A stretch of DNA of 64,000 nucleotides from Emticicia aquatilis (GTDB lineage Bacteria > Bacteroidota > Bacteroidia > Cytophagales > Spirosomataceae): contig NZ_BMKK01000002.1 of NCBI RefSeq assembly GCF_014644295.1, positions 62,001-126,000 of the forward strand, written 5' to 3'. Positions 1 to 64,000 of the stretch are shown here, one piece after another (positions within the stretch are counted from its first letter, which is position 1; each line of letters opens with the position of its first letter). Below the pieces are notes generated by a model. That model was not told the DNA's origin and made no database searches. It saw only the letters and a program-made list of their open reading frames with translations. A program made the translations under genes and the position numbers.

Positions 1-2
1 CA

Positions 3-113
3 GCCGATGATACCGTGATGGGCTTGACCGTGAAAGGTGCAAGAAAAATAGCTCCAGCCGTTTTAGGCCTAATTTTGTTGGTATCGGGCATTTCGATGGT
101 AAATCGTACGTAA
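3..113 (+). CDS. C-terminal fragment of an unknown membrane protein (5' end outside window)
   Basis: An open frame enters from the left edge and stops with TAA at 111-113, giving 36 residues. The fragment has one hydrophobic stretch (AVLGLILLVSGISMV) preceded by basic residues and ends four residues later, which fits a last transmembrane helix with a very short tail. There is too little sequence to name a family. A GC-rich palindrome and a hairpin follow directly. Confidence 0.5.
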   Translation, partial: ADDTVMGLTVKGARKIAPAVLGLILLVSGISMVNRT

Positions 114-121
114 CCCCTCCG

Positions 122-133
122 CCCCTAAAGGGG
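122..133. repeat. GC-rich intergenic palindrome CCCCT-AA-AGGGG
   Basis: CCCCT and AGGGG face each other across two bases, inside a C-rich flank that begins at the preceding stop codon. A close relative, CCCCT-TT-AGGGG at 30351-30362, lies just after the stop of eno with a G-rich flank, as if inverted. Both follow stop codons, so they belong to a dispersed 3'-flank repeat. Confidence 0.5.
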
Positions 134-145
134 AACTAATAAAGT

Positions 146-168
146 CCCTCTCCTTTTGCAGGAGAGGG
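146..168. terminator. Hairpin between the fragment and the DUF2851 gene
   Basis: A perfect nine-base stem (CCCTCTCCT / AGGAGAGGG) encloses the loop TTTGC between two genes that end towards each other. The T tracts on either side are poor, so it could be a repeat hairpin rather than a strong intrinsic terminator. Confidence 0.45.
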
Positions 169-184
169 ATTTAGGGTGAGGTAA

Positions 185-1456
185 TTATTTCTTCAAAATC
201 TCAATCCCCACATTGCATTGCAAACAGCGTTTGTGTGTGCAGAAATTATTGTAAAGTTCAATACTCGCTTGTGAGTCGAAAGCTGACTTTATGGTCAGGC
301 CTAATCCTTCCCACATTTCTGTTATATGGTTGTCTTCGGCTGGTAATGCTTCCAAAAAACTTACACATCTTGCCATAAACTCCTGATTATCAGTTTTTTC
401 AGAATAACAAGCCAAAAGAGGAATAACCGTATTTATCAGAATATTATTGATAGAATCTTTACCCAAACCTACCAGTTTTTTGCTGGCAACTTTCCCCAAA
501 TTATAGTGTTCTTGCCAATAGACTGATTGTTCAATTTTTAGTGAATTTCGCAAATCTTCAATCGAATTTGTTTGTGTAAAAAGCGAGAAAAAACTTTGCT
601 GTTGCGTAATCAGCTTGGCCAGTTGAGCAATGCGAATAGTCGGAAAATTGGCAGGTCGAGTACGTAGAAATTTCCATTCGTGCGAGGCTAATTGAGTTGA
701 TTTCAACGAAAACTTTGCTGAAAAGAAGTCATATTCTTGGCTTAGTTTTTCTGAATATTCATCAACTTTCTCAATCAAACCTGCTTGCCCGAATAGCATA
801 GCTTCGATTTGTGTAAGATTATCTCGGTGTTTTTGCAGAACCTTTAATCGTAGATTTTGAGCAAGCCTCAGAAATGTTTCATAATTGAGTTTAAAACCAA
901 AGTTTCGGGCCAAAAGCTGATACGCCGTTTCTTCCCAATCACCGTTGTTTTTCTCTAAAAGTTGCTCCACAACTTGAGCTTTTTGCTGCAAACGCTTCGC
1001 CAAAACTTTATCTAAAATGGCAAATTTCGATAAATCAGATATATCCGAAAAATGCTCTTTACATGGAATAATAGACTGATTATCAATTAAATACTGATAT
1101 TTGTCAAGAAGCTGAATATCTGTAATTGATTTCAATTCGAGTGTCGGAATCAAACTACCATTTTGTCTCGTAATTGTTTGGTCATTTTCCCAAACTACAT
1201 GCAGAATTACATTGTTGTAGGCTTCGTTATATTGGTGTTTATGAAGCTGCCAATCCGAAGATTTTACATGAATTTCTACATTACCAACCCACTCAATTTC
1301 ATTGATTTGAAGACGAGTGTTAGTAAAATCAGGGCCTGCATCGGTATTTAGAATACCTGTTTTTAGTACAGAAATCTTTTCACCCGAAATCGTTTGCAAA
1401 TTTGATTTATCAAACTGCTGAAATTGCCAAAGATAGTGTAGAAATGCCTCAGTCAT
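185..1456 (-). CDS. DUF2851 family protein
   Basis: This 423-residue cytoplasmic protein has no signal peptide or membrane segment. The N-terminus (FLHYLWQFQQFD, then NTDAGPDFTNTRL and GNVEIHVKSSDW) is typical of DUF2851, a family almost confined to Bacteroidota with no established biochemical role. The C-terminus carries a cysteine cluster (C406, C411, C414 in CTHKRCLQC) that could bind metal. It starts with ATG and lies downstream of pyrF on the same strand with 139 bases between, so joint transcription is possible but the gap holds an inverted repeat. Family is clear; function is unknown. Confidence 0.85.
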   Translation of the reverse strand: MTEAFLHYLWQFQQFDKSNLQTISGEKISVLKTGILNTDAGPDFTNTRLQINEIEWVGNVEIHVKSSDWQLHKHQYNEAYNNVILHVVWENDQTITRQNGSLIPTLELKSITDIQLLDKYQYLIDNQSIIPCKEHFSDISDLSKFAILDKVLAKRLQQKAQVVEQLLEKNNGDWEETAYQLLARNFGFKLNYETFLRLAQNLRLKVLQKHRDNLTQIEAMLFGQAGLIEKVDEYSEKLSQEYDFFSAKFSLKSTQLASHEWKFLRTRPANFPTIRIAQLAKLITQQQSFFSLFTQTNSIEDLRNSLKIEQSVYWQEHYNLGKVASKKLVGLGKDSINNILINTVIPLLACYSEKTDNQEFMARCVSFLEALPAEDNHITEMWEGLGLTIKSAFDSQASIELYNNFCTHKRCLQCNVGIEILKK

Positions 1457-1480
1457 CTTTTAATGGATAATTGAAAATGA

Positions 1481-1596
1481 ATAATTGATAATGAAAACGA
1501 CTTTTTACAAATACATAATTGAAAATGATGATTTAGATATTGAAATTGATTGAGAATTAGTGGTTTTCCTATTGTGAATTGTCCATTATCAATTAT
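1481..1596. repeat. 13-bp inverted repeat of the ATAATTGATAATG type
   Basis: ATAATTGATAATG at 1481-1493 is the exact reverse complement of 1584-1596. Each copy sits in degenerate AATTATCAATT/GATAATTG tracts. The right copy reaches the stop codon of pyrF (TGA read on the minus strand at 1596-1598), so the repeat contributes the end of that gene. The 90 bases between the arms show nothing else. Confidence 0.6.
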
Positions 1597-2459
1597 CAAT
1601 TCAGATACATCTGTAAATATTTCTCCATTTCTTGTTGTACTGCTTGTGCCTCTTTGGCAGCAACTTGAGCGAAATCTTCACCAGAAGAAGCATAAATAAT
1701 GGCTCTCGAAGAATTTACCAACAAGCCACATTGCTTATTCATACCGTATTTCGATACTTCTTCTAAACTACCACCTTGAGCTCCGACGCCTGGTACGAGT
1801 AAAAAATGTTCGGGAGCTATTTCTCTGATTTTTAGTAGTTTATCTGCTTTAGTAGCACCCACAACATACATCATTCGCTCTGAATCAGCCCATTTTTGAG
1901 AAGTCAAAATAACTTGTTCGTAGAGGCTGGTTACTGGAGATTGGTTACTGGTTATCGGTTGTTGAAGACTATTGACTTGCAACTGCTGAAAATCATCGCC
2001 ACCTGCGTTTGAAGTAAGAGCTAAAAGAATCACCCATTTTCCTTCAAATTCTAAGAAAGGCATTACCGAATCGCTACCCATATACGGAGCAACCGTTACT
2101 GAGTCGAAGTCAAGTCCCGAAGAAGCTTTATCAAAGAATGTACGAGCATAAAGCCCCGATGTATTCCCAATATCACCACGTTTTGCATCAGCAATTGTAA
2201 AACATTCTTGTGGTATATATTCAATTGTGCGTTGTAAACTTTCCCAGCCTTTTGCTCCCAATGCCTCGTAAAAAGCAATATTTGGCTTGTAAGCAACCGC
2301 AAACTCAGCGGTTGCGTCTATAATCTGGCGATTAAATTCAAAAATTGGGTCTTTTTCTTTAAGGAGATGAGACGGTATTTTTTTTATGTCGGTATCAAGA
2401 CCCACACACAAATAGGAGTTTTTTTTAGTGATTTGCTCGAAAAGCTGCTGTTTTGTCAT
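1596..2459 (-). CDS. pyrF: Orotidine 5'-phosphate decarboxylase (PyrF, group 2 type)
   Basis: The enzyme decarboxylates OMP to UMP, the last step of de novo UMP synthesis, in the cytosol. The 287-residue protein shows the substrate-entry region (YLCVGLDTD, about 17-24), the catalytic D-K-D charge network in [10 protein letters not shown] (D91, K93, D96) and the phosphate-binding region near [10 protein letters not shown]. This arrangement is that of the longer PyrF subgroup. Residues about 163-178 ([16 protein letters not shown]) are a low-complexity insertion encoded by short direct repeats (GGTTACTGG at 1929-1937 and 1943-1951, with a variant at 1950-1958). The last codons and stop overlap an intergenic repeat. 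ATG start; assignment is firm. Confidence 0.95.
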
Positions 2460-2539
2460 TTTTTGCTGGTTTTTAGGGCAAATTTCTGCAAATTATACGA
2501 TTTAATCAGAAAAATAACACGATTTTATTTAGTATATAC

Positions 2540-2547
2540 TACTTTTG
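2540..2547 (+). promoter_or_regulatory. Putative -7 box upstream of rfbC
   Basis: TACTTTTG matches the Bacteroidetes -7 consensus TAnnTTTG and lies 86 bases before the rfbC start. No clear TTG is seen 19-21 bases further upstream, so this is a half match. Confidence 0.4.
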
Positions 2548-2632
2548 TGTATTCTTAAACCTTAGAAGAAGTCAGTTATCTAAGTAATTGATTGAAAAAT
2601 TAACTTGCCTATTTTAAAATTATTATCCGATA

Positions 2633-3172
2633 ATGGAGTTTAGAAAAACAAGTATTGAAGGACTGATTGAAGTATACCCAAGAATTTTTGGCGATTCCCG
2701 TGGCCACTTTTTTGAATCATACAGACATGATATTTTTGCTCAAAATGGTATTCCATTTCAGTTTGTGCAAGATAATCAGTCATTTTCTACGGCTGGAGTA
2801 TTGCGAGGACTTCACTTTCAGAATCCTCCCTTCGCACAAGGAAAACTCGTAAGGGTCATCAGTGGAAAAGTTATTGATATTGCGGTTGATATTCGCCCAA
2901 ACTCACCAACTTTTGGAAAATATGAGAAATTTGTTTTGGATGCCACACTCCAAAATATGGTTTATATTCCCGAAGGCTTTGCTCATGGCTTTGCGGCTCT
3001 CGAAGACAGTATTTTTGCCTATAAATGCACAAATAATTACAATAAAGCTTCCGAAGGTGGAATTATTTGGAATGACCCTGACCTAAATATTGATTGGGGA
3101 ATAGAGAATCCGAATGTATCTGAAAAGGATTTAGAACTTCCAACTTTTAAGGATTTATTCAACAAAAGTTAA
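2633..3172 (+). CDS. rfbC: dTDP-4-dehydrorhamnose 3,5-epimerase (RmlC)
   Basis: RmlC epimerises dTDP-4-keto-6-deoxyglucose at C3 and C5 on the way to dTDP-L-rhamnose for surface polysaccharides. The 179 residues are the usual family length. Visible hallmarks are RGLHFQ with catalytic His61, the substrate-binding run KLVRVISGKVIDIAVDIR (71-88), IPEGFAHGFAAL (112-123) and the acid residue Tyr130 in FAYKCTNNYNK. The ATG at 2633 gives the canonical start. The other rhamnose genes are not in the window. A good terminator follows, so the gene appears to end its transcript. Confidence 0.93.
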   Translation: MEFRKTSIEGLIEVYPRIFGDSRGHFFESYRHDIFAQNGIPFQFVQDNQSFSTAGVLRGLHFQNPPFAQGKLVRVISGKVIDIAVDIRPNSPTFGKYEKFVLDATLQNMVYIPEGFAHGFAALEDSIFAYKCTNNYNKASEGGIIWNDPDLNIDWGIENPNVSEKDLELPTFKDLFNKS

Positions 3173-3238
3173 GGGAAAATTTTCGTCACAAATTGTACCA
3201 ATTTTGTATTTACTGATAAATATTTTTTTAAAATATTG

Positions 3239-3271
3239 AATAGCAAGCGATTGATACCGCTTGCTATTTTT
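3239..3271 (+). terminator. Rho-independent terminator after rfbC
   Basis: An 11-base perfect stem (AATAGCAAGCG / CGCTTGCTATT) with an eight-base loop is followed by a T run. It lies 66 bases after the rfbC stop. Confidence 0.8.
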
Positions 3272-3285
3272 ATACAATAAACGGA

Positions 3286-3293
3286 TACATTTG
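3286..3293 (+). promoter_or_regulatory. Putative -7 box for the CpsB-like phosphatase gene
   Basis: TACATTTG fits TAnnTTTG, with a TTG 22 bases upstream at 3261-3263 inside the terminator stem. The spacing is slightly long. It lies between the rfbC terminator and the next gene, where a promoter is expected. Confidence 0.4.
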
Positions 3294-3362
3294 GCATGGT
3301 CTTGGGACATCAAGAGAATATCGCAGACTAAGGTTTTTAGACTGCCTTGATTGAATCCTAAT

Positions 3363-4160
3363 ATGCCAAAAAATAAACTATCCTTAATGTTTGAATCAAT
3401 CTTTAAGAGAGGGGTTTTGAGTAATTCTACTACTACTCAAACACCTGATTTGACAGTTGATGTTCATGCACATCTGTTGCCGCAGCTCGACGACGGCCCT
3501 GTTGATATTGAACAGAGCATTGAAATAATTAAAGAAATGTATCAGATAGGGTATCGCAAGATAATTGTAACACCCCATGTGATGACAGGCTATTACAACA
3601 ACGCCTACGAGGACATCTTGCAATCGCTACACATACTGAGGAGTGTATTGAAACGCAGAAATATTGCGATGGAATTGGAAGCTGCTGCCGAATATTATTT
3701 AGAAGATGAATTATTTAGGCTTATCGAACGCAAAGAAGTGTTGACTTTTGGTGGAAACAGAAAATATTTACTCTTTGAAGCATCATTTGTCACAAAAGCC
3801 TCATACATCCTCGAAGCTGCTTTACGCATCAAACAAGCTGGTTATACACCAGTTCTGGCTCATCCCGAACGCTACGTCAATCTCAATGATATTGAAGCTA
3901 TCAATCGTTTGGCTTATAATGGTGTACTTTTTCAGATAAATATTGGTTCTCTGACGGGTTATTATTCTAAACAAGCCCAAGAATTGGCCGAACTACTAAT
4001 TAATAGAAAATTGGTTGCGTTTTTAGGCTCAGATTGTCATAGTCTGACACAACTTGAAAGTATCAAACAAGCTTTTAAGTTGAAAATATTCAAAGAAGCA
4101 ACCAAACTTGATATTTTAAACAATACACTTTTGGAGAATAAATCTACTGTTTATGCCTAA
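3363..4160 (+). CDS. CpsB/YwqE-type protein tyrosine phosphatase (PHP fold)
   Basis: Polymerase-and-histidinol-phosphatase fold with the family motifs DVHAHLLPQLDDGP (metal-binding histidines), VTPHVM, LAHPERY and FLGSDCHS. Members dephosphorylate bacterial tyrosine kinases (CapB/Wzc type) that control capsule or exopolysaccharide export, acting in the cytosol with a divalent-metal centre. The longest frame begins with TTG at 3351; I start at the ATG at 3363, and the ATG at 3387 (MFESIFKRG) is equally plausible because relatives often begin like that. rfbC lies upstream but behind a terminator. The gene converges on lpxH, with six bases between them and no terminator visible in the gap. The exact substrate is inferred. 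Confidence 0.85.
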   Translation: MPKNKLSLMFESIFKRGVLSNSTTTQTPDLTVDVHAHLLPQLDDGPVDIEQSIEIIKEMYQIGYRKIIVTPHVMTGYYNNAYEDILQSLHILRSVLKRRNIAMELEAAAEYYLEDELFRLIERKEVLTFGGNRKYLLFEASFVTKASYILEAALRIKQAGYTPVLAHPERYVNLNDIEAINRLAYNGVLFQINIGSLTGYYSKQAQELAELLINRKLVAFLGSDCHSLTQLESIKQAFKLKIFKEATKLDILNNTLLENKSTVYA

Positions 4161-4166
4161 AATTGT

Positions 4167-4934
4167 TTATTTTGCTTGAAAAGTTAGTAACTGCATGGTT
4201 TCGCCATCAAAAACCGCATAGCTATTGTGCCAAATCCAATCACCGAGATTAACATAGCGGGCAGTATCAGAAATATTCATTTCGGCCATTGTATGTCGGT
4301 GGCCGAAAACATAAAAATCATGGTGAGTTTTGATTTCAATTTGCTTGGAATACTGCACTAAATGCTCTCGTTCTTCACCCAAAAACTCTTCGGGTTTACG
4401 TTTTTTCTTCCAGCTATTTTTAGTCCAAATTTGGCCAAACAACATGCCGAGATTTGGGTGCATAACTCGCCCAAACAAGAATCGTGGTATTTTTCCTTCA
4501 AAGACAACCTTCAAAATTTTATAACCAAAATCATCAGCACCGAGTCCGTCGCCGTGGCCGACATAAAAAGTTTTATTATTGAATGTAAAAACTTGCGGGC
4601 GGCGAATGGTGCGAATATTTAGCTCAGTTTCAAAGTAATCGGTCATCCACATATCTCGATTGCCTAAAAAGACAATAATTTCGACGCCAGCATCTGATAA
4701 TTCAGCCAATTTTCCGAAAAAACGTACAAAACCTTTCGGCACAACGTGCTTATATTCGTACCAAAAATCAAACAAATCGCCAACCAAAAAGATTACTTCG
4801 GCATCATGACGAATACTTTCGAGCCAATCAATGATTCGTCGTTCACGGATGAGGCTTTCGGCGTGCGATGGAGCACCCAAATGAAAATCAGAGGCAAAGT
4901 ATATTTTTTTTCCTGCGGGGATTGTACGATTCAT
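4167..4934 (-). CDS. lpxH: UDP-2,3-diacylglucosamine diphosphatase (LpxH-like)
   Basis: Calcineurin-like phosphoesterase that cleaves UDP-2,3-diacylglucosamine to lipid X in lipid A synthesis, at the inner face of the cytoplasmic membrane. The metal ligands are all visible in order: DFHLG, GDLFDFW, GNRDMW (the GN-R-D form is characteristic of LpxH rather than the usual GNHD), HGDGLG and GHRHT. The longest frame starts 16 codons earlier, but MNRTIPAGKKIYFASDFH at 4934 matches the family start. Length from this start is 255 residues. It is transcribed away from the receiver gene at 5160. An alternative is the related LpxH2/YbbF branch. Confidence 0.85.
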   Translation of the reverse strand: MNRTIPAGKKIYFASDFHLGAPSHAESLIRERRIIDWLESIRHDAEVIFLVGDLFDFWYEYKHVVPKGFVRFFGKLAELSDAGVEIIVFLGNRDMWMTDYFETELNIRTIRRPQVFTFNNKTFYVGHGDGLGADDFGYKILKVVFEGKIPRFLFGRVMHPNLGMLFGQIWTKNSWKKKRKPEEFLGEEREHLVQYSKQIEIKTHHDFYVFGHRHTMAEMNISDTARYVNLGDWIWHNSYAVFDGETMQLLTFQAK

Positions 4935-5055
4935 CAACATTAACGCAATTCTATGAAAATTGAAATTTTGCACAAAGCACACAAAATTTTATGAATATTT
5001 TAAACGAAAACAGAAATTTTGTTGAAATTTTGTCGTTTTTGATACTAATTATGCG

Positions 5056-5063
5056 TAGTTTTG
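5056..5063 (+). promoter_or_regulatory. Putative -7 box for the single-domain response regulator
   Basis: TAGTTTTG matches TAnnTTTG about 97 bases before the start codon. TTTG at 5029-5032 is 23 bases upstream, slightly farther than usual. Confidence 0.4.
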
Positions 5064-5159
5064 AAATAAAGCAAAATTTGATTTTATAGAAAATCATCTT
5101 TCCTTATATTTACGACCGAATTCTTATAAGACCATTTTATAAAACAATATTATTATCCA

Positions 5160-5528
5160 ATGAAACGAGTATTAATTGCCGAAGACAGCTCAGTGATTCA
5201 GAACTTAGCCAAAAAGATTTTGGAATTCCAGAATTTTGAAATTACTGCCGTTAAGAATGGCGAACAAGTGATGCAATTGCTCGACAAAGAAGATTTTGAC
5301 ATCTTGTTGCTCGACATCAATATGCCGATTATGGATGGTATGGAGTGTGTGAAAGCGATTCGTGAATTGAGCGATAAAACAAAGGCAAAACTTCCTGTTG
5401 TGGCTATTACAGGCAATGCAAAGAATTATTCAGAAACTGATTTCAAAGAAGCTGGTTTTAATGATGCTTTGATGAAACCTTTGAATTTTGATAAATTAGT
5501 CGAAGTAGTAAAAGGACTAACGGAATAA
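5160..5528 (+). CDS. Single-domain response regulator (CheY-like receiver)
   Basis: The 122 residues are one receiver domain with no output domain. The phosphorylation machinery is complete: acidic pair E8-D9, phosphoacceptor D52 in LLLDINMP, T84 in AITGNA and K106 in MKP. Such proteins pass phosphate to or from hybrid kinases and Hpt proteins or act by protein contact. No kinase, Hpt or chemotaxis gene is adjacent, so its partner is elsewhere. An inverted repeat of TCAT-type units follows the stop and reaches the next gene. Confidence 0.9.
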   Translation: MKRVLIAEDSSVIQNLAKKILEFQNFEITAVKNGEQVMQLLDKEDFDILLLDINMPIMDGMECVKAIRELSDKTKAKLPVVAITGNAKNYSETDFKEAGFNDALMKPLNFDKLVEVVKGLTE

Positions 5529-5535
5529 TAATTTT

Positions 5536-5625
5536 CAATGATTGAATGAGTGAATGATAGAATTGTTTATCAAGAAACTAATTCTTTCTTATTCTATCAT
5601 TCGCTCACTCATTCATTCAATCATT
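5536..5625. repeat. Inverted tetranucleotide-type repeat (TCAT/TCAC/TCGC units)
   Basis: The left arm (5536-5563) reads as GAATGAGTGAATGATAG-type units, and the right arm (5591-5625) as their complement with two extra four-base units. The arms could pair to a long hairpin. It lies between the receiver gene and the PhnP-like gene, and its right end touches the latter's start region. Related copies lie at 32791-32815 and 37731-37800. Confidence 0.65.
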
Positions 5626-5632
5626 GACTAAA

Positions 5633-6397
5633 ATGAACGTAACTTTTCTCGGAACAGGTACTTCGGGTGGTATTCCCGTACTGACGTGTGGCTGTGAGGT
5701 TTGTAATTCGCTGGATTACCGTGATAAACGACTCAGAGTATCGGTTTGGATTGAAGTAGAAAATAAAAGTTTTGTGATTGATACGGGGCCTGATTTCCGT
5801 CATCAAGCACTTCGTGAACGTATTCCTCGCATCGACGGAATTATCTACACCCACGAACACAAAGACCACACGGCTGGTCTGGACGATATTCGTCCTTACA
5901 ATTATCTGCATGGCATTCAACATTTAGACCTTTATGGGCATCCGAGAGTGCTGGCTCAACTCAAACGTGAATTTGCCTACGCTTTTGAAGAACAGAAATA
6001 TCCTGGCGTACCATTGATTAATGTGCACGAAATTGGTAATGAAGAATTTACTATCAAAGAAGAGACTTTCACACCTATCGAAGTGCTGCACCACCGTTTG
6101 CCAGTCTTAGGCTTCCGTATTAAAGATTTTACCTACATTACCGATGTAAACTATATTTCTGAGCAAGAATTAGAAAAAGCTTATGGCTCAAAAGTATTGG
6201 TGTTGGGAGCTTTACAACGTCAAAAACATATCTCTCATTTTACTCTTGATGAAGCCATTGAAGTTGCTCAAAAAGTAAATGCGGATGTCACTTATTTCAC
6301 TCATATTAGCCACAAAATGGGTTTGCACAGCGAAGTCGAAAAAGAGCTTCCGCCAAATATAAGACTGGCCTATGATGGCCTTCAAGTTAAGTTGTAA
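5633..6397 (+). CDS. MBL-fold metallo-hydrolase, PhnP-like
   Basis: A 254-residue metallo-beta-lactamase-fold protein with FLGTGTSGGIP (5-15), a CGCEVC cysteine group (20-25), VIDTGPDFR (48-56) and the metal motif HEHKDH (74-79), followed by later histidines (FTHISH). The N-terminal glycine loop plus the cysteine group resembles PhnP and relatives, which are cyclic phosphodiesterases. No phosphonate genes are nearby, so the substrate is unknown. The longest frame begins with TTG at 5624 inside the upstream repeat; the ATG at 5633 is the better start (MNVTFLGTGTS). Confidence 0.8.
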   Translation: MNVTFLGTGTSGGIPVLTCGCEVCNSLDYRDKRLRVSVWIEVENKSFVIDTGPDFRHQALRERIPRIDGIIYTHEHKDHTAGLDDIRPYNYLHGIQHLDLYGHPRVLAQLKREFAYAFEEQKYPGVPLINVHEIGNEEFTIKEETFTPIEVLHHRLPVLGFRIKDFTYITDVNYISEQELEKAYGSKVLVLGALQRQKHISHFTLDEAIEVAQKVNADVTYFTHISHKMGLHSEVEKELPPNIRLAYDGLQVKL

Positions 6398-6412
6398 TTT
6401 TCTTCATTCCAA

Positions 6413-6476
6413 AATCCCGTAGGGATTGTAAATCGAAAGAAAGTTTAGAGTAAAATGAAATCATGCCGTAGGTATG
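6413..6476. repeat. Two short palindromes sharing CCGTAGG
   Basis: AATCCC-GTA-GGGATT at 6413-6427 and CATGCC-GTA-GGTATG at 6462-6476 have the same CCGTAGG core and six-base arms (one wobble in the second). They lie 34 bases apart in the gap before the VRR-NUC gene. They look like two units of a small dispersed repeat; no function is evident. Confidence 0.5.
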
Positions 6477-6490
6477 ACACAATAAATTCG

Positions 6491-6498
6491 TACTTTTG
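6491..6498 (+). promoter_or_regulatory. Putative -7 box before the VRR-NUC gene
   Basis: TACTTTTG matches TAnnTTTG 34 bases before the start codon. No TTG is seen at the expected -33 position. Confidence 0.4.
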
Positions 6499-6531
6499 GC
6501 AGTATTTTTCCGTGATTGAATCCTACAAAGA

Positions 6532-8280
6532 ATGGCAATAGAACAAACTCCCAAAAACGAACTTCCTCCAAAATATTATCTCGAATACTTCAATTATGTA
6601 CTGGATTTTGTACAGGAAAAATACCGTCATATCTTAAATGAAGGCGAATGGCGTTTCTTGCGAAAATACTATTGTTTGAGTGAAGATGCTCAGTGTCTTT
6701 TTATCCGTTTTTCTAATCGACGGGGTTTATTTTTTCGAGTTAATAAGTTGGCATACAGTGAATTAACTGACATTCCTGCATTACTCAACGAACTACTCGA
6801 ACGAGAATTTATTGAAAGTCTCAATCCAGAAAAACACAAGACGTTCAGTAAGGAAATGCTTAGTGTTTGGACTACAAAAGAGTTAGTAGAGCAATTTTCT
6901 AAATTACACACTGAGAAAAAAACTACATATAAAAAACTAAAAAAAGAAGAACTCGTAGAGGCTATTTTACAAGATTTTGAGCTTGCCCAAATCGTAGAAG
7001 TACTTAATAGTTTCGAGCCAATCATCAAAGTTTGCTTTGAGTATGAAGTAACCTTTATGAAGTTTTTGTTTTTTGGAAATCGCTATCTCGATATGACCGA
7101 GTTTGTGATGCGTGATATGGGTTTAGTACAATTTGAAACCCATGATGACGACAAACTTGTGGCTCGTTTTAATACCCGTAAAGATGCCGAGGATAAATGG
7201 CTGATTACTGACCAAAACGATTTGTTTTCTCAGCTAAAAGATACTGCTCCCGCACTTGATGTTTATGACTGGTTTATGAATTTTGCCGATTCTGTGAATG
7301 ATTTGAGCGAAGTTGCAAAACCATCTTACGAGCGTTTGATTATCAAAGTAGCTACTTTTTTGGAAAAAAGTAAGCTTTTAGATGAAGCTTTGTTGGTATA
7401 TCGACTTACTGAACAAGTGCCATCAAGAGAGCGACAAGTGCGAACACTTCAAAAGTTGAATCATATCGACGAAGCATTTTCTTTGTGCCAACAAATGATT
7501 GAGTACCCTAAAAATGCCGACGAAAAATTTTATGCTATTGATTTCCTTAATAAACTCAACACTAAAAAACGAACTAAGAAAAGTACAACTTCGTGGTTGC
7601 ATCAGGCTGAGTCAATTACGGTTTCTATTGATTTTAGACATCAAGTTGAAATGGGCGTAGTAGATTATTATCACCAAGAGGGCAAACTGGCAGTTTTCTC
7701 AGAAAATCATCTTTGGAGAGCCATTTTTGGTTTAGTTTTTTGGGATATTGTCTTTGACCCAAGTTTGGTGGCTTTTCATCATCCGTTCCAGCGTCGGCCT
7801 TCAGATTTGTATTTGCCTGATTTTTACGAAAAACGTAAAGATTTAATCATAAGCCATTTAGATACTTTTGCTGATGTGCAAGATTTACTCGTTTACATGG
7901 GAGAGCGATACGAGTCAAAATTTGGCATAGCCAATCCGTTTGTGGTTTGGTTAGAAGAGATTTGGCTGATTGTCAGAAAAGCAGTTGAGTTGATAGAATT
8001 TGAAGCGATGAAGAAAATCCTGCACGAAATGTCGAAGAATTTAGTTGAACATTTGCGTGGATTTCCAGACCTTTTCATGTGGGATGATATCGCTGGAGAA
8101 TATTGTTTTGTAGAAGTAAAATCACCCACAGATAATTTATCGAATCAACAACTTTCTTGGTTGCAATATTTTCAAGAAATTGGTGTAAATGCCAAAGTTT
8201 TGAGGGTTTATTGGAAGGAAAATGATACATTAGAAGAAGAACAAAGTAGTCAACAGTCAACTGTCGACAGTTCACAGTAG
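6532..8280 (+). CDS. VRR-NUC (FAN1-like) nuclease domain protein
   Basis: A 582-residue protein. The C-terminal part has the VRR-NUC restriction-nuclease fold signature: GFPDL (510-514, D513), then FVEVKSP with E528 and K530, then QQLSWLQYF, the PD-(D/E)xK arrangement of the FAN1/KIAA1018 family that cuts branched or cross-linked DNA. The preceding region (6532 to about 7600) resembles the FAN1-like N-terminal helical and SAP-like parts (for example TTKELVEQFSKLH), and HPFQRRPSDLY is another conserved block. The last residues (EEEQSSQQSTVDSSQ) are low complexity and their DNA is a palindromic repeat (8259-8272), so the tail is probably acquired. Repair role is inferred from the family. Confidence 0.85.
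   Translation: MAIEQTPKNELPPKYYLEYFNYVLDFVQEKYRHILNEGEWRFLRKYYCLSEDAQCLFIRFSNRRGLFFRVNKLAYSELTDIPALLNELLEREFIESLNPEKHKTFSKEMLSVWTTKELVEQFSKLHTEKKTTYKKLKKEELVEAILQDFELAQIVEVLNSFEPIIKVCFEYEVTFMKFLFFGNRYLDMTEFVMRDMGLVQFETHDDDKLVARFNTRKDAEDKWLITDQNDLFSQLKDTAPALDVYDWFMNFADSVNDLSEVAKPSYERLIIKVATFLEKSKLLDEALLVYRLTEQVPSRERQVRTLQKLNHIDEAFSLCQQMIEYPKNADEKFYAIDFLNKLNTKKRTKKSTTSWLHQAESITVSIDFRHQVEMGVVDYYHQEGKLAVFSENHLWRAIFGLVFWDIVFDPSLVAFHHPFQRRPSDLYLPDFYEKRKDLIISHLDTFADVQDLLVYMGERYESKFGIANPFVVWLEEIWLIVRKAVELIEFEAMKKILHEMSKNLVEHLRGFPDLFMWDDIAGEYCFVEVKSPTDNLSNQQLSWLQYFQEIGVNAKVLRVYWKENDTLEEEQSSQQSTVDSSQ
8259..8272. repeat. Perfect 14-bp palindrome AACTGTCGACAGTT inside a 3' coding end
   Basis: The palindrome is flanked by AGTCAAC and TTCACAGT units and lies within the last codons of the VRR-NUC gene, whose stop is eight bases later. 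The context is that of an intergenic repeat that has been read through as coding sequence. Confidence 0.55.
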
Positions 8281-8344
8281 TATAAAGTGCTGTTTGTAGT
8301 ATTTGATGAATATATATTTACAAAAACGAAAAAGCTATACAAAA

Positions 8345-9442
8345 ATGATTAATAGAAGAGATTTTATCCAGAAAATTGCTCTTGCTTCGGGGGCAGTAAT
8401 GCTTTCTGACAAAACTTTGGCTTTTGTTGAAGAAGGTAAAAAACTGGGCATTGCTTTGGTCGGTTTGGGAAACTACGCAACCAACCAACTCGCCCCAGCA
8501 TTATTACAAACGAATCTTTGTAAACTGACTGGAATCGTTACGGGAAGCTCTGAAAAAGCCCAAATGTGGTCGAAACAATATAATATTCCACAGAAAAATA
8601 TATATAACTATCAGAATTTCGACGAAATCAGAAACAATCCTGATATTGATATTGTGTACGTAGTACTGCCAAATTCGATGCACGCCGAATTTACGATTAG
8701 AGCAGCAAAGGCTGGTAAACACGTAATTTGCGAGAAACCTATGGCAATGAATGTGCAAGAATGTAAAGATATGATAGCTGCCTGCAATGCTGCAAAAGTG
8801 CAACTTTCGGTAGGGTATAGGCTTTATTTTGAGCCACATCACCTCGAAATGAAGCGTCTTGGCACAGAAAAAGTCTATGGCGAGGTGAAAATGATAGAAA
8901 GTAGCTTAGGTTTTTCGATGGCAAATCCGAAGGTTTGGAGATTGAATAAAGCACTTGGCGGGGGAGGGGCAATCATGGATTTGGGCGTATATTGTATTCA
9001 AGGAGCAAGACGAACATTGGGAGAGTTGCCAACGGCCGTATCGGCTCAAGGATTTATTATGGATAAAACCATTTTTAAGGATATTTATGAAGGAATGACC
9101 TTTCAAATGAATTTTCCGAGTGGTGCAATTTCCAATTCAACCACTACTTACTCATCTTACGTTGATAGGCTTCATGCTACAACTGGTTGGCGATGGTTTT
9201 CGTTGAGTCCTTCATATAATGCAATCGGTACGGCTGGACAATTCTTTGATGGTGAACGCAAAGACATGAACTTTAAAGTGCTTGATTTTCAGCAGATTAA
9301 ACAAATGGATGGTTTCGCTGAAAGTATTATCAATAAACAAAAACCTGAAGCATCGGGCGAAGAGGGAATGATTGATTTGAAGATTATCGAAGCCATCAAG
9401 CAATCGGCTGAGAGTGGGAGGACGGTTAAGATTGAGTGGTAA
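8345..9442 (+). CDS. Gfo/Idh/MocA family oxidoreductase with Tat-like signal
   Basis: NAD(P)-dependent oxidoreductase of the glucose-fructose oxidoreductase family, 365 residues from the ATG at 8345. The longest frame starts 14 codons earlier, but MINRRDFIQKIALASGAVML is a twin-arginine-like signal and fits as the true N-terminus, so the protein is probably exported folded with its cofactor. The Rossmann motif is GLGNYA (40-45), and CEKPMAMN holds the conserved EKP (130-132). Periplasmic relatives act on sugars with tightly bound NADP. The substrate is unknown. The gene ends at the hairpin shared with the HU gene. Confidence 0.85.
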   Translation: MINRRDFIQKIALASGAVMLSDKTLAFVEEGKKLGIALVGLGNYATNQLAPALLQTNLCKLTGIVTGSSEKAQMWSKQYNIPQKNIYNYQNFDEIRNNPDIDIVYVVLPNSMHAEFTIRAAKAGKHVICEKPMAMNVQECKDMIAACNAAKVQLSVGYRLYFEPHHLEMKRLGTEKVYGEVKMIESSLGFSMANPKVWRLNKALGGGGAIMDLGVYCIQGARRTLGELPTAVSAQGFIMDKTIFKDIYEGMTFQMNFPSGAISNSTTTYSSYVDRLHATTGWRWFSLSPSYNAIGTAGQFFDGERKDMNFKVLDFQQIKQMDGFAESIINKQKPEASGEEGMIDLKIIEAIKQSAESGRTVKIEW

Positions 9443-9476
9443 AAAAAAAACGCAAATGATAATAATCATCTGCGTT
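9441..9476. terminator. Terminator between the oxidoreductase and HU genes
   Basis: Arms 9449-9460 and 9465-9476 form a 12-base stem with one mismatch and the loop AATA. On the minus strand the stem is followed by ten T residues, an excellent terminator for the HU gene. On the plus strand the T run is poorer. Confidence 0.75.
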
Positions 9477-9574
9477 TCGTAATTTTTGGTTCACAATCAT
9501 TTGTTGTTCTGGAATTCAACAGTTTTTACTTTTTGGGGTACGAGTGTTTTGAGTCAATAGCAATTGTCATTTAT

Positions 9575-9832
9575 TTAAAAAAACTTCGATGGTAAGAAAG
9601 CAGGTATGTAATGTTCTGCCAAATCAACAGTTTGTTTTTGTTTGATGAGCTGTACTTTTTTAGCTGCTCTTCGTTTGGTTCTGAAAGTGCCAAAGCCTTT
9701 AAATGTAACTTTGTTTCCTTTAGCAATTTCATCTTTAATTACTTCAAATAAAGCCTCGGTAATAACCGAGACCTCAGTCGCATTTATTTTGTTTCTACGA
9801 CTAATTTCTTGGTTTAAGTCTGCTCGGGTCAT
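9575..9832 (-). CDS. HU/IHF family DNA-binding protein
   Basis: A small basic protein of 85 residues with the HU fold: N-terminal helices (MTRADLNQEISRR), then VIKDEIAKGNKVTFKGFGTFRTKRRAAKK, which contains the conserved GxGTF turn and the start of the DNA-binding arm. The C-terminus (VDLAEHYIPAFLPSKFF) replaces the usual VPAFKAGK and still gives a P-A-F turn. It bends or compacts DNA as a dimer. It is monocistronic: a promoter lies at 9932-9962 and a strong terminator at 9441-9476. Confidence 0.92.
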   Translation of the reverse strand: MTRADLNQEISRRNKINATEVSVITEALFEVIKDEIAKGNKVTFKGFGTFRTKRRAAKKVQLIKQKQTVDLAEHYIPAFLPSKFF

Positions 9833-9931
9833 TGGTTGTTTTGTATAATTTTCAGCAAATGTTGATATTCATAACGGAGTTTTAGCGTTTTTTTTGTTTT
9901 TTTGTAGCAATAACCGTTATGCCTTATGAAT

Positions 9932-9962
9932 CAAAATTAATCTTCACTGTTCGCTATCACAA
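9932..9962 (-). promoter_or_regulatory. Bacteroidetes-type promoter of the HU gene
   Basis: Read on the minus strand, TTG (9960-9962) is followed after 20 bases by TAATTTTG (9932-9939), a full match to TTG-N19/20-TAnnTTTG. It lies about 100 bases before the start codon in the divergent region. Confidence 0.6.
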
Positions 9963-10057
9963 GTAAAAAAAAGGAGAGTTTATCAACTATGCAGTTTTGT
10001 AAGTGAAACCGTTAAAATTGTACATTAAAAATAAATAAGGAACCAAAACATTTTGCA

Positions 10058-10774
10058 ATGAAGATAAATACACTGATTATTGATGACAATTTAGATTGGC
10101 AAAAAATTATCAGCAAGCTCGTACAGATGAATCCTCTACTAAATTTGGTTGGAGTGTGTGATTCTGCCATGCAAGCCTATGCAAAACTGGTAGATGAAGA
10201 TATAGACTTACTCATTTGTGATATTGAGATGCCAGAAATGTCAGGGCTACAATTCGTAAAAAGTCTTCGCTCGGCACCGTTAGCGATTTTTGTTACCGCT
10301 CATCGAGATTATGCTTTAGATTGCTATGAGGTTTCTCCCGTTGACTTTTTATTAAAACCAATAGACCTCGACCGTTTCCTGCAAAGTATCGAAAAAGTAC
10401 GTCTTAAATACTTAAATCCACCCGAAATTGCAGAGATAGAACCTTATTTTTTTGTGAGAGAGAACCTCAACTATGTGCAGATACTGTACAAAGATGTGCT
10501 TTATATGAAAGCCCAAGAGAACTTCTTGCAGATTGTAACTACTACACAAAGTTTTCTGCCGATTTTATCCATTACAAAAATGGAAGAGCAGCTCAAAGGA
10601 GATAGATTCTTGCGAGTACATCGCTCTTTTTTAGTTAATCGCTCAGAAATTAGTGTTATTGGTAAAAATGAAATTACACTTTCTAACGGGCAAGTTATTC
10701 CGATTGGTGACCAATATCGCTCTCAAATCAATCGCAAACATATAGACGGAAATTTAGTTAGCAGAAATAGCTAA
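10058..10774 (+). CDS. LytTR-family response regulator
   Basis: A 238-residue two-domain regulator. The receiver (about 1-120) has D9-D10, phosphoacceptor D55 in LLICDIEMP, T in FVTAH and the LLKP lysine. A LytTR DNA-binding domain follows (about 135-233; VRENLNYVQILYKDVLYMKAQENF, FLRVHRSFLVN). It binds DNA as a dimer through beta-sheet contacts. It lies three bases upstream of a TPR histidine kinase, so the two form an operon. The partner carries a HisKA-type core rather than the LytS-type core usually paired with LytTR. Confidence 0.93.
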   Translation: MKINTLIIDDNLDWQKIISKLVQMNPLLNLVGVCDSAMQAYAKLVDEDIDLLICDIEMPEMSGLQFVKSLRSAPLAIFVTAHRDYALDCYEVSPVDFLLKPIDLDRFLQSIEKVRLKYLNPPEIAEIEPYFFVRENLNYVQILYKDVLYMKAQENFLQIVTTTQSFLPILSITKMEEQLKGDRFLRVHRSFLVNRSEISVIGKNEITLSNGQVIPIGDQYRSQINRKHIDGNLVSRNS

Positions 10775-10777
10775 ACT

Positions 10778-12667
10778 ATGAAAAATACTTTGAAAAAGCT
10801 TTTTTACATCTGCCTTTGCCATAAATATAATTTAAGTCTATGGATTATGTTTATTTGTATGAATGGATTGGCCCAGGCTCAAGATGTAACTTCCCTAAAG
10901 AATGCTTTGAAACTAACAAAGGCTGATTCTGCAAAGTGTAGGTTTTTGTATGATTTAGGAGATGCCTATGAGCGAACTCAACCCGATTCTTCCTTTTATT
11001 ATTTTACCCAATTATTAGAAATTGCGAAACGTGCTAATAACAAGAAATATGTAGCACGAGCCATGTATAAACTTGGCTACATGAATATGTATTACACAAA
11101 AGATGAAACCAAGGCATTGGAGTGGTTTAATAAAAGTATTTCGGTAGCAAAACCCATAAATGATTATTATTCATTGGCAAGATGCTATCAAATTATGGGT
11201 ATTATCTCTCTACATCAAGGAATTGGAAGTCCAATAGAGCTTTTTTATAAAGCGATTGAATTTGCTAAAAAAGATAATGATTGGCGAAGCTTAAACAATG
11301 CTTATGCGGTTCTTAGTAATTATTACTTTTCAACTCAAGACTATGATGAGGCCCTGAAATTTACCGAGTTGGCAATGCAATCAAGTCAAAAAAATGATAT
11401 AGATGAGTGGTTTGATGATGGATTAGATTATTGTGATATTCTGCTTGTTCAAGGAAAAAAAACACAAGCGTTCACCCTTGCAAAAAAATTGGAAGTTGTA
11501 AAACCTCAATTAAAAAAAACTGAAGGTGAGTTTGTTTATCTAAATAATATTGGCCGTTTAGCGATAATATTGAAAAAGTATTCAGAAGCCGAAATGTTGT
11601 TTTTGAGAAGTTTAGAGTCTGAGCGGAAAGCTATAAAAGTTGATACTTTCCATCTTAGTTTTATTTTTAAGAACTTAGAAAAACTGTATTTAGAGCAAGG
11701 TGCTTATAAAAGAGCTTATCAGGTCAGTAAAGAATTATCAAAAGTCTTGCTGTGGCTCAAAGAAAAACGCCAAACCCAAAATAGTAGGTTGGAAATGACC
11801 AAACTCAAGGCCAAATTAGATTTAGAGAAAAAAGAGATAGAAATAACACTTTTGGAAACTCAACGACAGCAACAACAAATATTTTTGATTATTGCAGGTG
11901 TAGCCGTAATGTTATTGATTGCATTTTTACTTTTTTTGCATCGAAATCAACAAAAAATTCAAGCTCAAAAAGATACTTTGAGTGAGTTAAACACCACTAA
12001 AGATAAACTTTTTGCTATTCTTTCACATGATTTACGCTCACCTGTCGCAAGTCTAAAAAACTATATGATGCTCATTAATTGGGGAGCTTTAAGTCAGAAA
12101 GAGTTTGCCGAAGCCACAAATAGACTAAATACACAACTAAGTAATGTAGGAAATAGCTTAGATAATGTTCTGAATTGGGCTATTTCGCAGATGGAAGGAT
12201 TGAAACCAAAATTAGTTAAAGTAAATGTATCTGAGATAATTGAAGAAAAAATCTCGCTGTTGCAATTTACACAAGAAGCGAAGCAGATTACAATTTACAA
12301 TCAAGTATCGCCAATTGCTGAGGTAACGTTTGATAAAAACCATTTTAGAATAATCATACGCAACTTACTTCAAAATGCTCTTAAATTTACTAAAAATGGC
12401 GGTAATATTACCTTTGAATTACATAAAAATGGCACAACTACCATTCTCACAATCACCGATGATGGCGTGGGTATTGCAAAAGATAAATTGGCCAATGTGT
12501 TTGATTTAGGAAAAAACGATTCAACCAGCGGTACTGCTCACGAGAAAGGTACAGGTTTGGGTTTAGTACTTGTGAAAGAATTAGTCGAACTTAATGGAGG
12601 AAAGATAAGCGTAGAAAGCGAACTTGGCAAAGGCACAACTTTTAGTATTTTCTGTGCAGCTTCGTAA
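10778..12667 (+). CDS. TPR-containing sensor histidine kinase
   Basis: A 629-residue membrane kinase. An N-terminal hydrophobic signal segment (LSLWIMFICMNGLAQAQ, about 20-36) exports a TPR-rich sensor region (about 50-330), followed by a coiled coil, a transmembrane helix (about 367-387) and the kinase core. The HisKA box is FAILSHDLRSP with His417. The ATPase domain has NLLQNALKFT (N box), DDGVGIAKDK (G1) and GTGLGLVLVKELV (G2). The TPR sensor probably binds a periplasmic partner protein or peptide. It follows the LytTR regulator by three bases and is its likely cognate kinase. It converges on the FUSC gene with seven bases between. Confidence 0.9.
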   Translation: MKNTLKKLFYICLCHKYNLSLWIMFICMNGLAQAQDVTSLKNALKLTKADSAKCRFLYDLGDAYERTQPDSSFYYFTQLLEIAKRANNKKYVARAMYKLGYMNMYYTKDETKALEWFNKSISVAKPINDYYSLARCYQIMGIISLHQGIGSPIELFYKAIEFAKKDNDWRSLNNAYAVLSNYYFSTQDYDEALKFTELAMQSSQKNDIDEWFDDGLDYCDILLVQGKKTQAFTLAKKLEVVKPQLKKTEGEFVYLNNIGRLAIILKKYSEAEMLFLRSLESERKAIKVDTFHLSFIFKNLEKLYLEQGAYKRAYQVSKELSKVLLWLKEKRQTQNSRLEMTKLKAKLDLEKKEIEITLLETQRQQQQIFLIIAGVAVMLLIAFLLFLHRNQQKIQAQKDTLSELNTTKDKLFAILSHDLRSPVASLKNYMMLINWGALSQKEFAEATNRLNTQLSNVGNSLDNVLNWAISQMEGLKPKLVKVNVSEIIEEKISLLQFTQEAKQITIYNQVSPIAEVTFDKNHFRIIIRNLLQNALKFTKNGGNITFELHKNGTTTILTITDDGVGIAKDKLANVFDLGKNDSTSGTAHEKGTGLGLVLVKELVELNGGKISVESELGKGTTFSIFCAAS

Positions 12668-12674
12668 ACGCTCA

Positions 12675-14846
12675 TTAAAGCTCGATTCGCTCCGAAATTT
12701 TACAAATATCATAAGCCACTTTCTGAATATTCATAAACTGTTCGGCAATCAGAATCGTACTTTCGTCAGCATCTTCTGTATTTACACTTTTGATTTTGAG
12801 TAATTGAATATTTTCCTTTACAACAAACTCACTTTTTTCGATAATCTTCATGGCTTCTTTTATCAAAACCTCAGTATTGGTAGAAATCACCTCTAAACTT
12901 TCTATGCTTGGAAGAGTATCGAAATGTTCTCTCGAATACAAGGCAAGCGTAGCCACATACGAAGAAAGCAGATGGTTGAGTACCGAGAATTTATGCACTT
13001 CTTTGATACTCATTTGTTTGTGTTTGGGTTCGGAAAACATCCGTTGAAGACCCGAAGCCAAATTGGCACTTCTGACAAAAACTTCTTTACGTACAATCTT
13101 ATACGGTACTCGTTGGTATTCTTCACCAAAGTACATTTGTGAAACTTGATGATAATATGCCAAGTTAGCTTCCAGCATTTCGATGAGCGTATTTTTGAGC
13201 TTTTTATGCTCCCAATGCGGTAAAAGTACGTAACTACCAATAAATGCCAAACCTCCACCAATAGCCGTATCATAGACACGTTCGATGAGCAAGGCACGGC
13301 TACCCATTCCTAAAAAATCAAATAGTATCAAGATAAAGGGAGTCATAAATACGACGCTGACAAGATAGGTTTTTCGTTGAAAACTATAAGTTCCGAGCAT
13401 ACATATCAATAAAATTCCGAAAAGCCAGTATCTATCAGTTACATAATTTAAGATGAGCATTCCAATCAAAGCACCTCCAATCGTACCAAAAAGCCTATCA
13501 AGATTACGTTCTTTGGTCAGACTGTAAGCTGGCTTCATGATAACCATGATAGTAAGGAGAATCCAATTACTATGCAAAAATTGGGTCGATTGAGCAATTA
13601 TGAAGCCTATTAGCATCATACCCGAAACCCTGAGAGCATGCCTGAAGTTTTCGGATTTTAGATTAAGATTATCCAAAAATGTATCTAAATCATAAACCTG
13701 ACTTGTAGTGAATGCCGTAGTTTTTAAGTCGTTTCTTGATAACTTGTGTTGTTCTTTGGCTTTAAAATAGCCATTTATTTTCTTGATTCGATTCAGAATA
13801 TTTTCAACATTTATCTCGATATTTCTTAATGCTTGTAAGCCAACTACCGAAAAATCTTCATTATTTAAGCTTAGATTCTCAATCCTACTTTTTAATTTAT
13901 CAAGTTTTCGTGGTAAAAGTAGGTTTATTTCTGGCTTGCTACCATCTTTGAGCGATTCGCTAATTTCGTCGATTTGCTCGGCTAAAAGATTAAGAATGTG
14001 TTCAAAATCTACTAAAATACCCGTGTGGTCAAACTGCTTGTGAAGTTTTTGATAGTTATAGAAAGTTGACATGATTTGCTCGTACAAATCAACCATATCC
14101 ACAAAAATAACAAGTAGAAGTCGCCCTTCTTGAGTGTTTTCTTCTACAATCTTTGGGTTTTTGAATAATTGTTCTCTAACGGCATCGAGTTTTTCATTAA
14201 CAGTTATTTGTGCTTCGATGAGTTTTTTGTAATTCTCATCATAATCCATTTCTTCTTTATAAAACCCCGATTTTATACGCATAAAAGTGGCGATTTCGGA
14301 AATGGATTCGGCCAAAGAAAGCCTTGCTAATCGGTAAGGCATAATTTGATAAATAGATAGGCTCAATAAAGCATACCAAATACCACCGAGAAAAATATAA
14401 AGTGAATAAAACAAAATTTCATTGAGCGGTCTAATATCATCAATGCCAATTATAATAACCAATAATGCCGCTACTCCCATTGAAGCTGCCCTTGCTCCAT
14501 AGACATAAAGCATTGAAAACAAGAAACTTAAAGCTACAACCAAGGCCGCCGATAGGTAAACCGAAACACTACAAAGGCTTGTAAGTAGTGAAATAATCGT
14601 AACCAAGCCAATGGTGAGAAACATGGCATTTCGTCGGTGAGAAATGGGTCCAGGAGAATCAGCAATACTTGCACAAACAGCACCTAACGAAAACGTAATA
14701 CCGATTTTGAGCAAATCAAATTGAGCAAGAATTAAGCTCGGAAGTACAACCCCAAATGTTATCCGAAGGCCATCACCGAAGTATTGGCTTAATACGAAGC
14801 CTTTGACTTCGTTTGGGATTTTTTTTGGTGAAATAGTTATTTCCAT
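12675..14846 (-). CDS. FUSC family inner-membrane protein (YccS-like)
   Basis: A 723-residue membrane protein with two clusters of transmembrane helices (about 20-165 and 395-520), each followed by a long helical cytosolic region (for example 185-390 with NLSLNNEDFSVVGLQALRNI). This duplicated layout is the YccS/YhfK/AaeB 'fusaric acid resistance-like' (FUSC) plan. Members are thought to be efflux pumps for aromatic acids, but most have no known substrate. No membrane-fusion or outer-membrane partner is adjacent. ATG start at 14846. Confidence 0.8.
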   Translation of the reverse strand: MEITISPKKIPNEVKGFVLSQYFGDGLRITFGVVLPSLILAQFDLLKIGITFSLGAVCASIADSPGPISHRRNAMFLTIGLVTIISLLTSLCSVSVYLSAALVVALSFLFSMLYVYGARAASMGVAALLVIIIGIDDIRPLNEILFYSLYIFLGGIWYALLSLSIYQIMPYRLARLSLAESISEIATFMRIKSGFYKEEMDYDENYKKLIEAQITVNEKLDAVREQLFKNPKIVEENTQEGRLLLVIFVDMVDLYEQIMSTFYNYQKLHKQFDHTGILVDFEHILNLLAEQIDEISESLKDGSKPEINLLLPRKLDKLKSRIENLSLNNEDFSVVGLQALRNIEINVENILNRIKKINGYFKAKEQHKLSRNDLKTTAFTTSQVYDLDTFLDNLNLKSENFRHALRVSGMMLIGFIIAQSTQFLHSNWILLTIMVIMKPAYSLTKERNLDRLFGTIGGALIGMLILNYVTDRYWLFGILLICMLGTYSFQRKTYLVSVVFMTPFILILFDFLGMGSRALLIERVYDTAIGGGLAFIGSYVLLPHWEHKKLKNTLIEMLEANLAYYHQVSQMYFGEEYQRVPYKIVRKEVFVRSANLASGLQRMFSEPKHKQMSIKEVHKFSVLNHLLSSYVATLALYSREHFDTLPSIESLEVISTNTEVLIKEAMKIIEKSEFVVKENIQLLKIKSVNTEDADESTILIAEQFMNIQKVAYDICKISERIEL

Positions 14847-14885
14847 GCTAAAAATTGAGTGTTAAGTAGTCAATGGTCAATATCG

Positions 14886-14901
14886 GACCGCCGAAGCGGT
14901 C
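14886..14901. repeat. Hairpin GACCGC-CGAA-GCGGTC
   Basis: A perfect six-base GC stem with a CGAA loop lies between the FUSC and hemolysin III genes, with CGGAC and GTCCG in its flanks. It resembles the GC-rich half of the element at 31837-31877 (CGGCGGACCGCTCGAC). Confidence 0.5.
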
Positions 14902-15010
14902 GACAAGTCCGCAGTAAACCAAATATTCATAGACAACAATTTAGCCGTTTAAAAAATTGTCGATTATATTTATCCATTACTTAGGTATCTGATTACCGAA
15001 ATAAAAGCTC

Positions 15011-15640
15011 TTAGACTACCACTAAAACCGCAAAATAATGGCAAAAAGCTGCAAAAAGTACAAACAAATGCCATATAAAATGATTGTAGGGAATTTTCTG
15101 ATTTTGATAGAAAACCGTGCCAACCAAATACAAGATTCCGCCTGCTGCTAATAAATAAATTGATTTGCTGGGTATTTGGTTCCAAAAATCGGTGCCAAGA
15201 AAAAATACCAAACAGCCAATAAAAATATAAATTAAAGTAGAAATTAATCGGAATTTGCCAGTAAAAAAGATTTTTTTTACAACTCCCAAGGCAATCAAAG
15301 TCCATTGAATGCCAAGAAACCATTGAGCAGTTTGGGGTGTAGTATATAGAATTACAAACGGAACGTAAGTGCCGCCAATAAGAAAGAAAATGCTGATATG
15401 GTCGAAGATTCTAAGTGTTTTTTTGACGAGTGGGTTGGCAAAAGCATGATAGAGTGTAGAAAATGTAAACATTAACAAAATGGTGCAGCAGTAAAATGCT
15501 ACACCAAAAGTCAATATTGAATGACCCTTCGGCACAACAGATGCTATTAAAACTGGTGCCGCTACCACCGTTAATAATATACCTAAGCCATGTGAAAGGG
15601 CATTGGCCATTTCGGTTTTTATTTCTGATGGAGTGTTCAT
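15011..15640 (-). CDS. Hemolysin III / PAQR family membrane protein
   Basis: A 209-residue protein with seven predicted helices. The PAQR metal-site residues are in place: a histidine in ANALSHGLG near the N-terminus, STLYHAF with downstream FDHISIFFLIGGTYVPF, and WHLFVLFAAFCHYFAV at the C-terminus. The fold is shared with adiponectin receptors and alkaline ceramidases and suggests a zinc-dependent membrane lipid amidase. Despite the family name, haemolysis is not established for most members. ATG start. Confidence 0.88.
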   Translation of the reverse strand: MNTPSEIKTEMANALSHGLGILLTVVAAPVLIASVVPKGHSILTFGVAFYCCTILLMFTFSTLYHAFANPLVKKTLRIFDHISIFFLIGGTYVPFVILYTTPQTAQWFLGIQWTLIALGVVKKIFFTGKFRLISTLIYIFIGCLVFFLGTDFWNQIPSKSIYLLAAGGILYLVGTVFYQNQKIPYNHFIWHLFVLFAAFCHYFAVLVVV

Positions 15641-15683
15641 TTAGAATATTTACGAATTTAGGATTAGGACTGTATTAAGGATT

Positions 15684-15780
15684 GATGGAACACGGATAAC
15701 ACGGATGCAAGCATCGCAGATTAGCACGGATTTTCTTAAATATCTGTGATTATCAGCGGTTTAAAATTAGCGTTCTAAAT
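15684..15780. repeat. CACGGAT-type dispersed repeat
   Basis: Direct CACGGAT units (AACACGGATAACACGGAT) begin the element. GATTAGCACGGAT at 15719-15731 and ATCTGTGATTATC at 15739-15752 are near inverted copies and could pair. It occupies the gap between the hemolysin III gene and the next gene, with no coding potential. I recognise this type from intergenic regions of other environmental Bacteroidetes (knowledge, not searched). Confidence 0.5.
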
Positions 15781-15924
15781 TATTAAAATTGAACCCTTCG
15801 TACACTCCAAACTTAGAATTACGATTGACGAATATTATATCAGATTTTTCGAAATATATCAACATTCTAAAATCGTTAATTATTATTCCGAGCATTGGTC
15901 GCTTAAATCAATTGATTGTGAATT

Positions 15925-17082
15925 TTAGTAGTCGCTGCCTGCACCGCCACCACCAAAGCTGCCTTTGCCAAAATCGGTTTTATTGGGTTGATTTGGTTGT
16001 TGCATGGCCTGATTGACAATAAATGCTTCTAAATTTTTGTATTCATTCGTTCCCATAGCTTCCGATGTAAGGCCAAATTTAGGTGATTTCAGTACACGAA
16101 TTGCCCAAACACAAAAAGCAACAAGAAGGCCACCTCCGATAGACATTGCCCATTCGAGCGGTAATACCGAAAAGTATTGTCGATACGTAAATATCGAAAA
16201 AGCGGCGGCTCCGATACCAACCAGTAGGAATTTACGGTTATGCTTTCGTAGGCCATAAATGATGTAAGCAATCGGAATAACAGTGCTGAAAAAATAAAAT
16301 AGTGCTGCATAATCAATCTGAACAGATGTTCCCAGATTGTTTAATAGGGCATTTCCTTCTCTTACAATCAGATAGTTGCCGCCAAGATAGAAAGATGCCA
16401 ATGCCAAAATTTCAATGATATTCTGACATTCATCGTGATAAACACTTATTGATTTTTCTTGCCAAAGCTTAACAAAAAAGTAGGTTCCGGCCGAAATAAT
16501 CATCAAAACGAAAGGAATAATAACTTTACCGATTGGGTTTTCGGTCACGACAACAAACCAAAGAGTGAGCCATACAATGTAGCTTACAAACGCTACAAGT
16601 GGGTCGGCATAACGAAGTACGGCAGGTATTAATAATACGAGAGCAATTACACAATAAATCCAAGCTTGAAAATCGTAGTTTGTAAAGCCTACAAATGCAC
16701 CAAATGCCGCACTCAGCATGGCATAAAGCAAGGCATTATCTACACCCGAACGATAGAAATTGTTTTTTTTGATGAAATACTCTAAAAAATAAAGGAAAAC
16801 AACTGAATAAATGAGACTAATGATGGCAAAACCAAACCGAGACTCAGAGAATATTTCGAATAAGAAAAGTGAGACAAAGCCCAAACTTGCCGAAGCTACA
16901 ATGCAAGTGAATAAAAATAATCCAATTTTTACAAAGGAATTAGACTGATGGAATCCGACTGGAAAAGCTTGAATTGCCTCCTTGCGTTGTTCGTCTGAAA
17001 TCAATTTTCTGAAATACCAATCATCAATAATTTCTTGTTTGTTGATATTTTCAACCCAAGTTTCGTTATATGCTTTTTTCAT
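15925..17082 (-). CDS. Polytopic membrane protein with glycine-rich C-terminus (DUF2157-associated)
   Basis: A 385-residue protein with about ten hydrophobic helices between residues 50 and 340. A soluble N-terminal segment (KQEIIDDWYFRKLISDEQRKEAIQ) precedes them. The tail is QPNKTDFGKGSFGGGGAGSDY, a glycine-rich end like that of TPM-domain (YgcG-type) membrane proteins. Its start overlaps the stop of the upstream DUF2157 gene by four bases, so the two are translationally coupled and likely form a complex. No catalytic motif is recognisable; function unknown. Confidence 0.75.
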   Translation of the reverse strand: MKKAYNETWVENINKQEIIDDWYFRKLISDEQRKEAIQAFPVGFHQSNSFVKIGLFLFTCIVASASLGFVSLFLFEIFSESRFGFAIISLIYSVVFLYFLEYFIKKNNFYRSGVDNALLYAMLSAAFGAFVGFTNYDFQAWIYCVIALVLLIPAVLRYADPLVAFVSYIVWLTLWFVVVTENPIGKVIIPFVLMIISAGTYFFVKLWQEKSISVYHDECQNIIEILALASFYLGGNYLIVREGNALLNNLGTSVQIDYAALFYFFSTVIPIAYIIYGLRKHNRKFLLVGIGAAAFSIFTYRQYFSVLPLEWAMSIGGGLLVAFCVWAIRVLKSPKFGLTSEAMGTNEYKNLEAFIVNQAMQQPNQPNKTDFGKGSFGGGGAGSDY

Positions 17083-18047
17083 TTCTTTAGCCCTACAATT
17101 TCTTTGATTTTGATTAAAAATATGACAACTCCAGTTCCTGAAAGAACAAAATATAGCATGAACAAAAATGGGTCAATATCATCGGGTAAGATTTTAAATA
17201 TTGTGTAAGTAAAAGCAATGTAGCCATAAATAACCCCCATCAATAAAAATAAGAATGAATGTTTGGTACGTGCATAAACAATGCTAAGATAGGCCAGAAT
17301 GCCTACAATGATGCCATAAATAACCTTCAAGTCAAACGCAAAAAGCCCTGATAAAGCAGCAATAAATGTCAGATTTCCACCGAATACAAAATAGGTAAAA
17401 CCAAAATGCTTTTTAAGCGATTTTTGAATAGAAAACCAACCGACAATAATTAGCACAATACCGAGTGAAATAGATGTAATTACTAAATCTTGGCTATTAA
17501 AATCATTGTTTTTAAGCAAGCGAAGCGGTGTAATACTTATGCCAATCCAAGATGCTAATGCGGTAATGGCCATTGATAAAACCCCTCGGTGGTCGAAGTA
17601 GTAGGCACAGAAAAAGAACAAAACCGCAGGTAAGAAAGCCGCAAGGCCGTAGCGATTACCAAAAAAACTATATTGATATTGTAAGTATCCTTCGAGTGTA
17701 AGAAACGCCAAACATCCTCCCAAAAGTGCAAAGTCGTCAAGGTTGGTTGTTTCTTCTAATTCTTCCCAAGAAAATGGTTTTCTATGGCTAAAGGCATAAT
17801 AAAAACACCCGACACAAACTAATGCAACGAGACCAATCAGAATGTTATGTCCTATGGTATCAATGTTTTCGTAAATAACAAAACCTAAGCCTGTACTCAA
17901 AAGCATAATTCCGAGATAAAGCAGTAATCTTAGTTCCCAGTGAATAGAAAAAGGTTGAGTTGAGTCCGAAGTTTTTATTTGAGCGGCTTGTTCTTCAGAA
18001 ATAATCTTTTTTTCGGCAAGTTTGTCAACTAAATATGAGTTTTGCAT
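17079..18047 (-). CDS. DUF2157 domain-containing membrane protein
   Basis: The N-terminus (LAEKKIISEEQAAQIKT) and the following helices (ELRLLLYLGIMLLSTGLGFVIYENID) match DUF2157, a family of uncharacterised bacterial membrane proteins. The 322 residues hold about ten helices. It is first in a two-gene operon with 15925-17082 (ATGA overlap). The helix-turn-like N-terminus resembles that of its partner, so they may be ancient paralogues. Role unknown. Confidence 0.8.
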   Translation of the reverse strand: MQNSYLVDKLAEKKIISEEQAAQIKTSDSTQPFSIHWELRLLLYLGIMLLSTGLGFVIYENIDTIGHNILIGLVALVCVGCFYYAFSHRKPFSWEELEETTNLDDFALLGGCLAFLTLEGYLQYQYSFFGNRYGLAAFLPAVLFFFCAYYFDHRGVLSMAITALASWIGISITPLRLLKNNDFNSQDLVITSISLGIVLIIVGWFSIQKSLKKHFGFTYFVFGGNLTFIAALSGLFAFDLKVIYGIIVGILAYLSIVYARTKHSFLFLLMGVIYGYIAFTYTIFKILPDDIDPFLFMLYFVLSGTGVVIFLIKIKEIVGLKK

Positions 18048-18113
18048 AGGCTTTTGCTACTTTTTGTTAAAAGTACTCAATGTTTTTCATTTGCAAAATG
18101 CCAATCGTTTTTA

Positions 18114-19100
18114 TTACCCTAATCTGTTCAAATCAAAATATCGTTTTACGAGTAAATTAATGAAGCGTTTGAGATACATTTCATTCAAGAAAGTATTCGA
18201 CCAATTATCAAATCGTTGGCACTGAATACCTATATAAAAGAAGTAGAGACTTATACCAAGCATGGGTAAGATTCGCTTTTCTTCTTCCGAAATTGGCGTG
18301 ATAGATTCGTAACCTGCCATGAAACTATCCATCTTTAATTTACAAAGAGTTTCGTCTCTTTCGGTGCTGTGTAATTGCAAAATATAGTAAGCAATATCCA
18401 TACAAAGCCAGCCATTTCCACAAAAATCGAAGTCGAAAATAGTGATTTTTCCTTCTTTCGTAATGTTGAGGTTATCGAACCAAATATCCAAATGTACACT
18501 GCCTTTTCTGATTTCTTCCAGATTTACTTTAGAAAACTCGTCCCGTAAATACGCTTGTGTGGACTTCATAAAAGCCATTTCTTCCGTATCGTCTGGAAGG
18601 AAATTTGGTAAATATTCAAATACACTTCCGATTAAAACTTTGGGTGTATATTCAATTCTTTTTACATGTAAGTTTTTGGTAATCTGATGAATTTGTGCCA
18701 TCAAAACCCCAATTTGAAAGTGGTTTTGCTCATCAAAATTTAGCAATTTTTCACCCTCAGCATACGAAAACATAACAGCCAAACGCTCACCTTCGGGTGC
18801 ATTCATAGTTTGAATATAGCTTTCAGATTTATCAGTAATCGGATAAGAAATCGAAACATCATGAGCTTTAAGTAAATTGAGAAGTCTAATTTCTTCTGAA
18901 ATCTCCCTTTTACTTCGCCAATTAAAGCTGTAAACCCTGAAAATAAATCGTTTTTCGCCATCTTTAATCAAATATGTATGATTGATTCCTGCCTTTAGTA
19001 AATTACATGAAGTAAAGCTACTCAGACCATATTTTTCTTGAACAAAACGTGCCAAATGAGTAGGTGAGAGGTTAGAACTGATAACAGGAAAAGGGTTCAT
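18114..19100 (-). CDS. APH/ThrB-II-like phosphotransferase
   Basis: Protein-kinase-like fold of the aminoglycoside phosphotransferase superfamily, 328 residues. The catalytic loop is HLDIWFDN (D205, N210) and the metal aspartates follow in IFDFDFCG (223-227). The N-lobe has NHTYLIKDGEKRFIFRVY. The closest general type is homoserine kinase II or a similar small-molecule kinase, so the substrate is probably an amino acid, choline or sugar. Nothing supports antibiotic resistance. It lies after the glgE terminator on the same strand and just before the DUF2157 pair. Confidence 0.8.
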   Translation of the reverse strand: MNPFPVISSNLSPTHLARFVQEKYGLSSFTSCNLLKAGINHTYLIKDGEKRFIFRVYSFNWRSKREISEEIRLLNLLKAHDVSISYPITDKSESYIQTMNAPEGERLAVMFSYAEGEKLLNFDEQNHFQIGVLMAQIHQITKNLHVKRIEYTPKVLIGSVFEYLPNFLPDDTEEMAFMKSTQAYLRDEFSKVNLEEIRKGSVHLDIWFDNLNITKEGKITIFDFDFCGNGWLCMDIAYYILQLHSTERDETLCKLKMDSFMAGYESITPISEEEKRILPMLGISLYFFYIGIQCQRFDNWSNTFLNEMYLKRFINLLVKRYFDLNRLG

Positions 19101-19119
19101 TTTTATGAGGATTTAATTA

Positions 19120-19158
19120 AAAAGCTGTGGCACATTATTGAAGTGTACCACAGCTTTT
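19120..19158 (-). terminator. Rho-independent terminator of glgE
   Basis: A 15-base stem (19120-19134 with 19144-19158, one C-A mismatch) and a nine-base loop. On the minus strand it ends in a T-rich tract, 23 bases after the glgE stop. Confidence 0.85.
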
Positions 19159-19180
19159 ATGGATATTTTATTCTATAATT

Positions 19181-21145
19181 TTAAATATCTTCAATTCTAA
19201 ACAAGTGGAAAGGCAGAATATTTGGGTCAAGCTCTACGTAGTTTGTGTCGCCTTTCCAGATATAAGTTGCTCCCGAAATCAAATCGTGTACTCGATAACT
19301 TTCCCACTCGTTTTTGCCGATTTTCCATAATGGAATCTTCACAAAACCACCTTGGCGATTATAGCCATCAAGGCTCGTTATGCAAAGTATTCTATTTCCA
19401 TTACTGGCAGTTTTTAGATAAGCCAATAACTGCTCGTTGGCTATTTCGCAGAAATCAATATTATTTGTACTATGGAAAGCCGTATTTTCTTTACGAATAC
19501 GATTCACCTGCGAAATCACATACGTTAGTTTATTGCGGTGTTCCCAATTCCACCATTTTATTTCGTATTTCTCCGAAAACGCATATTCTTCTTTGCCTGG
19601 GTAAGGTGCATGATACATATATTCATACGTTGGGCCAAAGATTCCGTAATTCCCAACGAGCGTAGCCGCCATAAAATAACGAATCAAAAACAATGGCTCA
19701 TGGCCAGTTTGGAGCATATAAGGGTCAATATCGTGCGTATTTGGCCAAAAGTTTGGTCGGAAAAAATGCCTCATTTCGCCCTTCGTTAGCTCAGTCATAT
19801 ACTCGATGAGTTCGGCTTTTGAAGTTCGCCACACATAATAGGTATATGATTGTGTGTAGCCCAGCTTGGCCAATTGTTGCATTACTTTTGGCTTCGTAAA
19901 TGCTTCGGCCAAGAAAATCATATCAGGGTAATCTTTCTTCACCTCTGCAATTACCCATTCCCAAAAGCAAAATGATTTTGTGTGTGGGTTATCAACTCGA
20001 ATGATGCGAACGCCCCATTCGGCCCAAGTCATAATTACTGATTTGAGTTCTTGCCACAAGTTTTTCCAATCTTCGGTTTCGAAATTTACTGGATAAATAT
20101 CTTGATATTTTTTCGGAGGATTTTCGGCATATTTAATTGTACCATCTGGCAAAATCTTAAACCAATCGGGGTGTTCTTTCACCCAAGGATGGTCAGGTGA
20201 GCATTGGATAGCCAAATCCATCGCAATTTCCATGTCATATTTCTTACATTCTTCTACCAAATGCTTGAAATCAGCCAGATTTCCGAGTTCTGAATGAATA
20301 GCCGTGTGTCCACCTTCTTCCGAACCGATTCCGTAAGGTACACCCGCATCTCCTTCTTCGGCATTGACTGTATTATTTTTTCCTTTGCGGTGAGTTTTTC
20401 CGATTGGGTGAATTGGCGGAAGATAAAGCACATCAAAGCCCATTTCGGCAATACGTGGTAAAAGTGCTTCTACATCTTTAAATGTACCGTGCTTCCCAAC
20501 TTCACGAGCGGCCGAGCGTGGAAACATTGAATACCAAGCCGAGAATCCAGCTTTTTCACGGTCAACGTAAAGTTTTAATTCTTGATAACGAAATGCCGAC
20601 TGACGCTCGGGGTATTTTGTTAGCCATTCGTGCATTTGGTCGCTCATTGCAATCTGAATCGCCTCATTGTATCTGCTTTCATTGCCCATTGCTTTGGCCG
20701 CTTCTTGAATCGCCTTTTTGTCATCGCCTTTGGCCAATTTTGCCATGCCATTCAAGAATAACTCTCCTTGCATCATTTCTACTTTCAGATGCTGCCCGTC
20801 ACGTACTTTGAGGTCAACTTCGTGTTGCCAACTGGCAATGTGGTCAACCCAAGCCTCAACTGTATAAGTGTAGAAACCTTGCTTGGCAGCCGTAAATCTA
20901 CCAACCCAGCGGTCGTTGCCCATGCTGGACATAACCACTTCGCTCCAGTTTTTATCAGACTCGTGTTTGTAAAGTAATCGAGCCGCCAAATTATCGTGTC
21001 CGTCAATCAGGATGTCGGCTTCAACCGTAATAGTTTCATTGATAATCGCTTTAGTGGCAAATCGTCCGCCATCAATTTCGGGCGTTACACGCTCCACAAT
21101 AGCACGGCTCTGTCCAACGGCAGGGAAAGGAAAATGATTTTTCAT
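19181..21145 (-). CDS. glgE: Alpha-1,4-glucan:maltose-1-phosphate maltosyltransferase (GlgE)
   Basis: GlgE transfers maltose from maltose 1-phosphate to the growing end of alpha-1,4-glucans (GH13_3). From the ATG at 21145 the protein has 654 residues; a TTG seven codons upstream is less likely, because MKNHFPFPAVGQSRAIVE is the family start. An N-terminal beta domain (MaltosylTransferase N/S domain) is followed by the GH13 barrel: DVLYLPPIHPIG, the nucleophile D385 in RVDNPHTK and the acid/base E414 in FLAEAF. YRVHDLISGATYIWKG belongs to the C-terminal domain. Neither the Pep2/TreS partners nor other glycogen genes are in the window. Confidence 0.95.
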   Translation of the reverse strand: MKNHFPFPAVGQSRAIVERVTPEIDGGRFATKAIINETITVEADILIDGHDNLAARLLYKHESDKNWSEVVMSSMGNDRWVGRFTAAKQGFYTYTVEAWVDHIASWQHEVDLKVRDGQHLKVEMMQGELFLNGMAKLAKGDDKKAIQEAAKAMGNESRYNEAIQIAMSDQMHEWLTKYPERQSAFRYQELKLYVDREKAGFSAWYSMFPRSAAREVGKHGTFKDVEALLPRIAEMGFDVLYLPPIHPIGKTHRKGKNNTVNAEEGDAGVPYGIGSEEGGHTAIHSELGNLADFKHLVEECKKYDMEIAMDLAIQCSPDHPWVKEHPDWFKILPDGTIKYAENPPKKYQDIYPVNFETEDWKNLWQELKSVIMTWAEWGVRIIRVDNPHTKSFCFWEWVIAEVKKDYPDMIFLAEAFTKPKVMQQLAKLGYTQSYTYYVWRTSKAELIEYMTELTKGEMRHFFRPNFWPNTHDIDPYMLQTGHEPLFLIRYFMAATLVGNYGIFGPTYEYMYHAPYPGKEEYAFSEKYEIKWWNWEHRNKLTYVISQVNRIRKENTAFHSTNNIDFCEIANEQLLAYLKTASNGNRILCITSLDGYNRQGGFVKIPLWKIGKNEWESYRVHDLISGATYIWKGDTNYVELDPNILPFHLFRIEDI

Positions 21146-21318
21146 AAATCGAAACAGATGGACCAATGATTATATGAGATTTTGATTCTCAATCATCAGT
21201 TAGCGTTATTCATCATTTAGGTTAAAGAAATATTCTTCAAATTTCTTTTTTTTTCTGCTAAGAAACAAGTTTAGCATGAAGTTTGCTACCATTTAATCAA
21301 ATTCAAATAAAAAATACT

Positions 21319-21867
21319 ATGAAAAAAGTTTTGTTATCTGCGATTATTACGGTTAGTAGCTTAAGTCTTTCTTTTGCACATAATTACGATGGAATCGGTT
21401 CTATTACCGCTCCTAAAGATAATTCTGATAAAATTATAATTATTTCAAAGACATCAAATGAGCAATCGAATAATATTCAAGCAGGAAAAGCTCGTGTGAT
21501 GGTGCAAGAGATTGAAAACGACGATTTAGGGCAAGAATTGGCCTCAAATACTAAAGAAGTAGAGGTTTCAAGCACTAAATTCAACGATGATAACTTCAAA
21601 TACGTGAAAGAAAAACGTGATTTGATTGGTTACGCATTGCAATTGGCTTCTTTCTCTGATTTGACTTTGGCGAAAGAATATGCCTTGAAAATTGCTCAAA
21701 AAGGCGATGCCGAAAAACGCCAGTTATTTATTTATACAGTAAATAACCCCGAGAAAACTTTTTACAAAGTTTATTTTGGTTTATTGAAAACTGATGAGTC
21801 GGCTCGTGAAAAACAACGTACGTTTCTTTCGCTCGGATATTCACCGTTTGTAAAAGAATTTAGATAA
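21319..21867 (+). CDS. Exported SPOR-domain protein (paralogue A)
   Basis: A signal peptide (MKKVLLSAIITVSSLSLSFA) precedes a variable linker, then a C-terminal SPOR-like repeat (GYALQLASFSDLTLAKEYA through GYSPFVKEF). SPOR domains bind denuded glycan strands of peptidoglycan at division sites. The linker contains KARVMVQEIENDD, which recurs nearly unchanged in the next gene (KAKVKVQEIQGDD), so the two are tandem paralogues. The longest frame starts at 21283; the ATG at 21319 places the signal peptide at the N-terminus. 182 residues. A clear terminator follows. Confidence 0.8.
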   Translation: MKKVLLSAIITVSSLSLSFAHNYDGIGSITAPKDNSDKIIIISKTSNEQSNNIQAGKARVMVQEIENDDLGQELASNTKEVEVSSTKFNDDNFKYVKEKRDLIGYALQLASFSDLTLAKEYALKIAQKGDAEKRQLFIYTVNNPEKTFYKVYFGLLKTDESAREKQRTFLSLGYSPFVKEFR

Positions 21868-21898
21868 GAAATTACGCAAAAGAAAAATCTTTCATAGG

Positions 21899-21932
21899 AA
21901 ACTCACGATACAAAAAATCGTGAGTTTTTTTT
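21899..21932 (+). terminator. Rho-independent terminator after SPOR paralogue A
   Basis: AAACTCACGAT / ATCGTGAGTTT, an 11-base perfect stem with a seven-base loop, followed by eight T residues. Confidence 0.9.
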
Positions 21933-22029
21933 ATGCTTAAAAATGAATTGGCACGCTATTTGACACCGCTTAATCATAAAAGAGAACAAGAAAAGATTCA
22001 TTCAAAACACTCATTACCATAAAAATACA

Positions 22030-22779
22030 ATGACTATGAAAGCACGTTTTATTTACTTACTTGGAGCTGTCCTTACAACTTTTGCCATCAAAAGTCAAGC
22101 TCAAGAAGTTACGGCCAGTTTAGCTGATGACCTCGGAATTGGCAAATCATCTGCTGCGAAAGAAGAAAATGCCTCTATGTCTTTCAATAAGAAAGTAAAA
22201 TTGACAAACACAGAAAACGGAAAGTCGGTAGTAGTAAGAATCAACGACCGTGTGAAGTCTGGGGATAATAATACAATGGCTAATATCTCGAAAAGTGCAA
22301 TGGACGAAATAGGAGCGAAGTCGGGAAAAGCTAAAGTAAAAGTACAAGAAATACAAGGCGATGATGAAGTTGAGCGTTTTTGGGCAACTGCTGATGCTTC
22401 TGCTTCAACGACTGTAAACAACACTACAACATTAAAGAAAACAGTAAAAGAGAAGGAAGTTGAGGTTGAAACTACAAAATTAGAAGGTTTCGATATCAAT
22501 CACGTATATGATTTGAATGGTAAAATGAAAGACCTTTCAGGTTTCGGATTACAAATTGCAGCATTCGGACAACTAAAAGCCGCAAAAGAATTTGCAGCAA
22601 AATTAGCCAAAAATGGTGATGCCGAAATCGAAAAAATATTTATTCAAGTAAGCAAGTCGGCCGATAAACCAATGGTTTACCGTGTAGTTTACGGCTTATT
22701 TGAAGATAAAGCAAATGCCGAAGATACTCAAAAGAAAATGGAGAATCTGGGCTATAACTCATTTGTGAAAGGGTTCTAA
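22030..22779 (+). CDS. Exported SPOR-domain protein (paralogue B)
   Basis: 249 residues with a signal peptide (MKARFIYLLGAVLTTFAIKSQAQ; starts at 22030 or 22036 are equally possible). The long central region is Lys/Glu/Thr-rich with KLTNTENGKSVVVRINDRVKSGD, a stretch resembling a double-psi beta barrel (RlpA-like: NxxNGKSVxVRINDR). The C-terminus is a SPOR-like repeat (GFGLQIAAFGQLKAAKEFA to YNSFVKGF). The RlpA-like part followed by SPOR suggests a role in septal peptidoglycan. It is a tandem paralogue of the preceding gene but separated from it by a terminator. Confidence 0.8.
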   Translation: MTMKARFIYLLGAVLTTFAIKSQAQEVTASLADDLGIGKSSAAKEENASMSFNKKVKLTNTENGKSVVVRINDRVKSGDNNTMANISKSAMDEIGAKSGKAKVKVQEIQGDDEVERFWATADASASTTVNNTTTLKKTVKEKEVEVETTKLEGFDINHVYDLNGKMKDLSGFGLQIAAFGQLKAAKEFAAKLAKNGDAEIEKIFIQVSKSADKPMVYRVVYGLFEDKANAEDTQKKMENLGYNSFVKGF

Positions 22780-22883
22780 TCTAAATTTGTCAGGAAAGAC
22801 GATTTTCACAATGCTTTCTTTTATTGATGAAAATTAATAATGGAAGGTTCTTAGAAAAACCACCAATCGAAAGAAAAGTGGTT

Positions 22884-22912
22884 AACTCCCCTCGAAAGTG
22901 GGGAGTTTTTTG
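22884..22912 (+). terminator. Rho-independent terminator after SPOR paralogue B
   Basis: AACTCCCC / GGGGAGTT with an eight-base loop, followed by a T run, 105 bases after the stop. Confidence 0.8.
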
Positions 22913-22953
22913 TTTTTATGCAATCTTTTGGAGTATTATTTCGTCTATATAAA

Positions 22954-22961
22954 TAGTTTTG
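22954..22961 (+). promoter_or_regulatory. Putative -7 box for the zincin gene
   Basis: TAGTTTTG matches TAnnTTTG 24 bases before the chosen ATG at 22985, with TTTG at 22927-22930, 23 bases upstream. Its position inside the longest open frame supports the internal start. Confidence 0.45.
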
Positions 22962-22984
22962 TGTTCTCAATAAAATTTCTGCTA

Positions 22985-24241
22985 ATGCGTTTTTCGATAA
23001 CTATTATTCTGAGTCTCATATTTCGATTTGTGGGAGTTGCACAAGATTCTATGCCCGCAACGCCCGTTGTGTGTTATTTGTCCGAACAAAATAGTTTTAC
23101 CGAAATCCCCGCTCAAGAATTTATTTCGGCCAGTAGCCGTTTAGCAGCTACTTCAAATATCGAAGTGACCTACGTTGATTTTACCGAACAAGCCAAAATT
23201 CCATTTGAATATGCAGTGGCAATCTGGGAAAAATACTTGATTTCGACGCAGACTATTCGGATAAAAGCTACTTGGTCAAAAACTATGTCTAACACAGTTT
23301 TGGCCGAAACAGGAGCAACCCGTATTTACAGAAGTAGTACCAATATCCCGAATTTGCCCTATTCAAATGTATGGTACCCAACTCCATTGGCCGAAGCTCT
23401 TTCGGGTAAAGACCTAAATTCGGCCGATTACGATATGACAGTAACTGTCAATAGTGCTATCAATTGGTATTATGGAACAGATGCTAAAGCTCAAGCTGGT
23501 AAATACGATATGATTACAGTTTTGCTGCACGAAATTGCTCATGGCTTAGGTTTTTCATCGTCAATGAGTGTTACAGATACTCAAGGTTTATACGGGCAGT
23601 CGGGTAGTGCCTATGTTTTTGATGTGTTTATGCAAGATTCAAAAAAAGTGAAACTTACAAATACGGGTATTTACGGTAATCCATCGACTGATTTAAAAAC
23701 TTCACTTACAAGCAATGCTCTGTATTTTGGTCTGAAAAATCCTGCTTTTGCGAATACTTTGCCACGACTTTATGCTCCGTCTCCTTACAAAAGCGGTTCA
23801 AGTTTTTCGCATCTCGATGAAAGTACTTATCCAGTTGGGTCGGCTAATTCTTTAATGTCGCCGAGTGTGAGAGCTGCCGAAGTAAACCACACGCCAGGAG
23901 ATTTACTACTGAATTGCTTGAACGAAATGGGATGGCAAATCAATGGCCTAAATGGGTATGTTGTAACTGGCGTTGAAACAATTCCTGAGCAGTCGCTCGA
24001 AGTGTTGGTTTTCCCTAATCCCGTAGAAGATGCCGTAAGTGTTGCTTTCCCATTACAATCTCAACCTCGTGCTATCAAAATCGAACTTTTTGATAGTGTT
24101 GGCAAACTATTGCAAAGTATTGAAAAACAAGGAGTTACAGTCGAAACTTTTACGATAGATGTAAATGCCTTGAATGAGGGAATGTACTTTCTGAGGGTTT
24201 TAGATGGGCAAAAAACTTCAGTTAAGAAACTGGTGAAGTAA
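22985..24241 (+). CDS. Secreted zinc metalloprotease with type IX sorting domain
   Basis: The 418-residue protein starts with a signal peptide (MRFSITIILSLIFRFVGVAQ); the longest frame begins 29 codons earlier but would overlap the promoter. The catalytic helix is VLLHEIAHGLGFSS (HEIAHGLG, 182-189), the HExxHxxGF form of metzincin-like zincins, and SHLDESTYP with LMSPSVR follows downstream. The last 80 residues (VLVFPNPVEDAVSV to SVKKLVK) are a type A C-terminal sorting domain for the Bacteroidetes type IX secretion system. It should be cut and anchored or released at the outer membrane. Peptide substrate unknown. Confidence 0.88.
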   Translation: MRFSITIILSLIFRFVGVAQDSMPATPVVCYLSEQNSFTEIPAQEFISASSRLAATSNIEVTYVDFTEQAKIPFEYAVAIWEKYLISTQTIRIKATWSKTMSNTVLAETGATRIYRSSTNIPNLPYSNVWYPTPLAEALSGKDLNSADYDMTVTVNSAINWYYGTDAKAQAGKYDMITVLLHEIAHGLGFSSSMSVTDTQGLYGQSGSAYVFDVFMQDSKKVKLTNTGIYGNPSTDLKTSLTSNALYFGLKNPAFANTLPRLYAPSPYKSGSSFSHLDESTYPVGSANSLMSPSVRAAEVNHTPGDLLLNCLNEMGWQINGLNGYVVTGVETIPEQSLEVLVFPNPVEDAVSVAFPLQSQPRAIKIELFDSVGKLLQSIEKQGVTVETFTIDVNALNEGMYFLRVLDGQKTSVKKLVK

Positions 24242-24242
24242 C

Positions 24243-25343
24243 TTAATAATTAAACTTATCTTTCCATTTATTGATTGGTTTTTCAATCAGATACCATGAA
24301 ATTGTGGAAATTACAACCGTAACAGCATAAAGGAAAATGATTTTCAAAACCATGTTTTCTTCTATTACAGGCAATTTATTAAGCATCTTCACCACAGGGT
24401 TAGACGGTGAGTTATGGTAATGATTATAAATAAATTTATGGTAGATATAAATTCCATAGCTGATTCGACCCAAATAAACCGTTGCTTTGTTTTCTAACAC
24501 ACTTTTCGTGACGCCACTAAAACCATAAACGGCATTTCCGACCATGAAAAGTGAGAAAAACGACTCAAAAAGGCGTAGAAAGACTACCGTGATAATGTTA
24601 TGTCCATCAGGAAATTGCTTACCCCATAGTACAATTCCGATGTATAAAAATAGACTAACCGCCAACCAAACCTTATTAGTTACAAATTTCTTGACTGCTT
24701 CATTTTTATGAAAATAGAAATAGGCAAATAGACCACCGATTCCAAAAGCATCTAAACAAGTTGGCATCAACACGTATGGCGTCATCCAAGCTGTGCCGTT
24801 GAGGAAGAAAAACAAGCGAAGCCCGACCGATAAAGCAATAAAACCAAAGAGAATTTTAGGCAACGAACGAGCTGATAAAAAGAAAACTATAAACGGAAAA
24901 AACAAATAAAACTGCTCTTCAACCGCCAAAGACCAAAGGTGGTCGCTCGAACCCATCCAAGTTTGTTTGATTGCGATGTACATATTAGTCGTGTAGGTGA
25001 TATACCACCAAATTTTTTCACGAACTGGCTCAACATTCCAAATAAACAAGGCCAAAATAGTGAGATAATAAATCGGGAAAATCCTGACTGTTCGGCGAAT
25101 GTAAAATTGTTTCAAAGAAAACTTATGTGAACGACCTAAACTCTCATCTTTTTGGCGAGCCTGTAACAGAATACGAGTAATCAGAAAGCCACTCAGCACA
25201 AAAAACATACAAACTCCCAAATAACTAATCGGAAACTGCAAGGCATCGCCCGACCAATGGTCAATCAAAACCATCGTTACCGCCAAAAAGCGAAGCCCGT
25301 CTAATTGTCTTAAATATGAAGTGTTTGTGGTTGTTTGTGTCAT
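24243..25343 (-). CDS. Acyltransferase 3 (OafA/YrhL-like) membrane protein
   Basis: A 366-residue integral membrane protein with about ten helices. RQLDGLRFLAVTMVLIDHW carries the conserved early Arg and the catalytic-type histidine of acyltransferase family 3, and WSLAVEEQFYLFFPF and RISYGIYIYHKF are further signatures. These enzymes O-acylate lipopolysaccharide, peptidoglycan or exopolysaccharide sugars. It follows the 25359-27059 membrane gene with 15 bases between, so the pair may act on one surface glycan. The acceptor is unknown. Confidence 0.88.
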   Translation of the reverse strand: MTQTTTNTSYLRQLDGLRFLAVTMVLIDHWSGDALQFPISYLGVCMFFVLSGFLITRILLQARQKDESLGRSHKFSLKQFYIRRTVRIFPIYYLTILALFIWNVEPVREKIWWYITYTTNMYIAIKQTWMGSSDHLWSLAVEEQFYLFFPFIVFFLSARSLPKILFGFIALSVGLRLFFFLNGTAWMTPYVLMPTCLDAFGIGGLFAYFYFHKNEAVKKFVTNKVWLAVSLFLYIGIVLWGKQFPDGHNIITVVFLRLFESFFSLFMVGNAVYGFSGVTKSVLENKATVYLGRISYGIYIYHKFIYNHYHNSPSNPVVKMLNKLPVIEENMVLKIIFLYAVTVVISTISWYLIEKPINKWKDKFNY

Positions 25344-25358
25344 TATGAGAGAATTATC

Positions 25359-27059
25359 TTACCAATTTTGCTTAGGTCTGTTTTTTTCAATTGCCTGAAT
25401 ATCAAGTATTTGTTTACTCCAAGAAATCTTTTTAATATTGTTTTCTACCACTATTACACCAACACGGTATTTGCCCGATTGAATATATAGTTTACTGATT
25501 TCGGCTGTAAAGTTATCAATTTTGAGTTGATTATTTATTAAAAAGTCACGTTCGAGGTAGGCTTTCATGCCCCGAGGTTTGATGTGTGAGGGATATAAAT
25601 AAATATTTTTGTCAGATTTAAGGATAAAATATAAACCCGATGCAGCATCCGAAAAATCAAATTTCACTCCATTTTGAGTTTTCGTTATCTCATAACTTTC
25701 CGATTTAGGAATTACTTTTAAAGTATTCAATGAGCTATCTTTCACCTGCCACATATCATCAATAATCGAATCGTAGAAAGTCTTTTCGGGTTGTTGTAAA
25801 ACCTTCATTATTCCACCATTAGGAAATGATTTATCGCTGTATTGTTGTTTGAATTGGTCGGTAATACGTTCTTGATTCAGATATTTAATGTCATGATATA
25901 CAGTCAGATAAGTATAAAAGTTAAACCCAATACTCAATCCAATAGCCAGCTGAATAAAGTTATTTTTATACCTTTCAGCCAATAAATTGTAGGCTACTAA
26001 ATAAAAAATAACTACCGATAGCACAGAGTAAATTTTGTATTTACTTGTCATTAATATTTCAATACCATACGATATACGGGCAATCGTAATTCCAACACTC
26101 GTAATGCCAATAAAAGCCAAGCACGCTAACAAAAACAGGTCTGCTGTGCGTTGCGACAAGCGGAACGCCGCCCGATTGTATTTATTGAATATAACTTGAT
26201 AGGCAAATAAACAAACGAATATCAATAAAAATAAGCCAAAAGCCATAGCTAAATCTAAGTGTTTGGCTGGTGCAATAGCTGATGAGTCGAGTACACTTCC
26301 GAAAGTAGCTAAAATACCTTTGATGATAGTCTTAAAATCAGAAAAGTTAGTTTTTACTACATTATCAGGGTTTTTCTGAAATCCGTAGAAAAAGCCAAGG
26401 ACAAATACCAAAGAACTACTCAACCAAATGAAAAGTTGCTTTTTTCGTTGTTGAACAAGCAAAATTAAGCATCCAATTAGCGGAATAATGATACCATTGC
26501 TACTCGTAAAAACACCCAAGCAGCAGGAGAATAAAGCAAGATAAAAGTAATGTTTATATTTATTTTCAACTGAGAAAACGAGCCAATAGAAGGTCATAAA
26601 TGCAAAGAAAATCACTCCAAAATTCTGCACCGATGCCATTCCCCAAAATGTATTTTCAAACAAGCCAACATTGAAAAAAATAAAAGAAACAGGTACGAAT
26701 GCAAGTAGGGGAGAATTGTACTTTTCGGATACTTTATAAAAAAGAAAAAGGATTCCGAGCAAAGCGATAATACCTATAAACATTAGACTTTTCAGATTGA
26801 GCGTTCCTTGTGAAAGAAAAACGACCCAAGCCGAAAGACGAGTAAGTAAAATTCGATGCTCGTTGTGCTGAGAAAACAATAATTTTATTTTTTGAAAGAC
26901 AGAACCTGTCTCAGTCATTTGAGCGAGCGTATTTCTAATGGCGAAATCATCCCAATGTGGAATATTGACGGCATATTTTTGAAATACGAAATAGAATACT
27001 GCAATCGGAAATAGAATTAAAAGAGTAGCAAGTATGTTCTTGATAGAAAGATTTGGCAC
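25359..27059 (-). CDS. Polytopic membrane protein, GT-C-like layout
   Basis: A 566-residue protein with about eleven helices over residues 8-390, then a soluble C-terminal region of about 170 residues. After the first helix comes PHWDDF, then QHNEHRILLTRLS; acidic residues in the first external loop are typical of GT-C glycosyltransferases that use lipid-linked sugars. The start codon is GTG at 27059 (no upstream ATG in frame before a stop). It is co-directional with the acyltransferase gene. I recognise no named family; the glycosyltransferase role is inference. Confidence 0.65.
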   Translation of the reverse strand: MPNLSIKNILATLLILFPIAVFYFVFQKYAVNIPHWDDFAIRNTLAQMTETGSVFQKIKLLFSQHNEHRILLTRLSAWVVFLSQGTLNLKSLMFIGIIALLGILFLFYKVSEKYNSPLLAFVPVSFIFFNVGLFENTFWGMASVQNFGVIFFAFMTFYWLVFSVENKYKHYFYLALFSCCLGVFTSSNGIIIPLIGCLILLVQQRKKQLFIWLSSSLVFVLGFFYGFQKNPDNVVKTNFSDFKTIIKGILATFGSVLDSSAIAPAKHLDLAMAFGLFLLIFVCLFAYQVIFNKYNRAAFRLSQRTADLFLLACLAFIGITSVGITIARISYGIEILMTSKYKIYSVLSVVIFYLVAYNLLAERYKNNFIQLAIGLSIGFNFYTYLTVYHDIKYLNQERITDQFKQQYSDKSFPNGGIMKVLQQPEKTFYDSIIDDMWQVKDSSLNTLKVIPKSESYEITKTQNGVKFDFSDAASGLYFILKSDKNIYLYPSHIKPRGMKAYLERDFLINNQLKIDNFTAEISKLYIQSGKYRVGVIVVENNIKKISWSKQILDIQAIEKNRPKQNW

Positions 27060-27089
27060 TTGAAAAATGAATAATAAAATGAAAAATTT

Positions 27090-29174
27090 CTAAAGTTTTA
27101 GAATCGTAAATTCTACACGACGATTTTTTTTGCGAGTTTCCTCGGTAGCATTACTCGCAATCGGTTTCGATTGTCCCCAACCTTTGGTCTGAATCCTTTT
27201 TGCTTCGATTTGGCCTTTTTCTACCAAATATTTCTTTACTTCATTGGCTCTATCTTGTGAAAGTTTCACGTTGAGCATCATATTATCATCGCTTCCGTCG
27301 GTGTGGCCTTCAATGATTACCTCCATAGTTGGATACTCTTGCATCAATTCAATGATACGATTGAGCTCGGGATAAGAAGCAGGCAAAATATCAAACTTAC
27401 TTTGGTTAAAGAAAAGGTTATTTAAAACCATCGTTTGCCCTTCTTTTACCGGAATTAAGTTGATATTCTTCTTAATTTCTCTAAATCGACGGTCTTTTGT
27501 AAGGTCAAGGCTTTCGCTGATACTGATAAAACCTTTCTTCGAAGCATTTAAGCTATACGCCTTTTTGAGTGGCACTACCATTTTATATTCACCAGTTTCG
27601 GGGTCAAATTCGGCTACGATTCGGTCTTTTCCAGTACTATCATTTAGCAATTCCATCACAACTTCAGCAGCAAGTGTCTTTTTATCTAAGGCATTCTGAA
27701 CTGTTCCTGAAATAATCGCAACTGGGTCTGGTTTGATTGACGGGAAAAGCTTAATACGGAAAATATCTTCTGCTCCAATTGAGCGTTCTTCCGAACTCAA
27801 ATAAGCATATTCACCCGATGCAGGAATAGTAAAATAACCGTCCCACTTTGAGGTATTTATCAAATCTCCAATGTTTTCGGGTTCGCTCCAGTTTGTCCAA
27901 GTACTGTCGAGTCGGCGGCTAACAAAAATATCATTATCTCCATAGCCTGGAAAACCAGCTGTTGAAAAATATAATGTTTTGGAATCTGCCGCTACAAATG
28001 GTGTACTTTCACTTTCAGCAGTATTGATATTTGCTCCCATATTGATGGGTTTTGACCAAACTTTGTCGTCTCGTAAAAACGAAACATACAAATCTTTTCT
28101 TCCTTTTGTGTCTTTCCGTTGGCAAGCAATCACCAGTACTTTACCGTTTGGGGCAAGTGTAAATTCTGTATAATCGCTTAGGTTTGAGTAATCAATAATC
28201 TTTTCTTCTTTTGGAAACTCCCACCCAGTACGAGTTCTTTTAGATTTTGATAACCCTGGGCGAAATGTGCCATCGGGCATATAAATATTTACTAAATAAA
28301 TAGTTTTACCATCGGCCGAAATAGTAGAAACGGCATTGTGTTCGGGTGTATTGATGGGTTCTTTGATGTTTTCAGCTTCTCCCCAAGTGCCATCGGGCAT
28401 TACTCTCGAAACCCAAACATCTTGAAGCTTTAGTTTACCAATATTTTGGTCGTGACTTTCTCTTGTAAAAAATAGTGTTTTTCCATCTGGAGTAATAATT
28501 GGAGCAACCTCTCTTACCTTAGAATTAATACTTTTTCCCAAATTCTCTTTAATAATTTCCTTTGGAATATCTTTTGCAAGATTTATTTTAGCTTCAAATG
28601 GCAAATCAATTTCCGAAATACCGATGGCATCTATTTGATTATAGCCCGGTATTTTGGCGGGAGCAACAATTAATTTTATAGCATGAACTTTATATTCAGT
28701 CTGCGGAATAATGATATTCCACATTCTGCCTTTTTCGGTAGGGCCATCTTCTTTATTTTCATGTATAATGTATTCTCTATCAGTAGAATCATACGCCAAA
28801 ACTCGCATAACAGCTCCAGCACCCCAGTTTTCGCCGACAGATACTTGTTTTATTCTAACAGGATTGTCAAAGCCTACTTTAATGAATTCCTCGGCATAAG
28901 TATCGGCCCCTGCCGATGACCACGCACACACACTTTCGCCTTTTTGCGGTAGTTTATTAGGGCTGCCCAAAACCTGAATTGCTCTATACTGTGGCCCAGG
29001 GTTATTGGCATCGACTCTTTCCGACGAAAAGCCCAATACTTTACTGGCCCATTGGATTTTGGGTTGTGCCAGTGCTATATCGTTTGATAATAAAACTAAT
29101 AGGAGTGTACCAAATTGTAATAACGTGGCAATAGAATAAGATTTATGGGACGAAATATCTTTAGTGAAAAACAT
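27090..29174 (-). CDS. PD40 beta-propeller / OmpA-domain outer-membrane protein
   Basis: From the ATG at 29174 this is a 694-residue exported protein (MFFTKDISSH then a hydrophobic segment ending NDIALAQ). The longest frame begins with TTG at 29231. A discoidin-like region follows (about 50-170: YAEEFIKVGFDNPVRIKQVSV). Next are PD40 propeller repeats (TPDGKTLFFTRESHD, SADGKTIYLVN, APNGKVLVIACQ), a CarboxypepD-like domain, and a C-terminal OmpA domain (VIIEGHTDGSDDN, LSQDRANEVKKYLVEKG, RRVEFTIL) that binds peptidoglycan. Relatives are PorE/peptidoglycan-anchor components in Bacteroidetes. It has its own promoter at 29277-29308. Confidence 0.88.
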   Translation of the reverse strand: MFFTKDISSHKSYSIATLLQFGTLLLVLLSNDIALAQPKIQWASKVLGFSSERVDANNPGPQYRAIQVLGSPNKLPQKGESVCAWSSAGADTYAEEFIKVGFDNPVRIKQVSVGENWGAGAVMRVLAYDSTDREYIIHENKEDGPTEKGRMWNIIIPQTEYKVHAIKLIVAPAKIPGYNQIDAIGISEIDLPFEAKINLAKDIPKEIIKENLGKSINSKVREVAPIITPDGKTLFFTRESHDQNIGKLKLQDVWVSRVMPDGTWGEAENIKEPINTPEHNAVSTISADGKTIYLVNIYMPDGTFRPGLSKSKRTRTGWEFPKEEKIIDYSNLSDYTEFTLAPNGKVLVIACQRKDTKGRKDLYVSFLRDDKVWSKPINMGANINTAESESTPFVAADSKTLYFSTAGFPGYGDNDIFVSRRLDSTWTNWSEPENIGDLINTSKWDGYFTIPASGEYAYLSSEERSIGAEDIFRIKLFPSIKPDPVAIISGTVQNALDKKTLAAEVVMELLNDSTGKDRIVAEFDPETGEYKMVVPLKKAYSLNASKKGFISISESLDLTKDRRFREIKKNINLIPVKEGQTMVLNNLFFNQSKFDILPASYPELNRIIELMQEYPTMEVIIEGHTDGSDDNMMLNVKLSQDRANEVKKYLVEKGQIEAKRIQTKGWGQSKPIASNATEETRKKNRRVEFTILKL

Positions 29175-29231
29175 TTTCTTGAGAGTAATCACTGTTTTTT
29201 CTCTAATTGGGTTAGTTTTTTCTGTAAGCAA

Positions 29232-29545
29232 CGAAAGTATGCAATTTTATTAGACTATCAAAATTACCAACGCATACAAATATACTTTTATGCGTTAGTT
29301 TTTGCAAATTTCATAATTTTTGTTCTTAATTCATTCATCATCAGTTGATTATCAAATGTATTTGTAGATTTTTATCGGATGTTTTTTTTGCAAAAATCCA
29401 TTTAACGTTTCGTTAACAAAATATTCTTCTAAAATTTCAACAAATACTTTCATTCTTACGTTTTGTTTACGAATTTAGCAGATGAATTCGAATTACGACC
29501 GCATCGACGGTCCGATTTTATAAATTTTTAAAAGCTCATAGTAAA
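29232..29545. other. Divergent intergenic region, 314 bases
   Basis: It separates the divergent PD40-OmpA and cytochrome genes. It holds the minus-strand promoter at 29277-29308, a small palindrome (TTAACG-TTT-CGTTAA near 29403-29417) and a restriction-like GAATTC palindrome, with no convincing open frame, RNA gene or plus-strand promoter consensus. Confidence 0.5.
29277..29308 (-). promoter_or_regulatory. Bacteroidetes-type promoter of the PD40-OmpA gene
   Basis: On the minus strand TTTG (29305-29308) is followed after 20 bases by TATATTTG (29277-29284), a full consensus match, about 100 bases before the ATG at 29174. Confidence 0.65.
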
Positions 29546-29866
29546 ATGAAAAAATCACTCCTGACCGTTGCGGTTGTACTTGGCATTGCATCAGTATCAA
29601 AAGCACAAACAAAAATTCCACCTGATATTGAGAAATTACTTCAAAAAAATACTTGTTTAGCCTGTCATAAAGTAGATACTCGTTTGGTTGGTCCTGCTTA
29701 TGTAGAGGTAATGAAAAAGAAAAAATATAAGCCTGAGCAAATCGTAGAGTTAATCTACAAACCAAATCCTAAAAACTGGGAAGGTTATCCGCCAATGGCT
29801 GCATTATCAAATGTTCCGAAAGACGAAGCATTGAAAATTGCAAAATGGATTACTACTTTGAAATAA
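29546..29866 (+). CDS. Small class I cytochrome c
   Basis: A signal peptide (MKKSLLTVAVVLGIASVSKA) exports a mature domain of about 86 residues. The haem site is CLACH (C37, C40, H41), and M84 in PPMAAL is the expected axial ligand. The layout is that of a small monohaem electron carrier of the c-551/552 type in the periplasm. It is transcribed alone and ends at a bidirectional hairpin. Confidence 0.92.
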   Translation: MKKSLLTVAVVLGIASVSKAQTKIPPDIEKLLQKNTCLACHKVDTRLVGPAYVEVMKKKKYKPEQIVELIYKPNPKNWEGYPPMAALSNVPKDEALKIAKWITTLK

Positions 29867-29875
29867 TCTGATATA

Positions 29876-29913
29876 AAAAATGCCTCTGTTGAGTTTTCAG
29901 CAGAGGCATTTTT
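29876..29913. terminator. Bidirectional terminator between cytochrome c and ftsB
   Basis: A 17-base stem with one mismatch (29876-29892 with 29897-29913), loop GTTT, with A and T runs at its two ends. It serves both converging genes. Confidence 0.9.
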
Positions 29914-29926
29914 ATTTCTACACTTA

Positions 29927-30259
29927 TTATTTGTCTTCGTTTGCTTCTTCAATAGATTTATTATCTTCATCTACTACTACAAAAACTGTCTCGCCAGTTT
30001 TTTTCATTAGGTATTTTTCACGAGCAAATTTCTCCATTGATTTGTGGTTACCCATTACTTCTCGTTCTTCTTCTTTTACTTTTTGAAGTTCTTCAACGTA
30101 ATATTCTTGTTGATTCTCTAAATCAGAAAATTTTTGCCAAAGCCTGAATTGTGCTACAAGATTGCTGCCATCGAAGAATATAACCCAAATTAAAAGGCCA
30201 AGAAGCGTAAATACATAAAAACGATATTTATGTACGAATTTTGGTACGTAGATTTTCAT
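29927..30259 (-). CDS. FtsB/DivIC-family septum formation initiator
   Basis: From the ATG at 30259 (MKIYVPKFVHKYRFY) the protein has 110 residues: a short basic N-terminus, one transmembrane helix (VFTLLGLLIWVIFF), then a coiled coil (LWQKFSDLENQQEYYVEELQ) and a conserved end (EKFAREKYLMKKTGETVFVVVD). This is the divisome FtsB/DivIC plan, bridging FtsL and FtsQ. The longest frame adds 29 codons that lie in the eno terminator and should be ignored. Adjacency of eno and this gene is common in bacteria. Confidence 0.88.
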   Translation of the reverse strand: MKIYVPKFVHKYRFYVFTLLGLLIWVIFFDGSNLVAQFRLWQKFSDLENQQEYYVEELQKVKEEEREVMGNHKSMEKFAREKYLMKKTGETVFVVVDEDNKSIEEANEDK

Positions 30260-30308
30260 TGTTAGGAAATTTTTTAAAGCACGATTGTAAGCCAAAAGTA
30301 GGAAAAAC

Positions 30309-30342
30309 AAAAAAGTCTGCCAACATTTTGGCAGACTTTTTT
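30309..30342 (-). terminator. Rho-independent terminator of eno
   Basis: A perfect 15-base stem (30309-30323 with 30328-30342) with a four-base loop and T run on the minus strand, 27 bases after the eno stop. Confidence 0.9.
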
Positions 30343-30350
30343 GCAAAACT

Positions 30351-30362
30351 CCCCTTTAGGGG
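30351..30362. repeat. GC-rich palindrome CCCCT-TT-AGGGG
   Basis: Second copy of the palindrome at 122-133, in inverted context, in the seven-to-eighteen bases after the eno stop codon. Confidence 0.5.
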
Positions 30363-30368
30363 GTGGGG

Positions 30369-31649
<1,281 letters not shown>

Positions 31650-31806
31650 TTAAAACTTGTAAGTATTAGGTATTTTGGTTATAAAAAATATTGGAATTGT
31701 CCAAAAAAGCAATATTTTCTTTGGTAACAACTGTAAAATTAGCTAAATTTTCAGTATTGGACAAATTGTATGTGTGATTTCTTCATTAAATACGACTTGT
31801 ACGGCT

Positions 31807-31877
31807 GTATCAAGTTTGAAACTTGATACCATTAGTTGTGTCGAGTTTCAAACCGCTGCGGCGGACCGCTCGACACA
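31807..31877. repeat. Compound palindromic repeat between eno and yicC
   Basis: GTATCAAGTTT-G-AAACTTGATAC (31807-31829) is a perfect 23-base palindrome. It is followed by a hairpin with arms TGTGTCGAG (31837-31845) and CTCGACACA (31869-31877) around a GC-rich inner stem (CCGC / GCGG). Both halves share CAAGTTT/GAGTTTC motifs with hairpins at 35281-35299 and 45223-45241, so it belongs to a dispersed family. Confidence 0.65.
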
Positions 31878-31898
31878 GCAGAAAATCACATACCATAA

Positions 31899-32783
31899 TT
31901 AAACAATATTCATTGTTTGTTCTTTGATTTTTTCCAATTCGTCTTTCATTTGCACTACCAATCGCTGAATAACCGAATCATTGGCTTTCGAGCCGATAGT
32001 ATTTACTTCACGACCAATTTCTTGGGCAATAAAGTTGAGTTTTTTACCATTTGAAGCAATTTTTAATTCTTGTACGAAATATTCTAAATGGTTTTTCAAA
32101 CGTACTTTTTCTTCCGAAATATCAAATTTTTCTACGTAATAAATCAATTCTTGTTCAAAACGATTTTTATCAAAAGTTTCGCTCGATGACCATTCCGCAA
32201 CTGCCTTCTCGATACGTTCACGTACCACAGGAATACGTTTTGGGTCTTGCTCTTCAACCTGTGTAAGTAGATTTGCAATGCTTTGGATATAATCTTCAAA
32301 TTTTGCTGCTGTGTTACTTCCTTCTTGCGTGCGGAATTCTTTACACTTCGCAATTGCCTGACTAATAGCACTTTTCATTAAGTCCCACTCCGCTTTTGCA
32401 TCCACTTCGCTCAAAGAATCGGTATTATAGGCATTGGGCATCATGGAAGCCATTCGCAATAATTCGGTTGGGCTTGGTTCAAAACCCAGTTCGTTAGCGG
32501 TTGCTTTTAGGTCTTTGAAATATGCCTTGATTAGTGGGCGATTCACGACCGTAGCAGCACCAGATTCATCTTTAGGCACCACGTTCATCGTAAATTCAAC
32601 TTTGCCACGCTCAAGTTCGGCAGTAAGGATATTTCTTATTTCGATTTCTCTTTCTGAATAAGTGCGTGGAATTCGGCAATAAATATCAAAAAACTTAGAG
32701 TTTAACGATTTAATTTCGACAGTTACAGCGATTTTGGCATTCTCGACAGTTGCCGAGCCAAAACCAGTCATTGATTGCAGCAT
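31899..32783 (-). CDS. YicC family endoribonuclease
   Basis: A 294-residue protein beginning MLQSMTGFGSATVENAKIAV, the invariant YicC start, with EIKSLNSKFFDIYCRIPR and FIAQEIGREVNTIGSKAND later. YicC proteins are RNA-processing endoribonucleases that target small RNAs such as RyhB in E. coli. The family identity is firm; the target here is unknown. ATG start. Confidence 0.92.
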   Translation of the reverse strand: MLQSMTGFGSATVENAKIAVTVEIKSLNSKFFDIYCRIPRTYSEREIEIRNILTAELERGKVEFTMNVVPKDESGAATVVNRPLIKAYFKDLKATANELGFEPSPTELLRMASMMPNAYNTDSLSEVDAKAEWDLMKSAISQAIAKCKEFRTQEGSNTAAKFEDYIQSIANLLTQVEEQDPKRIPVVRERIEKAVAEWSSSETFDKNRFEQELIYYVEKFDISEEKVRLKNHLEYFVQELKIASNGKKLNFIAQEIGREVNTIGSKANDSVIQRLVVQMKDELEKIKEQTMNIV

Positions 32784-32790
32784 AATATAA

Positions 32791-32815
32791 TGAGTGAATG
32801 ATAGAATAAGCGAAC
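32791..32815. repeat. Partial TCAT-type repeat upstream of yicC
   Basis: TGAGTGAATGATAGAATAAG begins eight bases upstream of the yicC start codon. It equals the left arm of the 5536-5625 element (GAGTGAATGATAGAAT) without its partner arm. Confidence 0.55.
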
Positions 32816-32992
32816 ATTAGTGGATAAAGTTGAACCAAATACACAAGATTCGCAACCAAATACTATTGGATATAAATTTAAGACAAATAACGTAAAAATA
32901 TGGGAGAGTTTACTCTTTAATTAAATTTTAACTTGAAATTTTGATAAAATAGTAGTTTTTTTATCTTTATAAAAAACCTAAATACTACACAT

Positions 32993-33703
32993 ATGAGAGC
33001 CTACCTAGTTTTATGCTATTTTCTACTTTTGTTTATTAAAACATCTTTTGCTCAACACAATAAAGGTACTTATACTGGCAGCCATGGCAATGGAAAAATG
33101 GTTGCTTTTATAAATGATACAGACGGGATTTTTATTGGATATTTTTATGAAACCAGAAATACACATCATATATTAATTGGTACTTCACTTAATAATGAAG
33201 TTAAAGGACAAATAAAACTTGCGGGTCTGAAAGAATATGATTGTGAAGGGATTTTCAGAAACGATTCTTTAATAATTTTTGTAAATGAAATCAATGCAGA
33301 ACATTTCATGAAGATTGCATTAAAGAAAGAAAATAAGAATCCAAAAGTAAATTTAGATAAGTATTTTAGTAACGAAAAACCTACACATGACCCAAAATTA
33401 GTTGGTGAATGGGAGGTTTTTAGCAATTATGATTTGAAAAAACAGCAATATAGAAAAGACAAAGATTACAATTCTGTTGTACATAGTAAAGATGGGTCTT
33501 TTAGTTTTGTTGGAGGAAAAGCGACTTCAACAGATTTGTCAAAAATCACTATGTCTTGGTATGTTCAAGGCTCAAATTTAATTTTAAATTTTGAGACAAA
33601 ATATGGTGCTCGAGAATTTAATTCTGGACAATACTCATTTAGTGGAGATACTCTAATAACATCGGGTGAAAGGTATATAAGTAAGTACCTAAAGAAAAAA
33701 TAA
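32993..33703 (+). CDS. Exported hypothetical protein
   Basis: 236 residues with a signal peptide (MRAYLVLCYFLLLFIKTSFAQ). The mature part alternates beta-type strands with Gly and Asn turns (GTYTGSHGNGKMVAFIND, GEWEVFSNYDLKKQQY, GSNLILNFETKYG). This layout resembles lipocalin-like or DUF4488-type proteins, but no motif is decisive. It converges on the next gene with three bases between. Function unknown. Confidence 0.7.
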   Translation: MRAYLVLCYFLLLFIKTSFAQHNKGTYTGSHGNGKMVAFINDTDGIFIGYFYETRNTHHILIGTSLNNEVKGQIKLAGLKEYDCEGIFRNDSLIIFVNEINAEHFMKIALKKENKNPKVNLDKYFSNEKPTHDPKLVGEWEVFSNYDLKKQQYRKDKDYNSVVHSKDGSFSFVGGKATSTDLSKITMSWYVQGSNLILNFETKYGAREFNSGQYSFSGDTLITSGERYISKYLKKK

Positions 33704-33706
33704 ACC

Positions 33707-35176
33707 TCATATTTTCTCAACCACTTTTATCTTACGCATATATAAGGTAGGGCGAGCGAGTAGGTTTCGGCGTTCACGGCCCCAAACCAAAAAGTTTTCA
33801 TCGAACCACGGCAAAAAGCCCGTTATTTGTTCGTTGCCAAGTTCTTCATATACTCCTTTTGCCACTACTTCTCCAGTTTCAGAGTCGAGTAGGTTGGTAT
33901 AAATTACATTGCCCATTTGGCAAGCCCCCATTATTCTATTTTTATTTATCAAGAATTGCATCGCAGGTTTTACGTTAGACTCCAAAATGTCGATTTTACT
34001 CGAAGTTTGGGTGCGTAATCGTTGGGTGAATATAAAATTCGTAAAACCGTCTAAGTCAATCACCGAATTCCAAACAAAATTAGCTTCTTGGTCGAGTTTA
34101 CAAATCATACTATATTGATACTTGATTTTACCTGTGTATTCTTGATTGGATATGGCTGCTTCAAAGAAATCAAACACGCACATGATGCCATTATTGAGTG
34201 GTTTAAGCTGATGAACAATGGCATAAGGCGGAGCTTGTTGTTTCTTATTGAGAATACCTTTAAACTCTGAAAATTCGGTGTATTTTACTTTTTCTGGAGA
34301 AAAGTTTTCGTCGAGACAAGCGGCATATAAGCCCCTAACTCGAAAACTTAGTCCCTTTGTATATGTACCAATAACCATGAGCTTTTCACCGATTCTGACA
34401 GTTTTTGCTTCGTTGAATTGCTTCTTGTTGTTCGGAATTATATAATTACTCAGCAAATTCCCTTCTTTTGAATACTTCTTTATTAATAATGCACCGCCTT
34501 TATACTGCTTTAAGATAGTTGTGAAACTTTCTTTATCAGCATAAAGCGACAGGAATTGGGCATTTCGGTCAAGCAGATTGGGCAAAACCTTAAATGTGCC
34601 ATCTTTTACATGAAAAATCATGACTACTGGACGCTCTTTGTATTTGCAAGCAATAAAGCAATCTTCGTTTACGATTCTGAAAGTAAACATTTTGATTCCT
34701 TCGGGCAATGTACCTTCAATTTTTTCTTGTAATCCTGTTCGTATAGAAGTTCTCAGTAAAAAGACCTTATTTTTCGGTAAAAAACGATTGAAAAGTACAT
34801 AATGAAAAAGCGAATCTGTTTGCTCGCCAATGTAGTCGTATTTCGATTCTATTTTGAAATCATTTTGCCATATATTCTTGATATTTTTATCATATCCTTC
34901 GGTGTGAACGTAAGTAAATTTTTCGTCAGAGTTAAGGTCAGACATGATAGTGCCGCTAACTCCCATCGGAATAATACTATTTTGTTGGAGAGGTCTAAAA
35001 ATACTATCTTCTTTAGCTAAATGACCGCCTTGTTTAATATGGCTTTTGGGTATTAAATTAGTCTTGGGCGATAGCTGGGCAACAGTTGCGATAGCTTCTT
35101 GAGTTGGACTAATACGTTGGGCCCAAGTAGCATAACCAATAATGTGTAGAAGACATAAAAGTAAGTATTTTTTCAT
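33707..35176 (-). CDS. Exported hypothetical protein, beta-rich
   Basis: 489 residues with a signal peptide (MKKYLLLCLLHIIGYATWAQ). The rest consists of repeating strand-turn blocks (VMIFHVKDGTFKVLPNLLD, LLIKKYSKEGNLLSNYIIP, GKIKYQYSMICKLDQEANF) that look like a propeller without a recognisable family signature. It is divergent from argS. Function unknown. Confidence 0.7.
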   Translation of the reverse strand: MKKYLLLCLLHIIGYATWAQRISPTQEAIATVAQLSPKTNLIPKSHIKQGGHLAKEDSIFRPLQQNSIIPMGVSGTIMSDLNSDEKFTYVHTEGYDKNIKNIWQNDFKIESKYDYIGEQTDSLFHYVLFNRFLPKNKVFLLRTSIRTGLQEKIEGTLPEGIKMFTFRIVNEDCFIACKYKERPVVMIFHVKDGTFKVLPNLLDRNAQFLSLYADKESFTTILKQYKGGALLIKKYSKEGNLLSNYIIPNNKKQFNEAKTVRIGEKLMVIGTYTKGLSFRVRGLYAACLDENFSPEKVKYTEFSEFKGILNKKQQAPPYAIVHQLKPLNNGIMCVFDFFEAAISNQEYTGKIKYQYSMICKLDQEANFVWNSVIDLDGFTNFIFTQRLRTQTSSKIDILESNVKPAMQFLINKNRIMGACQMGNVIYTNLLDSETGEVVAKGVYEELGNEQITGFLPWFDENFLVWGRERRNLLARPTLYMRKIKVVEKI

Positions 35177-35261
35177 AATAGATGCAGGTTAGCAATAGTA
35201 AAGTTAGCTTTTATGGGTGCTTATTTCCAAATAACTTAGCGTTTTTCTCTCAAAAAAACTG

Positions 35262-35269
35262 TACTTTTG
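35262..35269 (+). promoter_or_regulatory. Putative -7 box for argS
   Basis: TACTTTTG matches TAnnTTTG 56 bases before the argS ATG. The -33 region is T-rich without an exact TTG. The hairpin at 35281-35299 would lie in the 5' leader. Confidence 0.5.
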
Positions 35270-35280
35270 CAGTTTAGTAA

Positions 35281-35299
35281 AACAAGTTTCCAACTTGTT
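35281..35299. repeat. Hairpin AACAAGTT-TCC-AACTTGTT before argS
   Basis: A perfect eight-base stem with a three-base loop. Its core is that of the CAAGTTT family palindromes. Without a T run it is not a terminator; it sits in the predicted argS leader, 25 bases before the ATG. Confidence 0.6.
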
Positions 35300-35324
35300 C
35301 GTCATAACCAAAGTAATAGAATTC

Positions 35325-37100
35325 ATGAATATCGAGCAATCATTAAAAAAAGCCATACAAGAAGCACTTTTGGCATTATATCAGGTAGAAGAAGAAGTGG
35401 TATTGCAACCAACCAAAAAAGATTTTGAAGGAAATTACACTTATGTAGTATTTCCGTTGGTGAAATCTCTCCGAAAAAATCCTGCTGAATTGGGTAATGC
35501 CATCGGTCAATACATTAAAGATAAAAACGATTTTATCAGTAGTTTTAATGTTGTTCAAGGCTTTTTGAATATTGTTTTGAATGATTCGGTTTGGATTGAT
35601 ACCCTCAATGCTATTTTAGCCAACGAAAATTTTGGCGTTTTACCATCGAATGGTCAATCGGTAATGGTAGAGTTTTCTTCGCCAAATACCAATAAACCAT
35701 TACACTTAGGGCATTTACGTAACAACTTTTTAGGAGCAGCTGTTTCTAATATTTTGACTGCGGGTGGCTTTGATGTAGCCAAAACTTGCTTGGTCAATGA
35801 CCGTGGTGTGCATATTTGTAAGTCAATGTTGGCTTATCAGAAATTTGGAAATGGTGCAACGCCCGAATCTTTGGGTATCAAAGGCGACCATTTGGCGGGT
35901 AAATTTTATGTGGAGTTTGATAAGGCCTACAAAGCTGAAATCTCACAATTGATGGCCGAAGGTAAAACCGAAGAAGAAGCCAAGAAAACTGCTCCATTGA
36001 TGCTCGAAACCCAAGAAATGTTACAAAAATGGGAGCAAGGCGATGTTGAAACAATGGCTTTGTGGAGAAAAATGAACGATTGGGTTTTTGAAGGATTTGC
36101 CGAAACCTATAAAAAAATAGGGGTTTCGTTTGATAAAGTTTATTACGAATCAAACACCTATTTACTTGGAAAAGATGTGGTGGAAGAAGGTTTGAAAAAT
36201 GGTATTTTCTTCAAAAAAGAAAACGGTAGTGTTTGGATTGATTTAAAAGAAGAAGGACTCGACGAGAAATTGGTACTTCGTGCCGATGGAACTTCGGTTT
36301 ATATCACGCAAGATTTAGGTACAACTGATTTGAAATTTAATGATTATCACAACGATAAGTCGATTTGGGTAGTAGGCAATGAGCAAGATTATCATTTTCA
36401 AGTACTTTTTGCGATTATGAAGAAACTCGGTCGTGCTTATGCCGATGGCTGCTATCACCTTAGCTATGGCATGGTTGATTTACCGTCGGGAAAAATGAAA
36501 TCTCGTGAAGGAACAGTAGTTGATGCCGATGAATTAGTAGCCGAAATGATTGAAACTGCCGCTGAAACTACTCGTGAACGTGGTAAAATTGATGATTTTA
36601 GCAAAGAAGAAGCCGAAAACCTTTTCCAAATGTTGGCTTTGGGGGCGTTGAAATACTTCTTATTGAAAGTTGAGCCGAAGAAAAGAATGCTCTTTAATCC
36701 TGCCGAATCAATTGATTTTCAAGGAAATACAGGGCCGTTTATTCAATATACACACGCACGTATTTGTTCGATTTTACGCAAAGCTGAATCGCAGAACGTG
36801 CCAGTAAACAATCAAGTAAAAGCAGTAGAATTATTGAAACCAGAATCAGAGTTGATTTATCTTTTGAACGAATACCCAACTGCTGTGAAGAAAGCAGGAG
36901 ATGAGTATTCGCCAGCCGTAATTGCCAATTATGTGTATGATTTGGCCAAAACATTCAATCAATTCTATGCCGAAGTGTCAATTATGAACGAAACCGATAA
37001 CGATAAACAACAATTTAGACTATCATTAATAAAAGCAGTTGCCGAAACAATTAGTAAAGCTACGGGGTTATTAGGAATACAAGTACCAACACGTATGTAA
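35325..37100 (+). CDS. argS: Arginyl-tRNA synthetase
   Basis: Class I aminoacyl-tRNA synthetase that charges tRNA-Arg. From the ATG at 35325 (MNIEQSLKKAIQEALL) it has 591 residues; the ten earlier codons of the longest frame begin with TTG and overlap the hairpin. The N-terminal Add-1 domain (about 1-110) precedes FSSPNTNKPLHLGHLRNN with the HIGH-type motif HLGH (127-130). SGKMKSREG stands for KMSKS, and the C-terminus has the anticodon-binding DALR domain (GPFIQYTHARICSIL). gpx starts eight bases later. Confidence 0.97.
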   Translation: MNIEQSLKKAIQEALLALYQVEEEVVLQPTKKDFEGNYTYVVFPLVKSLRKNPAELGNAIGQYIKDKNDFISSFNVVQGFLNIVLNDSVWIDTLNAILANENFGVLPSNGQSVMVEFSSPNTNKPLHLGHLRNNFLGAAVSNILTAGGFDVAKTCLVNDRGVHICKSMLAYQKFGNGATPESLGIKGDHLAGKFYVEFDKAYKAEISQLMAEGKTEEEAKKTAPLMLETQEMLQKWEQGDVETMALWRKMNDWVFEGFAETYKKIGVSFDKVYYESNTYLLGKDVVEEGLKNGIFFKKENGSVWIDLKEEGLDEKLVLRADGTSVYITQDLGTTDLKFNDYHNDKSIWVVGNEQDYHFQVLFAIMKKLGRAYADGCYHLSYGMVDLPSGKMKSREGTVVDADELVAEMIETAAETTRERGKIDDFSKEEAENLFQMLALGALKYFLLKVEPKKRMLFNPAESIDFQGNTGPFIQYTHARICSILRKAESQNVPVNNQVKAVELLKPESELIYLLNEYPTAVKKAGDEYSPAVIANYVYDLAKTFNQFYAEVSIMNETDNDKQQFRLSLIKAVAETISKATGLLGIQVPTRM

Positions 37101-37107
37101 TCAAACT

Positions 37108-37722
37108 ATGACTATGAAAAAGAGAATCATTTTCGCAACAGTTTCTATTTTAACACTGACAAGTCTTATGAGTTTTCGTATCATCAAACACCTGTTTTCA
37201 GATAAGAAGATGGTTGTTGCAAAACCTACAAATGTAATGGCAAAAGGTTCGTTTTACGATTTCAAATTGAAGTCGCTCGATGGCAAAGAAACCATTGATT
37301 TCTCAAAATATAAAGGTAAAAAAGTGGTAGTTTTGAATACTGCTTCAGAGTGTGGTTATACGCCACAATACGCTGATTGGCAAGCATTTCATAAAGAACA
37401 TGGCGATAAAATCGTAGTTTTGGGTGTTCCTGCTAATAATTTTGGGGGACAAGAACCTGGCAGTAATAAAGAAATTGCTACATTTTGTCAGAAAAACTAC
37501 GGTGTAACTTTCCAAATGCTTGAGAAAGTAAGTGTTGTTGGCAGCGACCAACACCCGTTGTATAAATGGCTAAGTAAAAAAGATTTAAACGGTTGGAATG
37601 ATAAAGAACCAACTTGGAATTTCTGTAAATACGTTATCAACGAAAAGGGAGAAGTATCTCATTTCTTTGCATCGGGCGTAAAACCAAATTCACCCGAATT
37701 TAAAAAAGCAGTAGGCATTTAA
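37108..37722 (+). CDS. Glutathione peroxidase-family thiol peroxidase
   Basis: 204 residues. A hydrophobic N-terminal segment (IIFATVSILTLTSLMSF) gives a signal or membrane anchor, so the domain likely acts outside the cytosol. The peroxidatic cysteine C82 lies in NTASECGYTPQY, with Gln in PANNFGGQEPG and Trp-Asn in PTWNFCKYVI completing the tetrad. Bacterial members usually reduce peroxides with thioredoxin rather than glutathione. Starts at 37108 or 37114. It follows argS by seven bases. A TCAT-type repeat lies after its stop. Confidence 0.92.
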   Translation: MTMKKRIIFATVSILTLTSLMSFRIIKHLFSDKKMVVAKPTNVMAKGSFYDFKLKSLDGKETIDFSKYKGKKVVVLNTASECGYTPQYADWQAFHKEHGDKIVVLGVPANNFGGQEPGSNKEIATFCQKNYGVTFQMLEKVSVVGSDQHPLYKWLSKKDLNGWNDKEPTWNFCKYVINEKGEVSHFFASGVKPNSPEFKKAVGI

Positions 37723-37730
37723 TTTAATTT

Positions 37731-37800
37731 TGAATGAGTGAATGATTGAGTAGTAGTATTTTCTACATTCGTTCATTCACTCATTCGCTCATTCACTCAT
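37731..37800. repeat. TCAT-type inverted repeat between gpx and menA
   Basis: TGAATGAGTGAATGATTGAG (37731-37750) faces ACATTCGTTCATTCACTCAT-type units (37764-37800) across a short spacer. Its right end is one base before the menA ATG, as the related copy at 5536-5625 ends eight bases before its downstream ATG. Confidence 0.65.
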
Positions 37801-37801
37801 T

Positions 37802-38683
37802 ATGAAAAATTGGCTTTCGGCGGCTCGCCCACGTACCCTTCCTTTAGCACTGGCGAGTATTTTTATGGGTAGTTTTTTAGCAGCATCGGTGGGGCAGTTC
37901 GACTGGCTCATTTTTGCTTTATGTTGCCTTACAACTATTGCTTTGCAGGTGCTATCAAATTTTGCTAATGATTACGGCGATACTCAAAACGGTGCAGATT
38001 TAGCTGGAAGAGTTGGGCCTCAGCGTGCCGTACAGTCAGGAGCGATTACACCCAAACAAATGCTCGGTGGAATTTATGTTTTGGCCGTGCTTTGCTTAAT
38101 TTTTGGAGTTTCGCTACTCTATTTTTCGTTCAAAGATGCTTCAATGCAAGTTTTTTTTGGTTTCTTTGGCCTTGGATTGCTTTCAATGCTGGCTGCATAC
38201 ACTTATACCGCTGGAAAAAAACCTTATGGTTATGCAGGTTTAGGCGATATTTCAGTATTGATTTTCTTCGGTTTAGTAGGGGTTTTAGGGAGTAATTATC
38301 TATTTACTAAAACCTTCGATTGGGCAAATATACTTCCAGCATTAAGTTGTGGACTTTTTGCTACGGGTGTTTTGAATATCAATAATATCAGAGATATTGA
38401 ATCAGATACTCGTGCGGGTAAAAAGACAATACCTGCTCGGCTTGGTAAAGAAAAAGCGATTATTTATCACTGGGTTTTGCTTTCACTCGGAATGCTCAGT
38501 ATCTTGATTTTCAGTTTCTTACAAGCGGAAAACAAATATTATTATATCATTTGCTTCCCTTTATTTTTCTTGAACGGAATCAAAGTTGCTCGTTTGCCAA
38601 ATCCCGACCCAATGCTCAAACAAATGGCGTTATCGACTTTGTTTTTTGTATTAATCTTTGGCTTAACTCAGATATTTGCATAA
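37802..38683 (+). CDS. menA: 1,4-dihydroxy-2-naphthoate octaprenyltransferase (MenA)
   Basis: Attaches the prenyl chain to dihydroxynaphthoate in menaquinone synthesis. A 293-residue UbiA-fold membrane protein with nine helices. The two aspartate-rich motifs are NFANDYGDTQNGAD and IRDIESDTRAGKKTIPARLG, typical of MenA. It begins MKNWLSAARPRTLPLALA. It is preceded by a TCAT-type repeat that ends one base before the ATG, so ribosome binding occurs inside the repeat. No other men genes are in the window. Confidence 0.95.
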   Translation: MKNWLSAARPRTLPLALASIFMGSFLAASVGQFDWLIFALCCLTTIALQVLSNFANDYGDTQNGADLAGRVGPQRAVQSGAITPKQMLGGIYVLAVLCLIFGVSLLYFSFKDASMQVFFGFFGLGLLSMLAAYTYTAGKKPYGYAGLGDISVLIFFGLVGVLGSNYLFTKTFDWANILPALSCGLFATGVLNINNIRDIESDTRAGKKTIPARLGKEKAIIYHWVLLSLGMLSILIFSFLQAENKYYYIICFPLFFLNGIKVARLPNPDPMLKQMALSTLFFVLIFGLTQIFA

Positions 38684-38727
38684 AAAAAGGGAGCAAGAAA
38701 TTAGAATTTTCTGCTCCTTTTTTTTAT
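38682..38727. terminator. Bidirectional terminator between menA and the OmpA lipoprotein gene
   Basis: An A run, GGAGCA-type stem and TGCTCC with additional A-T pairs (38682-38700 with about 38707-38727), followed by eight T residues on the plus strand and a T run on the minus strand. Confidence 0.8.
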
Positions 38728-38737
38728 CAATTTCTTT

Positions 38738-39355
38738 TTATTTCCCTCCCGAAACTTTAGTAGGTGCTTGCGAGGCTAAGAATTTTTCTTCATTTGCTCT
38801 GATTTTTACCAAAACTCTACGATTTCTACGTCGTCCTTCTGGCGTACTATTACTTTCAATCGGACGAGTGGCACCATAGCCTGCAATAGCCAATCTATCG
38901 GCCGTTACATCATGGGCTTTGAAGTACAACGCTACTGTTTTTGCTCGCATTTCCGACAGCTTTTTATTGTTCCATTGGTTGCCGCTGCTATCAGCATGGC
39001 CTTCGATAAAAATCTCAGTATATGGATAACGACTCAAAACACTCGAAATATCATCTAACACTCCCTTTGCATCGGCTGTAAGTCGCTCGGAACTTGATTC
39101 AAAATAAAAATCTGGTTGAAATGTAATATTGATACCTTCCGCAGTGCGAACAATCTCAGCTTTTTGACCAGATGCCCCAATCAAATCAGTTGCCAGTAGG
39201 TCGAGCATGTGGCCAATTTTCACGGCAGCTTCGGCAGCAGCAGGGTCTTTTTTACGACTATTTTTCTCGTTCTTTGTTGTATTTTTTGAAGAATTACAAG
39301 CGACAAGCAATGACACAATAATGGCTATACTTGCCAAAAGACGTAGTGATTTCAT
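38738..39355 (-). CDS. OmpA-domain lipoprotein (Pal-like)
   Basis: From the ATG at 39355 the protein has 205 residues. The lipobox is LLVAC, so Cys is lipidated and the protein anchored to the outer membrane. The C-terminal OmpA domain (FIEGHADSSGNQWNN, LSEMRAKTVALYF, GYGATRPIES, RRNRRVLVKI) binds peptidoglycan. The middle part resembles YiaD-type lipoproteins. It is not next to tol genes. The 11 earlier codons of the longest frame would hide the signal. Confidence 0.88.
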   Translation of the reverse strand: MKSLRLLASIAIIVSLLVACNSSKNTTKNEKNSRKKDPAAAEAAVKIGHMLDLLATDLIGASGQKAEIVRTAEGINITFQPDFYFESSSERLTADAKGVLDDISSVLSRYPYTEIFIEGHADSSGNQWNNKKLSEMRAKTVALYFKAHDVTADRLAIAGYGATRPIESNSTPEGRRRNRRVLVKIRANEEKFLASQAPTKVSGGK

Positions 39356-39521
39356 GAAATTAGGTGTTTTTATAGCGACGTAAGTCAATTATTTTTGCAT
39401 CAGAAAAATAATTATTATGTAAAATTGGCAAAAAAAAAATGAAATTGGCAAGCTATTTGGTTAAAAAATTATTAATCGGTAGCAAAGTGTATGTTTAACA
39501 AAAACTTTTTAGTAAAATGTA

Positions 39522-39551
39522 TTGAGTAAACAGGCATAAAATTTATCTTTG
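39522..39551 (+). promoter_or_regulatory. Full-consensus promoter of the TPR gene
   Basis: TTG (39522-39524) and TATCTTTG (39544-39551) are separated by 19 bases, an exact match to the Bacteroidetes housekeeping promoter. It overlaps the start of the longest frame, so the internal ATG at 39645 must be the true start. Confidence 0.7.
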
Positions 39552-39644
39552 CTGAATAAAATTTTGGTACATTATTTTATACCTAAAAGCATTTATCCCT
39601 ATAAATTCACGTTGATACGTGATTTTAAATTTTCTAAAAATCTT

Positions 39645-40991
39645 ATGAAAAAAGTAGTTTTCCCCTTTTTGTCAATTTGTTTGACTGTTTGTGTTTTGCA
39701 AGCAAGTGCTCAGCAAACAGCATCCGAATTTTTTGATATTGGTGTAAATAAAAGTAAAGCAGGCGACTATATTGGTGCATCACAAGCATATAGCACAGCC
39801 ATTGCGATGAACCCAGAAAACTCTACGAGTTATTATAACCGTGGTTTGGCAAAACAACAATTGAAAGACCACCGTGGTGCAATTTTGGATTTTGACCGTA
39901 CGATTGACCTTGACCCAAAAAATGCTTTGGCTTATTTGTATCGTGGAAAAAGCAAAAGCGACCAAGATGACCACCGTTCGGCTTTGCAAGATTATAACCG
40001 TACGATTGAATTAAATCCAGAAGATGCTTTGGCGTTTTTGTATCGTGGTATGACAAGAGCGAAGTTGTTAGATTATCGCCGTGCGATTCAAGATTTTACG
40101 AAAGTGGTAGAATTGAACACCGAAGATGACAAGAAATACCAAGCGTATTTTTCTCGTGGTGCATGTAAATCACGTTTAGAAGATTATCAAGGAAGTATCT
40201 CTGATTTTACAAAAGCAATTGATATGAACCCTAAACGTTCACAATCATTTGCAAGTAGAGGTTTTAGCCGTTTGAAAATTAATGATTTTGCTGGTGCAAT
40301 CAAAGATTTTGATGAGGCCGTGAAACTAAACCCAGAAGATAGTGAGTCGTATTTCAACCGTGGTTTTGCTAAAACAAAAATCGAGGATTTTCGTGGTGCA
40401 ATGAACGATTACGATAAAGCGATTCAACTTGACCCTAAAAATGTACGTGCATTTTATGGTAGAGGTTTCTGTAATAGCAAACTCGGCAATCAAAAAGATG
40501 CAACAAGTGATTTGACAAAAGCAATCGAGGTTGACAATGTAAATATTGATTCTAAAGTTTATTATACTGGTCGTATGACTAAAAATACTTTAGATGAATT
40601 ACGCAATGTGGTACAAGAAAGAAGTCGTATCAACGAGTTTTCAGAAGACCGTTCGGAAGCATTTTATAGTCGTGGTATTTCGAAGTTCAAAACTGGCGAT
40701 GGTAAAGGTGCAATCATTGATTTGAATAAATCAATCGAATTAAATCCTACTTATGCCGAGGCTTATTTCTCACGAGGATTGGTTCGTTCATCAATGGGAT
40801 TACAGAAAGAAGCTTTACAAGACTGTTCAAATGCTATCAAATTAAACCCTAAATATGGTGAAGCATACTACGTAAGGGGTATCATCAAACACGCTTTAGG
40901 CGACGAAAACGCTGGTTGCTATGACCTTAGCCGTGCTGGTGAATTAGGTTATTCGGCTGCGTATAATGTGATTCGTGAATATTGTAACTAA
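39645..40991 (+). CDS. Exported tetratricopeptide repeat protein
   Basis: 448 residues. A signal peptide (MKKVVFPFLSICLTVCVLQASA) is followed by about eleven TPR units with the classic pattern (YYNRGLAKQQLKDHRGAI, AYLYRGKSKSDQDDHRSAL, YFNRGFAKTKIEDFRGAM). Adjacent units differ little, indicating expansion by duplication. TPR proteins are scaffolds; here it is likely periplasmic or outer-membrane attached. Its own promoter and terminator make it monocistronic. Partner unknown. Confidence 0.85.
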   Translation: MKKVVFPFLSICLTVCVLQASAQQTASEFFDIGVNKSKAGDYIGASQAYSTAIAMNPENSTSYYNRGLAKQQLKDHRGAILDFDRTIDLDPKNALAYLYRGKSKSDQDDHRSALQDYNRTIELNPEDALAFLYRGMTRAKLLDYRRAIQDFTKVVELNTEDDKKYQAYFSRGACKSRLEDYQGSISDFTKAIDMNPKRSQSFASRGFSRLKINDFAGAIKDFDEAVKLNPEDSESYFNRGFAKTKIEDFRGAMNDYDKAIQLDPKNVRAFYGRGFCNSKLGNQKDATSDLTKAIEVDNVNIDSKVYYTGRMTKNTLDELRNVVQERSRINEFSEDRSEAFYSRGISKFKTGDGKGAIIDLNKSIELNPTYAEAYFSRGLVRSSMGLQKEALQDCSNAIKLNPKYGEAYYVRGIIKHALGDENAGCYDLSRAGELGYSAAYNVIREYCN

Positions 40992-41015
40992 GATTTTTTA
41001 GAAACAAAATTATAT

Positions 41016-41049
41016 AAAAAATCTCCGTCGTTTGGGCGGAGATTTTTTT
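41016..41049. terminator. Terminator between the TPR gene and the Ddl-like gene
   Basis: AAAAAATCTCCG / CGGAGATTTTTT, a 12-base stem with a nine-base loop and seven T residues. It serves the plus-strand TPR gene and also the converging minus-strand gene. Confidence 0.9.
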
Positions 41050-41091
41050 GTTTTTAGGAACTAAGTAATTATGAATTATAGACGAACAACA

Positions 41092-42861
41092 TTATAACTC
41101 AATCAAAGTCTCAGAGTCACATTGGAAAATAAATTGAACACTTTCAGCCAAATCGGCTTCAGATAATTTCTTCACTTGCCAATCAAAACTTCCTGCATAT
41201 TTTGCTGTAATTTTTTCTGCTTTTCGCATAATTTCGGCGATGAAAGGGTGTTTCGGTTTTCCAATATTTTGCCCAAAGTCTTGAATATCAGCCTTGAACA
41301 TCAAATTTACAGGAATTTTATACATTTGTCCGTTACGTGCGGCACAAATTGGCACTGGCTCGTAAGCAGTTGAAGAGGCGTATTCGCCCAGTTTTTTCTG
41401 AGCAGTTTTGTATTCTTCGTCGGTTTCTCCGAAAATAATTGCTACTTTTTTTCTATTGGCCGCTACTCGTTCTTCAATCAGATTATCTATTTTCTCGAGC
41501 AAATTACGGAGTGATACAGTATTTTTTCCGTTACGGATACGCTCACGTACTGACTGACGAATGAAATATGTAATAGATTGAGTAACTGTTAGTCCGATTT
41601 CGGCCATTTGCTTGAAAATCAGCGAAGCAGGCGACATGCCAGGCAAAGTGTTGGGGTCATGTAGTAAAACTCTGCTGTCAGGAGTCAAGAATCCATCAAT
41701 ACGAGTAACAACACTAAAACCAAGACTATTGAATGTTTTAAGCAAGCTTTCGTGAATTTTATGAAGGTTTTCGAGGCTTGTTTCAACTGGAATACGTTTT
41801 TTTGTAACGTTCGACTTGTATTTTGATTTGAAATCGAAAGTTTGAATTTCGCCGTAAATTTCGGTAGGAGGTAGGGCAATAGCTGTGCCATCGTCGTGCT
41901 GAATTACGCCACACGAAAACTCCTGTCCAACCACAAATTCTTCAATCATTACGTGGTCTTCGGCATTGGCTGATATTGCTGTTACTGAATCAAGCGTAAA
42001 TAGAAGTGCATCTAATTCCTCCATCAATTCGACAGGGTGATGCAAGATTTTACCATTCACATAAAGCGGAAAACCAATGCCTTCATCAAGATTGGAGGTT
42101 TTTTCCATCAAATGACGTTTTTGACGGTCGGTCATTTTTTCCCAGTCACGTTTCAAGAATGTTACTTCAAAGAAACATTGTTGAACGGCTTTCGTAAACT
42201 CTTCGAGGCTTCGTTTACGAACAATAGCGACGCCAATTGATGAACCTTGGTGCGGAGCTTTAACCACAAACGGAAAACCGATATTATTGATTAGGTCAGT
42301 AAACATTTTTGAGCGGTCAGCAACCTGCCATTCTTCACGAGTAAATGTGACCATTTTCTTTTTCTGACCTGTAACGAGCGAAATGAGCTTGTTTTGCATC
42401 GGCTTATCGATACCCACCGACGAACCCATCAGACCCGGCCCCATGTACGGAATACCGTACCATTCGAGTAAACCTTGAATCGCACCATCTTCGGCTTGTG
42501 GGCCGTGCATAATGACAAACGCAAAATCCATGATTTGTGAAAAATCAGTAGGTTGGATTTGTTTTCCGACTTTATAAATGAGTTTGTAAAGTTGGGTTTC
42601 GTTGAGCTCGCCCAAAGATTCGATATAGACTCTAAAACCACGATTGAGGTTTTTAGAAGGGAAGAAATCACGAATTGATTCTTCGTAGAGCAATTCTGGA
42701 TTTATCTGAATGAAATGCCCCAAGCTATCGACAAAGATAGGCACAGGCTCAAAAATAGCCTTGTCAATATGCTCAAAGGCAGTTTTACCGCCTAAATACG
42801 AAATTTCTCTTTCTCGTGCTTGTCCACCGAAAAAAACACCGACTCTGATTTTATTTGCCAT
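41092..42861 (-). CDS. D-alanine--D-alanine ligase-like ATP-grasp protein with an extra C-terminal domain
   Basis: From the ATG at 42861 (MANKIRVGVFFGGQARERE) there are 589 residues, against about 310-360 in ordinary Ddl. The first part has the Ddl order: pre-ATP-grasp domain with GGQAREREIS, HGPQAEDGAIQGLLEW, PYMGPGLMGSSVGIDK, PFVVKAPHQGSSIGVAIV and the metal-site region HDPNTLPGMSPASLIF. It should make D-Ala-D-Ala or a related dipeptide for cell-wall synthesis. Residues about 471-589 (KKVAIIFGETDEEYKTAQKK, then AYEPVPICAARNGQMYKIP) repeat the pattern of the N-terminal pre-ATP-grasp domain (AIFEPVPIFVDSLGHFIQI), without a second ATP-grasp. Whether it replaces the cell's normal Ddl is unknown. 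Confidence 0.82.
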   Translation of the reverse strand: MANKIRVGVFFGGQAREREISYLGGKTAFEHIDKAIFEPVPIFVDSLGHFIQINPELLYEESIRDFFPSKNLNRGFRVYIESLGELNETQLYKLIYKVGKQIQPTDFSQIMDFAFVIMHGPQAEDGAIQGLLEWYGIPYMGPGLMGSSVGIDKPMQNKLISLVTGQKKKMVTFTREEWQVADRSKMFTDLINNIGFPFVVKAPHQGSSIGVAIVRKRSLEEFTKAVQQCFFEVTFLKRDWEKMTDRQKRHLMEKTSNLDEGIGFPLYVNGKILHHPVELMEELDALLFTLDSVTAISANAEDHVMIEEFVVGQEFSCGVIQHDDGTAIALPPTEIYGEIQTFDFKSKYKSNVTKKRIPVETSLENLHKIHESLLKTFNSLGFSVVTRIDGFLTPDSRVLLHDPNTLPGMSPASLIFKQMAEIGLTVTQSITYFIRQSVRERIRNGKNTVSLRNLLEKIDNLIEERVAANRKKVAIIFGETDEEYKTAQKKLGEYASSTAYEPVPICAARNGQMYKIPVNLMFKADIQDFGQNIGKPKHPFIAEIMRKAEKITAKYAGSFDWQVKKLSEADLAESVQFIFQCDSETLIEL

Positions 42862-42912
42862 TATTAAATTTTGTTCACAGTTTTTGGTCTGCAAAAATAT
42901 TTCAATATATTC

Positions 42913-43542
42913 CTAATTTAGGTCTTTCTTTAAATATATTACACTATCAATCACAAATAGTACTCCTTGATTAGTCAGGACATTTTCGTCATGTAAGTCC
43001 TCCAAAATAATACCTAATTCGTTATTGTAGTAATCATTGTTTTTCTTTCTTTCAAAACCATTGGCTTTTAGAAAATCCCTTACTTTTATCAAATCTGTAG
43101 GTTCGGTCGATTCTACAAAAGGCTGCCTAACTACCGAGCAAAGTGTTTGTTCATTCTTATAAAAACCTATCAGTTCATAAGAAGTAGCTGGAAATAAATA
43201 ATTATGAATAAGAAGGCTAATGAAATAATCTTTCCATGATTCGTAAAAAATCGTATCGTTGATTTTTATAACATTCCTTCCATCATAATCAAGGTAAACC
43301 TTTTGTTCTGCTCCTTCTGCTATATATGTACTTTCATCTAACTTATCATTGTACCACAACTTATTGATGTCGGAAAATAAGATGAGTTTCTTTATCTCAT
43401 TTTCTTTATTGAAGTATTCTGATTTTTCAGTCTTAATACTTGCTCTCTTACCTTCTCTAATGAAAAAGAGGGCTGTTTTGATAAGATTTCTTTCTGAATT
43501 TCGGCTATTTCCTGAAATGACATTTCTGATTTCATGGTTCAT
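42913..43542 (-). CDS. Small kinase-fold protein resembling polyvalent-protein kinases
   Basis: 209 residues with no signal peptide. GAEQKVYLDYDGRNVIKIND is like a glycine loop plus catalytic lysine strand, and ILEDLHDENVL (D182, H184, N187) is like the HxDxxxxN catalytic loop of kinase-fold phosphotransferases. D199 in FVIDSVI would be the metal aspartate. I know this arrangement from kinase domains in polyvalent phage and conjugative-element proteins, but here it stands alone. No mobile genes are adjacent. It lies between nifU and the Ddl-like gene on the same strand, with a terminator upstream. Substrate and role unknown. Confidence 0.6.
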   Translation of the reverse strand: MNHEIRNVISGNSRNSERNLIKTALFFIREGKRASIKTEKSEYFNKENEIKKLILFSDINKLWYNDKLDESTYIAEGAEQKVYLDYDGRNVIKINDTIFYESWKDYFISLLIHNYLFPATSYELIGFYKNEQTLCSVVRQPFVESTEPTDLIKVRDFLKANGFERKKNNDYYNNELGIILEDLHDENVLTNQGVLFVIDSVIYLKKDLN

Positions 43543-43637
43543 TCTGTTTATAGAATTACATTTTTTTCAAACGGTTAATCCTTAATGATATACTAATTCA
43601 GGTAATTCTTAATTATTCCAAGTGCAAGTTAATAAAA

Positions 43638-43663
43638 AAGCCACTTGCAAAAACAAGTGGCTT
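43638..43663 (-). terminator. Rho-independent terminator after nifU
   Basis: AAGCCACTTG / CAAGTGGCTT with loop CAAAAA, followed by a T run on the minus strand, 42 bases after the nifU stop. Confidence 0.85.
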
Positions 43664-43704
43664 ATATTTTTAAGCGTAATTTCTGTAAAAAATACAATTT
43701 TGTC

Positions 43705-43953
43705 TTAAAATGCAGGAGTCAAATTTAAGGCTTCTACTTTCTTGATTTCGGGTACAGCCTTTAAAATTGCTTCTTCCAAACCTGCTTTGAATGTCATGGT
43801 TGACATCGGGCAGCTGCCACATGCACCGAGGAGTTCGAGTTTCGCCGTGAAATCTTCTGTTATTTCTACAACTCTTACGTTGCCTCCGTCAGTCTGCAAA
43901 TACGGTCTGACACTATTTAATGCCGCTTCTACTTTTTCTATTAAATTCTCCAT
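43705..43953 (-). CDS. NifU C-terminal domain Fe-S scaffold protein
   Basis: 82 residues matching the stand-alone NifU-C/NfuA-type domain: VEAALNSVRPYLQTDGGNVRVVEI then GACGSCPMS with the cluster-binding pair C45 and C48. It holds or transfers a 4Fe-4S cluster. It lies downstream of mrp on the same strand with 147 bases between, and the common theme of Fe-S assembly suggests a shared function. Confidence 0.94.
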   Translation of the reverse strand: MENLIEKVEAALNSVRPYLQTDGGNVRVVEITEDFTAKLELLGACGSCPMSTMTFKAGLEEAILKAVPEIKKVEALNLTPAF

Positions 43954-44069
43954 TTAGCTTATTTTCAGCAAGTATATTGTTGTAAAAATAATAAAAAATT
44001 TACACGATTAAAAAGATTTTAGGACTGGCAATGAATTGATTGACTTTCTACCTAAAAAATAATCTCACC

Positions 44070-44082
44070 GTTGGCTGCCAAC
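44070..44082. repeat. Short palindrome GTTGG-CTG-CCAAC
   Basis: A five-base stem in the mrp-nifU gap, flanked by TATTGACCGTGGAC-type sequence. It looks like a unit of a dispersed repeat. It could also be a weak attenuator, but no T run follows. Confidence 0.35.
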
Positions 44083-44100
44083 TATTGACCGTGGACTAAA

Positions 44101-45204
44101 TTATCTTACCTCAACTCTCACGGTTTTTTCACCAGAAGCATTTCTGATGGCTACTTGACGAGCCAATGCTTCCGCTGCATTTTTGAATGCTTCGCTTACG
44201 ATTGGTGTCTCGTCCATCATCACTGGGCGACCATCATCTCCACCTTCACGGATGCTTTGTACAATCGGAATTTGTCCCAAAAGTGGCACATTAAGTTTTT
44301 CGGCCATGTTTTTACCGCCGTCTTTCCCAAATAAATAATATTTATTGTCGGGCAGTTCGGCAGGAGTGAAGTATGCCATATTTTCAACAATACCTAAGAT
44401 TGGCACATTGATTTGTTGTTGGCGGAACATTGAAGCTCCTTTCGTTACGTCGGCCAAAGCTACTTTTTGTGGTGTTGTTACTACCACTGCTCCTGTCAAA
44501 GGCACAGTTTGTACCAATGTTAGGTGAATATCGCTTGTACCTGGCGGAAGGTCAATCAAAATATAATCTAACTCGCCCCAATCAACATCACCGAAGAACT
44601 GACGTAAGGCTTGACTGGCCATTGGCCCACGCCACACTACCGCACTATCGGCTGGAGTAAGGAAACCAATCGAAATCATTTTGATGCCGTATTGCATGAT
44701 TGGTGTAATCATATTTTTGCCATCTTTTTGAGTAATGAGTGGTTGCATATTTTCAGCCCCAAACATTATGGGAATCGAAGGCCCCGAAATATCGGCATCA
44801 ATGATACCAACTTTTGCACCTGATTTTTTGAGGGCCATTGCCAAATTTACGGTCACAGTCGATTTTCCGACGCCACCTTTCCCCGACGATATAGCAATGA
44901 TATTTTTTACACCTGCCAAAACTGGAGCATTATTACGAATCGATGTAACATCGGCCGTCATGTTTACCGTTACTTTTACATCAGGATTGAGGTGTGTATG
45001 AATGGCTTCGGTACAATTTTTCTTGATGAGTTCTTTCAGTGGGCAAGCTGGCGTTGTAAGCACTACCGTGAAAGTAACTTGATTGACACCGACCTCAATG
45101 TCACGAATCATGTTGAGCGTAACGAGGTCTTTTTTTAAATCTGGCTCCTCAACTGTGCTGAGGGCTTGTAGCACTTTTTCTTTCGTGATGGTTAGTTCTC
45201 CCAT
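44101..45204 (-). CDS. Mrp/NBP35 (ApbC) Fe-S carrier ATPase
   Basis: 367 residues. An N-terminal DUF59/MIP18-type domain (about 1-85: EEPDLKKDLVTLNMIRDIEV, TPACPLKELI) is fused to a P-loop ATPase with GKGGVGKST (108-116), DADISGPS, and VENMAYFTP, where the usual C-terminal CxxC is not seen in this block. Mrp proteins hold a 4Fe-4S cluster at the dimer interface and pass it to apoproteins. With nifU downstream, it forms a likely Fe-S maturation pair. ATG start. Confidence 0.93.
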   Translation of the reverse strand: MGELTITKEKVLQALSTVEEPDLKKDLVTLNMIRDIEVGVNQVTFTVVLTTPACPLKELIKKNCTEAIHTHLNPDVKVTVNMTADVTSIRNNAPVLAGVKNIIAISSGKGGVGKSTVTVNLAMALKKSGAKVGIIDADISGPSIPIMFGAENMQPLITQKDGKNMITPIMQYGIKMISIGFLTPADSAVVWRGPMASQALRQFFGDVDWGELDYILIDLPPGTSDIHLTLVQTVPLTGAVVVTTPQKVALADVTKGASMFRQQQINVPILGIVENMAYFTPAELPDNKYYLFGKDGGKNMAEKLNVPLLGQIPIVQSIREGGDDGRPVMMDETPIVSEAFKNAAEALARQVAIRNASGEKTVRVEVR

Positions 45205-45222
45205 TATTGTTGTTGTACATCG

Positions 45223-45241
45223 AGCAAGTCAGAAACTTGCT
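45223..45241. repeat. Hairpin AGCAAGT-CAGAA-ACTTGCT
   Basis: Seven-base perfect stem between mrp and the DUF2071 gene, with TGTACATCG and TGTACGAG flanks. It shares CAAGT..ACTTG with the hairpins at 31807-31829 and 35281-35299. Confidence 0.55.
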
Positions 45242-45249
45242 GTACGAGT

Positions 45250-45969
45250 CTAAATTATTACTTTTCCTTTAAAAACCGCTACTTCTGAGCCTTCGGCTAA
45301 AAGCACCGATGTGGGTGATGTATCTTTTAAAAAAGCGAAATCTTGGCCATAAAGTTCCTCAAAATTACATAAGATTTGCGAGTTCTTCACACGATGTACG
45401 TTCCATCTTGAGTGTTGTACTTGATACTCATTGGTTTTATTGGCCGAATAGCCCGCATAGCCCCAATAATGTTCGGTGATGAATTCTTCTTCACTACCCA
45501 CATGGATAGGCTCGGTTGCATTTTCGGCTTCTACTTCGATGTGATTCCAACCCGAATCTGACTTCCACGAATATTTTACAAAGAGTTGATTATCAGTGGC
45601 TTTAATTTCGTGTTTACAGGGATGTGTTGCGTAGTTTTCTTTGTAAAGTGTATTTGCCACGAATGTAATCATGGCTTTTGGCACAATTTCTTTGATAAAA
45701 ACCACACCTCGTTTCCATTCTCCATTATCGTTGTAGCGAACGTAGAAACGAAGATTCACTTCATCGAAATTGGTATGAAACGGGAATTTTATCCCTAAAA
45801 CTTGGGTTTCGAGAAACTGAAAACCTACTAAACTGGCGTAGCATCGACCATTCCAGAAATCAAGTTCGGTTTTGTACGGTACGTATTTCTCTAAGATTTT
45901 GGGTGGAACTTCGTAGTTTGCCATTACGAGCTTGCTCCAATGGGCTTTCAGAAAGGTTTTACCGAACAT
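45250..45969 (-). CDS. DUF2071 (YqjF-like) family protein
   Basis: 239 residues with the family pattern at the N-terminus (FLKAHWSKLVMANYEVPPKILEKYVP) and FWNGRCYASLVGFQF, then KRGVVFIKEIVPKAMITF and the core EHYWGYAGYSANKTNEYQVQHSRW. The fold is acetoacetate-decarboxylase-like; no reaction is established. It is the first gene of a possible DUF2071-mrp-nifU transcript. Confidence 0.87.
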   Translation of the reverse strand: MFGKTFLKAHWSKLVMANYEVPPKILEKYVPYKTELDFWNGRCYASLVGFQFLETQVLGIKFPFHTNFDEVNLRFYVRYNDNGEWKRGVVFIKEIVPKAMITFVANTLYKENYATHPCKHEIKATDNQLFVKYSWKSDSGWNHIEVEAENATEPIHVGSEEEFITEHYWGYAGYSANKTNEYQVQHSRWNVHRVKNSQILCNFEELYGQDFAFLKDTSPTSVLLAEGSEVAVFKGKVII

Positions 45970-46055
45970 ATTTTTATCTGAGTTAGAGATTTGATAAGGC
46001 TGCTAATCGTCGTGCTGTTAATAAAGTTATCAAATCATTACACCTATAAAACGCA

Positions 46056-46085
46056 AAAATCAGTGTGAATGTTCACACTGATTTT
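46056..46085 (-). terminator. Rho-independent terminator of the GSCFA gene
   Basis: A perfect 14-base stem (AAAATCAGTGTGAA / TTCACACTGATTTT) with a two-base loop, followed by T residues on the minus strand, 19 bases after the GSCFA stop. The GTGTGAA-TTCACAC core is CRP-like, but the spacing is wrong for a CRP site. Confidence 0.8.
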
Positions 46086-46103
46086 GCAATGAATTTATAT
46101 GTT

Positions 46104-47084
46104 TTACGCTGCAATGAGTTGCGAACGTACGATTTCAATTTCGTTGGATACATCAATTTTTTTGCTCAGAACATCCAACTTTTCAAGTAAATCGGTTAAA
46201 AATTTCTGATGTGCTGGAGTATCGGTCTGAATCGGGCGGTGATTGAGCGACATCTTTACTTTATTCCATTCTTTCAGAAAACCATTGAGGTCTTCGGTGA
46301 AATAAGTATTGGCAAATTTCTCAAAAATGTATTGTTCGGCTTGTTCGTTAGGGTGAATCATGTCGGCTTTGTAGAAACGATAGTCTCGTAGGTCGTCCAT
46401 CATGATTTCGTAACTTGGGAAGTAATGCACATCGTTGAAATCTTGTTCGAGATGATAACAGGCTGTGCGTAAAATGCTTTTACTGACCGAGTTAAGCTGT
46501 AAAGTCTCACGGGTGTGGCGTACGGGGCTTACTGTCAATAAAATCTTTATTTTATTATTTTGCATCTTGAGTGCTTCGTACATCGAACGGAAACGCAGGA
46601 TGATTTCCTTGACGTTTAGCATTTCTTTTTTGAAGTTAGATGCGGGAGTTTTGTGGCAATTAGAAACAATTTGACTGTTTTCTTTGAGTTGATAAACAAT
46701 CGACGAACCAAGCGTAATGACCAAAAAATTAGCTTTACGCAAAAATTGGTTTACTTTTCTGTGTGTAAGGTTAAGTTCTCGTTCGAGTTCTTCCTTTGAA
46801 TGAGCATAAAATTTCGAGTGGAAATCATAATGTTGCCAAATACCGTTATTTTCGAGCATTAAGTGCTTAAAAACTGGTTGATTTTGCAAACTATGGCTTA
46901 TCAATTTAAAAATTGAAGAGGGGTTAAATACAGTCCCATAAGGATTACAGAGACATTGTAATTTGTTATCAGTTAGCTGACCTCCTATGACCTCGGAAAA
47001 ACACGAACCAACGGTCATAATCTTAGAGTCAGTGCTGATTTTGAAGCGAGCTGGAGCCACTTCAATTTCAGTACGAAATTCCAT
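46104..47084 (-). CDS. GSCFA-domain protein
   Basis: 326 residues, named by the motif GSCFS (26-30) in SKIMTVGSCFSEVIGGQL. LLTVSPVRHTRETLQLN and the later ADMIHPNEQAEQYIF (H near the C-terminus) are the other family blocks. GSCFA proteins belong to the SGNH hydrolase-like group, so an esterase or acetyl-transfer role at a glycan is likely but unproved. It is cytosolic by sequence (no signal). ATG start. Confidence 0.9.
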   Translation of the reverse strand: MEFRTEIEVAPARFKISTDSKIMTVGSCFSEVIGGQLTDNKLQCLCNPYGTVFNPSSIFKLISHSLQNQPVFKHLMLENNGIWQHYDFHSKFYAHSKEELERELNLTHRKVNQFLRKANFLVITLGSSIVYQLKENSQIVSNCHKTPASNFKKEMLNVKEIILRFRSMYEALKMQNNKIKILLTVSPVRHTRETLQLNSVSKSILRTACYHLEQDFNDVHYFPSYEIMMDDLRDYRFYKADMIHPNEQAEQYIFEKFANTYFTEDLNGFLKEWNKVKMSLNHRPIQTDTPAHQKFLTDLLEKLDVLSKKIDVSNEIEIVRSQLIAA

Positions 47085-47305
47085 TTTGCTTCTTTTTAGG
47101 GGTTAGTTTATAGGAACTATTAATTGATTGATTATCAATAGTTTGCGAAAGTAAATCTAACATTTTATACTTCCAAGATATTTCGCAAAAAAATGTTATT
47201 TGCAACATTTTGATTTAGCCTACCCAAGAAAAGTACAATAAAAAAAAGAAGAAGTATTATTTTTTTATAAAAATACACTTCCTCTCTTGCAAAATGTGAC
47301 AAACG

Positions 47306-48751
47306 TTATTTTAGAAATTCCTTCACCTCGGCATTGCGTTTTACCACGTGTGCTTTTAGGCTATTTAGCTCATTATCAAAATCTTCCAGCTTATTGAGGT
47401 GTGAGAAAGGCTTCTGTTCCTTGGCTACTGCCGAGGCAATCAATTGATGATTTTTATCAAAAAGTGCCGACATTTTTTCGGGAGTGAATACGTTTTCAGT
47501 AAACTCTTTTACGTAATTTTTATATTTGGCAAAATATACCTCATCATCAGCTATGAAGCGAATCAAAGGCCAGTTTTTACTTGCTTCTTTGAGCGATAAC
47601 GAAATACTACGCCCCATTGGACCGCCACCCATTGGAGGTGGGCCAAAACCAAATCCATCTGGCATTTTAGAATTTTTGCTTTGTAGGCTGTTTGGTGGTC
47701 TCATGCCTTCAGGAGCTTCCATTTTTAGTCCAAGTGCTTGGTCATGGTCCCACGGAATCCATGTTAGTTTTTGGGTAGGAGAGTTGTACAGATAAAAATT
47801 ATGAGCCATTGCTCCGTAGCTGTCCCAATTTACGATGGTGGTGTTTACGGCCAAGTATTTCAAGAAATGCTCTATGTTGAAGGTCTTTTCTAAATCTGCT
47901 CGCCACTGTGCCGCATTAGTTGTACGTTCTGTGCTATTGAGTGTTTTTACAAATGCCTCAACATCAGACCAATCGGCTTTTTTCTTATTATTTTTTTTAT
48001 CGAATTGCTCTTTTTTAAATTTCGTAAAATTCGATTCTGGTTTATAAATATTGCCCGAATCCTCGCCAAATTGACTTTTAATCATGGTATCGTCAATTAC
48101 CTCGGTGAGTGTATAAACCCCACAATATTTTTTTCCTTGGCCAAAATCAATGTAGATTTTATAGAAAGCAGTTTGGGCGGCAGGAATTCCTGCTTCTCGG
48201 AAAATATCGGCCGCTACTTTTTCTCGAATCAACGATTTGTCACTCATTGCAGGCGAAAAAGCTAATTCTTGAAAACCATATAGTTTTCGCTTCTTTTTAT
48301 CTTTTTCAAATTTTCCGAAATCTAATCGAAAGGGTAATTTGTAAACGCCTTTTCCCCAAGTCATCATTAGGCTTGAGTTGCCTTTGAGTCTAAATGCAAC
48401 TTTTGGGTAGGTTTTTCCCTTGAATCTTATCGATGCTTGTACGTAATCGGGTTCGCCCTTGCCAAAATTCATCATCGGAGGGCCATCTTCAAAATTTGGT
48501 GGTGGCATTGGCGGCATCTTTCCTCGATTCGGAAAACCTCCCTCGCCAAAATCATTCCCAAATTTTGTTTTCATATCGGCCTTAATACTATCCCACTGAG
48601 CTTTCGTTAGGCTGATTTCGAGTGTATTTACTTTGTTTTGTGGAAAAACAATGGCGTAGTTGGGGTGCGGTTTAGGTGGATGATTTGCAAATAAATTTGC
48701 TCCAATCGCCGAAATAAAGATTAGGATACTTATTTTTAAGAGATTTTTCAT
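47306..48751 (-). CDS. Exported CotH kinase family protein
   Basis: 481 residues with a signal peptide (MKNLLKISILIFISAIGANLFA). The CotH pattern is visible: VAFRLKGNSSL, RLDFGKF with GFQELAFSPAMSD and SLIREKVAADIFREAGIP, then KYCGVYTLTEVIDDTMIKSQF, YLAVNTTIVNWDSYG and PWDHDQALGLK (the D of the catalytic WDxD-type motif). CotH proteins are atypical kinases that phosphorylate secreted proteins, first known from spore coats. The N-terminal insert is Pro/Gly/Met-rich (NRGKMPPMPPPNFEDGPPMM). It is divergent from the LytS kinase gene, and a shared operator is suspected. Confidence 0.9.
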   Translation of the reverse strand: MKNLLKISILIFISAIGANLFANHPPKPHPNYAIVFPQNKVNTLEISLTKAQWDSIKADMKTKFGNDFGEGGFPNRGKMPPMPPPNFEDGPPMMNFGKGEPDYVQASIRFKGKTYPKVAFRLKGNSSLMMTWGKGVYKLPFRLDFGKFEKDKKKRKLYGFQELAFSPAMSDKSLIREKVAADIFREAGIPAAQTAFYKIYIDFGQGKKYCGVYTLTEVIDDTMIKSQFGEDSGNIYKPESNFTKFKKEQFDKKNNKKKADWSDVEAFVKTLNSTERTTNAAQWRADLEKTFNIEHFLKYLAVNTTIVNWDSYGAMAHNFYLYNSPTQKLTWIPWDHDQALGLKMEAPEGMRPPNSLQSKNSKMPDGFGFGPPPMGGGPMGRSISLSLKEASKNWPLIRFIADDEVYFAKYKNYVKEFTENVFTPEKMSALFDKNHQLIASAVAKEQKPFSHLNKLEDFDNELNSLKAHVVKRNAEVKEFLK

Positions 48752-48817
48752 ATCAGTAAGCTATTTTTTGAGCTTTAGATGTACAAATAAGATGTAAGCT
48801 TGCTGAGAAATCGGGTA

Positions 48818-48897
48818 GTGTAGAAGCGTAATTTATTTGTGTAGATGAAGCTATGGAAGAAAATTAACTCTACACAAATGCTGTTTTGCTCTACACA
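48818..48897. promoter_or_regulatory. Repeated TGTGTAGA/TCTACACA motif in the divergent CotH-LytS region
   Basis: ATTTGTGTAGA at 48835-48845 is an exact inverted match of TCTACACAAAT at 48869-48879. TCTACACA occurs again at 48890-48897 and the related GTGTAGA at 48818-48824. The cluster sits between the divergent CotH and LytS genes, where a LytTR regulator would bind. The same octamer occurs before the TonB receptor gene at 50812-50819. Confidence 0.5.
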
Positions 48898-48974
48898 GTA
48901 GCAGATTTTTGTGGTTTTTTCACAATATCTGACTTGTTTGCCGTTGTTTTGGGCAAAGTTTAAGCAAAATTGTA

Positions 48975-50057
48975 ATGAATACTCTCAAACGATATTCGAT
49001 ATGGCTACACATCATTGGCTGGATAATCTTTAGTATTATTCCGTTGATGGCCTTTCCGTTTAGCAATATTTTTTCATTTCCTAATTTCAATATTTTTGTC
49101 TTACCGCAATTATTTAGTACAGTTTTATTGATAATTGTATTTTATGTTAATCTTCATATCATTACGCCCAATTATCTGAACTCTAAAAAAAGTTGGTACT
49201 TTTTAGGCTTCTTTCTGTTGGGTCTTTGCCTTGTATTGGTTTTAAATTCGGTAGCTTTTGAAGTTTTCTTTAAGCCTCATTTTAAACAATTTCCTTTCCC
49301 CAAAATGCCACCAAGGTTTGATAGCGGAAGACCTAAACCACCATCTATGGTTTTTAATCCAAGGTTTTTTGGTATATTTTTTTCTTATTTATTATCGGTA
49401 ATTGCCAGTTCAATGTTGGCATTGGTGTACGAACGCACGCGTAGTAAAGAAGAAAATCAACAAATATTATTAGAGAAAACTGCGGCTGAATTAGCCGTTT
49501 TAAAACTTCAAGTGAGTCCGCATTTTTTGTTTAACACCCTCAATAATATTCGTTGGTTGGCTCGTCAGAAATCTGAAAAAACCGAAGATGCTGTGGTGAA
49601 ATTATCACAGCTTTTGCGGTACATGATTTATCAATCAAGTAATGACAAAGTAGCTTTAGAGCAAGAAATTGAGCATTTGAGAAACTACATTGACCTTCAG
49701 AAAATGCGACTTACTGAGAAGAATTCGGTGGATTTTATTTGTGAGGGTGATACTTCTCAGATAGTGATTGAGCCACTTTTATTTATTCCATTCGTTGAAA
49801 ACGCCTTCAAATACGGCCTACATAACCAAGAAAAAAGCGATATTTCGATAGGAATTAGGGTGGCTAAAAACGAACTTTGGTTCTATTCAGAAAATATGAT
49901 TCATGGCTCAAATATGCCCGAAACAAGCGAAAACTCTGGCATTGGGATTCAGAATGTAGAGCGACGTTTGGCTTTGCATTACCCCGAATTACATGAATTA
50001 CTAATCAGAGAATATGAAGGGAAATTTAGGGTAGATTTAAAAATAAAACTTGCGTGA
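48975..50057 (+). CDS. LytS-type (His_kinase PF06580) membrane sensor kinase
   Basis: 360 residues. Four hydrophobic segments (about 10-40, 45-65, 75-100, 125-150) form the membrane sensor. The cytosolic core starts with LKLQVSPHFLFNTLNN (His183), the invariant box of PF06580, followed by KLSQLLRYMIYQ and HLRNYIDLQKMRL. The ATPase part has FIPFVENAFKYGLHNQ and SGIGIQNVERRLALHY. It overlaps the LytTR regulator start by one base, so it is its cognate kinase. Confidence 0.93.
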   Translation: MNTLKRYSIWLHIIGWIIFSIIPLMAFPFSNIFSFPNFNIFVLPQLFSTVLLIIVFYVNLHIITPNYLNSKKSWYFLGFFLLGLCLVLVLNSVAFEVFFKPHFKQFPFPKMPPRFDSGRPKPPSMVFNPRFFGIFFSYLLSVIASSMLALVYERTRSKEENQQILLEKTAAELAVLKLQVSPHFLFNTLNNIRWLARQKSEKTEDAVVKLSQLLRYMIYQSSNDKVALEQEIEHLRNYIDLQKMRLTEKNSVDFICEGDTSQIVIEPLLFIPFVENAFKYGLHNQEKSDISIGIRVAKNELWFYSENMIHGSNMPETSENSGIGIQNVERRLALHYPELHELLIREYEGKFRVDLKIKLA

Positions 50058-50779
50058 TGTCGAAGATAAATTGTATTGCTATTGATGATGAGCCATTTGC
50101 TTTAGAAATCATGGCCGATGATATTCAGAAAATTACTTTTTTGAATTTGATTGGCACATTTTCAAATCCTCTCGATGCTTGGGAAATAATAAAGCAAGGC
50201 AAAGTAGATTTGATTTTCTTGGATATTCAGATGCCTGTCATTACAGGTACACAGTTTCTACGCAGTTTGCCTACGCCACCGATGGTTGTTTTCACAACCG
50301 CTTATCAGCAATATGCACTCGAAGGTTATGACTTGGACGTGATTGATTATCTACTCAAACCCATTCCTTTTGACCGATTATTAAAAGCCTGTAATAAAGC
50401 CGAAGAATTATTTAGACTTCGACGAAAAGACAAGGAGGCTCATTTGGTGCCAGTTCCCGGAGAAAATGAGGCCTTTTTTGTGTTTTCTGAGTATAAACAA
50501 ATTAAGATTTTATTCGATGATGTAGAGTACGTTGAGGGGCTAAAAGATTATGTAAAAATCTATGTTCGAACGCAACAAAAGCCAATTCTGACTCGTCAAA
50601 ACCTTAAAATGATGGAATCAAAACTTGCGAAACAAAGGTTTTGTAGGGTGCATCATTCGTATATTGTGGCACTTGATAAAATCACGGCTTTTCAGAAAAC
50701 GAAATTGCTTATTGGAAAAAAAGACATTCCAATTGGTAAGAAATTTGCCGAACTTTTTGAGCAACAATATCATCCTTAA
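50057..50779 (+). CDS. LytTR-family response regulator
   Basis: 240 residues from the ATG at 50057 (one-base overlap with the kinase stop; the longest frame starts three bases earlier with GTG). The receiver has D10-D11, phosphoacceptor D56 in LIFLDIQMP, T in VVFTTAY and the LLKP lysine. The LytTR domain follows (KIYVRTQQKPILTRQNLKMM, RFCRVHHSYIVALDKI). Its likely targets are the CotH-LytS divergent region and the TonB receptor promoter, both with the TCTACACA octamer. Confidence 0.93.
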   Translation: MSKINCIAIDDEPFALEIMADDIQKITFLNLIGTFSNPLDAWEIIKQGKVDLIFLDIQMPVITGTQFLRSLPTPPMVVFTTAYQQYALEGYDLDVIDYLLKPIPFDRLLKACNKAEELFRLRRKDKEAHLVPVPGENEAFFVFSEYKQIKILFDDVEYVEGLKDYVKIYVRTQQKPILTRQNLKMMESKLAKQRFCRVHHSYIVALDKITAFQKTKLLIGKKDIPIGKKFAELFEQQYHP

Positions 50780-50811
50780 TCTTTCACGTATAGACACAAT
50801 GTATTAAAGTT

Positions 50812-50819
50812 TCTACACA
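50812..50819. promoter_or_regulatory. TCTACACA octamer before the TonB receptor gene
   Basis: An exact copy of the octamer found at 48869-48897 lies 71 bases upstream of the TonB receptor start. A near variant (TAGACACA) lies about 20 bases before it. It is a candidate LytTR operator, not a demonstrated one. Confidence 0.4.
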
Positions 50820-50889
50820 TTTTTTAATCTGAGCATCTACTTTGAAATCTTCCACGTCTATCTAATTAAATCAAACATAGACGCCCATA

Positions 50890-53631
50890 ATGAAAAGATT
50901 TCTTCTTTCTTCCTTATTTATTTTAAGCTTTTTGTCGCACTATCTTCAAGCCCAAGAGGCACCCAAATTGGCTGAAGAAAACAAAAAAATCATCAAAGAT
51001 GAGTTTTACAATAATATTCCTATGCCTGCAGTTTTATCAGACTTAGAGAAAAAATATTCGTTGAAACTTCTCTACGATAAAGAAGCACTAAGAGAGTTTA
51101 GTGTTACGCATTGGTTCGAAAATCAGACAATCGAAACTGGCTTAAAATCAATTCTCAAGAAACTTCCGCTCAAATACTACATTGATGATAATGGTTTTGT
51201 GAATATTGTGGCCAAAACTATACGGGTTGAAACTTCGGTTGATAGACAGTTTAAGGGAAAAGCTGAAAAAACAAATTTTACGCTCATAGGTCGAGTTGTT
51301 GATATAAATAATGGCGAAAACTTACCTTTTGCATCTGTCTTAGTAAGAGGCACAACACTCGGAGGTCAAACCAATGTTGATGGGTATTTTACTTTACAAA
51401 AAGTGCCATCTGATACCGTAACGCTCGAAGTGAGTTACGTTGGGTATCGTACACGGAATTTTCACTTAAATCCAAAACTTGATGTAAATGACCTAAAAAT
51501 TGAGGTAGAACCTGCCGTTGATATGCTTGAAGAGGTTGTGGTTGAAGGCGAAAAAACAGAAGTTTTGAAAGCAAATGAGGTGGTGGGAATGATAAAAATG
51601 ACTCCCAGAAATATTGCCAAATTGCCAAATGTAGGTGAGCGTGACCCATTTCGTGCATTTCAGTTGATGCCAGGGGTTAGTGCTTCAAATGAATCTTCAT
51701 CAGGGCTTTACGTGCGTGGTGGAACACCCGACCAAACACTCGTACTTTATGATGGTTTCACTGTTTATCACGTTGACCACCTTTTTGGTTTCTTTTCAGC
51801 CTTTAATTACAACGCCATCAAAGATATTCAGCTTTACAAAGGTGGTTTTGATGCCAAATTTGGTGGTAGAATTTCAGCCGTTGCCGAAATCACGGGGAAA
51901 GATGGCAATAAGAAAGAATTTAATGCGGGAGTAGATTTGAGTTTGCTAAGCACGAATGCGTATATCGAAACACCGCTCGGTTCAAAGTTTACATTTTTAG
52001 TAGCAGCTCGTAGGTCGTATAAAGGCCCGTTGTATAATAAGTTATTTAAACGTTTTACGAGTGAAAATCAAACACAAACTCAACAGCAGCAAGGGCCTGG
52101 GGGCTTTCCAGGGGGTGGACGATTTGGGAGTTTTGCCACTACACAAACTGCCAGTTCGTATTTCTATGACCTCAATTCAAAACTAACTTATACGCCAACC
52201 AAGAAAGATATTATTTCGTTGAGTTTGTATAATGGAACTGATAATATGGATAATTCGGCCAGCTCAAATTTAGGTAATTTAGGTGGTTTTGGTGGAAGAA
52301 ATATTGGTTTGAATACCTCAAATACTGATGTGTCGAACTGGGGGAATTTGGGAGGAAGCTTAAAATGGTCGAGACGTTGGAGCGACAAGTTTTATAGTAA
52401 TTCATTGATTTGTTATTCAAACTATTACAGTACTCGTGATAATAGCCGAACTATTACCACGAATCGTGATGGCACCGAACGAGAACTAAAAATCGGACAG
52501 TTAGAAGATAATAATCTTAATGATTTTACCGCCAAGACTGATTTTGAGTGGAAGATGTTTAAAGATAATCAGTTAGATTTTGGCTTACAGTATACCAAAA
52601 ATGTTATTAAATATACTTATAGTCAGAACGATACAGTTTCAGTCTTGGACAGAAATGATAGGGGAGCAACGGCTACATTTTATGTGCAAGATAATGTAAA
52701 GCTTTTGGATGGTCGTTTGCATTTATTGCCAGGTGTGCGTATCACAAATTTTGATGTTACGAAGAAAAACTATATAGAACCTCGTTTTTCGGCCAATTAT
52801 AATATCACAAAGCAACTAAAATTAAAAGGAGCAGCAGGGGTATATTATCAGTTTGTGAAACAAATCAATCGTGAAGATATTTCGCAAGGAAACCGAAACT
52901 TTTGGATTCTTTCAAATGCGGAATCCTTGCCAGTTACTAAATCTAATCACTTGATTTTGGGTGGAAGTTATGAATTGCCAAATTATCTTTTTGATGTTGA
53001 GTTTTACCAAAAGAATAGTACGAATATTACAGAATATACCCTGCGTTTTGTACCGAAAGTGGGAAGAGGTTTGAGTGCCAGCGAAACATTTTTTAATGGT
53101 TCGGAGACAGTTCAAGGAGTGGATATTTTGATACAACGTAAATTCGGCGATTTTAATGGCTGGATAGGCTACACTTTAGCTGAGGCAAAACGAAACATCA
53201 CGGCTTTTTCGGATAAGGCGTATTATTCTGACCAAGATGTTAGGCATCAATTTAAGGTTATTGCGTCTTATAAATACAAAAGATGGGATTTAGCCGCTAC
53301 GTGGATTTACTCGTCGGGACGACCTTATACATCAATTTTGGGAGCGTACCAACTTACGCTTTTAGATGGCTCAGTTAAGAATTTTACAAATCCATCAGAT
53401 AAAAATGCTAATCGTTTCCCTGCCTATCATCGCATGGATATTTCGGCTACGTATAATTTTAGTTCACACTTTAATATCGGTTTCTCGATTTTCAATCTTT
53501 ATAATAGAAGCAATACTTGGTACAAACGTTTTCAGGTGATTACCGAAGATGATATTACGGCTTTACAAATTACGAATGTGAAGTATTTGGGCATTACACC
53601 AAACGTAACACTCAGTTGGAAATTAAGATAA
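50890..53631 (+). CDS. TonB-dependent outer-membrane receptor with STN-like and carboxypeptidase-like domains
   Basis: 913 residues with signal peptide (MKRFLLSSLFILSFLSHYLQAQ). An STN-like domain (about 35-105) may signal to the periplasm. A CarboxypepD_reg-like domain comes next (about 125-200: GRVVDINNGENLPFASVLV, NVDGYFTLQKVP), then the plug (TPRNIAKLPNVGERDPFRAF, GLYVRGGTPDQTLVLYDG) and a beta barrel ending VKYLGITPNVTLSWKLR. A Gly/Pro/Gln-rich loop occurs near 400-410. It imports a ligand using TonB energy. It is followed at 52 bases by a DUF4249 lipoprotein, the usual pair in Bacteroidetes. Confidence 0.93.
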   Translation: MKRFLLSSLFILSFLSHYLQAQEAPKLAEENKKIIKDEFYNNIPMPAVLSDLEKKYSLKLLYDKEALREFSVTHWFENQTIETGLKSILKKLPLKYYIDDNGFVNIVAKTIRVETSVDRQFKGKAEKTNFTLIGRVVDINNGENLPFASVLVRGTTLGGQTNVDGYFTLQKVPSDTVTLEVSYVGYRTRNFHLNPKLDVNDLKIEVEPAVDMLEEVVVEGEKTEVLKANEVVGMIKMTPRNIAKLPNVGERDPFRAFQLMPGVSASNESSSGLYVRGGTPDQTLVLYDGFTVYHVDHLFGFFSAFNYNAIKDIQLYKGGFDAKFGGRISAVAEITGKDGNKKEFNAGVDLSLLSTNAYIETPLGSKFTFLVAARRSYKGPLYNKLFKRFTSENQTQTQQQQGPGGFPGGGRFGSFATTQTASSYFYDLNSKLTYTPTKKDIISLSLYNGTDNMDNSASSNLGNLGGFGGRNIGLNTSNTDVSNWGNLGGSLKWSRRWSDKFYSNSLICYSNYYSTRDNSRTITTNRDGTERELKIGQLEDNNLNDFTAKTDFEWKMFKDNQLDFGLQYTKNVIKYTYSQNDTVSVLDRNDRGATATFYVQDNVKLLDGRLHLLPGVRITNFDVTKKNYIEPRFSANYNITKQLKLKGAAGVYYQFVKQINREDISQGNRNFWILSNAESLPVTKSNHLILGGSYELPNYLFDVEFYQKNSTNITEYTLRFVPKVGRGLSASETFFNGSETVQGVDILIQRKFGDFNGWIGYTLAEAKRNITAFSDKAYYSDQDVRHQFKVIASYKYKRWDLAATWIYSSGRPYTSILGAYQLTLLDGSVKNFTNPSDKNANRFPAYHRMDISATYNFSSHFNIGFSIFNLYNRSNTWYKRFQVITEDDITALQITNVKYLGITPNVTLSWKLR

Positions 53632-53683
53632 GTTAATCAATGACTGATTTTAGTTAGAGGTAGAAATTAATAAATGAAATAAG

Positions 53684-54535
53684 ATGAAAAATATATATAT
53701 AATATTATTGTTGGGTACGATTCAAAGCATTTTATGGGCTTGTACCGAAACAAACGATGTGATAAATCCGGGAGATAAACCCGTAATTGAAGCATATTTA
53801 GCTCCTAATCATCCTGTAAGTTTGAAGGCTTACACCGAAATTCCTTACTCCGAATCTTCAGAAGGCGTTTCGCAAGTAATTGATGGCCTTTCGATTAAGA
53901 TAATTGGAAGTAATGGCAAAACCTTTGTTCTGAAATCAGTAGGTAATGGAGCTTACGAATCAGCAGCTAATGAATTGATAGGAGTGGCAGGCACTACTTA
54001 TTCGTTAGAGTTTGATTATAAAGGTAGGAAAGTGACGGCTACGACCGAAATTCCAGCAAAACCAGTCAATTTTGCGAGCGATAAAAAAGAAATATCTCGC
54101 ACACAAATTGATTTGTCGGCGGGTTTTCAAGGCGGAGTTCGCCCACCTGGTGGAGGTTTCAATGAACAGAATACATCCGTTAATCTTACTTGGAGCAACC
54201 CAAATAACTATTATCATTTTATAGCAGTAGAAAATGTTGAAACCGACCCAGTTCAGATTTTAATTCCGCCAACGGGGAGGACTTTTCCAAACTTTAGATT
54301 TTTCAACGAACCACTTACTGGTAGTAGCAATGAAGTACGCTCGCAGAGCTTTCAGTATTTTGGCAAGCACAATATCATTTTATATCGTGTAAATCCAGAA
54401 TATGCTGCACTTTATCAGTCGAGTGGTACTACTTCTCAGAACCTCAGCACTCCGCCAACGAGTATTATTAATGGTTTGGGTATATTTACGGGCATCAATG
54501 CCGATACTATAAAGTTTGTAGTGAATAAGAATTAA
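53684..54535 (+). CDS. DUF4249 family lipoprotein
   Basis: 283 residues with a lipoprotein signal (ILLLGTIQSILWAC) and the DUF4249 pattern: DVINPGDKPVIEAYLAPNHP, SVGNGAYESAANELIGVAGTTYSLEF, and YKGRKVTATTEIPAKPV. The fold is beta-sandwich. Family members are found downstream of TonB receptors and are thought to bind the ligand at the cell surface. A terminator follows. The kinase-regulator-receptor-DUF4249 order suggests one regulated uptake or sensing locus. Confidence 0.9.
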   Translation: MKNIYIILLLGTIQSILWACTETNDVINPGDKPVIEAYLAPNHPVSLKAYTEIPYSESSEGVSQVIDGLSIKIIGSNGKTFVLKSVGNGAYESAANELIGVAGTTYSLEFDYKGRKVTATTEIPAKPVNFASDKKEISRTQIDLSAGFQGGVRPPGGGFNEQNTSVNLTWSNPNNYYHFIAVENVETDPVQILIPPTGRTFPNFRFFNEPLTGSSNEVRSQSFQYFGKHNIILYRVNPEYAALYQSSGTTSQNLSTPPTSIINGLGIFTGINADTIKFVVNKN

Positions 54536-54578
54536 GCACAGAGTAATATATCTATTTTTTAAGGTTAGTAAACTTGAT

Positions 54579-54611
54579 AAAGGGTTGGTTTTACCGACCC
54601 TTTTATTTTTC
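54579..54611 (+). terminator. Rho-independent terminator after the DUF4249 gene
   Basis: AAAGGGTTGGT / ACCGACCCTTT, an 11-base stem with one mismatch and a three-base loop, followed by a T-rich tract. Confidence 0.85.
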
Positions 54612-54747
54612 AGAAATCACACAATTATATTACATTCTACGATGTTATTAATGGTATAATATTTGCCATTTTATGTGTAAAAGTTGAGTTTTTAAAACTT
54701 ACGGTTGATATTCCTCGTATTTTCTATGCAATCGTTCACAGCATTTT

Positions 54748-55311
54748 ATGAATTACTCTTTCAATATAATAGAAGAATATAAATCACTAAGTCCGAATAT
54801 TCAGGCAGATATATTGGCTAAATTGAAAATTTTAGAATTTGCCAAACACGATTTCTTATTGAAAAAAGGAGAAGTCTGCAAAGGTATTTATATCATTGAA
54901 AAAGGTTGTTGTCGAACTTATCTGGAAGAAGGTGGCAGAGAAATTACTACTTCTTTTGGCATAGATACAAACATTATTTGTAGTGCTTACAGTTATTTAT
55001 CGCAGACAGTTTCGGAAGAATATATTCAAACGCTTGAAGATACATTTTGCTATTTTATTTCTTACAAAAGTATCCAGTCACTTCTTGAAAAATACGTAGA
55101 GTTTAATGTTTTTGTAAGAAAAATATATGAATCATTGCTAATCAATGAAATAAATCTACTCAATTCGATTAGAACCAAAAGTGCTTTAGAGCGATACGAA
55201 CTCTTTATGGAAAAAACACCTAAGATATTGCAGCGGGTGCCACTCAGCCATTTGGCCTCATTTTTAGGTATGAGTAAAGAAACATTGAGCAGGATGAGAA
55301 GTAAGATATAG
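54748..55311 (+). CDS. Crp/Fnr family transcriptional regulator
   Basis: 187 residues. The cNMP-binding-type beta roll (about 20-120) contains FLLKKGEVCKGIYIIEKGCC and RTYLEEGGREITTSFG, and the short C-terminal winged-helix (about 165-187: LSHLASFLGMSKETLSRMR) matches the Crp recognition helix. The region that would bind cAMP lacks a clear PFGE-type phosphate loop, so the ligand is uncertain. It converges on the GG-leader peptide gene with a shared terminator, so it may or may not control that gene. Confidence 0.88.
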   Translation: MNYSFNIIEEYKSLSPNIQADILAKLKILEFAKHDFLLKKGEVCKGIYIIEKGCCRTYLEEGGREITTSFGIDTNIICSAYSYLSQTVSEEYIQTLEDTFCYFISYKSIQSLLEKYVEFNVFVRKIYESLLINEINLLNSIRTKSALERYELFMEKTPKILQRVPLSHLASFLGMSKETLSRMRSKI

Positions 55312-55317
55312 AAAACT

Positions 55318-55348
55318 AAAAAAAGCCTTGAAACTCAAGGCTTTTTTT
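55318..55348. terminator. Bidirectional terminator between the Crp/Fnr gene and the GG-leader peptide gene
   Basis: AAAAAAAGCCTTGA / TCAAGGCTTTTTTT, a 14-base perfect stem with a three-base loop and A/T tracts on both sides. It ends both converging genes. Confidence 0.9.
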
Positions 55349-55376
55349 AGTTTTTGGGCTACAAGTTTTCAAAAAA

Positions 55377-55622
55377 TTATTTGCAAATACCTAACGACAA
55401 GCTAAATGAAAACGAGATTGTTGGAAGGCAAGTTGTTGGTTTTGGAGCACATGGGTTTGAATAACCTCCAGTGTTACAAGATGGTGGCGGTGGAGTGTAG
55501 CAAGGTGCAGGTTGGCATGTTGTTTTGGGTGCACATAATAATGATAAAAGTCCGAAAGTACCACCTTGTACTTCTTCTGCGTTTGTGATTTCAAACGATG
55601 AGAAATTGTCTAATGATTTCAT
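55377..55622 (-). CDS. Putative RiPP/bacteriocin-like precursor with double-glycine leader
   Basis: An 81-residue peptide gene with ATG start. The leader (MKSLDNFSSFEITNAEEVQGG, 1-21) has hydrophobic residues at -12 and -4 and Gly-Gly at -2/-1, the cleavage site of C39 peptidases. The core (22-81) has seven Cys (30, 36, 41, 49, 58, 65, 80), eleven Pro and fifteen Ser/Thr, with P-P-P-P at 44-47. Such a composition suits disulfide, thioether or O/S-glycosyl modification. A GT2 gene and a SpaB_C-like gene lie upstream on the same strand. The peptide family is unknown to me; a stray small secreted protein is the alternative. Confidence 0.6.
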   Translation of the reverse strand: MKSLDNFSSFEITNAEEVQGGTFGLLSLLCAPKTTCQPAPCYTPPPPSCNTGGYSNPCAPKPTTCLPTISFSFSLSLGICK

Positions 55623-55674
55623 TGTGTTTATTTTTTAAGGTTCACGAACATTTAGACTTTGGTTCACTCAATAG

Positions 55675-55692
55675 ATTATTTGTCTAAATAAT
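55675..55692. promoter_or_regulatory. Palindrome ATTATTT-GTCT-AAATAAT before the precursor gene
   Basis: Seven-base arms with a four-base spacer, 53 bases upstream of the precursor start. The spacing is like that of Crp/Fnr-family operators (TTGAT-N4-ATCAA), but the arms differ from that consensus. AT-rich palindromes arise easily by chance. Confidence 0.3.
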
Positions 55693-55699
55693 TACTTTA

Positions 55700-55707
55700 C
55701 AAATATA
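55700..55707 (-). promoter_or_regulatory. Putative -7 box of the precursor gene
   Basis: On the minus strand TATATTTG matches TAnnTTTG, 78 bases before the start codon. No TTG at the -33 position, so support is partial. If real, the precursor has its own promoter. Confidence 0.4.
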
Positions 55708-55833
55708 TGATTTTTAAGTAATTATGAGCCTTAAAAATACCCTCATTTTGCCTTTTTTGATATATGTCAAAAAATAAAAAAAAGTTATTAAGTGGTATGA
55801 TTTTTGCAATAATTTTAATAATTTCGATTGAAA

Positions 55834-56586
55834 TCAATATTGTAGTACTGCTTTCGTAGTGTACAGTAATTGAGGGGCAAAATTTCTGATTTCGAGCATC
55901 GTACATATACTTTCTACCAATGTATGAAAAGGTGCTTTATTTAAAAAATCAGACGCAACATTCAGCCAATTTATTACCCAGTTTTCTATTTTTTCTTCAG
56001 ACTCTATTTGTTGCACTTCTCTATAAAAATTAACTAACGGCGAGTTATTATCAATGTTATTCGGGGTATTTTCGAGCGTTTCGACTAATTCTTTCTTAAT
56101 TTGTTCTTTATTTGCTTTTACCAAAGCCATAAAAATTAACTGAATAGCAAAGTTGATTCTGTTTTTTTCTTCTACAAAAAAATCGTTGTATCGGAGTGCA
56201 TCAACCACAACCGAACTTAGGTTGTTCAAAAAAATGACATATTCGTTACTTGCCAAGTTGTCAGGATAAGTGATATTAATCGTTTGAGGAATATATTTGA
56301 TATTATGCAAGGTGTTTTCGGGAACATTCCTGAATAATGGGTCTTCACTGACAGTTGTTTCGGACACAGGTAGATAGACTAAATAGGAGGAAATAGTATC
56401 TAATTGATTCTTTATAATGCTTGGGCTGAACACTTTTAGGTGATACCCCCGTTCGGAATCGAAAAAGAAAAAGAATTGATTCTTGTCTAAGGTTTCTTCT
56501 AAAAGAGAAAGAATCGCTTTCCAATTTCTTTTATGAGAAAATATCATGAATCCCTCGAGTTGATTATTCGTAAAAAGATTTTTCAT
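55834..56586 (-). CDS. Diverged SpaB_C-like (thiopeptide-type/LanB elimination) protein, tentative
   Basis: 250 residues, no signal peptide. The pattern of the family is seen in weak form: FFFFFDSERGYHLKVFS (38-54) is like the usual ff-iRY-d-gpHLRlR block, and KYIPQTINITYPDNLASNEY is like the yePEieRYGG-aE block. The C-terminal LEIRNFAPQLLYTTKAVLQY is in the place of the NRL-E region. SpaB_C domains remove glutamate during dehydration in LanB or act as cyclases in thiopeptide synthesis. Here the glutamylation domain is missing. The start overlaps the stop of the GT2 gene by four bases, so translation is coupled. It precedes the precursor gene by 211 bases. The family call is inference and needs a profile search. 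Confidence 0.45.
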   Translation of the reverse strand: MKNLFTNNQLEGFMIFSHKRNWKAILSLLEETLDKNQFFFFFDSERGYHLKVFSPSIIKNQLDTISSYLVYLPVSETTVSEDPLFRNVPENTLHNIKYIPQTINITYPDNLASNEYVIFLNNLSSVVVDALRYNDFFVEEKNRINFAIQLIFMALVKANKEQIKKELVETLENTPNNIDNNSPLVNFYREVQQIESEEKIENWVINWLNVASDFLNKAPFHTLVESICTMLEIRNFAPQLLYTTKAVLQY

Positions 56587-57581
56587 GCCAGAATAATTGG
56601 ATTGGTATAATCGAAATTTTTATAAACTATTCCGCTTCCGAAAGACTCATCATTCACAGTTGTTCGTTTATTGTGAAAATTATCCATAAATCGAAGTTTA
56701 TTGCTTAGTTGAGAATAAAAATTGATGGTCGAAATCAGCGTTTCTTGCTTCGTTACTACGGTTGCATTCGCTACTAAATCTTCATTAAAAAGGCCTTTTT
56801 CGATAGAATCTTCAAGAATGTAATATCTATTTAGAAATTCGAGCGGGCGAATCGTCTCAATTTCTATACTTGGATTGCTATACATGCTATCAATAATCTG
56901 GGCGGATTCGTAAGTATTATCTTTATAAAGAATAGTCAATTTTGATTGCCAATAACTAAGATTTTCTACAAAAATGGCTTGTAGATGATTGTAAATAAAC
57001 TCGTTTTTGATTCGCTCTTCTTCGGTGTGTGTAATGGCTTTTAGGAATTCTGTGTCATTAAATGTCGCTTCTGTTCGCCCTAAATTGGTTAAACGATTCT
57101 TGAGGTCGTTGTCCTCAAAACCATACCCTTTAATTGCTTCATCGTATCCCCTGATTTGTAGAAAATCACTTTTTGTAGTCGATATTTTCCCAAAAGTATC
57201 GCTCAGATTATTGTTTTGTGGAGCAATAAAAATCGAATTATGCTGCTGAAACATAGCCGTAAGGTATTCAGCGAAACCTTTTCCTGCATAATTATCGGCA
57301 TCTAAATTACAAACGATATTGCCACTGGCTAATCTAAAAGCCATATTTCGAGAATGGCTGCGGTTATAGAAAGTTGGTTGAGTAGTTCTGAAATAAGCAA
57401 CCTTACCGCAAAATTGGTCGAAATTTTGCTGCACCCAATCTTCTAAACCATCGGTAGAATTATAATCTAAAATGACAAACTCGATGTTTTCGGTAGCGAT
57501 GTTGTCGGCTAAATTCATCGGAAGGGTTTCCTTCAGATGATATAAGCGATTCATAACCGTCGTGCAAAATGAAATTTTCAA
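56583..57581 (-). CDS. GT2 family glycosyltransferase (TTG start)
   Basis: 332 residues. MKISFCTTVMNRLYHLKETL begins directly as a GT-A family 2 enzyme. The nucleotide-sugar site is LDADN with DAD (94-96), NRSHSRNMAFRLASG is the acceptor-side block, and RGYDEAIKGYGFEDNDL (144-160) has the GxG-ED-xDL pattern of the galactosyltransferase-like GT7-C region. A C-terminal domain of about 130 residues follows (from 205) with no family I know. The start codon is TTG; no in-frame ATG is near. It is separated from the giant-protein gene by a terminator. In the neighbourhood of a RiPP-like precursor, it could glycosylate Ser/Thr/Cys as SunS does in glycocins (inference). Confidence 0.82.
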   Translation of the reverse strand: MKISFCTTVMNRLYHLKETLPMNLADNIATENIEFVILDYNSTDGLEDWVQQNFDQFCGKVAYFRTTQPTFYNRSHSRNMAFRLASGNIVCNLDADNYAGKGFAEYLTAMFQQHNSIFIAPQNNNLSDTFGKISTTKSDFLQIRGYDEAIKGYGFEDNDLKNRLTNLGRTEATFNDTEFLKAITHTEEERIKNEFIYNHLQAIFVENLSYWQSKLTILYKDNTYESAQIIDSMYSNPSIEIETIRPLEFLNRYYILEDSIEKGLFNEDLVANATVVTKQETLISTINFYSQLSNKLRFMDNFHNKRTTVNDESFGSGIVYKNFDYTNPIILA

Positions 57582-57632
57582 GGCTATAATATGAGTTTTA
57601 AATCTCGAATCGTATTGCTGACAATTTCTAAA

Positions 57633-57672
57633 AATAAAGTCCGAACAAAGATAACTTTATTCGGACTTTATT
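57633..57672 (-). terminator. Rho-independent terminator of the giant surface protein gene
   Basis: AATAAAGTCCGA / TCGGACTTTATT, a perfect 12-base stem with T residues on the minus strand, 20 bases after the stop. It isolates the GT2-SpaB_C-precursor group from the giant gene. Confidence 0.85.
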
Positions 57673-57691
57673 CAATCAACTTATTGGTTTA

Positions 57692-60600
57692 TCAATTATT
57701 ACAAACTCTGATTTGTGCTTTAAATACTGTACCAGAATTTGCTACAAAACCAGCTGTTAGTTGTATTGCTTTCCCTGCTTGGTAAGTAACGTTTGCAGGA
57801 GCAACAATTTTACTTGAAGCTGTAATTGTTTGCGAGGCTTGTTCGGTTAAAGTTCCAGTCAAATCAGTTGTAATTGATTTTGTTGCTGGAATGACTGAAA
57901 CCGTGCTTATAGATGGATTTCCTGCTAAAGCTTGGTTCGATGAAGCCACTCTTATGCGATAATTGCTTCCTCCAGCGGTTGCCTGTGGAATTTGACACGT
58001 AACTGTCCCAACCACATTTGTTAAACCTATAATAGTTGGAGTTCCAAAATTACCATTAGCATCTGAAAGTTGAACTTGGAAATTATTACTTGGATTGAAA
58101 GAACCAGTTGTCGAGAAAGTAACATCAACCGAACTACCTGCACAAAGTGTATTATTTGTTAGGGTTGGAGCAGAAATGGTTGCCAAATTCCCAACGATTG
58201 TAAAGGTCGTATTAACTGGACCATAAACAATACCACCGCCTCGATTGTCTTGAGCGTATCCTGTAATGGTGATAGTGTAAGTGCCAGGAATGAGATTTCT
58301 ACCAAATACATCGTTTCCTAAATTATCGAACATAGCAAAAAGTTGCACATTTTGCAAGATTGTCCAGTTTTGTTCAGGGCCAATGATAGTCATATCAACA
58401 CTTTCGATAGTAATGTTTTGACAAATAGGAACTGCAAGAATTGAGACTGGTTCTGCGAGTTGTTGAATAGTCATACCATTAGAAAGCGAGAAAAGCGGCT
58501 GGAAAGGATTGCCTGCTTTAACATACTGCAAATCAATAATTTGTGTACAAGGTTCAACCCCAGAAACAACAACATTAGTTGTAGCGGTTGCTGTACAAAC
58601 ACCAGTTGTAGCTGTGACTGTATAAATACCTCCATTGATTGTCAGGGCATTAGGGATAGTTGGGTTAGTGTTTGTACTATTAAAATTATTTGGACCTACC
58701 CAAGAATAACTTGTACCACCATTTGCAGACAATACAATAGATTGCCCAATAGTATAAGGACCAGTATTTGAAGCTGAAATATTGAGATTATTTGTGAATG
58801 TTATGCTTGTTGAAGCGGTAGCTGTACAACCATTATTACCAGTAACTGTGACGGTATAATTACCAGCGGATGTAATATTAATTGTGGCACTTGTAGAACC
58901 ATTCGACCAAAGGTAAGTTCCACCACCTGTTGCGGTTCTTGTGACACTTGTTACAGCACAACTTAGGTTATCCGAGCCATTGATTTGAGCATTCGGTAAT
59001 GAACCGTCATTTGTTACAGAAGTCGTAGCGGTAGCCGTACAACCATTCGTACCAGTAACTGTGACGGTATAAATACCAGCGGAAGTAATATTAATAGTTG
59101 CACTTGTAGAACCATTTGACCAAAGATAAGTTCCCCCACCTGTTGCGGTTCTTGTGACACTTGTTACGGCACAACTTAGGTTATTTGTACCAGTAATTTG
59201 CACATTCGGCACGCTGTTATCAATAGAAATATTAGTTGAAGCGGTAGCCGTACAACCATTATTACCAGTAACTGTGACGGTATAATTACCAGCGGATGTA
59301 ATATTAATTGTGGCACTTGTAGAACCATTCGACCAAAGGTAAGTTCCTCCACCTGTTGCGGTTCTTGTGACACTTGTTACAGCACAACTTAGGTTATTTG
59401 TACCAGTAATTTGCACATTCGGCACGCTGTTATCAATAGAAATATTAGTTGAAGCGGTAGCCGTACAACCATTATTACCTGTTACAGTGACGGAATAATT
59501 ACCAGCGGATGTAATATTAATAGTTGCACTTGTAGAGCCATTCGACCAAAGATAAGTTCCCCCACCTGTTGCAGTTCTTGTGACACTTGTTACGGCACAA
59601 CTTAGATTATTTGTACCAGTAATTTGCACATTCGGCAATGAGCCGTCGTTTGTTACATTGGTAGTAGCGGTAGCCGTACAACCATTATTACCAGTAACTG
59701 TGACGGTATAATTACCAGCGGAAGTAATATTAATTGTGGCACTTGTAGAGCCATTCGACCAAAGGTAAGTTCCACCACCTGTTGCGGTTCTTGTGACACT
59801 TGTTACAGCACAACTTAGATTATTTGTACCAGTAATTTGCACATTCGGCAATGAGCCGTCGTTTGTTACATTGGTAGTAGCGGTAGCCGTACAACCATTA
59901 TTACCTGTTACAGTAACGGAATAATTACCAGCGGAAGTAATATTAATAGTTGCACTTGTAGAACCATTTGACCAAAGATAAGTTCCCCCACCTGTTGCGG
60001 TTCTTGTGACACTTGTTACGGCACAACTTAGATTATTTGTACCAGTAATTTGCACATTCGGCACGCTGTTATCAATAGAAACATTGGTAGTAGCGGTAGC
60101 CGTACAACCATTATTACCTGTTACAGTGACGGAATAATTACCAGCGGAAGTAATATTAATTGTGGCACTTGTAGAGCCATTCGACCAAAGGTAAGTTCCC
60201 CCACCTGTTGCGGTTCTTGTGACACTTGTTACGGCACAACTTAGATTATTTGTACCAGTAATTTGCACATTCGGCACGCTGTTATCAATAGAAACATTAG
60301 TTGAAGCGGTAGCCGTACAACCATTATTACCTGTTACAGTGACGGAATAATTACCAGCGGAAGTAATATTAATTGTGGCACTTGTAGAGCCGTTTGACCA
60401 AAGATAAGTTCCCCCACCTGTTGCGGTTCTTGTGACACTTGTTACAGCACAACTTAGATTATTTGTACCAGTAATTTGCACATTCGGCACGCTGTTATCA
60501 ATAGAAACATTGGTAGTAGCGGTAGCTGTACAACCATTATTACCTGTTACAGTGACGGAATAATTACCAGCGGATGTAATATTAATAGTTGCACTTGTAG

Positions 60601-63600
60601 AGCCATTCGACCAAAGATAAGTTCCCCCACCTGTTGCGGTTCTTGTGACACTTGTTACGGCACAACTTAGGTTATCCGAGCCATTGATTTGAGCATTCGG
60701 TAATGAACCGTCATTTGTTACAGAAGTCGTAGCGGTAGCCGTACAACCATTATTACCAGTAACTGTGACGGTATAAATACCAGCGGAGGTAATATTAATT
60801 GTGGCACTTGTAGAGCCGTTTGACCAAAGATAAGTTCCCCCACCTGTTGCGGTTCTTGTGACACTTGTTACGGCACAACTTAGGTTATTTGTACCAGTAA
60901 TTTGCACATTCGGCACGCTGTTATCAATAGAAACATTAGTTGAAACGGTAGCCGTACAACCATTATTACCTGTTACAGTGACGGTATAATTACCAGATTG
61001 AGAGACACTTACAGTGGCATTTGTTCCCAAAGAATTGCTCCAATTGTACGTTCCTCCACCTGTTGCAGTGAGCGAAATACTTGGATTCGAGCAAGTTATT
61101 TGCCCACCTCCATTGATGCCTGCAGTTGGATTACTATTGATTATAACTTGTGTCGTGGTACTTAACGTACAATTATTTGCATTTGTAACGGTTAATGTAT
61201 AAACTCCATTGGCTGCCGTTGTAACATTTGAAATACTTGGATTTTGAAGACTTGATGTAAATGAATTGGGTCCTGTCCAAGAGTAATTGGTCATGCCTGG
61301 AGTCGAATTTAAGGTCAGGGTTTGTCCAACACATTTCGGAGAATCTGAACTTGGATTAGGATTTGAAGTAGAATTCACTACAACGGACGTTGTAGCACTT
61401 GCTGTACAACCAAAACTATTTGTCTGTGTAATGGTGTATGTTCCGCCTGCTGATATTGTTACATTAGAAATATTTGGATTTCTTAATGAAGATGTAAATC
61501 CATTAGGTCCTGCCCATAAATAAGTTAAACTTGCAGCCGATGTTAAGTTGAGCAAATTTCCACTACAAACAGGCGAATTAGAACTTGGATTGGGTACTGG
61601 CAAGGAATTTATCGAAACATTTACCGCCACAAATCCGCTTTGGCAAGTCACATTTTCACATCGTACATTGTAAGTTGTTGGTGAGGTTAGATTAGGCGTT
61701 ACAAAAGGCGAGCCTGTAAATGGAATTGCTACCGAGCTGGAATTATACCAAACTGGTGAGCCGCTGGCACAAGTAGCGGTTAATGAAGCAGATGTTCCAC
61801 TACAAATCGTTGGATTGTTTGTGCCTGTGGGTGTAGCAATAACCGCACTTACATCACCCGTTATCGTCCAACCTTTACCACCATTACTTGTAGCTAAAAC
61901 TAAATTAGCTCTATCGGCCGCAGATGCACAGTATTGCCTGCCTGTTGCCCCCATATTTCTGCCAGTTACAGTACCTGCATTGAATCCTGTGAGAGTTGCA
62001 TCATAATTAGCAATGCTCATACCACAATTGTTAAGAAAAAAGCTTAAATTAACATTTGCATTAAGTTTCGTACCCCAAGCTCCCAAACTTTGGTTGAATG
62101 CACTGGCATTATCAAACATTATACCCATATTTGTAACGGCTGATACATTCCAACTGCTGATGTCTTGATTAAAAGCACTTGCTCCATTAAACATATAAAC
62201 CATACTTGTAACGGCTGATACATCCCAATTACCTATGGGCTGATTGAATGCTATCGCTCCCTTAAACATATCACTCATGCTTGTCACTGCCGAGACGTTC
62301 CAACTACCTATGTTTCCGTTAAAAGCAATAGCATTAGAAAACATAGAATTCATACCTGTAACAGATGATACATCCCACGCACCAATATTTTGATTAAATG
62401 CATTAGCACTAGCAAACATATAACTCATGTTATCTACATTTGATACGTCCCAGCTACCTATGTTTTGATTAAAGGCATCAGCATTCATAAACATAGCATT
62501 CATTTTTGTTACGGCTGATACATTCCATGCACCAATATTCTGATTAAATACAGTAGCGTTAGAAAACATAGAACCCATATCTGTAACAGATGATACATCC
62601 CACGCACCAATATTTTGATTAAATGCACTTGCATCATTGAATAGAGCCGTCATCCTTGTTACAGTCGATACATTCCATCCACTAATGTCCTGATTGAATA
62701 CTGTAGCACCACTAAACATACCCTCCAAATTTGTTACACCCGATATAACCCATGAGTTTATATTTGATGGACTATTTAGAGATGAACAGTTAAAAAACAT
62801 ATATGACATATTCCTAACAGATGATAGATTTGGTACGTCAGTAGCCAGAATATTCAAGTTATTACATCCACCAAAAGCAGCACTAAAATCTGTCCACGCC
62901 ACATTACCCCATTGTTTTATTTCAATCAACCTACTCCTATCAGGGCCACTATTAATAGATATTCTTTGAAAATTTGTTGGATAAATACTTAAATCAATCG
63001 TTGCCCCCGATGGCAGGCCTGTAATATTTGGTGAACCCGTAAATGACCCCGAACCAGTAGCACCTCCACCACCTACTTCTTGCCATGTATAATTGACAGT
63101 TCCGCCAGTAGAAGCATTAAAACCAAACTGGGTGCTTCCAGACCCAGTCGTAGCCAAGTTCCAACGAGTGATAAACGGCGTTCCAGTCGGATTTACTACT
63201 TGGCTCACCGTATTGCTGGTACTCGCTGCATATTGTGTAGCATTTCCTGCATAAGATGCCGTAGCACTGTGCGTTCCGAATGTCAAACCTGAAATAGAAA
63301 ACGTAGCAATACCTGATGAGTTGGTTGTAGATGTATAATTTGAAGCACCTATTGTAAGTGTAACAGTCTGACCATTTAACCCGATTGAATTGGAAGTAAG
63401 AGTTGCTGTAAAGACAACATTATTCCCAACTATCGAAGGATTTGTACCTGAACTCAAACTCAAACTCGTTTCAGCCAAACCATTACCCTGAATGGCAAAT
63501 GTATAAGGATTTTCATTAGAATCATTATTGGCAATACTCACCGTAGCTGTCCTTGTTCCACCTGATGAAGGGTCGAAAGTTACGGTAAATGTAGTAGAAC

Positions 63601-64000
63601 TTGAAGCGTTGATAGTGGCAGGTAGTGTGATTCCTCCAACTGTAAATTCGCTGTTTCCTGTACTTATTGAGCTTATATTTAATGTTGCTGAGCCTGTATT
63701 TTCAATTGTAAAAGTCCTCACAAATGTTCCAGATGTTACGTTTTGAGAACCAAAATTAGTATGGTCGATAACTGAAGGGGTTACATCACCGCTTACAATA
63801 GTGGTTCCGTTACCTTTGAGATTGATTTCAGGCAATGAATTAATAACATCCGAATCAGTTGCGGAGTTATTACCTGGAACAGGGTCTGTAGCGGTTGAGC
63901 TAACAGTTGCAGTATTACTCAAAGTACCTGTTGCCGACCCACTCAATGTAGCTGATGCAGTATAAGTAAACGAACCTCCTGCTGGTAGATTGATAGTTTC
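57692..64000 (-). CDS. Giant multidomain repeat surface protein (5' part outside window)
   Basis: Partial gene: the frame is open to the window edge, giving 2102 residues to the stop; a TTG-initiated start at 63946 is not a real start. From the N-side: a DUF11-like end, a choice-of-anchor D domain (about 63470-63830), an Ig-like/Big domain (ending near 63170), BspA-type repeats (62073-62825), Ig-like/PKD-like blocks with [18 protein letters not shown] patterns, ten 71-residue repeats (58784-60913), and a final 3-coathanger-stack-like C-terminus ([19 protein letters not shown]). It is probably exported and attached to the cell surface as an adhesin. No C-terminal type IX tail of the usual kind is seen. 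Confidence 0.85.
58784..60913 (-). repeat. Ten tandem 213-bp repeats in the giant gene
   Basis: Ten in-frame units of 71 codons (58784-60913), each holding [36 protein letters not shown] and [13 protein letters not shown] (one unit has GTNGC). Units differ mainly in NYS/NYT/IYT and in the last ten residues (VSIDNSV, VTNDGSL, ISIDNSV). A diverged unit precedes them ([20 protein letters not shown]). The near identity indicates recent duplication or gene conversion. Confidence 0.9.
62073..62825 (-). repeat. BspA-type (DUF285) 25-residue repeats
   Basis: About ten units of 25 residues (75 bp) with pattern [20 protein letters not shown]. This is the BspA leucine-rich-like surface repeat known from Bacteroidetes and Mycoplasma proteins, involved in binding host or matrix proteins in characterised members. 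Confidence 0.85.

Follow-up and report, generated by a model that had tools for sequence, protein, structure and literature searches.

A GT2 glycosyltransferase, a SpaB_C-like protein and a double-glycine peptide in Emticicia aquatilis form a candidate RiPP-type locus

What three neighbouring minus-strand genes make together, when they encode a glycosyltransferase, a SpaB_C-like protein and a small double-glycine peptide, is the question raised by a 64,000-nucleotide stretch of the Emticicia aquatilis genome (the window). The first gene (56583..57581) encodes a 332-residue GT2 glycosyltransferase from a TTG start and shares four bases (56583–56586) with the second (55834..56586), which encodes a protein of 250 residues. 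The third (55377..55622) encodes an 81-residue peptide; its leader, up to the Gly-Gly pair at residues 20–21, is specified by 55560–55622, and its 60-residue core (55380–55559) contains seven Cys, eleven Pro, eight Thr and seven Ser. These open reading frames are as a first-pass annotation had described them, and its GT2 call is borne out by Pfam (Glycos_transf_2, E 4.5e-11; Glyco_transf_7C, 6.6e-8). The GT2 was studied by Pfam, a nine-protein alignment and profile searches, the 250-residue protein by hhalign against stand-alone SpaB_C proteins with column-shuffle controls and by a residue table, and the peptide by dN/dS and composition. It is proposed, with modest confidence, that this is a RiPP-type locus for a glycosylated, disulfide-rich secreted peptide, in which the SpaB_C-like protein would serve as a non-eliminating partner of the GT2.

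All three genes are present together in six genomes from two genera. A search of 98 genomes with the 250-residue protein returned five matches, one of them by chance, and a profile of this protein (A3) returned seven from 222 genomes of the family: six real (G000, G004, G010, G056, G589 and G594) and one within an unrelated open reading frame. A3 matches were rejected in G089 and G224, where they contain stops, and in G429 and G568, where they lie inside long open reading frames that appear by eye to be AnmK-like and DnaE-like. A contig scan placed the five relative loci in an Emticicia MAG, which forms one genus group with the window's genome, a Cytophagaceae MAG, Lacihabitans sp. CCS-44, L. 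soyangensis and a Bacteroidetes MAG. In all six loci the GT2 and 250-residue genes adjoin in constant order with a Gly-Gly, Cys/Pro/Thr-rich peptide nearby, a TolC-type gene separating peptide from pair in L009. The two genes overlap by four bases in four of the six loci and lie within 10 bases of one another in L018, L020 and a further locus, L143. Between the window and its relative L008, dN/dS is 0.056 for the peptide (5 nonsynonymous and 21 synonymous differences), 0.121 for the 250-residue gene and 0.119 for the GT2; the L018/L020 GT2 comparison was saturated and left out. The peptide is under purifying selection, and recurrence in six genomes together with low window/L008 dN/dS shows that the three genes are genuine, conserved and not a product of chance. 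A repeat protein at 57692–63946 was rejected as a member of the system, as a different gene occupies that place in L008.

The leader in the six loci approximates to MKSLDxFxxxEIxNxEEVxGGTFGLLS. Nine peptides, comprising those of the six loci and three siblings, have cores of 60–77 residues with 7–9 Cys, 10–20 Pro and 7–14 Thr, and in seven of the nine Ser alternates with aromatic residues in a tail that precedes a Gly/Cys end. A peptide-profile search of the window's genome found only the window peptide and the three siblings, the four with which the profile had been built; the siblings lie on contig C4 and adjoin no GT2 gene. Family searches gave no useful match for the peptides, and matches of the peptides or the 250-residue protein to DUF7708, MinC_N, BimA and similar families were taken as chance. 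One sibling leader resembles TIGR04149 GG-leader precursors (E 0.0026, 17.6 bits), but the match is below the 25-bit cut-off and concerns one of 11 peptides, and no radical SAM gene was noticed in these loci. Motifs of the GTGAACC type, seen before some precursors, were dropped.

The peptide gene has a convergent neighbour in all six loci, a Crp-like regulator gene (54748..55311, plus strand; two open reading frames in L018) identified by its cNMP_binding match in Pfam for the window copy and by reading in the relatives. Between the two in the window, at 55312..55354 on the minus strand, a terminator-like hairpin of 20 pairs with a T-run follows the peptide gene and is common to both; it is the long one of two terminator-like sites in the stretch, a number not above chance (1.8 in shuffles). 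TAnnTTTG is the Bacteroidota -7 consensus. The window has such a box, TATATTTG (55700..55707, minus strand), 85 nt upstream of the peptide ATG, and one lies at -73 to -85 from this codon in six of six loci, where 0.14 per 160 nt is expected from the window's own density. Taken together, the conserved box and the hairpin suggest that the peptide gene has its own transcript.

The first-pass annotation noted no exporter, and this picture changes once relatives and other contigs are included. Genes for a C39 ABC transporter and HlyD- and TolC-type proteins lie in or beside the cluster in four of the six loci (L009, L010, L018 and L020), as called by Pfam for the three L009 genes and by reading for the others, with similarity as a further criterion for C39. 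Around the window's three genes and L008, the stretches read do not contain the cassette. The genome search that the annotation had proposed returned two C39 genes for the window's genome, on contigs C4 and C11. On C4, the C39 gene comes after the three sibling peptide genes and is itself followed by two others, one called OEP by Pfam and one that reads as HlyD-like, with weak Pfam support. From these siblings it appears that the C4 exporter may carry the window's peptide in trans; its transporter shares 51–53% identity with those in the clusters and 51% with the one on C11, and so is no closer to the former.

Direct family searches do not place the 250-residue protein. None of the six members matches PF14028, Pfam and NCBIfam give no SpaB_C match for the window protein, and when the window's genome was searched with PF14028, two LanB proteins were recovered but the 250-residue protein was not. 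A connection is provided by a 165-residue bridge protein in the distant genome G281, which A3 finds at E 2.7e-4; its PF14028 match (E 4.3e-4, 21 bits) is below the cut-off of 24.4, and its relatives are stand-alone SpaB_C proteins. In hhalign, A3 scored 55.4 (probability 93%) against seven stand-alone SpaB_C proteins, with 100 column shuffles reaching no more than 22.0, and 41.4 (69%) against six after removal of the bridge protein, with 100 shuffles at or below 22.8. Against the stand-alone set plus 29 mostly LanB-fused SpaB_C domains the score was 37.2 (shuffles ≤22.8), and against a 14-row canonical set (A6) it was 32.5 (60 shuffles ≤24.2). The score against two SpaB_C proteins of G108 alone (20.9, 1%) did not exceed chance level; the control, a GT2 profile, scored 14.3 and 16.0 in SpaB_C comparisons. 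Against the 29 domains by themselves A3 scored 23.0 (3%), close to the 22–24 that shuffles attain against the other SpaB_C sets. The 250-residue protein is thus likely, from profile comparison, to be a remote SpaB_C homologue: the first-pass name holds at the level of profile–profile similarity to stand-alone SpaB_C proteins, but not as a Pfam or NCBIfam match. PDB searches gave one chance-level match for the 250-residue profile (E 1.5) and one match for a G108 SpaB_C protein (E 0.21). In G543, the protein next to the GT2 is assigned as SpaB_C-like partly by position and partly by weak similarity (hhalign probability 32% against A3; BLASTP to the window protein, E 0.001); against A6 its probability is 0.7%, and it has no SpaB_C family match. 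With it included, the six-protein score rises to 62.8 (95%), a value that is not independent, since the protein was picked by position.

Catalytic residues were located by HMMER alignment to NisB (4wd9), with positions counted by hand: R784 and R786 in HxRxR, R826 in ERYG and H961 before HNNR. In a combined alignment of 24 proteins, in which the C-terminal part is uncertain for the most divergent members, these four residues are kept in none of the nine GT2-linked SpaB_C-like proteins. Lys at the R784 position in four of the nine is a mild change. Among the other 15 proteins, both HxRxR arginines are kept in 14, R826 in 13 and H961 in all 14 that reach that far; the exceptions are the 165-residue L022 protein and, for R826, also G143. 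The parts available of two NisB reports describe glutamylation without elimination for R786A, R826A and H961A (PMC4979651), and only a slight effect of R784A and continued precursor binding by H961A (PMC4341554). By analogy with NisB H961A, and given the gene coupling and residue loss, the SpaB_C-like protein may be a partner of the GT2 that has lost elimination and retained the ability to bind peptide.

The GT2 carries the motifs NLDADN and GYDEA..GFED, and its C-terminal ~140 residues are common to a subfamily of nine proteins in eight genomes. With a cut-off of E ≤ 1e-30, the GT2 profile (A4) matched two genomes in a class sample of 395, seven among the family's 222 and, in a phylum sample of 395, one, the window's own; as these samples overlap, the total is eight genomes and nine copies. 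One copy adjoins a SpaB_C-like gene in each of the eight genomes, and the ninth, the second in G108, lies ~2.5 kb away. The G108 locus (L069) is NRPS-like: the GT2 is back to back with the two SpaB_C proteins (PF14028, E 1.2e-8 and 2.9e-12), and C39, HlyD-like, adenylation, carrier and condensation domain genes are nearby. In G543 (L143), the pair accompanies a canonical SpaB_C, a LanB N-terminal protein, LanC, C39 and HlyD, and the cluster peptide has a pinensin-family leader (NF038180, 37.6 bits, cut-off 24). The first-pass annotation held that recurrence of the pair without a small Gly-Gly peptide would speak against a RiPP; such a peptide accompanies it throughout the six loci, but none was found in the G108 locus. 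SunS is a GT2-type enzyme, and its model, TIGR04195, matches one of six GT2 members (E 0.012) and is not listed for the window protein; on these profile matches the GT2 falls outside the SunS family. Among solved structures, the closest to it belong to other GT2 enzymes and to chondroitin or galactosyl enzymes, with weak E-values (best 2.1e-4).

Three kinds of cluster retain the pair: those with simple disulfide-type peptides, a lanthipeptide cluster of pinensin type and an NRPS-like cluster. A more tentative proposal, which falls short of an even chance, is that a SpaB_C eliminase lost its chemistry and became the precursor-recognition subunit of a peptide glycosyltransferase, giving a portable two-gene module and a new RiPP modification in Bacteroidota. 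In the proposed pathway, the 81-residue peptide would be made with its Gly-Gly leader, and in the cytoplasm the GT2 would attach at least one sugar to Ser, Thr or Cys of the Cys/Pro/Thr-rich core. As the non-eliminating partner of this enzyme, the SpaB_C-like protein would most likely bind the precursor and present it. Leader cleavage at Gly-Gly and export of the core would then fall to a C39-peptidase ABC exporter working with HlyD- and TolC-type proteins, and disulfides would form between the core's cysteines after export. The peptide's role as GT2 substrate, its cleavage, its export route and its disulfides are all predicted from the genes.

The SpaB_C-like protein could instead be an active enzyme of another kind, performing a pyridine-synthase-like or other cyclisation with the GT2 tailoring beside it, although this is unlikely. 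Elimination-domain homologues include the thiopeptide [4+2] enzymes, and other chemistry has been suggested for stand-alone homologues in class I clusters, according to the portions available of PMC7268733. Both SpaB_C proteins of G108 show weak similarity to TbtD/PbtD (E 1.9e-6 and 1.3e-7; 27–31 bits, cut-off 325), and an RG pair that replaces the canonical sequence before the HxRxR position is kept in nine of nine GT2-linked proteins. However, pyridine formation requires dehydroamino acids, and Lant_dehydr_N has no match in three whole-cluster genomes (G056, G589 and G594, each 99% complete); it is also absent from G108 (100%), and matches were found in the other four of the eight genomes: G000 (2), G004 (1, partial; genome 81% complete), G010 (2) and G543 (4). 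Nor was a YcaO-like gene noticed among the open reading frames of the loci read.

Less probable still is a GT2 whose product is a surface polysaccharide or glycolipid and which stands beside a secreted peptide incidentally. Its best curated matches are of the polysaccharide-type EpsD, AglG and HpsE kind in six of six members, all far below cut-off, yet the subfamily adjoins a SpaB_C-like gene in every genome that carries it, the GT2 gene overlaps that gene, a C39 exporter gene lies within the stretch read in six of the eight genomes, and no polysaccharide operon was noticed on reading around the six loci. A class I lanthipeptide, for which LanBs encoded elsewhere would glutamylate and the 250-residue protein complete elimination in trans, is highly improbable: the core has Ser, Thr and Cys, and two LanB genes lie on C11 of the window's genome, but none of the nine GT2-linked proteins keeps the eliminase residues, the three whole-cluster genomes lack the LanB N-terminal domain, the G543 cluster has, apart from the pair, a canonical SpaB_C in which all of them are present, and no LanC was noticed on reading the six loci. 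With the eliminase residues not conserved and no LanB detected in those three genomes, the product of this cluster is probably no lanthipeptide. As the first-pass annotation stated, the cluster contains no LanB glutamylation domain. Its broader reading, a modified secreted peptide of RiPP type, gains support from the conserved Gly-Gly peptide, the in-cluster C39 of relatives and the occurrence of the pair in three cluster kinds, but the dehydration that it had considered is unlikely.

The preferred reading, a glycosylated RiPP whose SpaB_C-like protein assists the GT2, combines parts of known kinds. As in the glycocins sublancin, glycocin F and thermoglycocin (SunS, GccA and ThgS), as far as the accessible text of PMC12457901 describes them, a GG-type Cys-rich precursor and a C39 ABC exporter are found here, with the exporter encoded on a different contig in the case of the window's genome. 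A GT2-type enzyme is likewise present in both. Unlike in glycocins, only one of the six GT2 members here matches the SunS model, a SpaB_C-like partner gene and HlyD/TolC-type export are present, the host is a member of Bacteroidota, and the cores are Pro/Thr-rich, with 60–77 residues and 7–9 Cys. The split LanBs of pinensin-type and thiopeptide clusters similarly place a stand-alone SpaB_C-related protein in a RiPP setting, and extra elimination-domain homologues, possibly with other chemistry, are known from class I clusters, as set out in sections of PMC7268733; here, by contrast, the cluster has no glutamylation protein, the eliminase residues are not conserved and the protein forms a pair with a GT2. 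Glycosyltransferases also stand beside RiPP genes in those Bacteroidales RiPP areas that have a peptide S-glycosyltransferase (GlyS) call, but these areas carry radical SAM and LanC-like genes, and no SpaB_C partner is named in the parts of PMC10352776 that were available. A search of open-licence papers did not find the GT2/SpaB_C pair. The locus is filed as a candidate RiPP of its own type, neither glycocin nor lanthipeptide. If correct, this would mean that glycosylated RiPPs can also be made by a Gram-negative route, that a glycosyltransferase and its adaptor form a small, portable pair, and that some orphan stand-alone SpaB_C proteins have a function, which the portions available of PMC7268733 leave open. 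The role of non-eliminating SpaB_C proteins would also become directly testable with three short genes.

Outside these genomes, 61 GT2 relatives on viral contigs were taken as ordinary GT2 enzymes: they are 25–45% identical, and the match ends by residue 247 in all and by residue ~200 in most. A plasmid search gave one partial GT2 match, 35.6% identical over residues 1–161.

The GT2 subfamily of the focal locus also occurs within other types of biosynthetic cluster. A pinensin-type class I lanthipeptide cluster in genome G543 (locus L143, G543:C6:259001–279000; positions 5539–18582) holds a GT2 of this subfamily and a degenerate SpaB_C-like neighbour, next to a canonical SpaB_C, and its product is a candidate glycosylated lanthipeptide. 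An NRPS-like cluster in genome G108 (L069, G108:C5:1001–20000) combines an FAD enzyme and domains of the adenylation, carrier and condensation types with two focal-subfamily GT2s, C39/HlyD-like genes and a pair of SpaB_C proteins that stand alone.

The window's own genome, G000, carries a lanthipeptide-like locus on contig C11 (L012, G000:C11:12001–32000; positions 7724–19819). It comprises two LanB genes (about G000:C11:26745–29726 and 40620–43508), a C39 transporter, a protein that reads as radical-SAM-like, and at least four Cys-rich peptides bearing leaders of the LSLDKET or LSFDKET type. On contig C4 of the same genome, a small plus-strand ORF (L011, 8594–8773) precedes the three sibling peptides; it has a leader-like start, MTNFVPFEVSTNEMNQMVG, lacks the GG motif and differs in its core. 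This ORF is a candidate degenerate or divergent precursor. In two clusters, L018 of Lacihabitans sp. CCS-44 (7694–7960) and L010 (7085–7381), the C39 gene is flanked by an additional Cys-rich GG peptide that has diverged further; none was seen next to the C39 gene in L020.

Just upstream of the window's GT2 gene, and on the same strand, lies a gene (57692–63946) for a 2084-residue protein with DUF285 stretches and numerous Ig/PKD-like repeats; the matching position in L008, another locus with the full gene set, is occupied by a different gene. The Crp-like gene convergent with the peptide gene reads as two ORFs in L018 (11270–11835), possibly because this copy is broken or because of a sequencing error.
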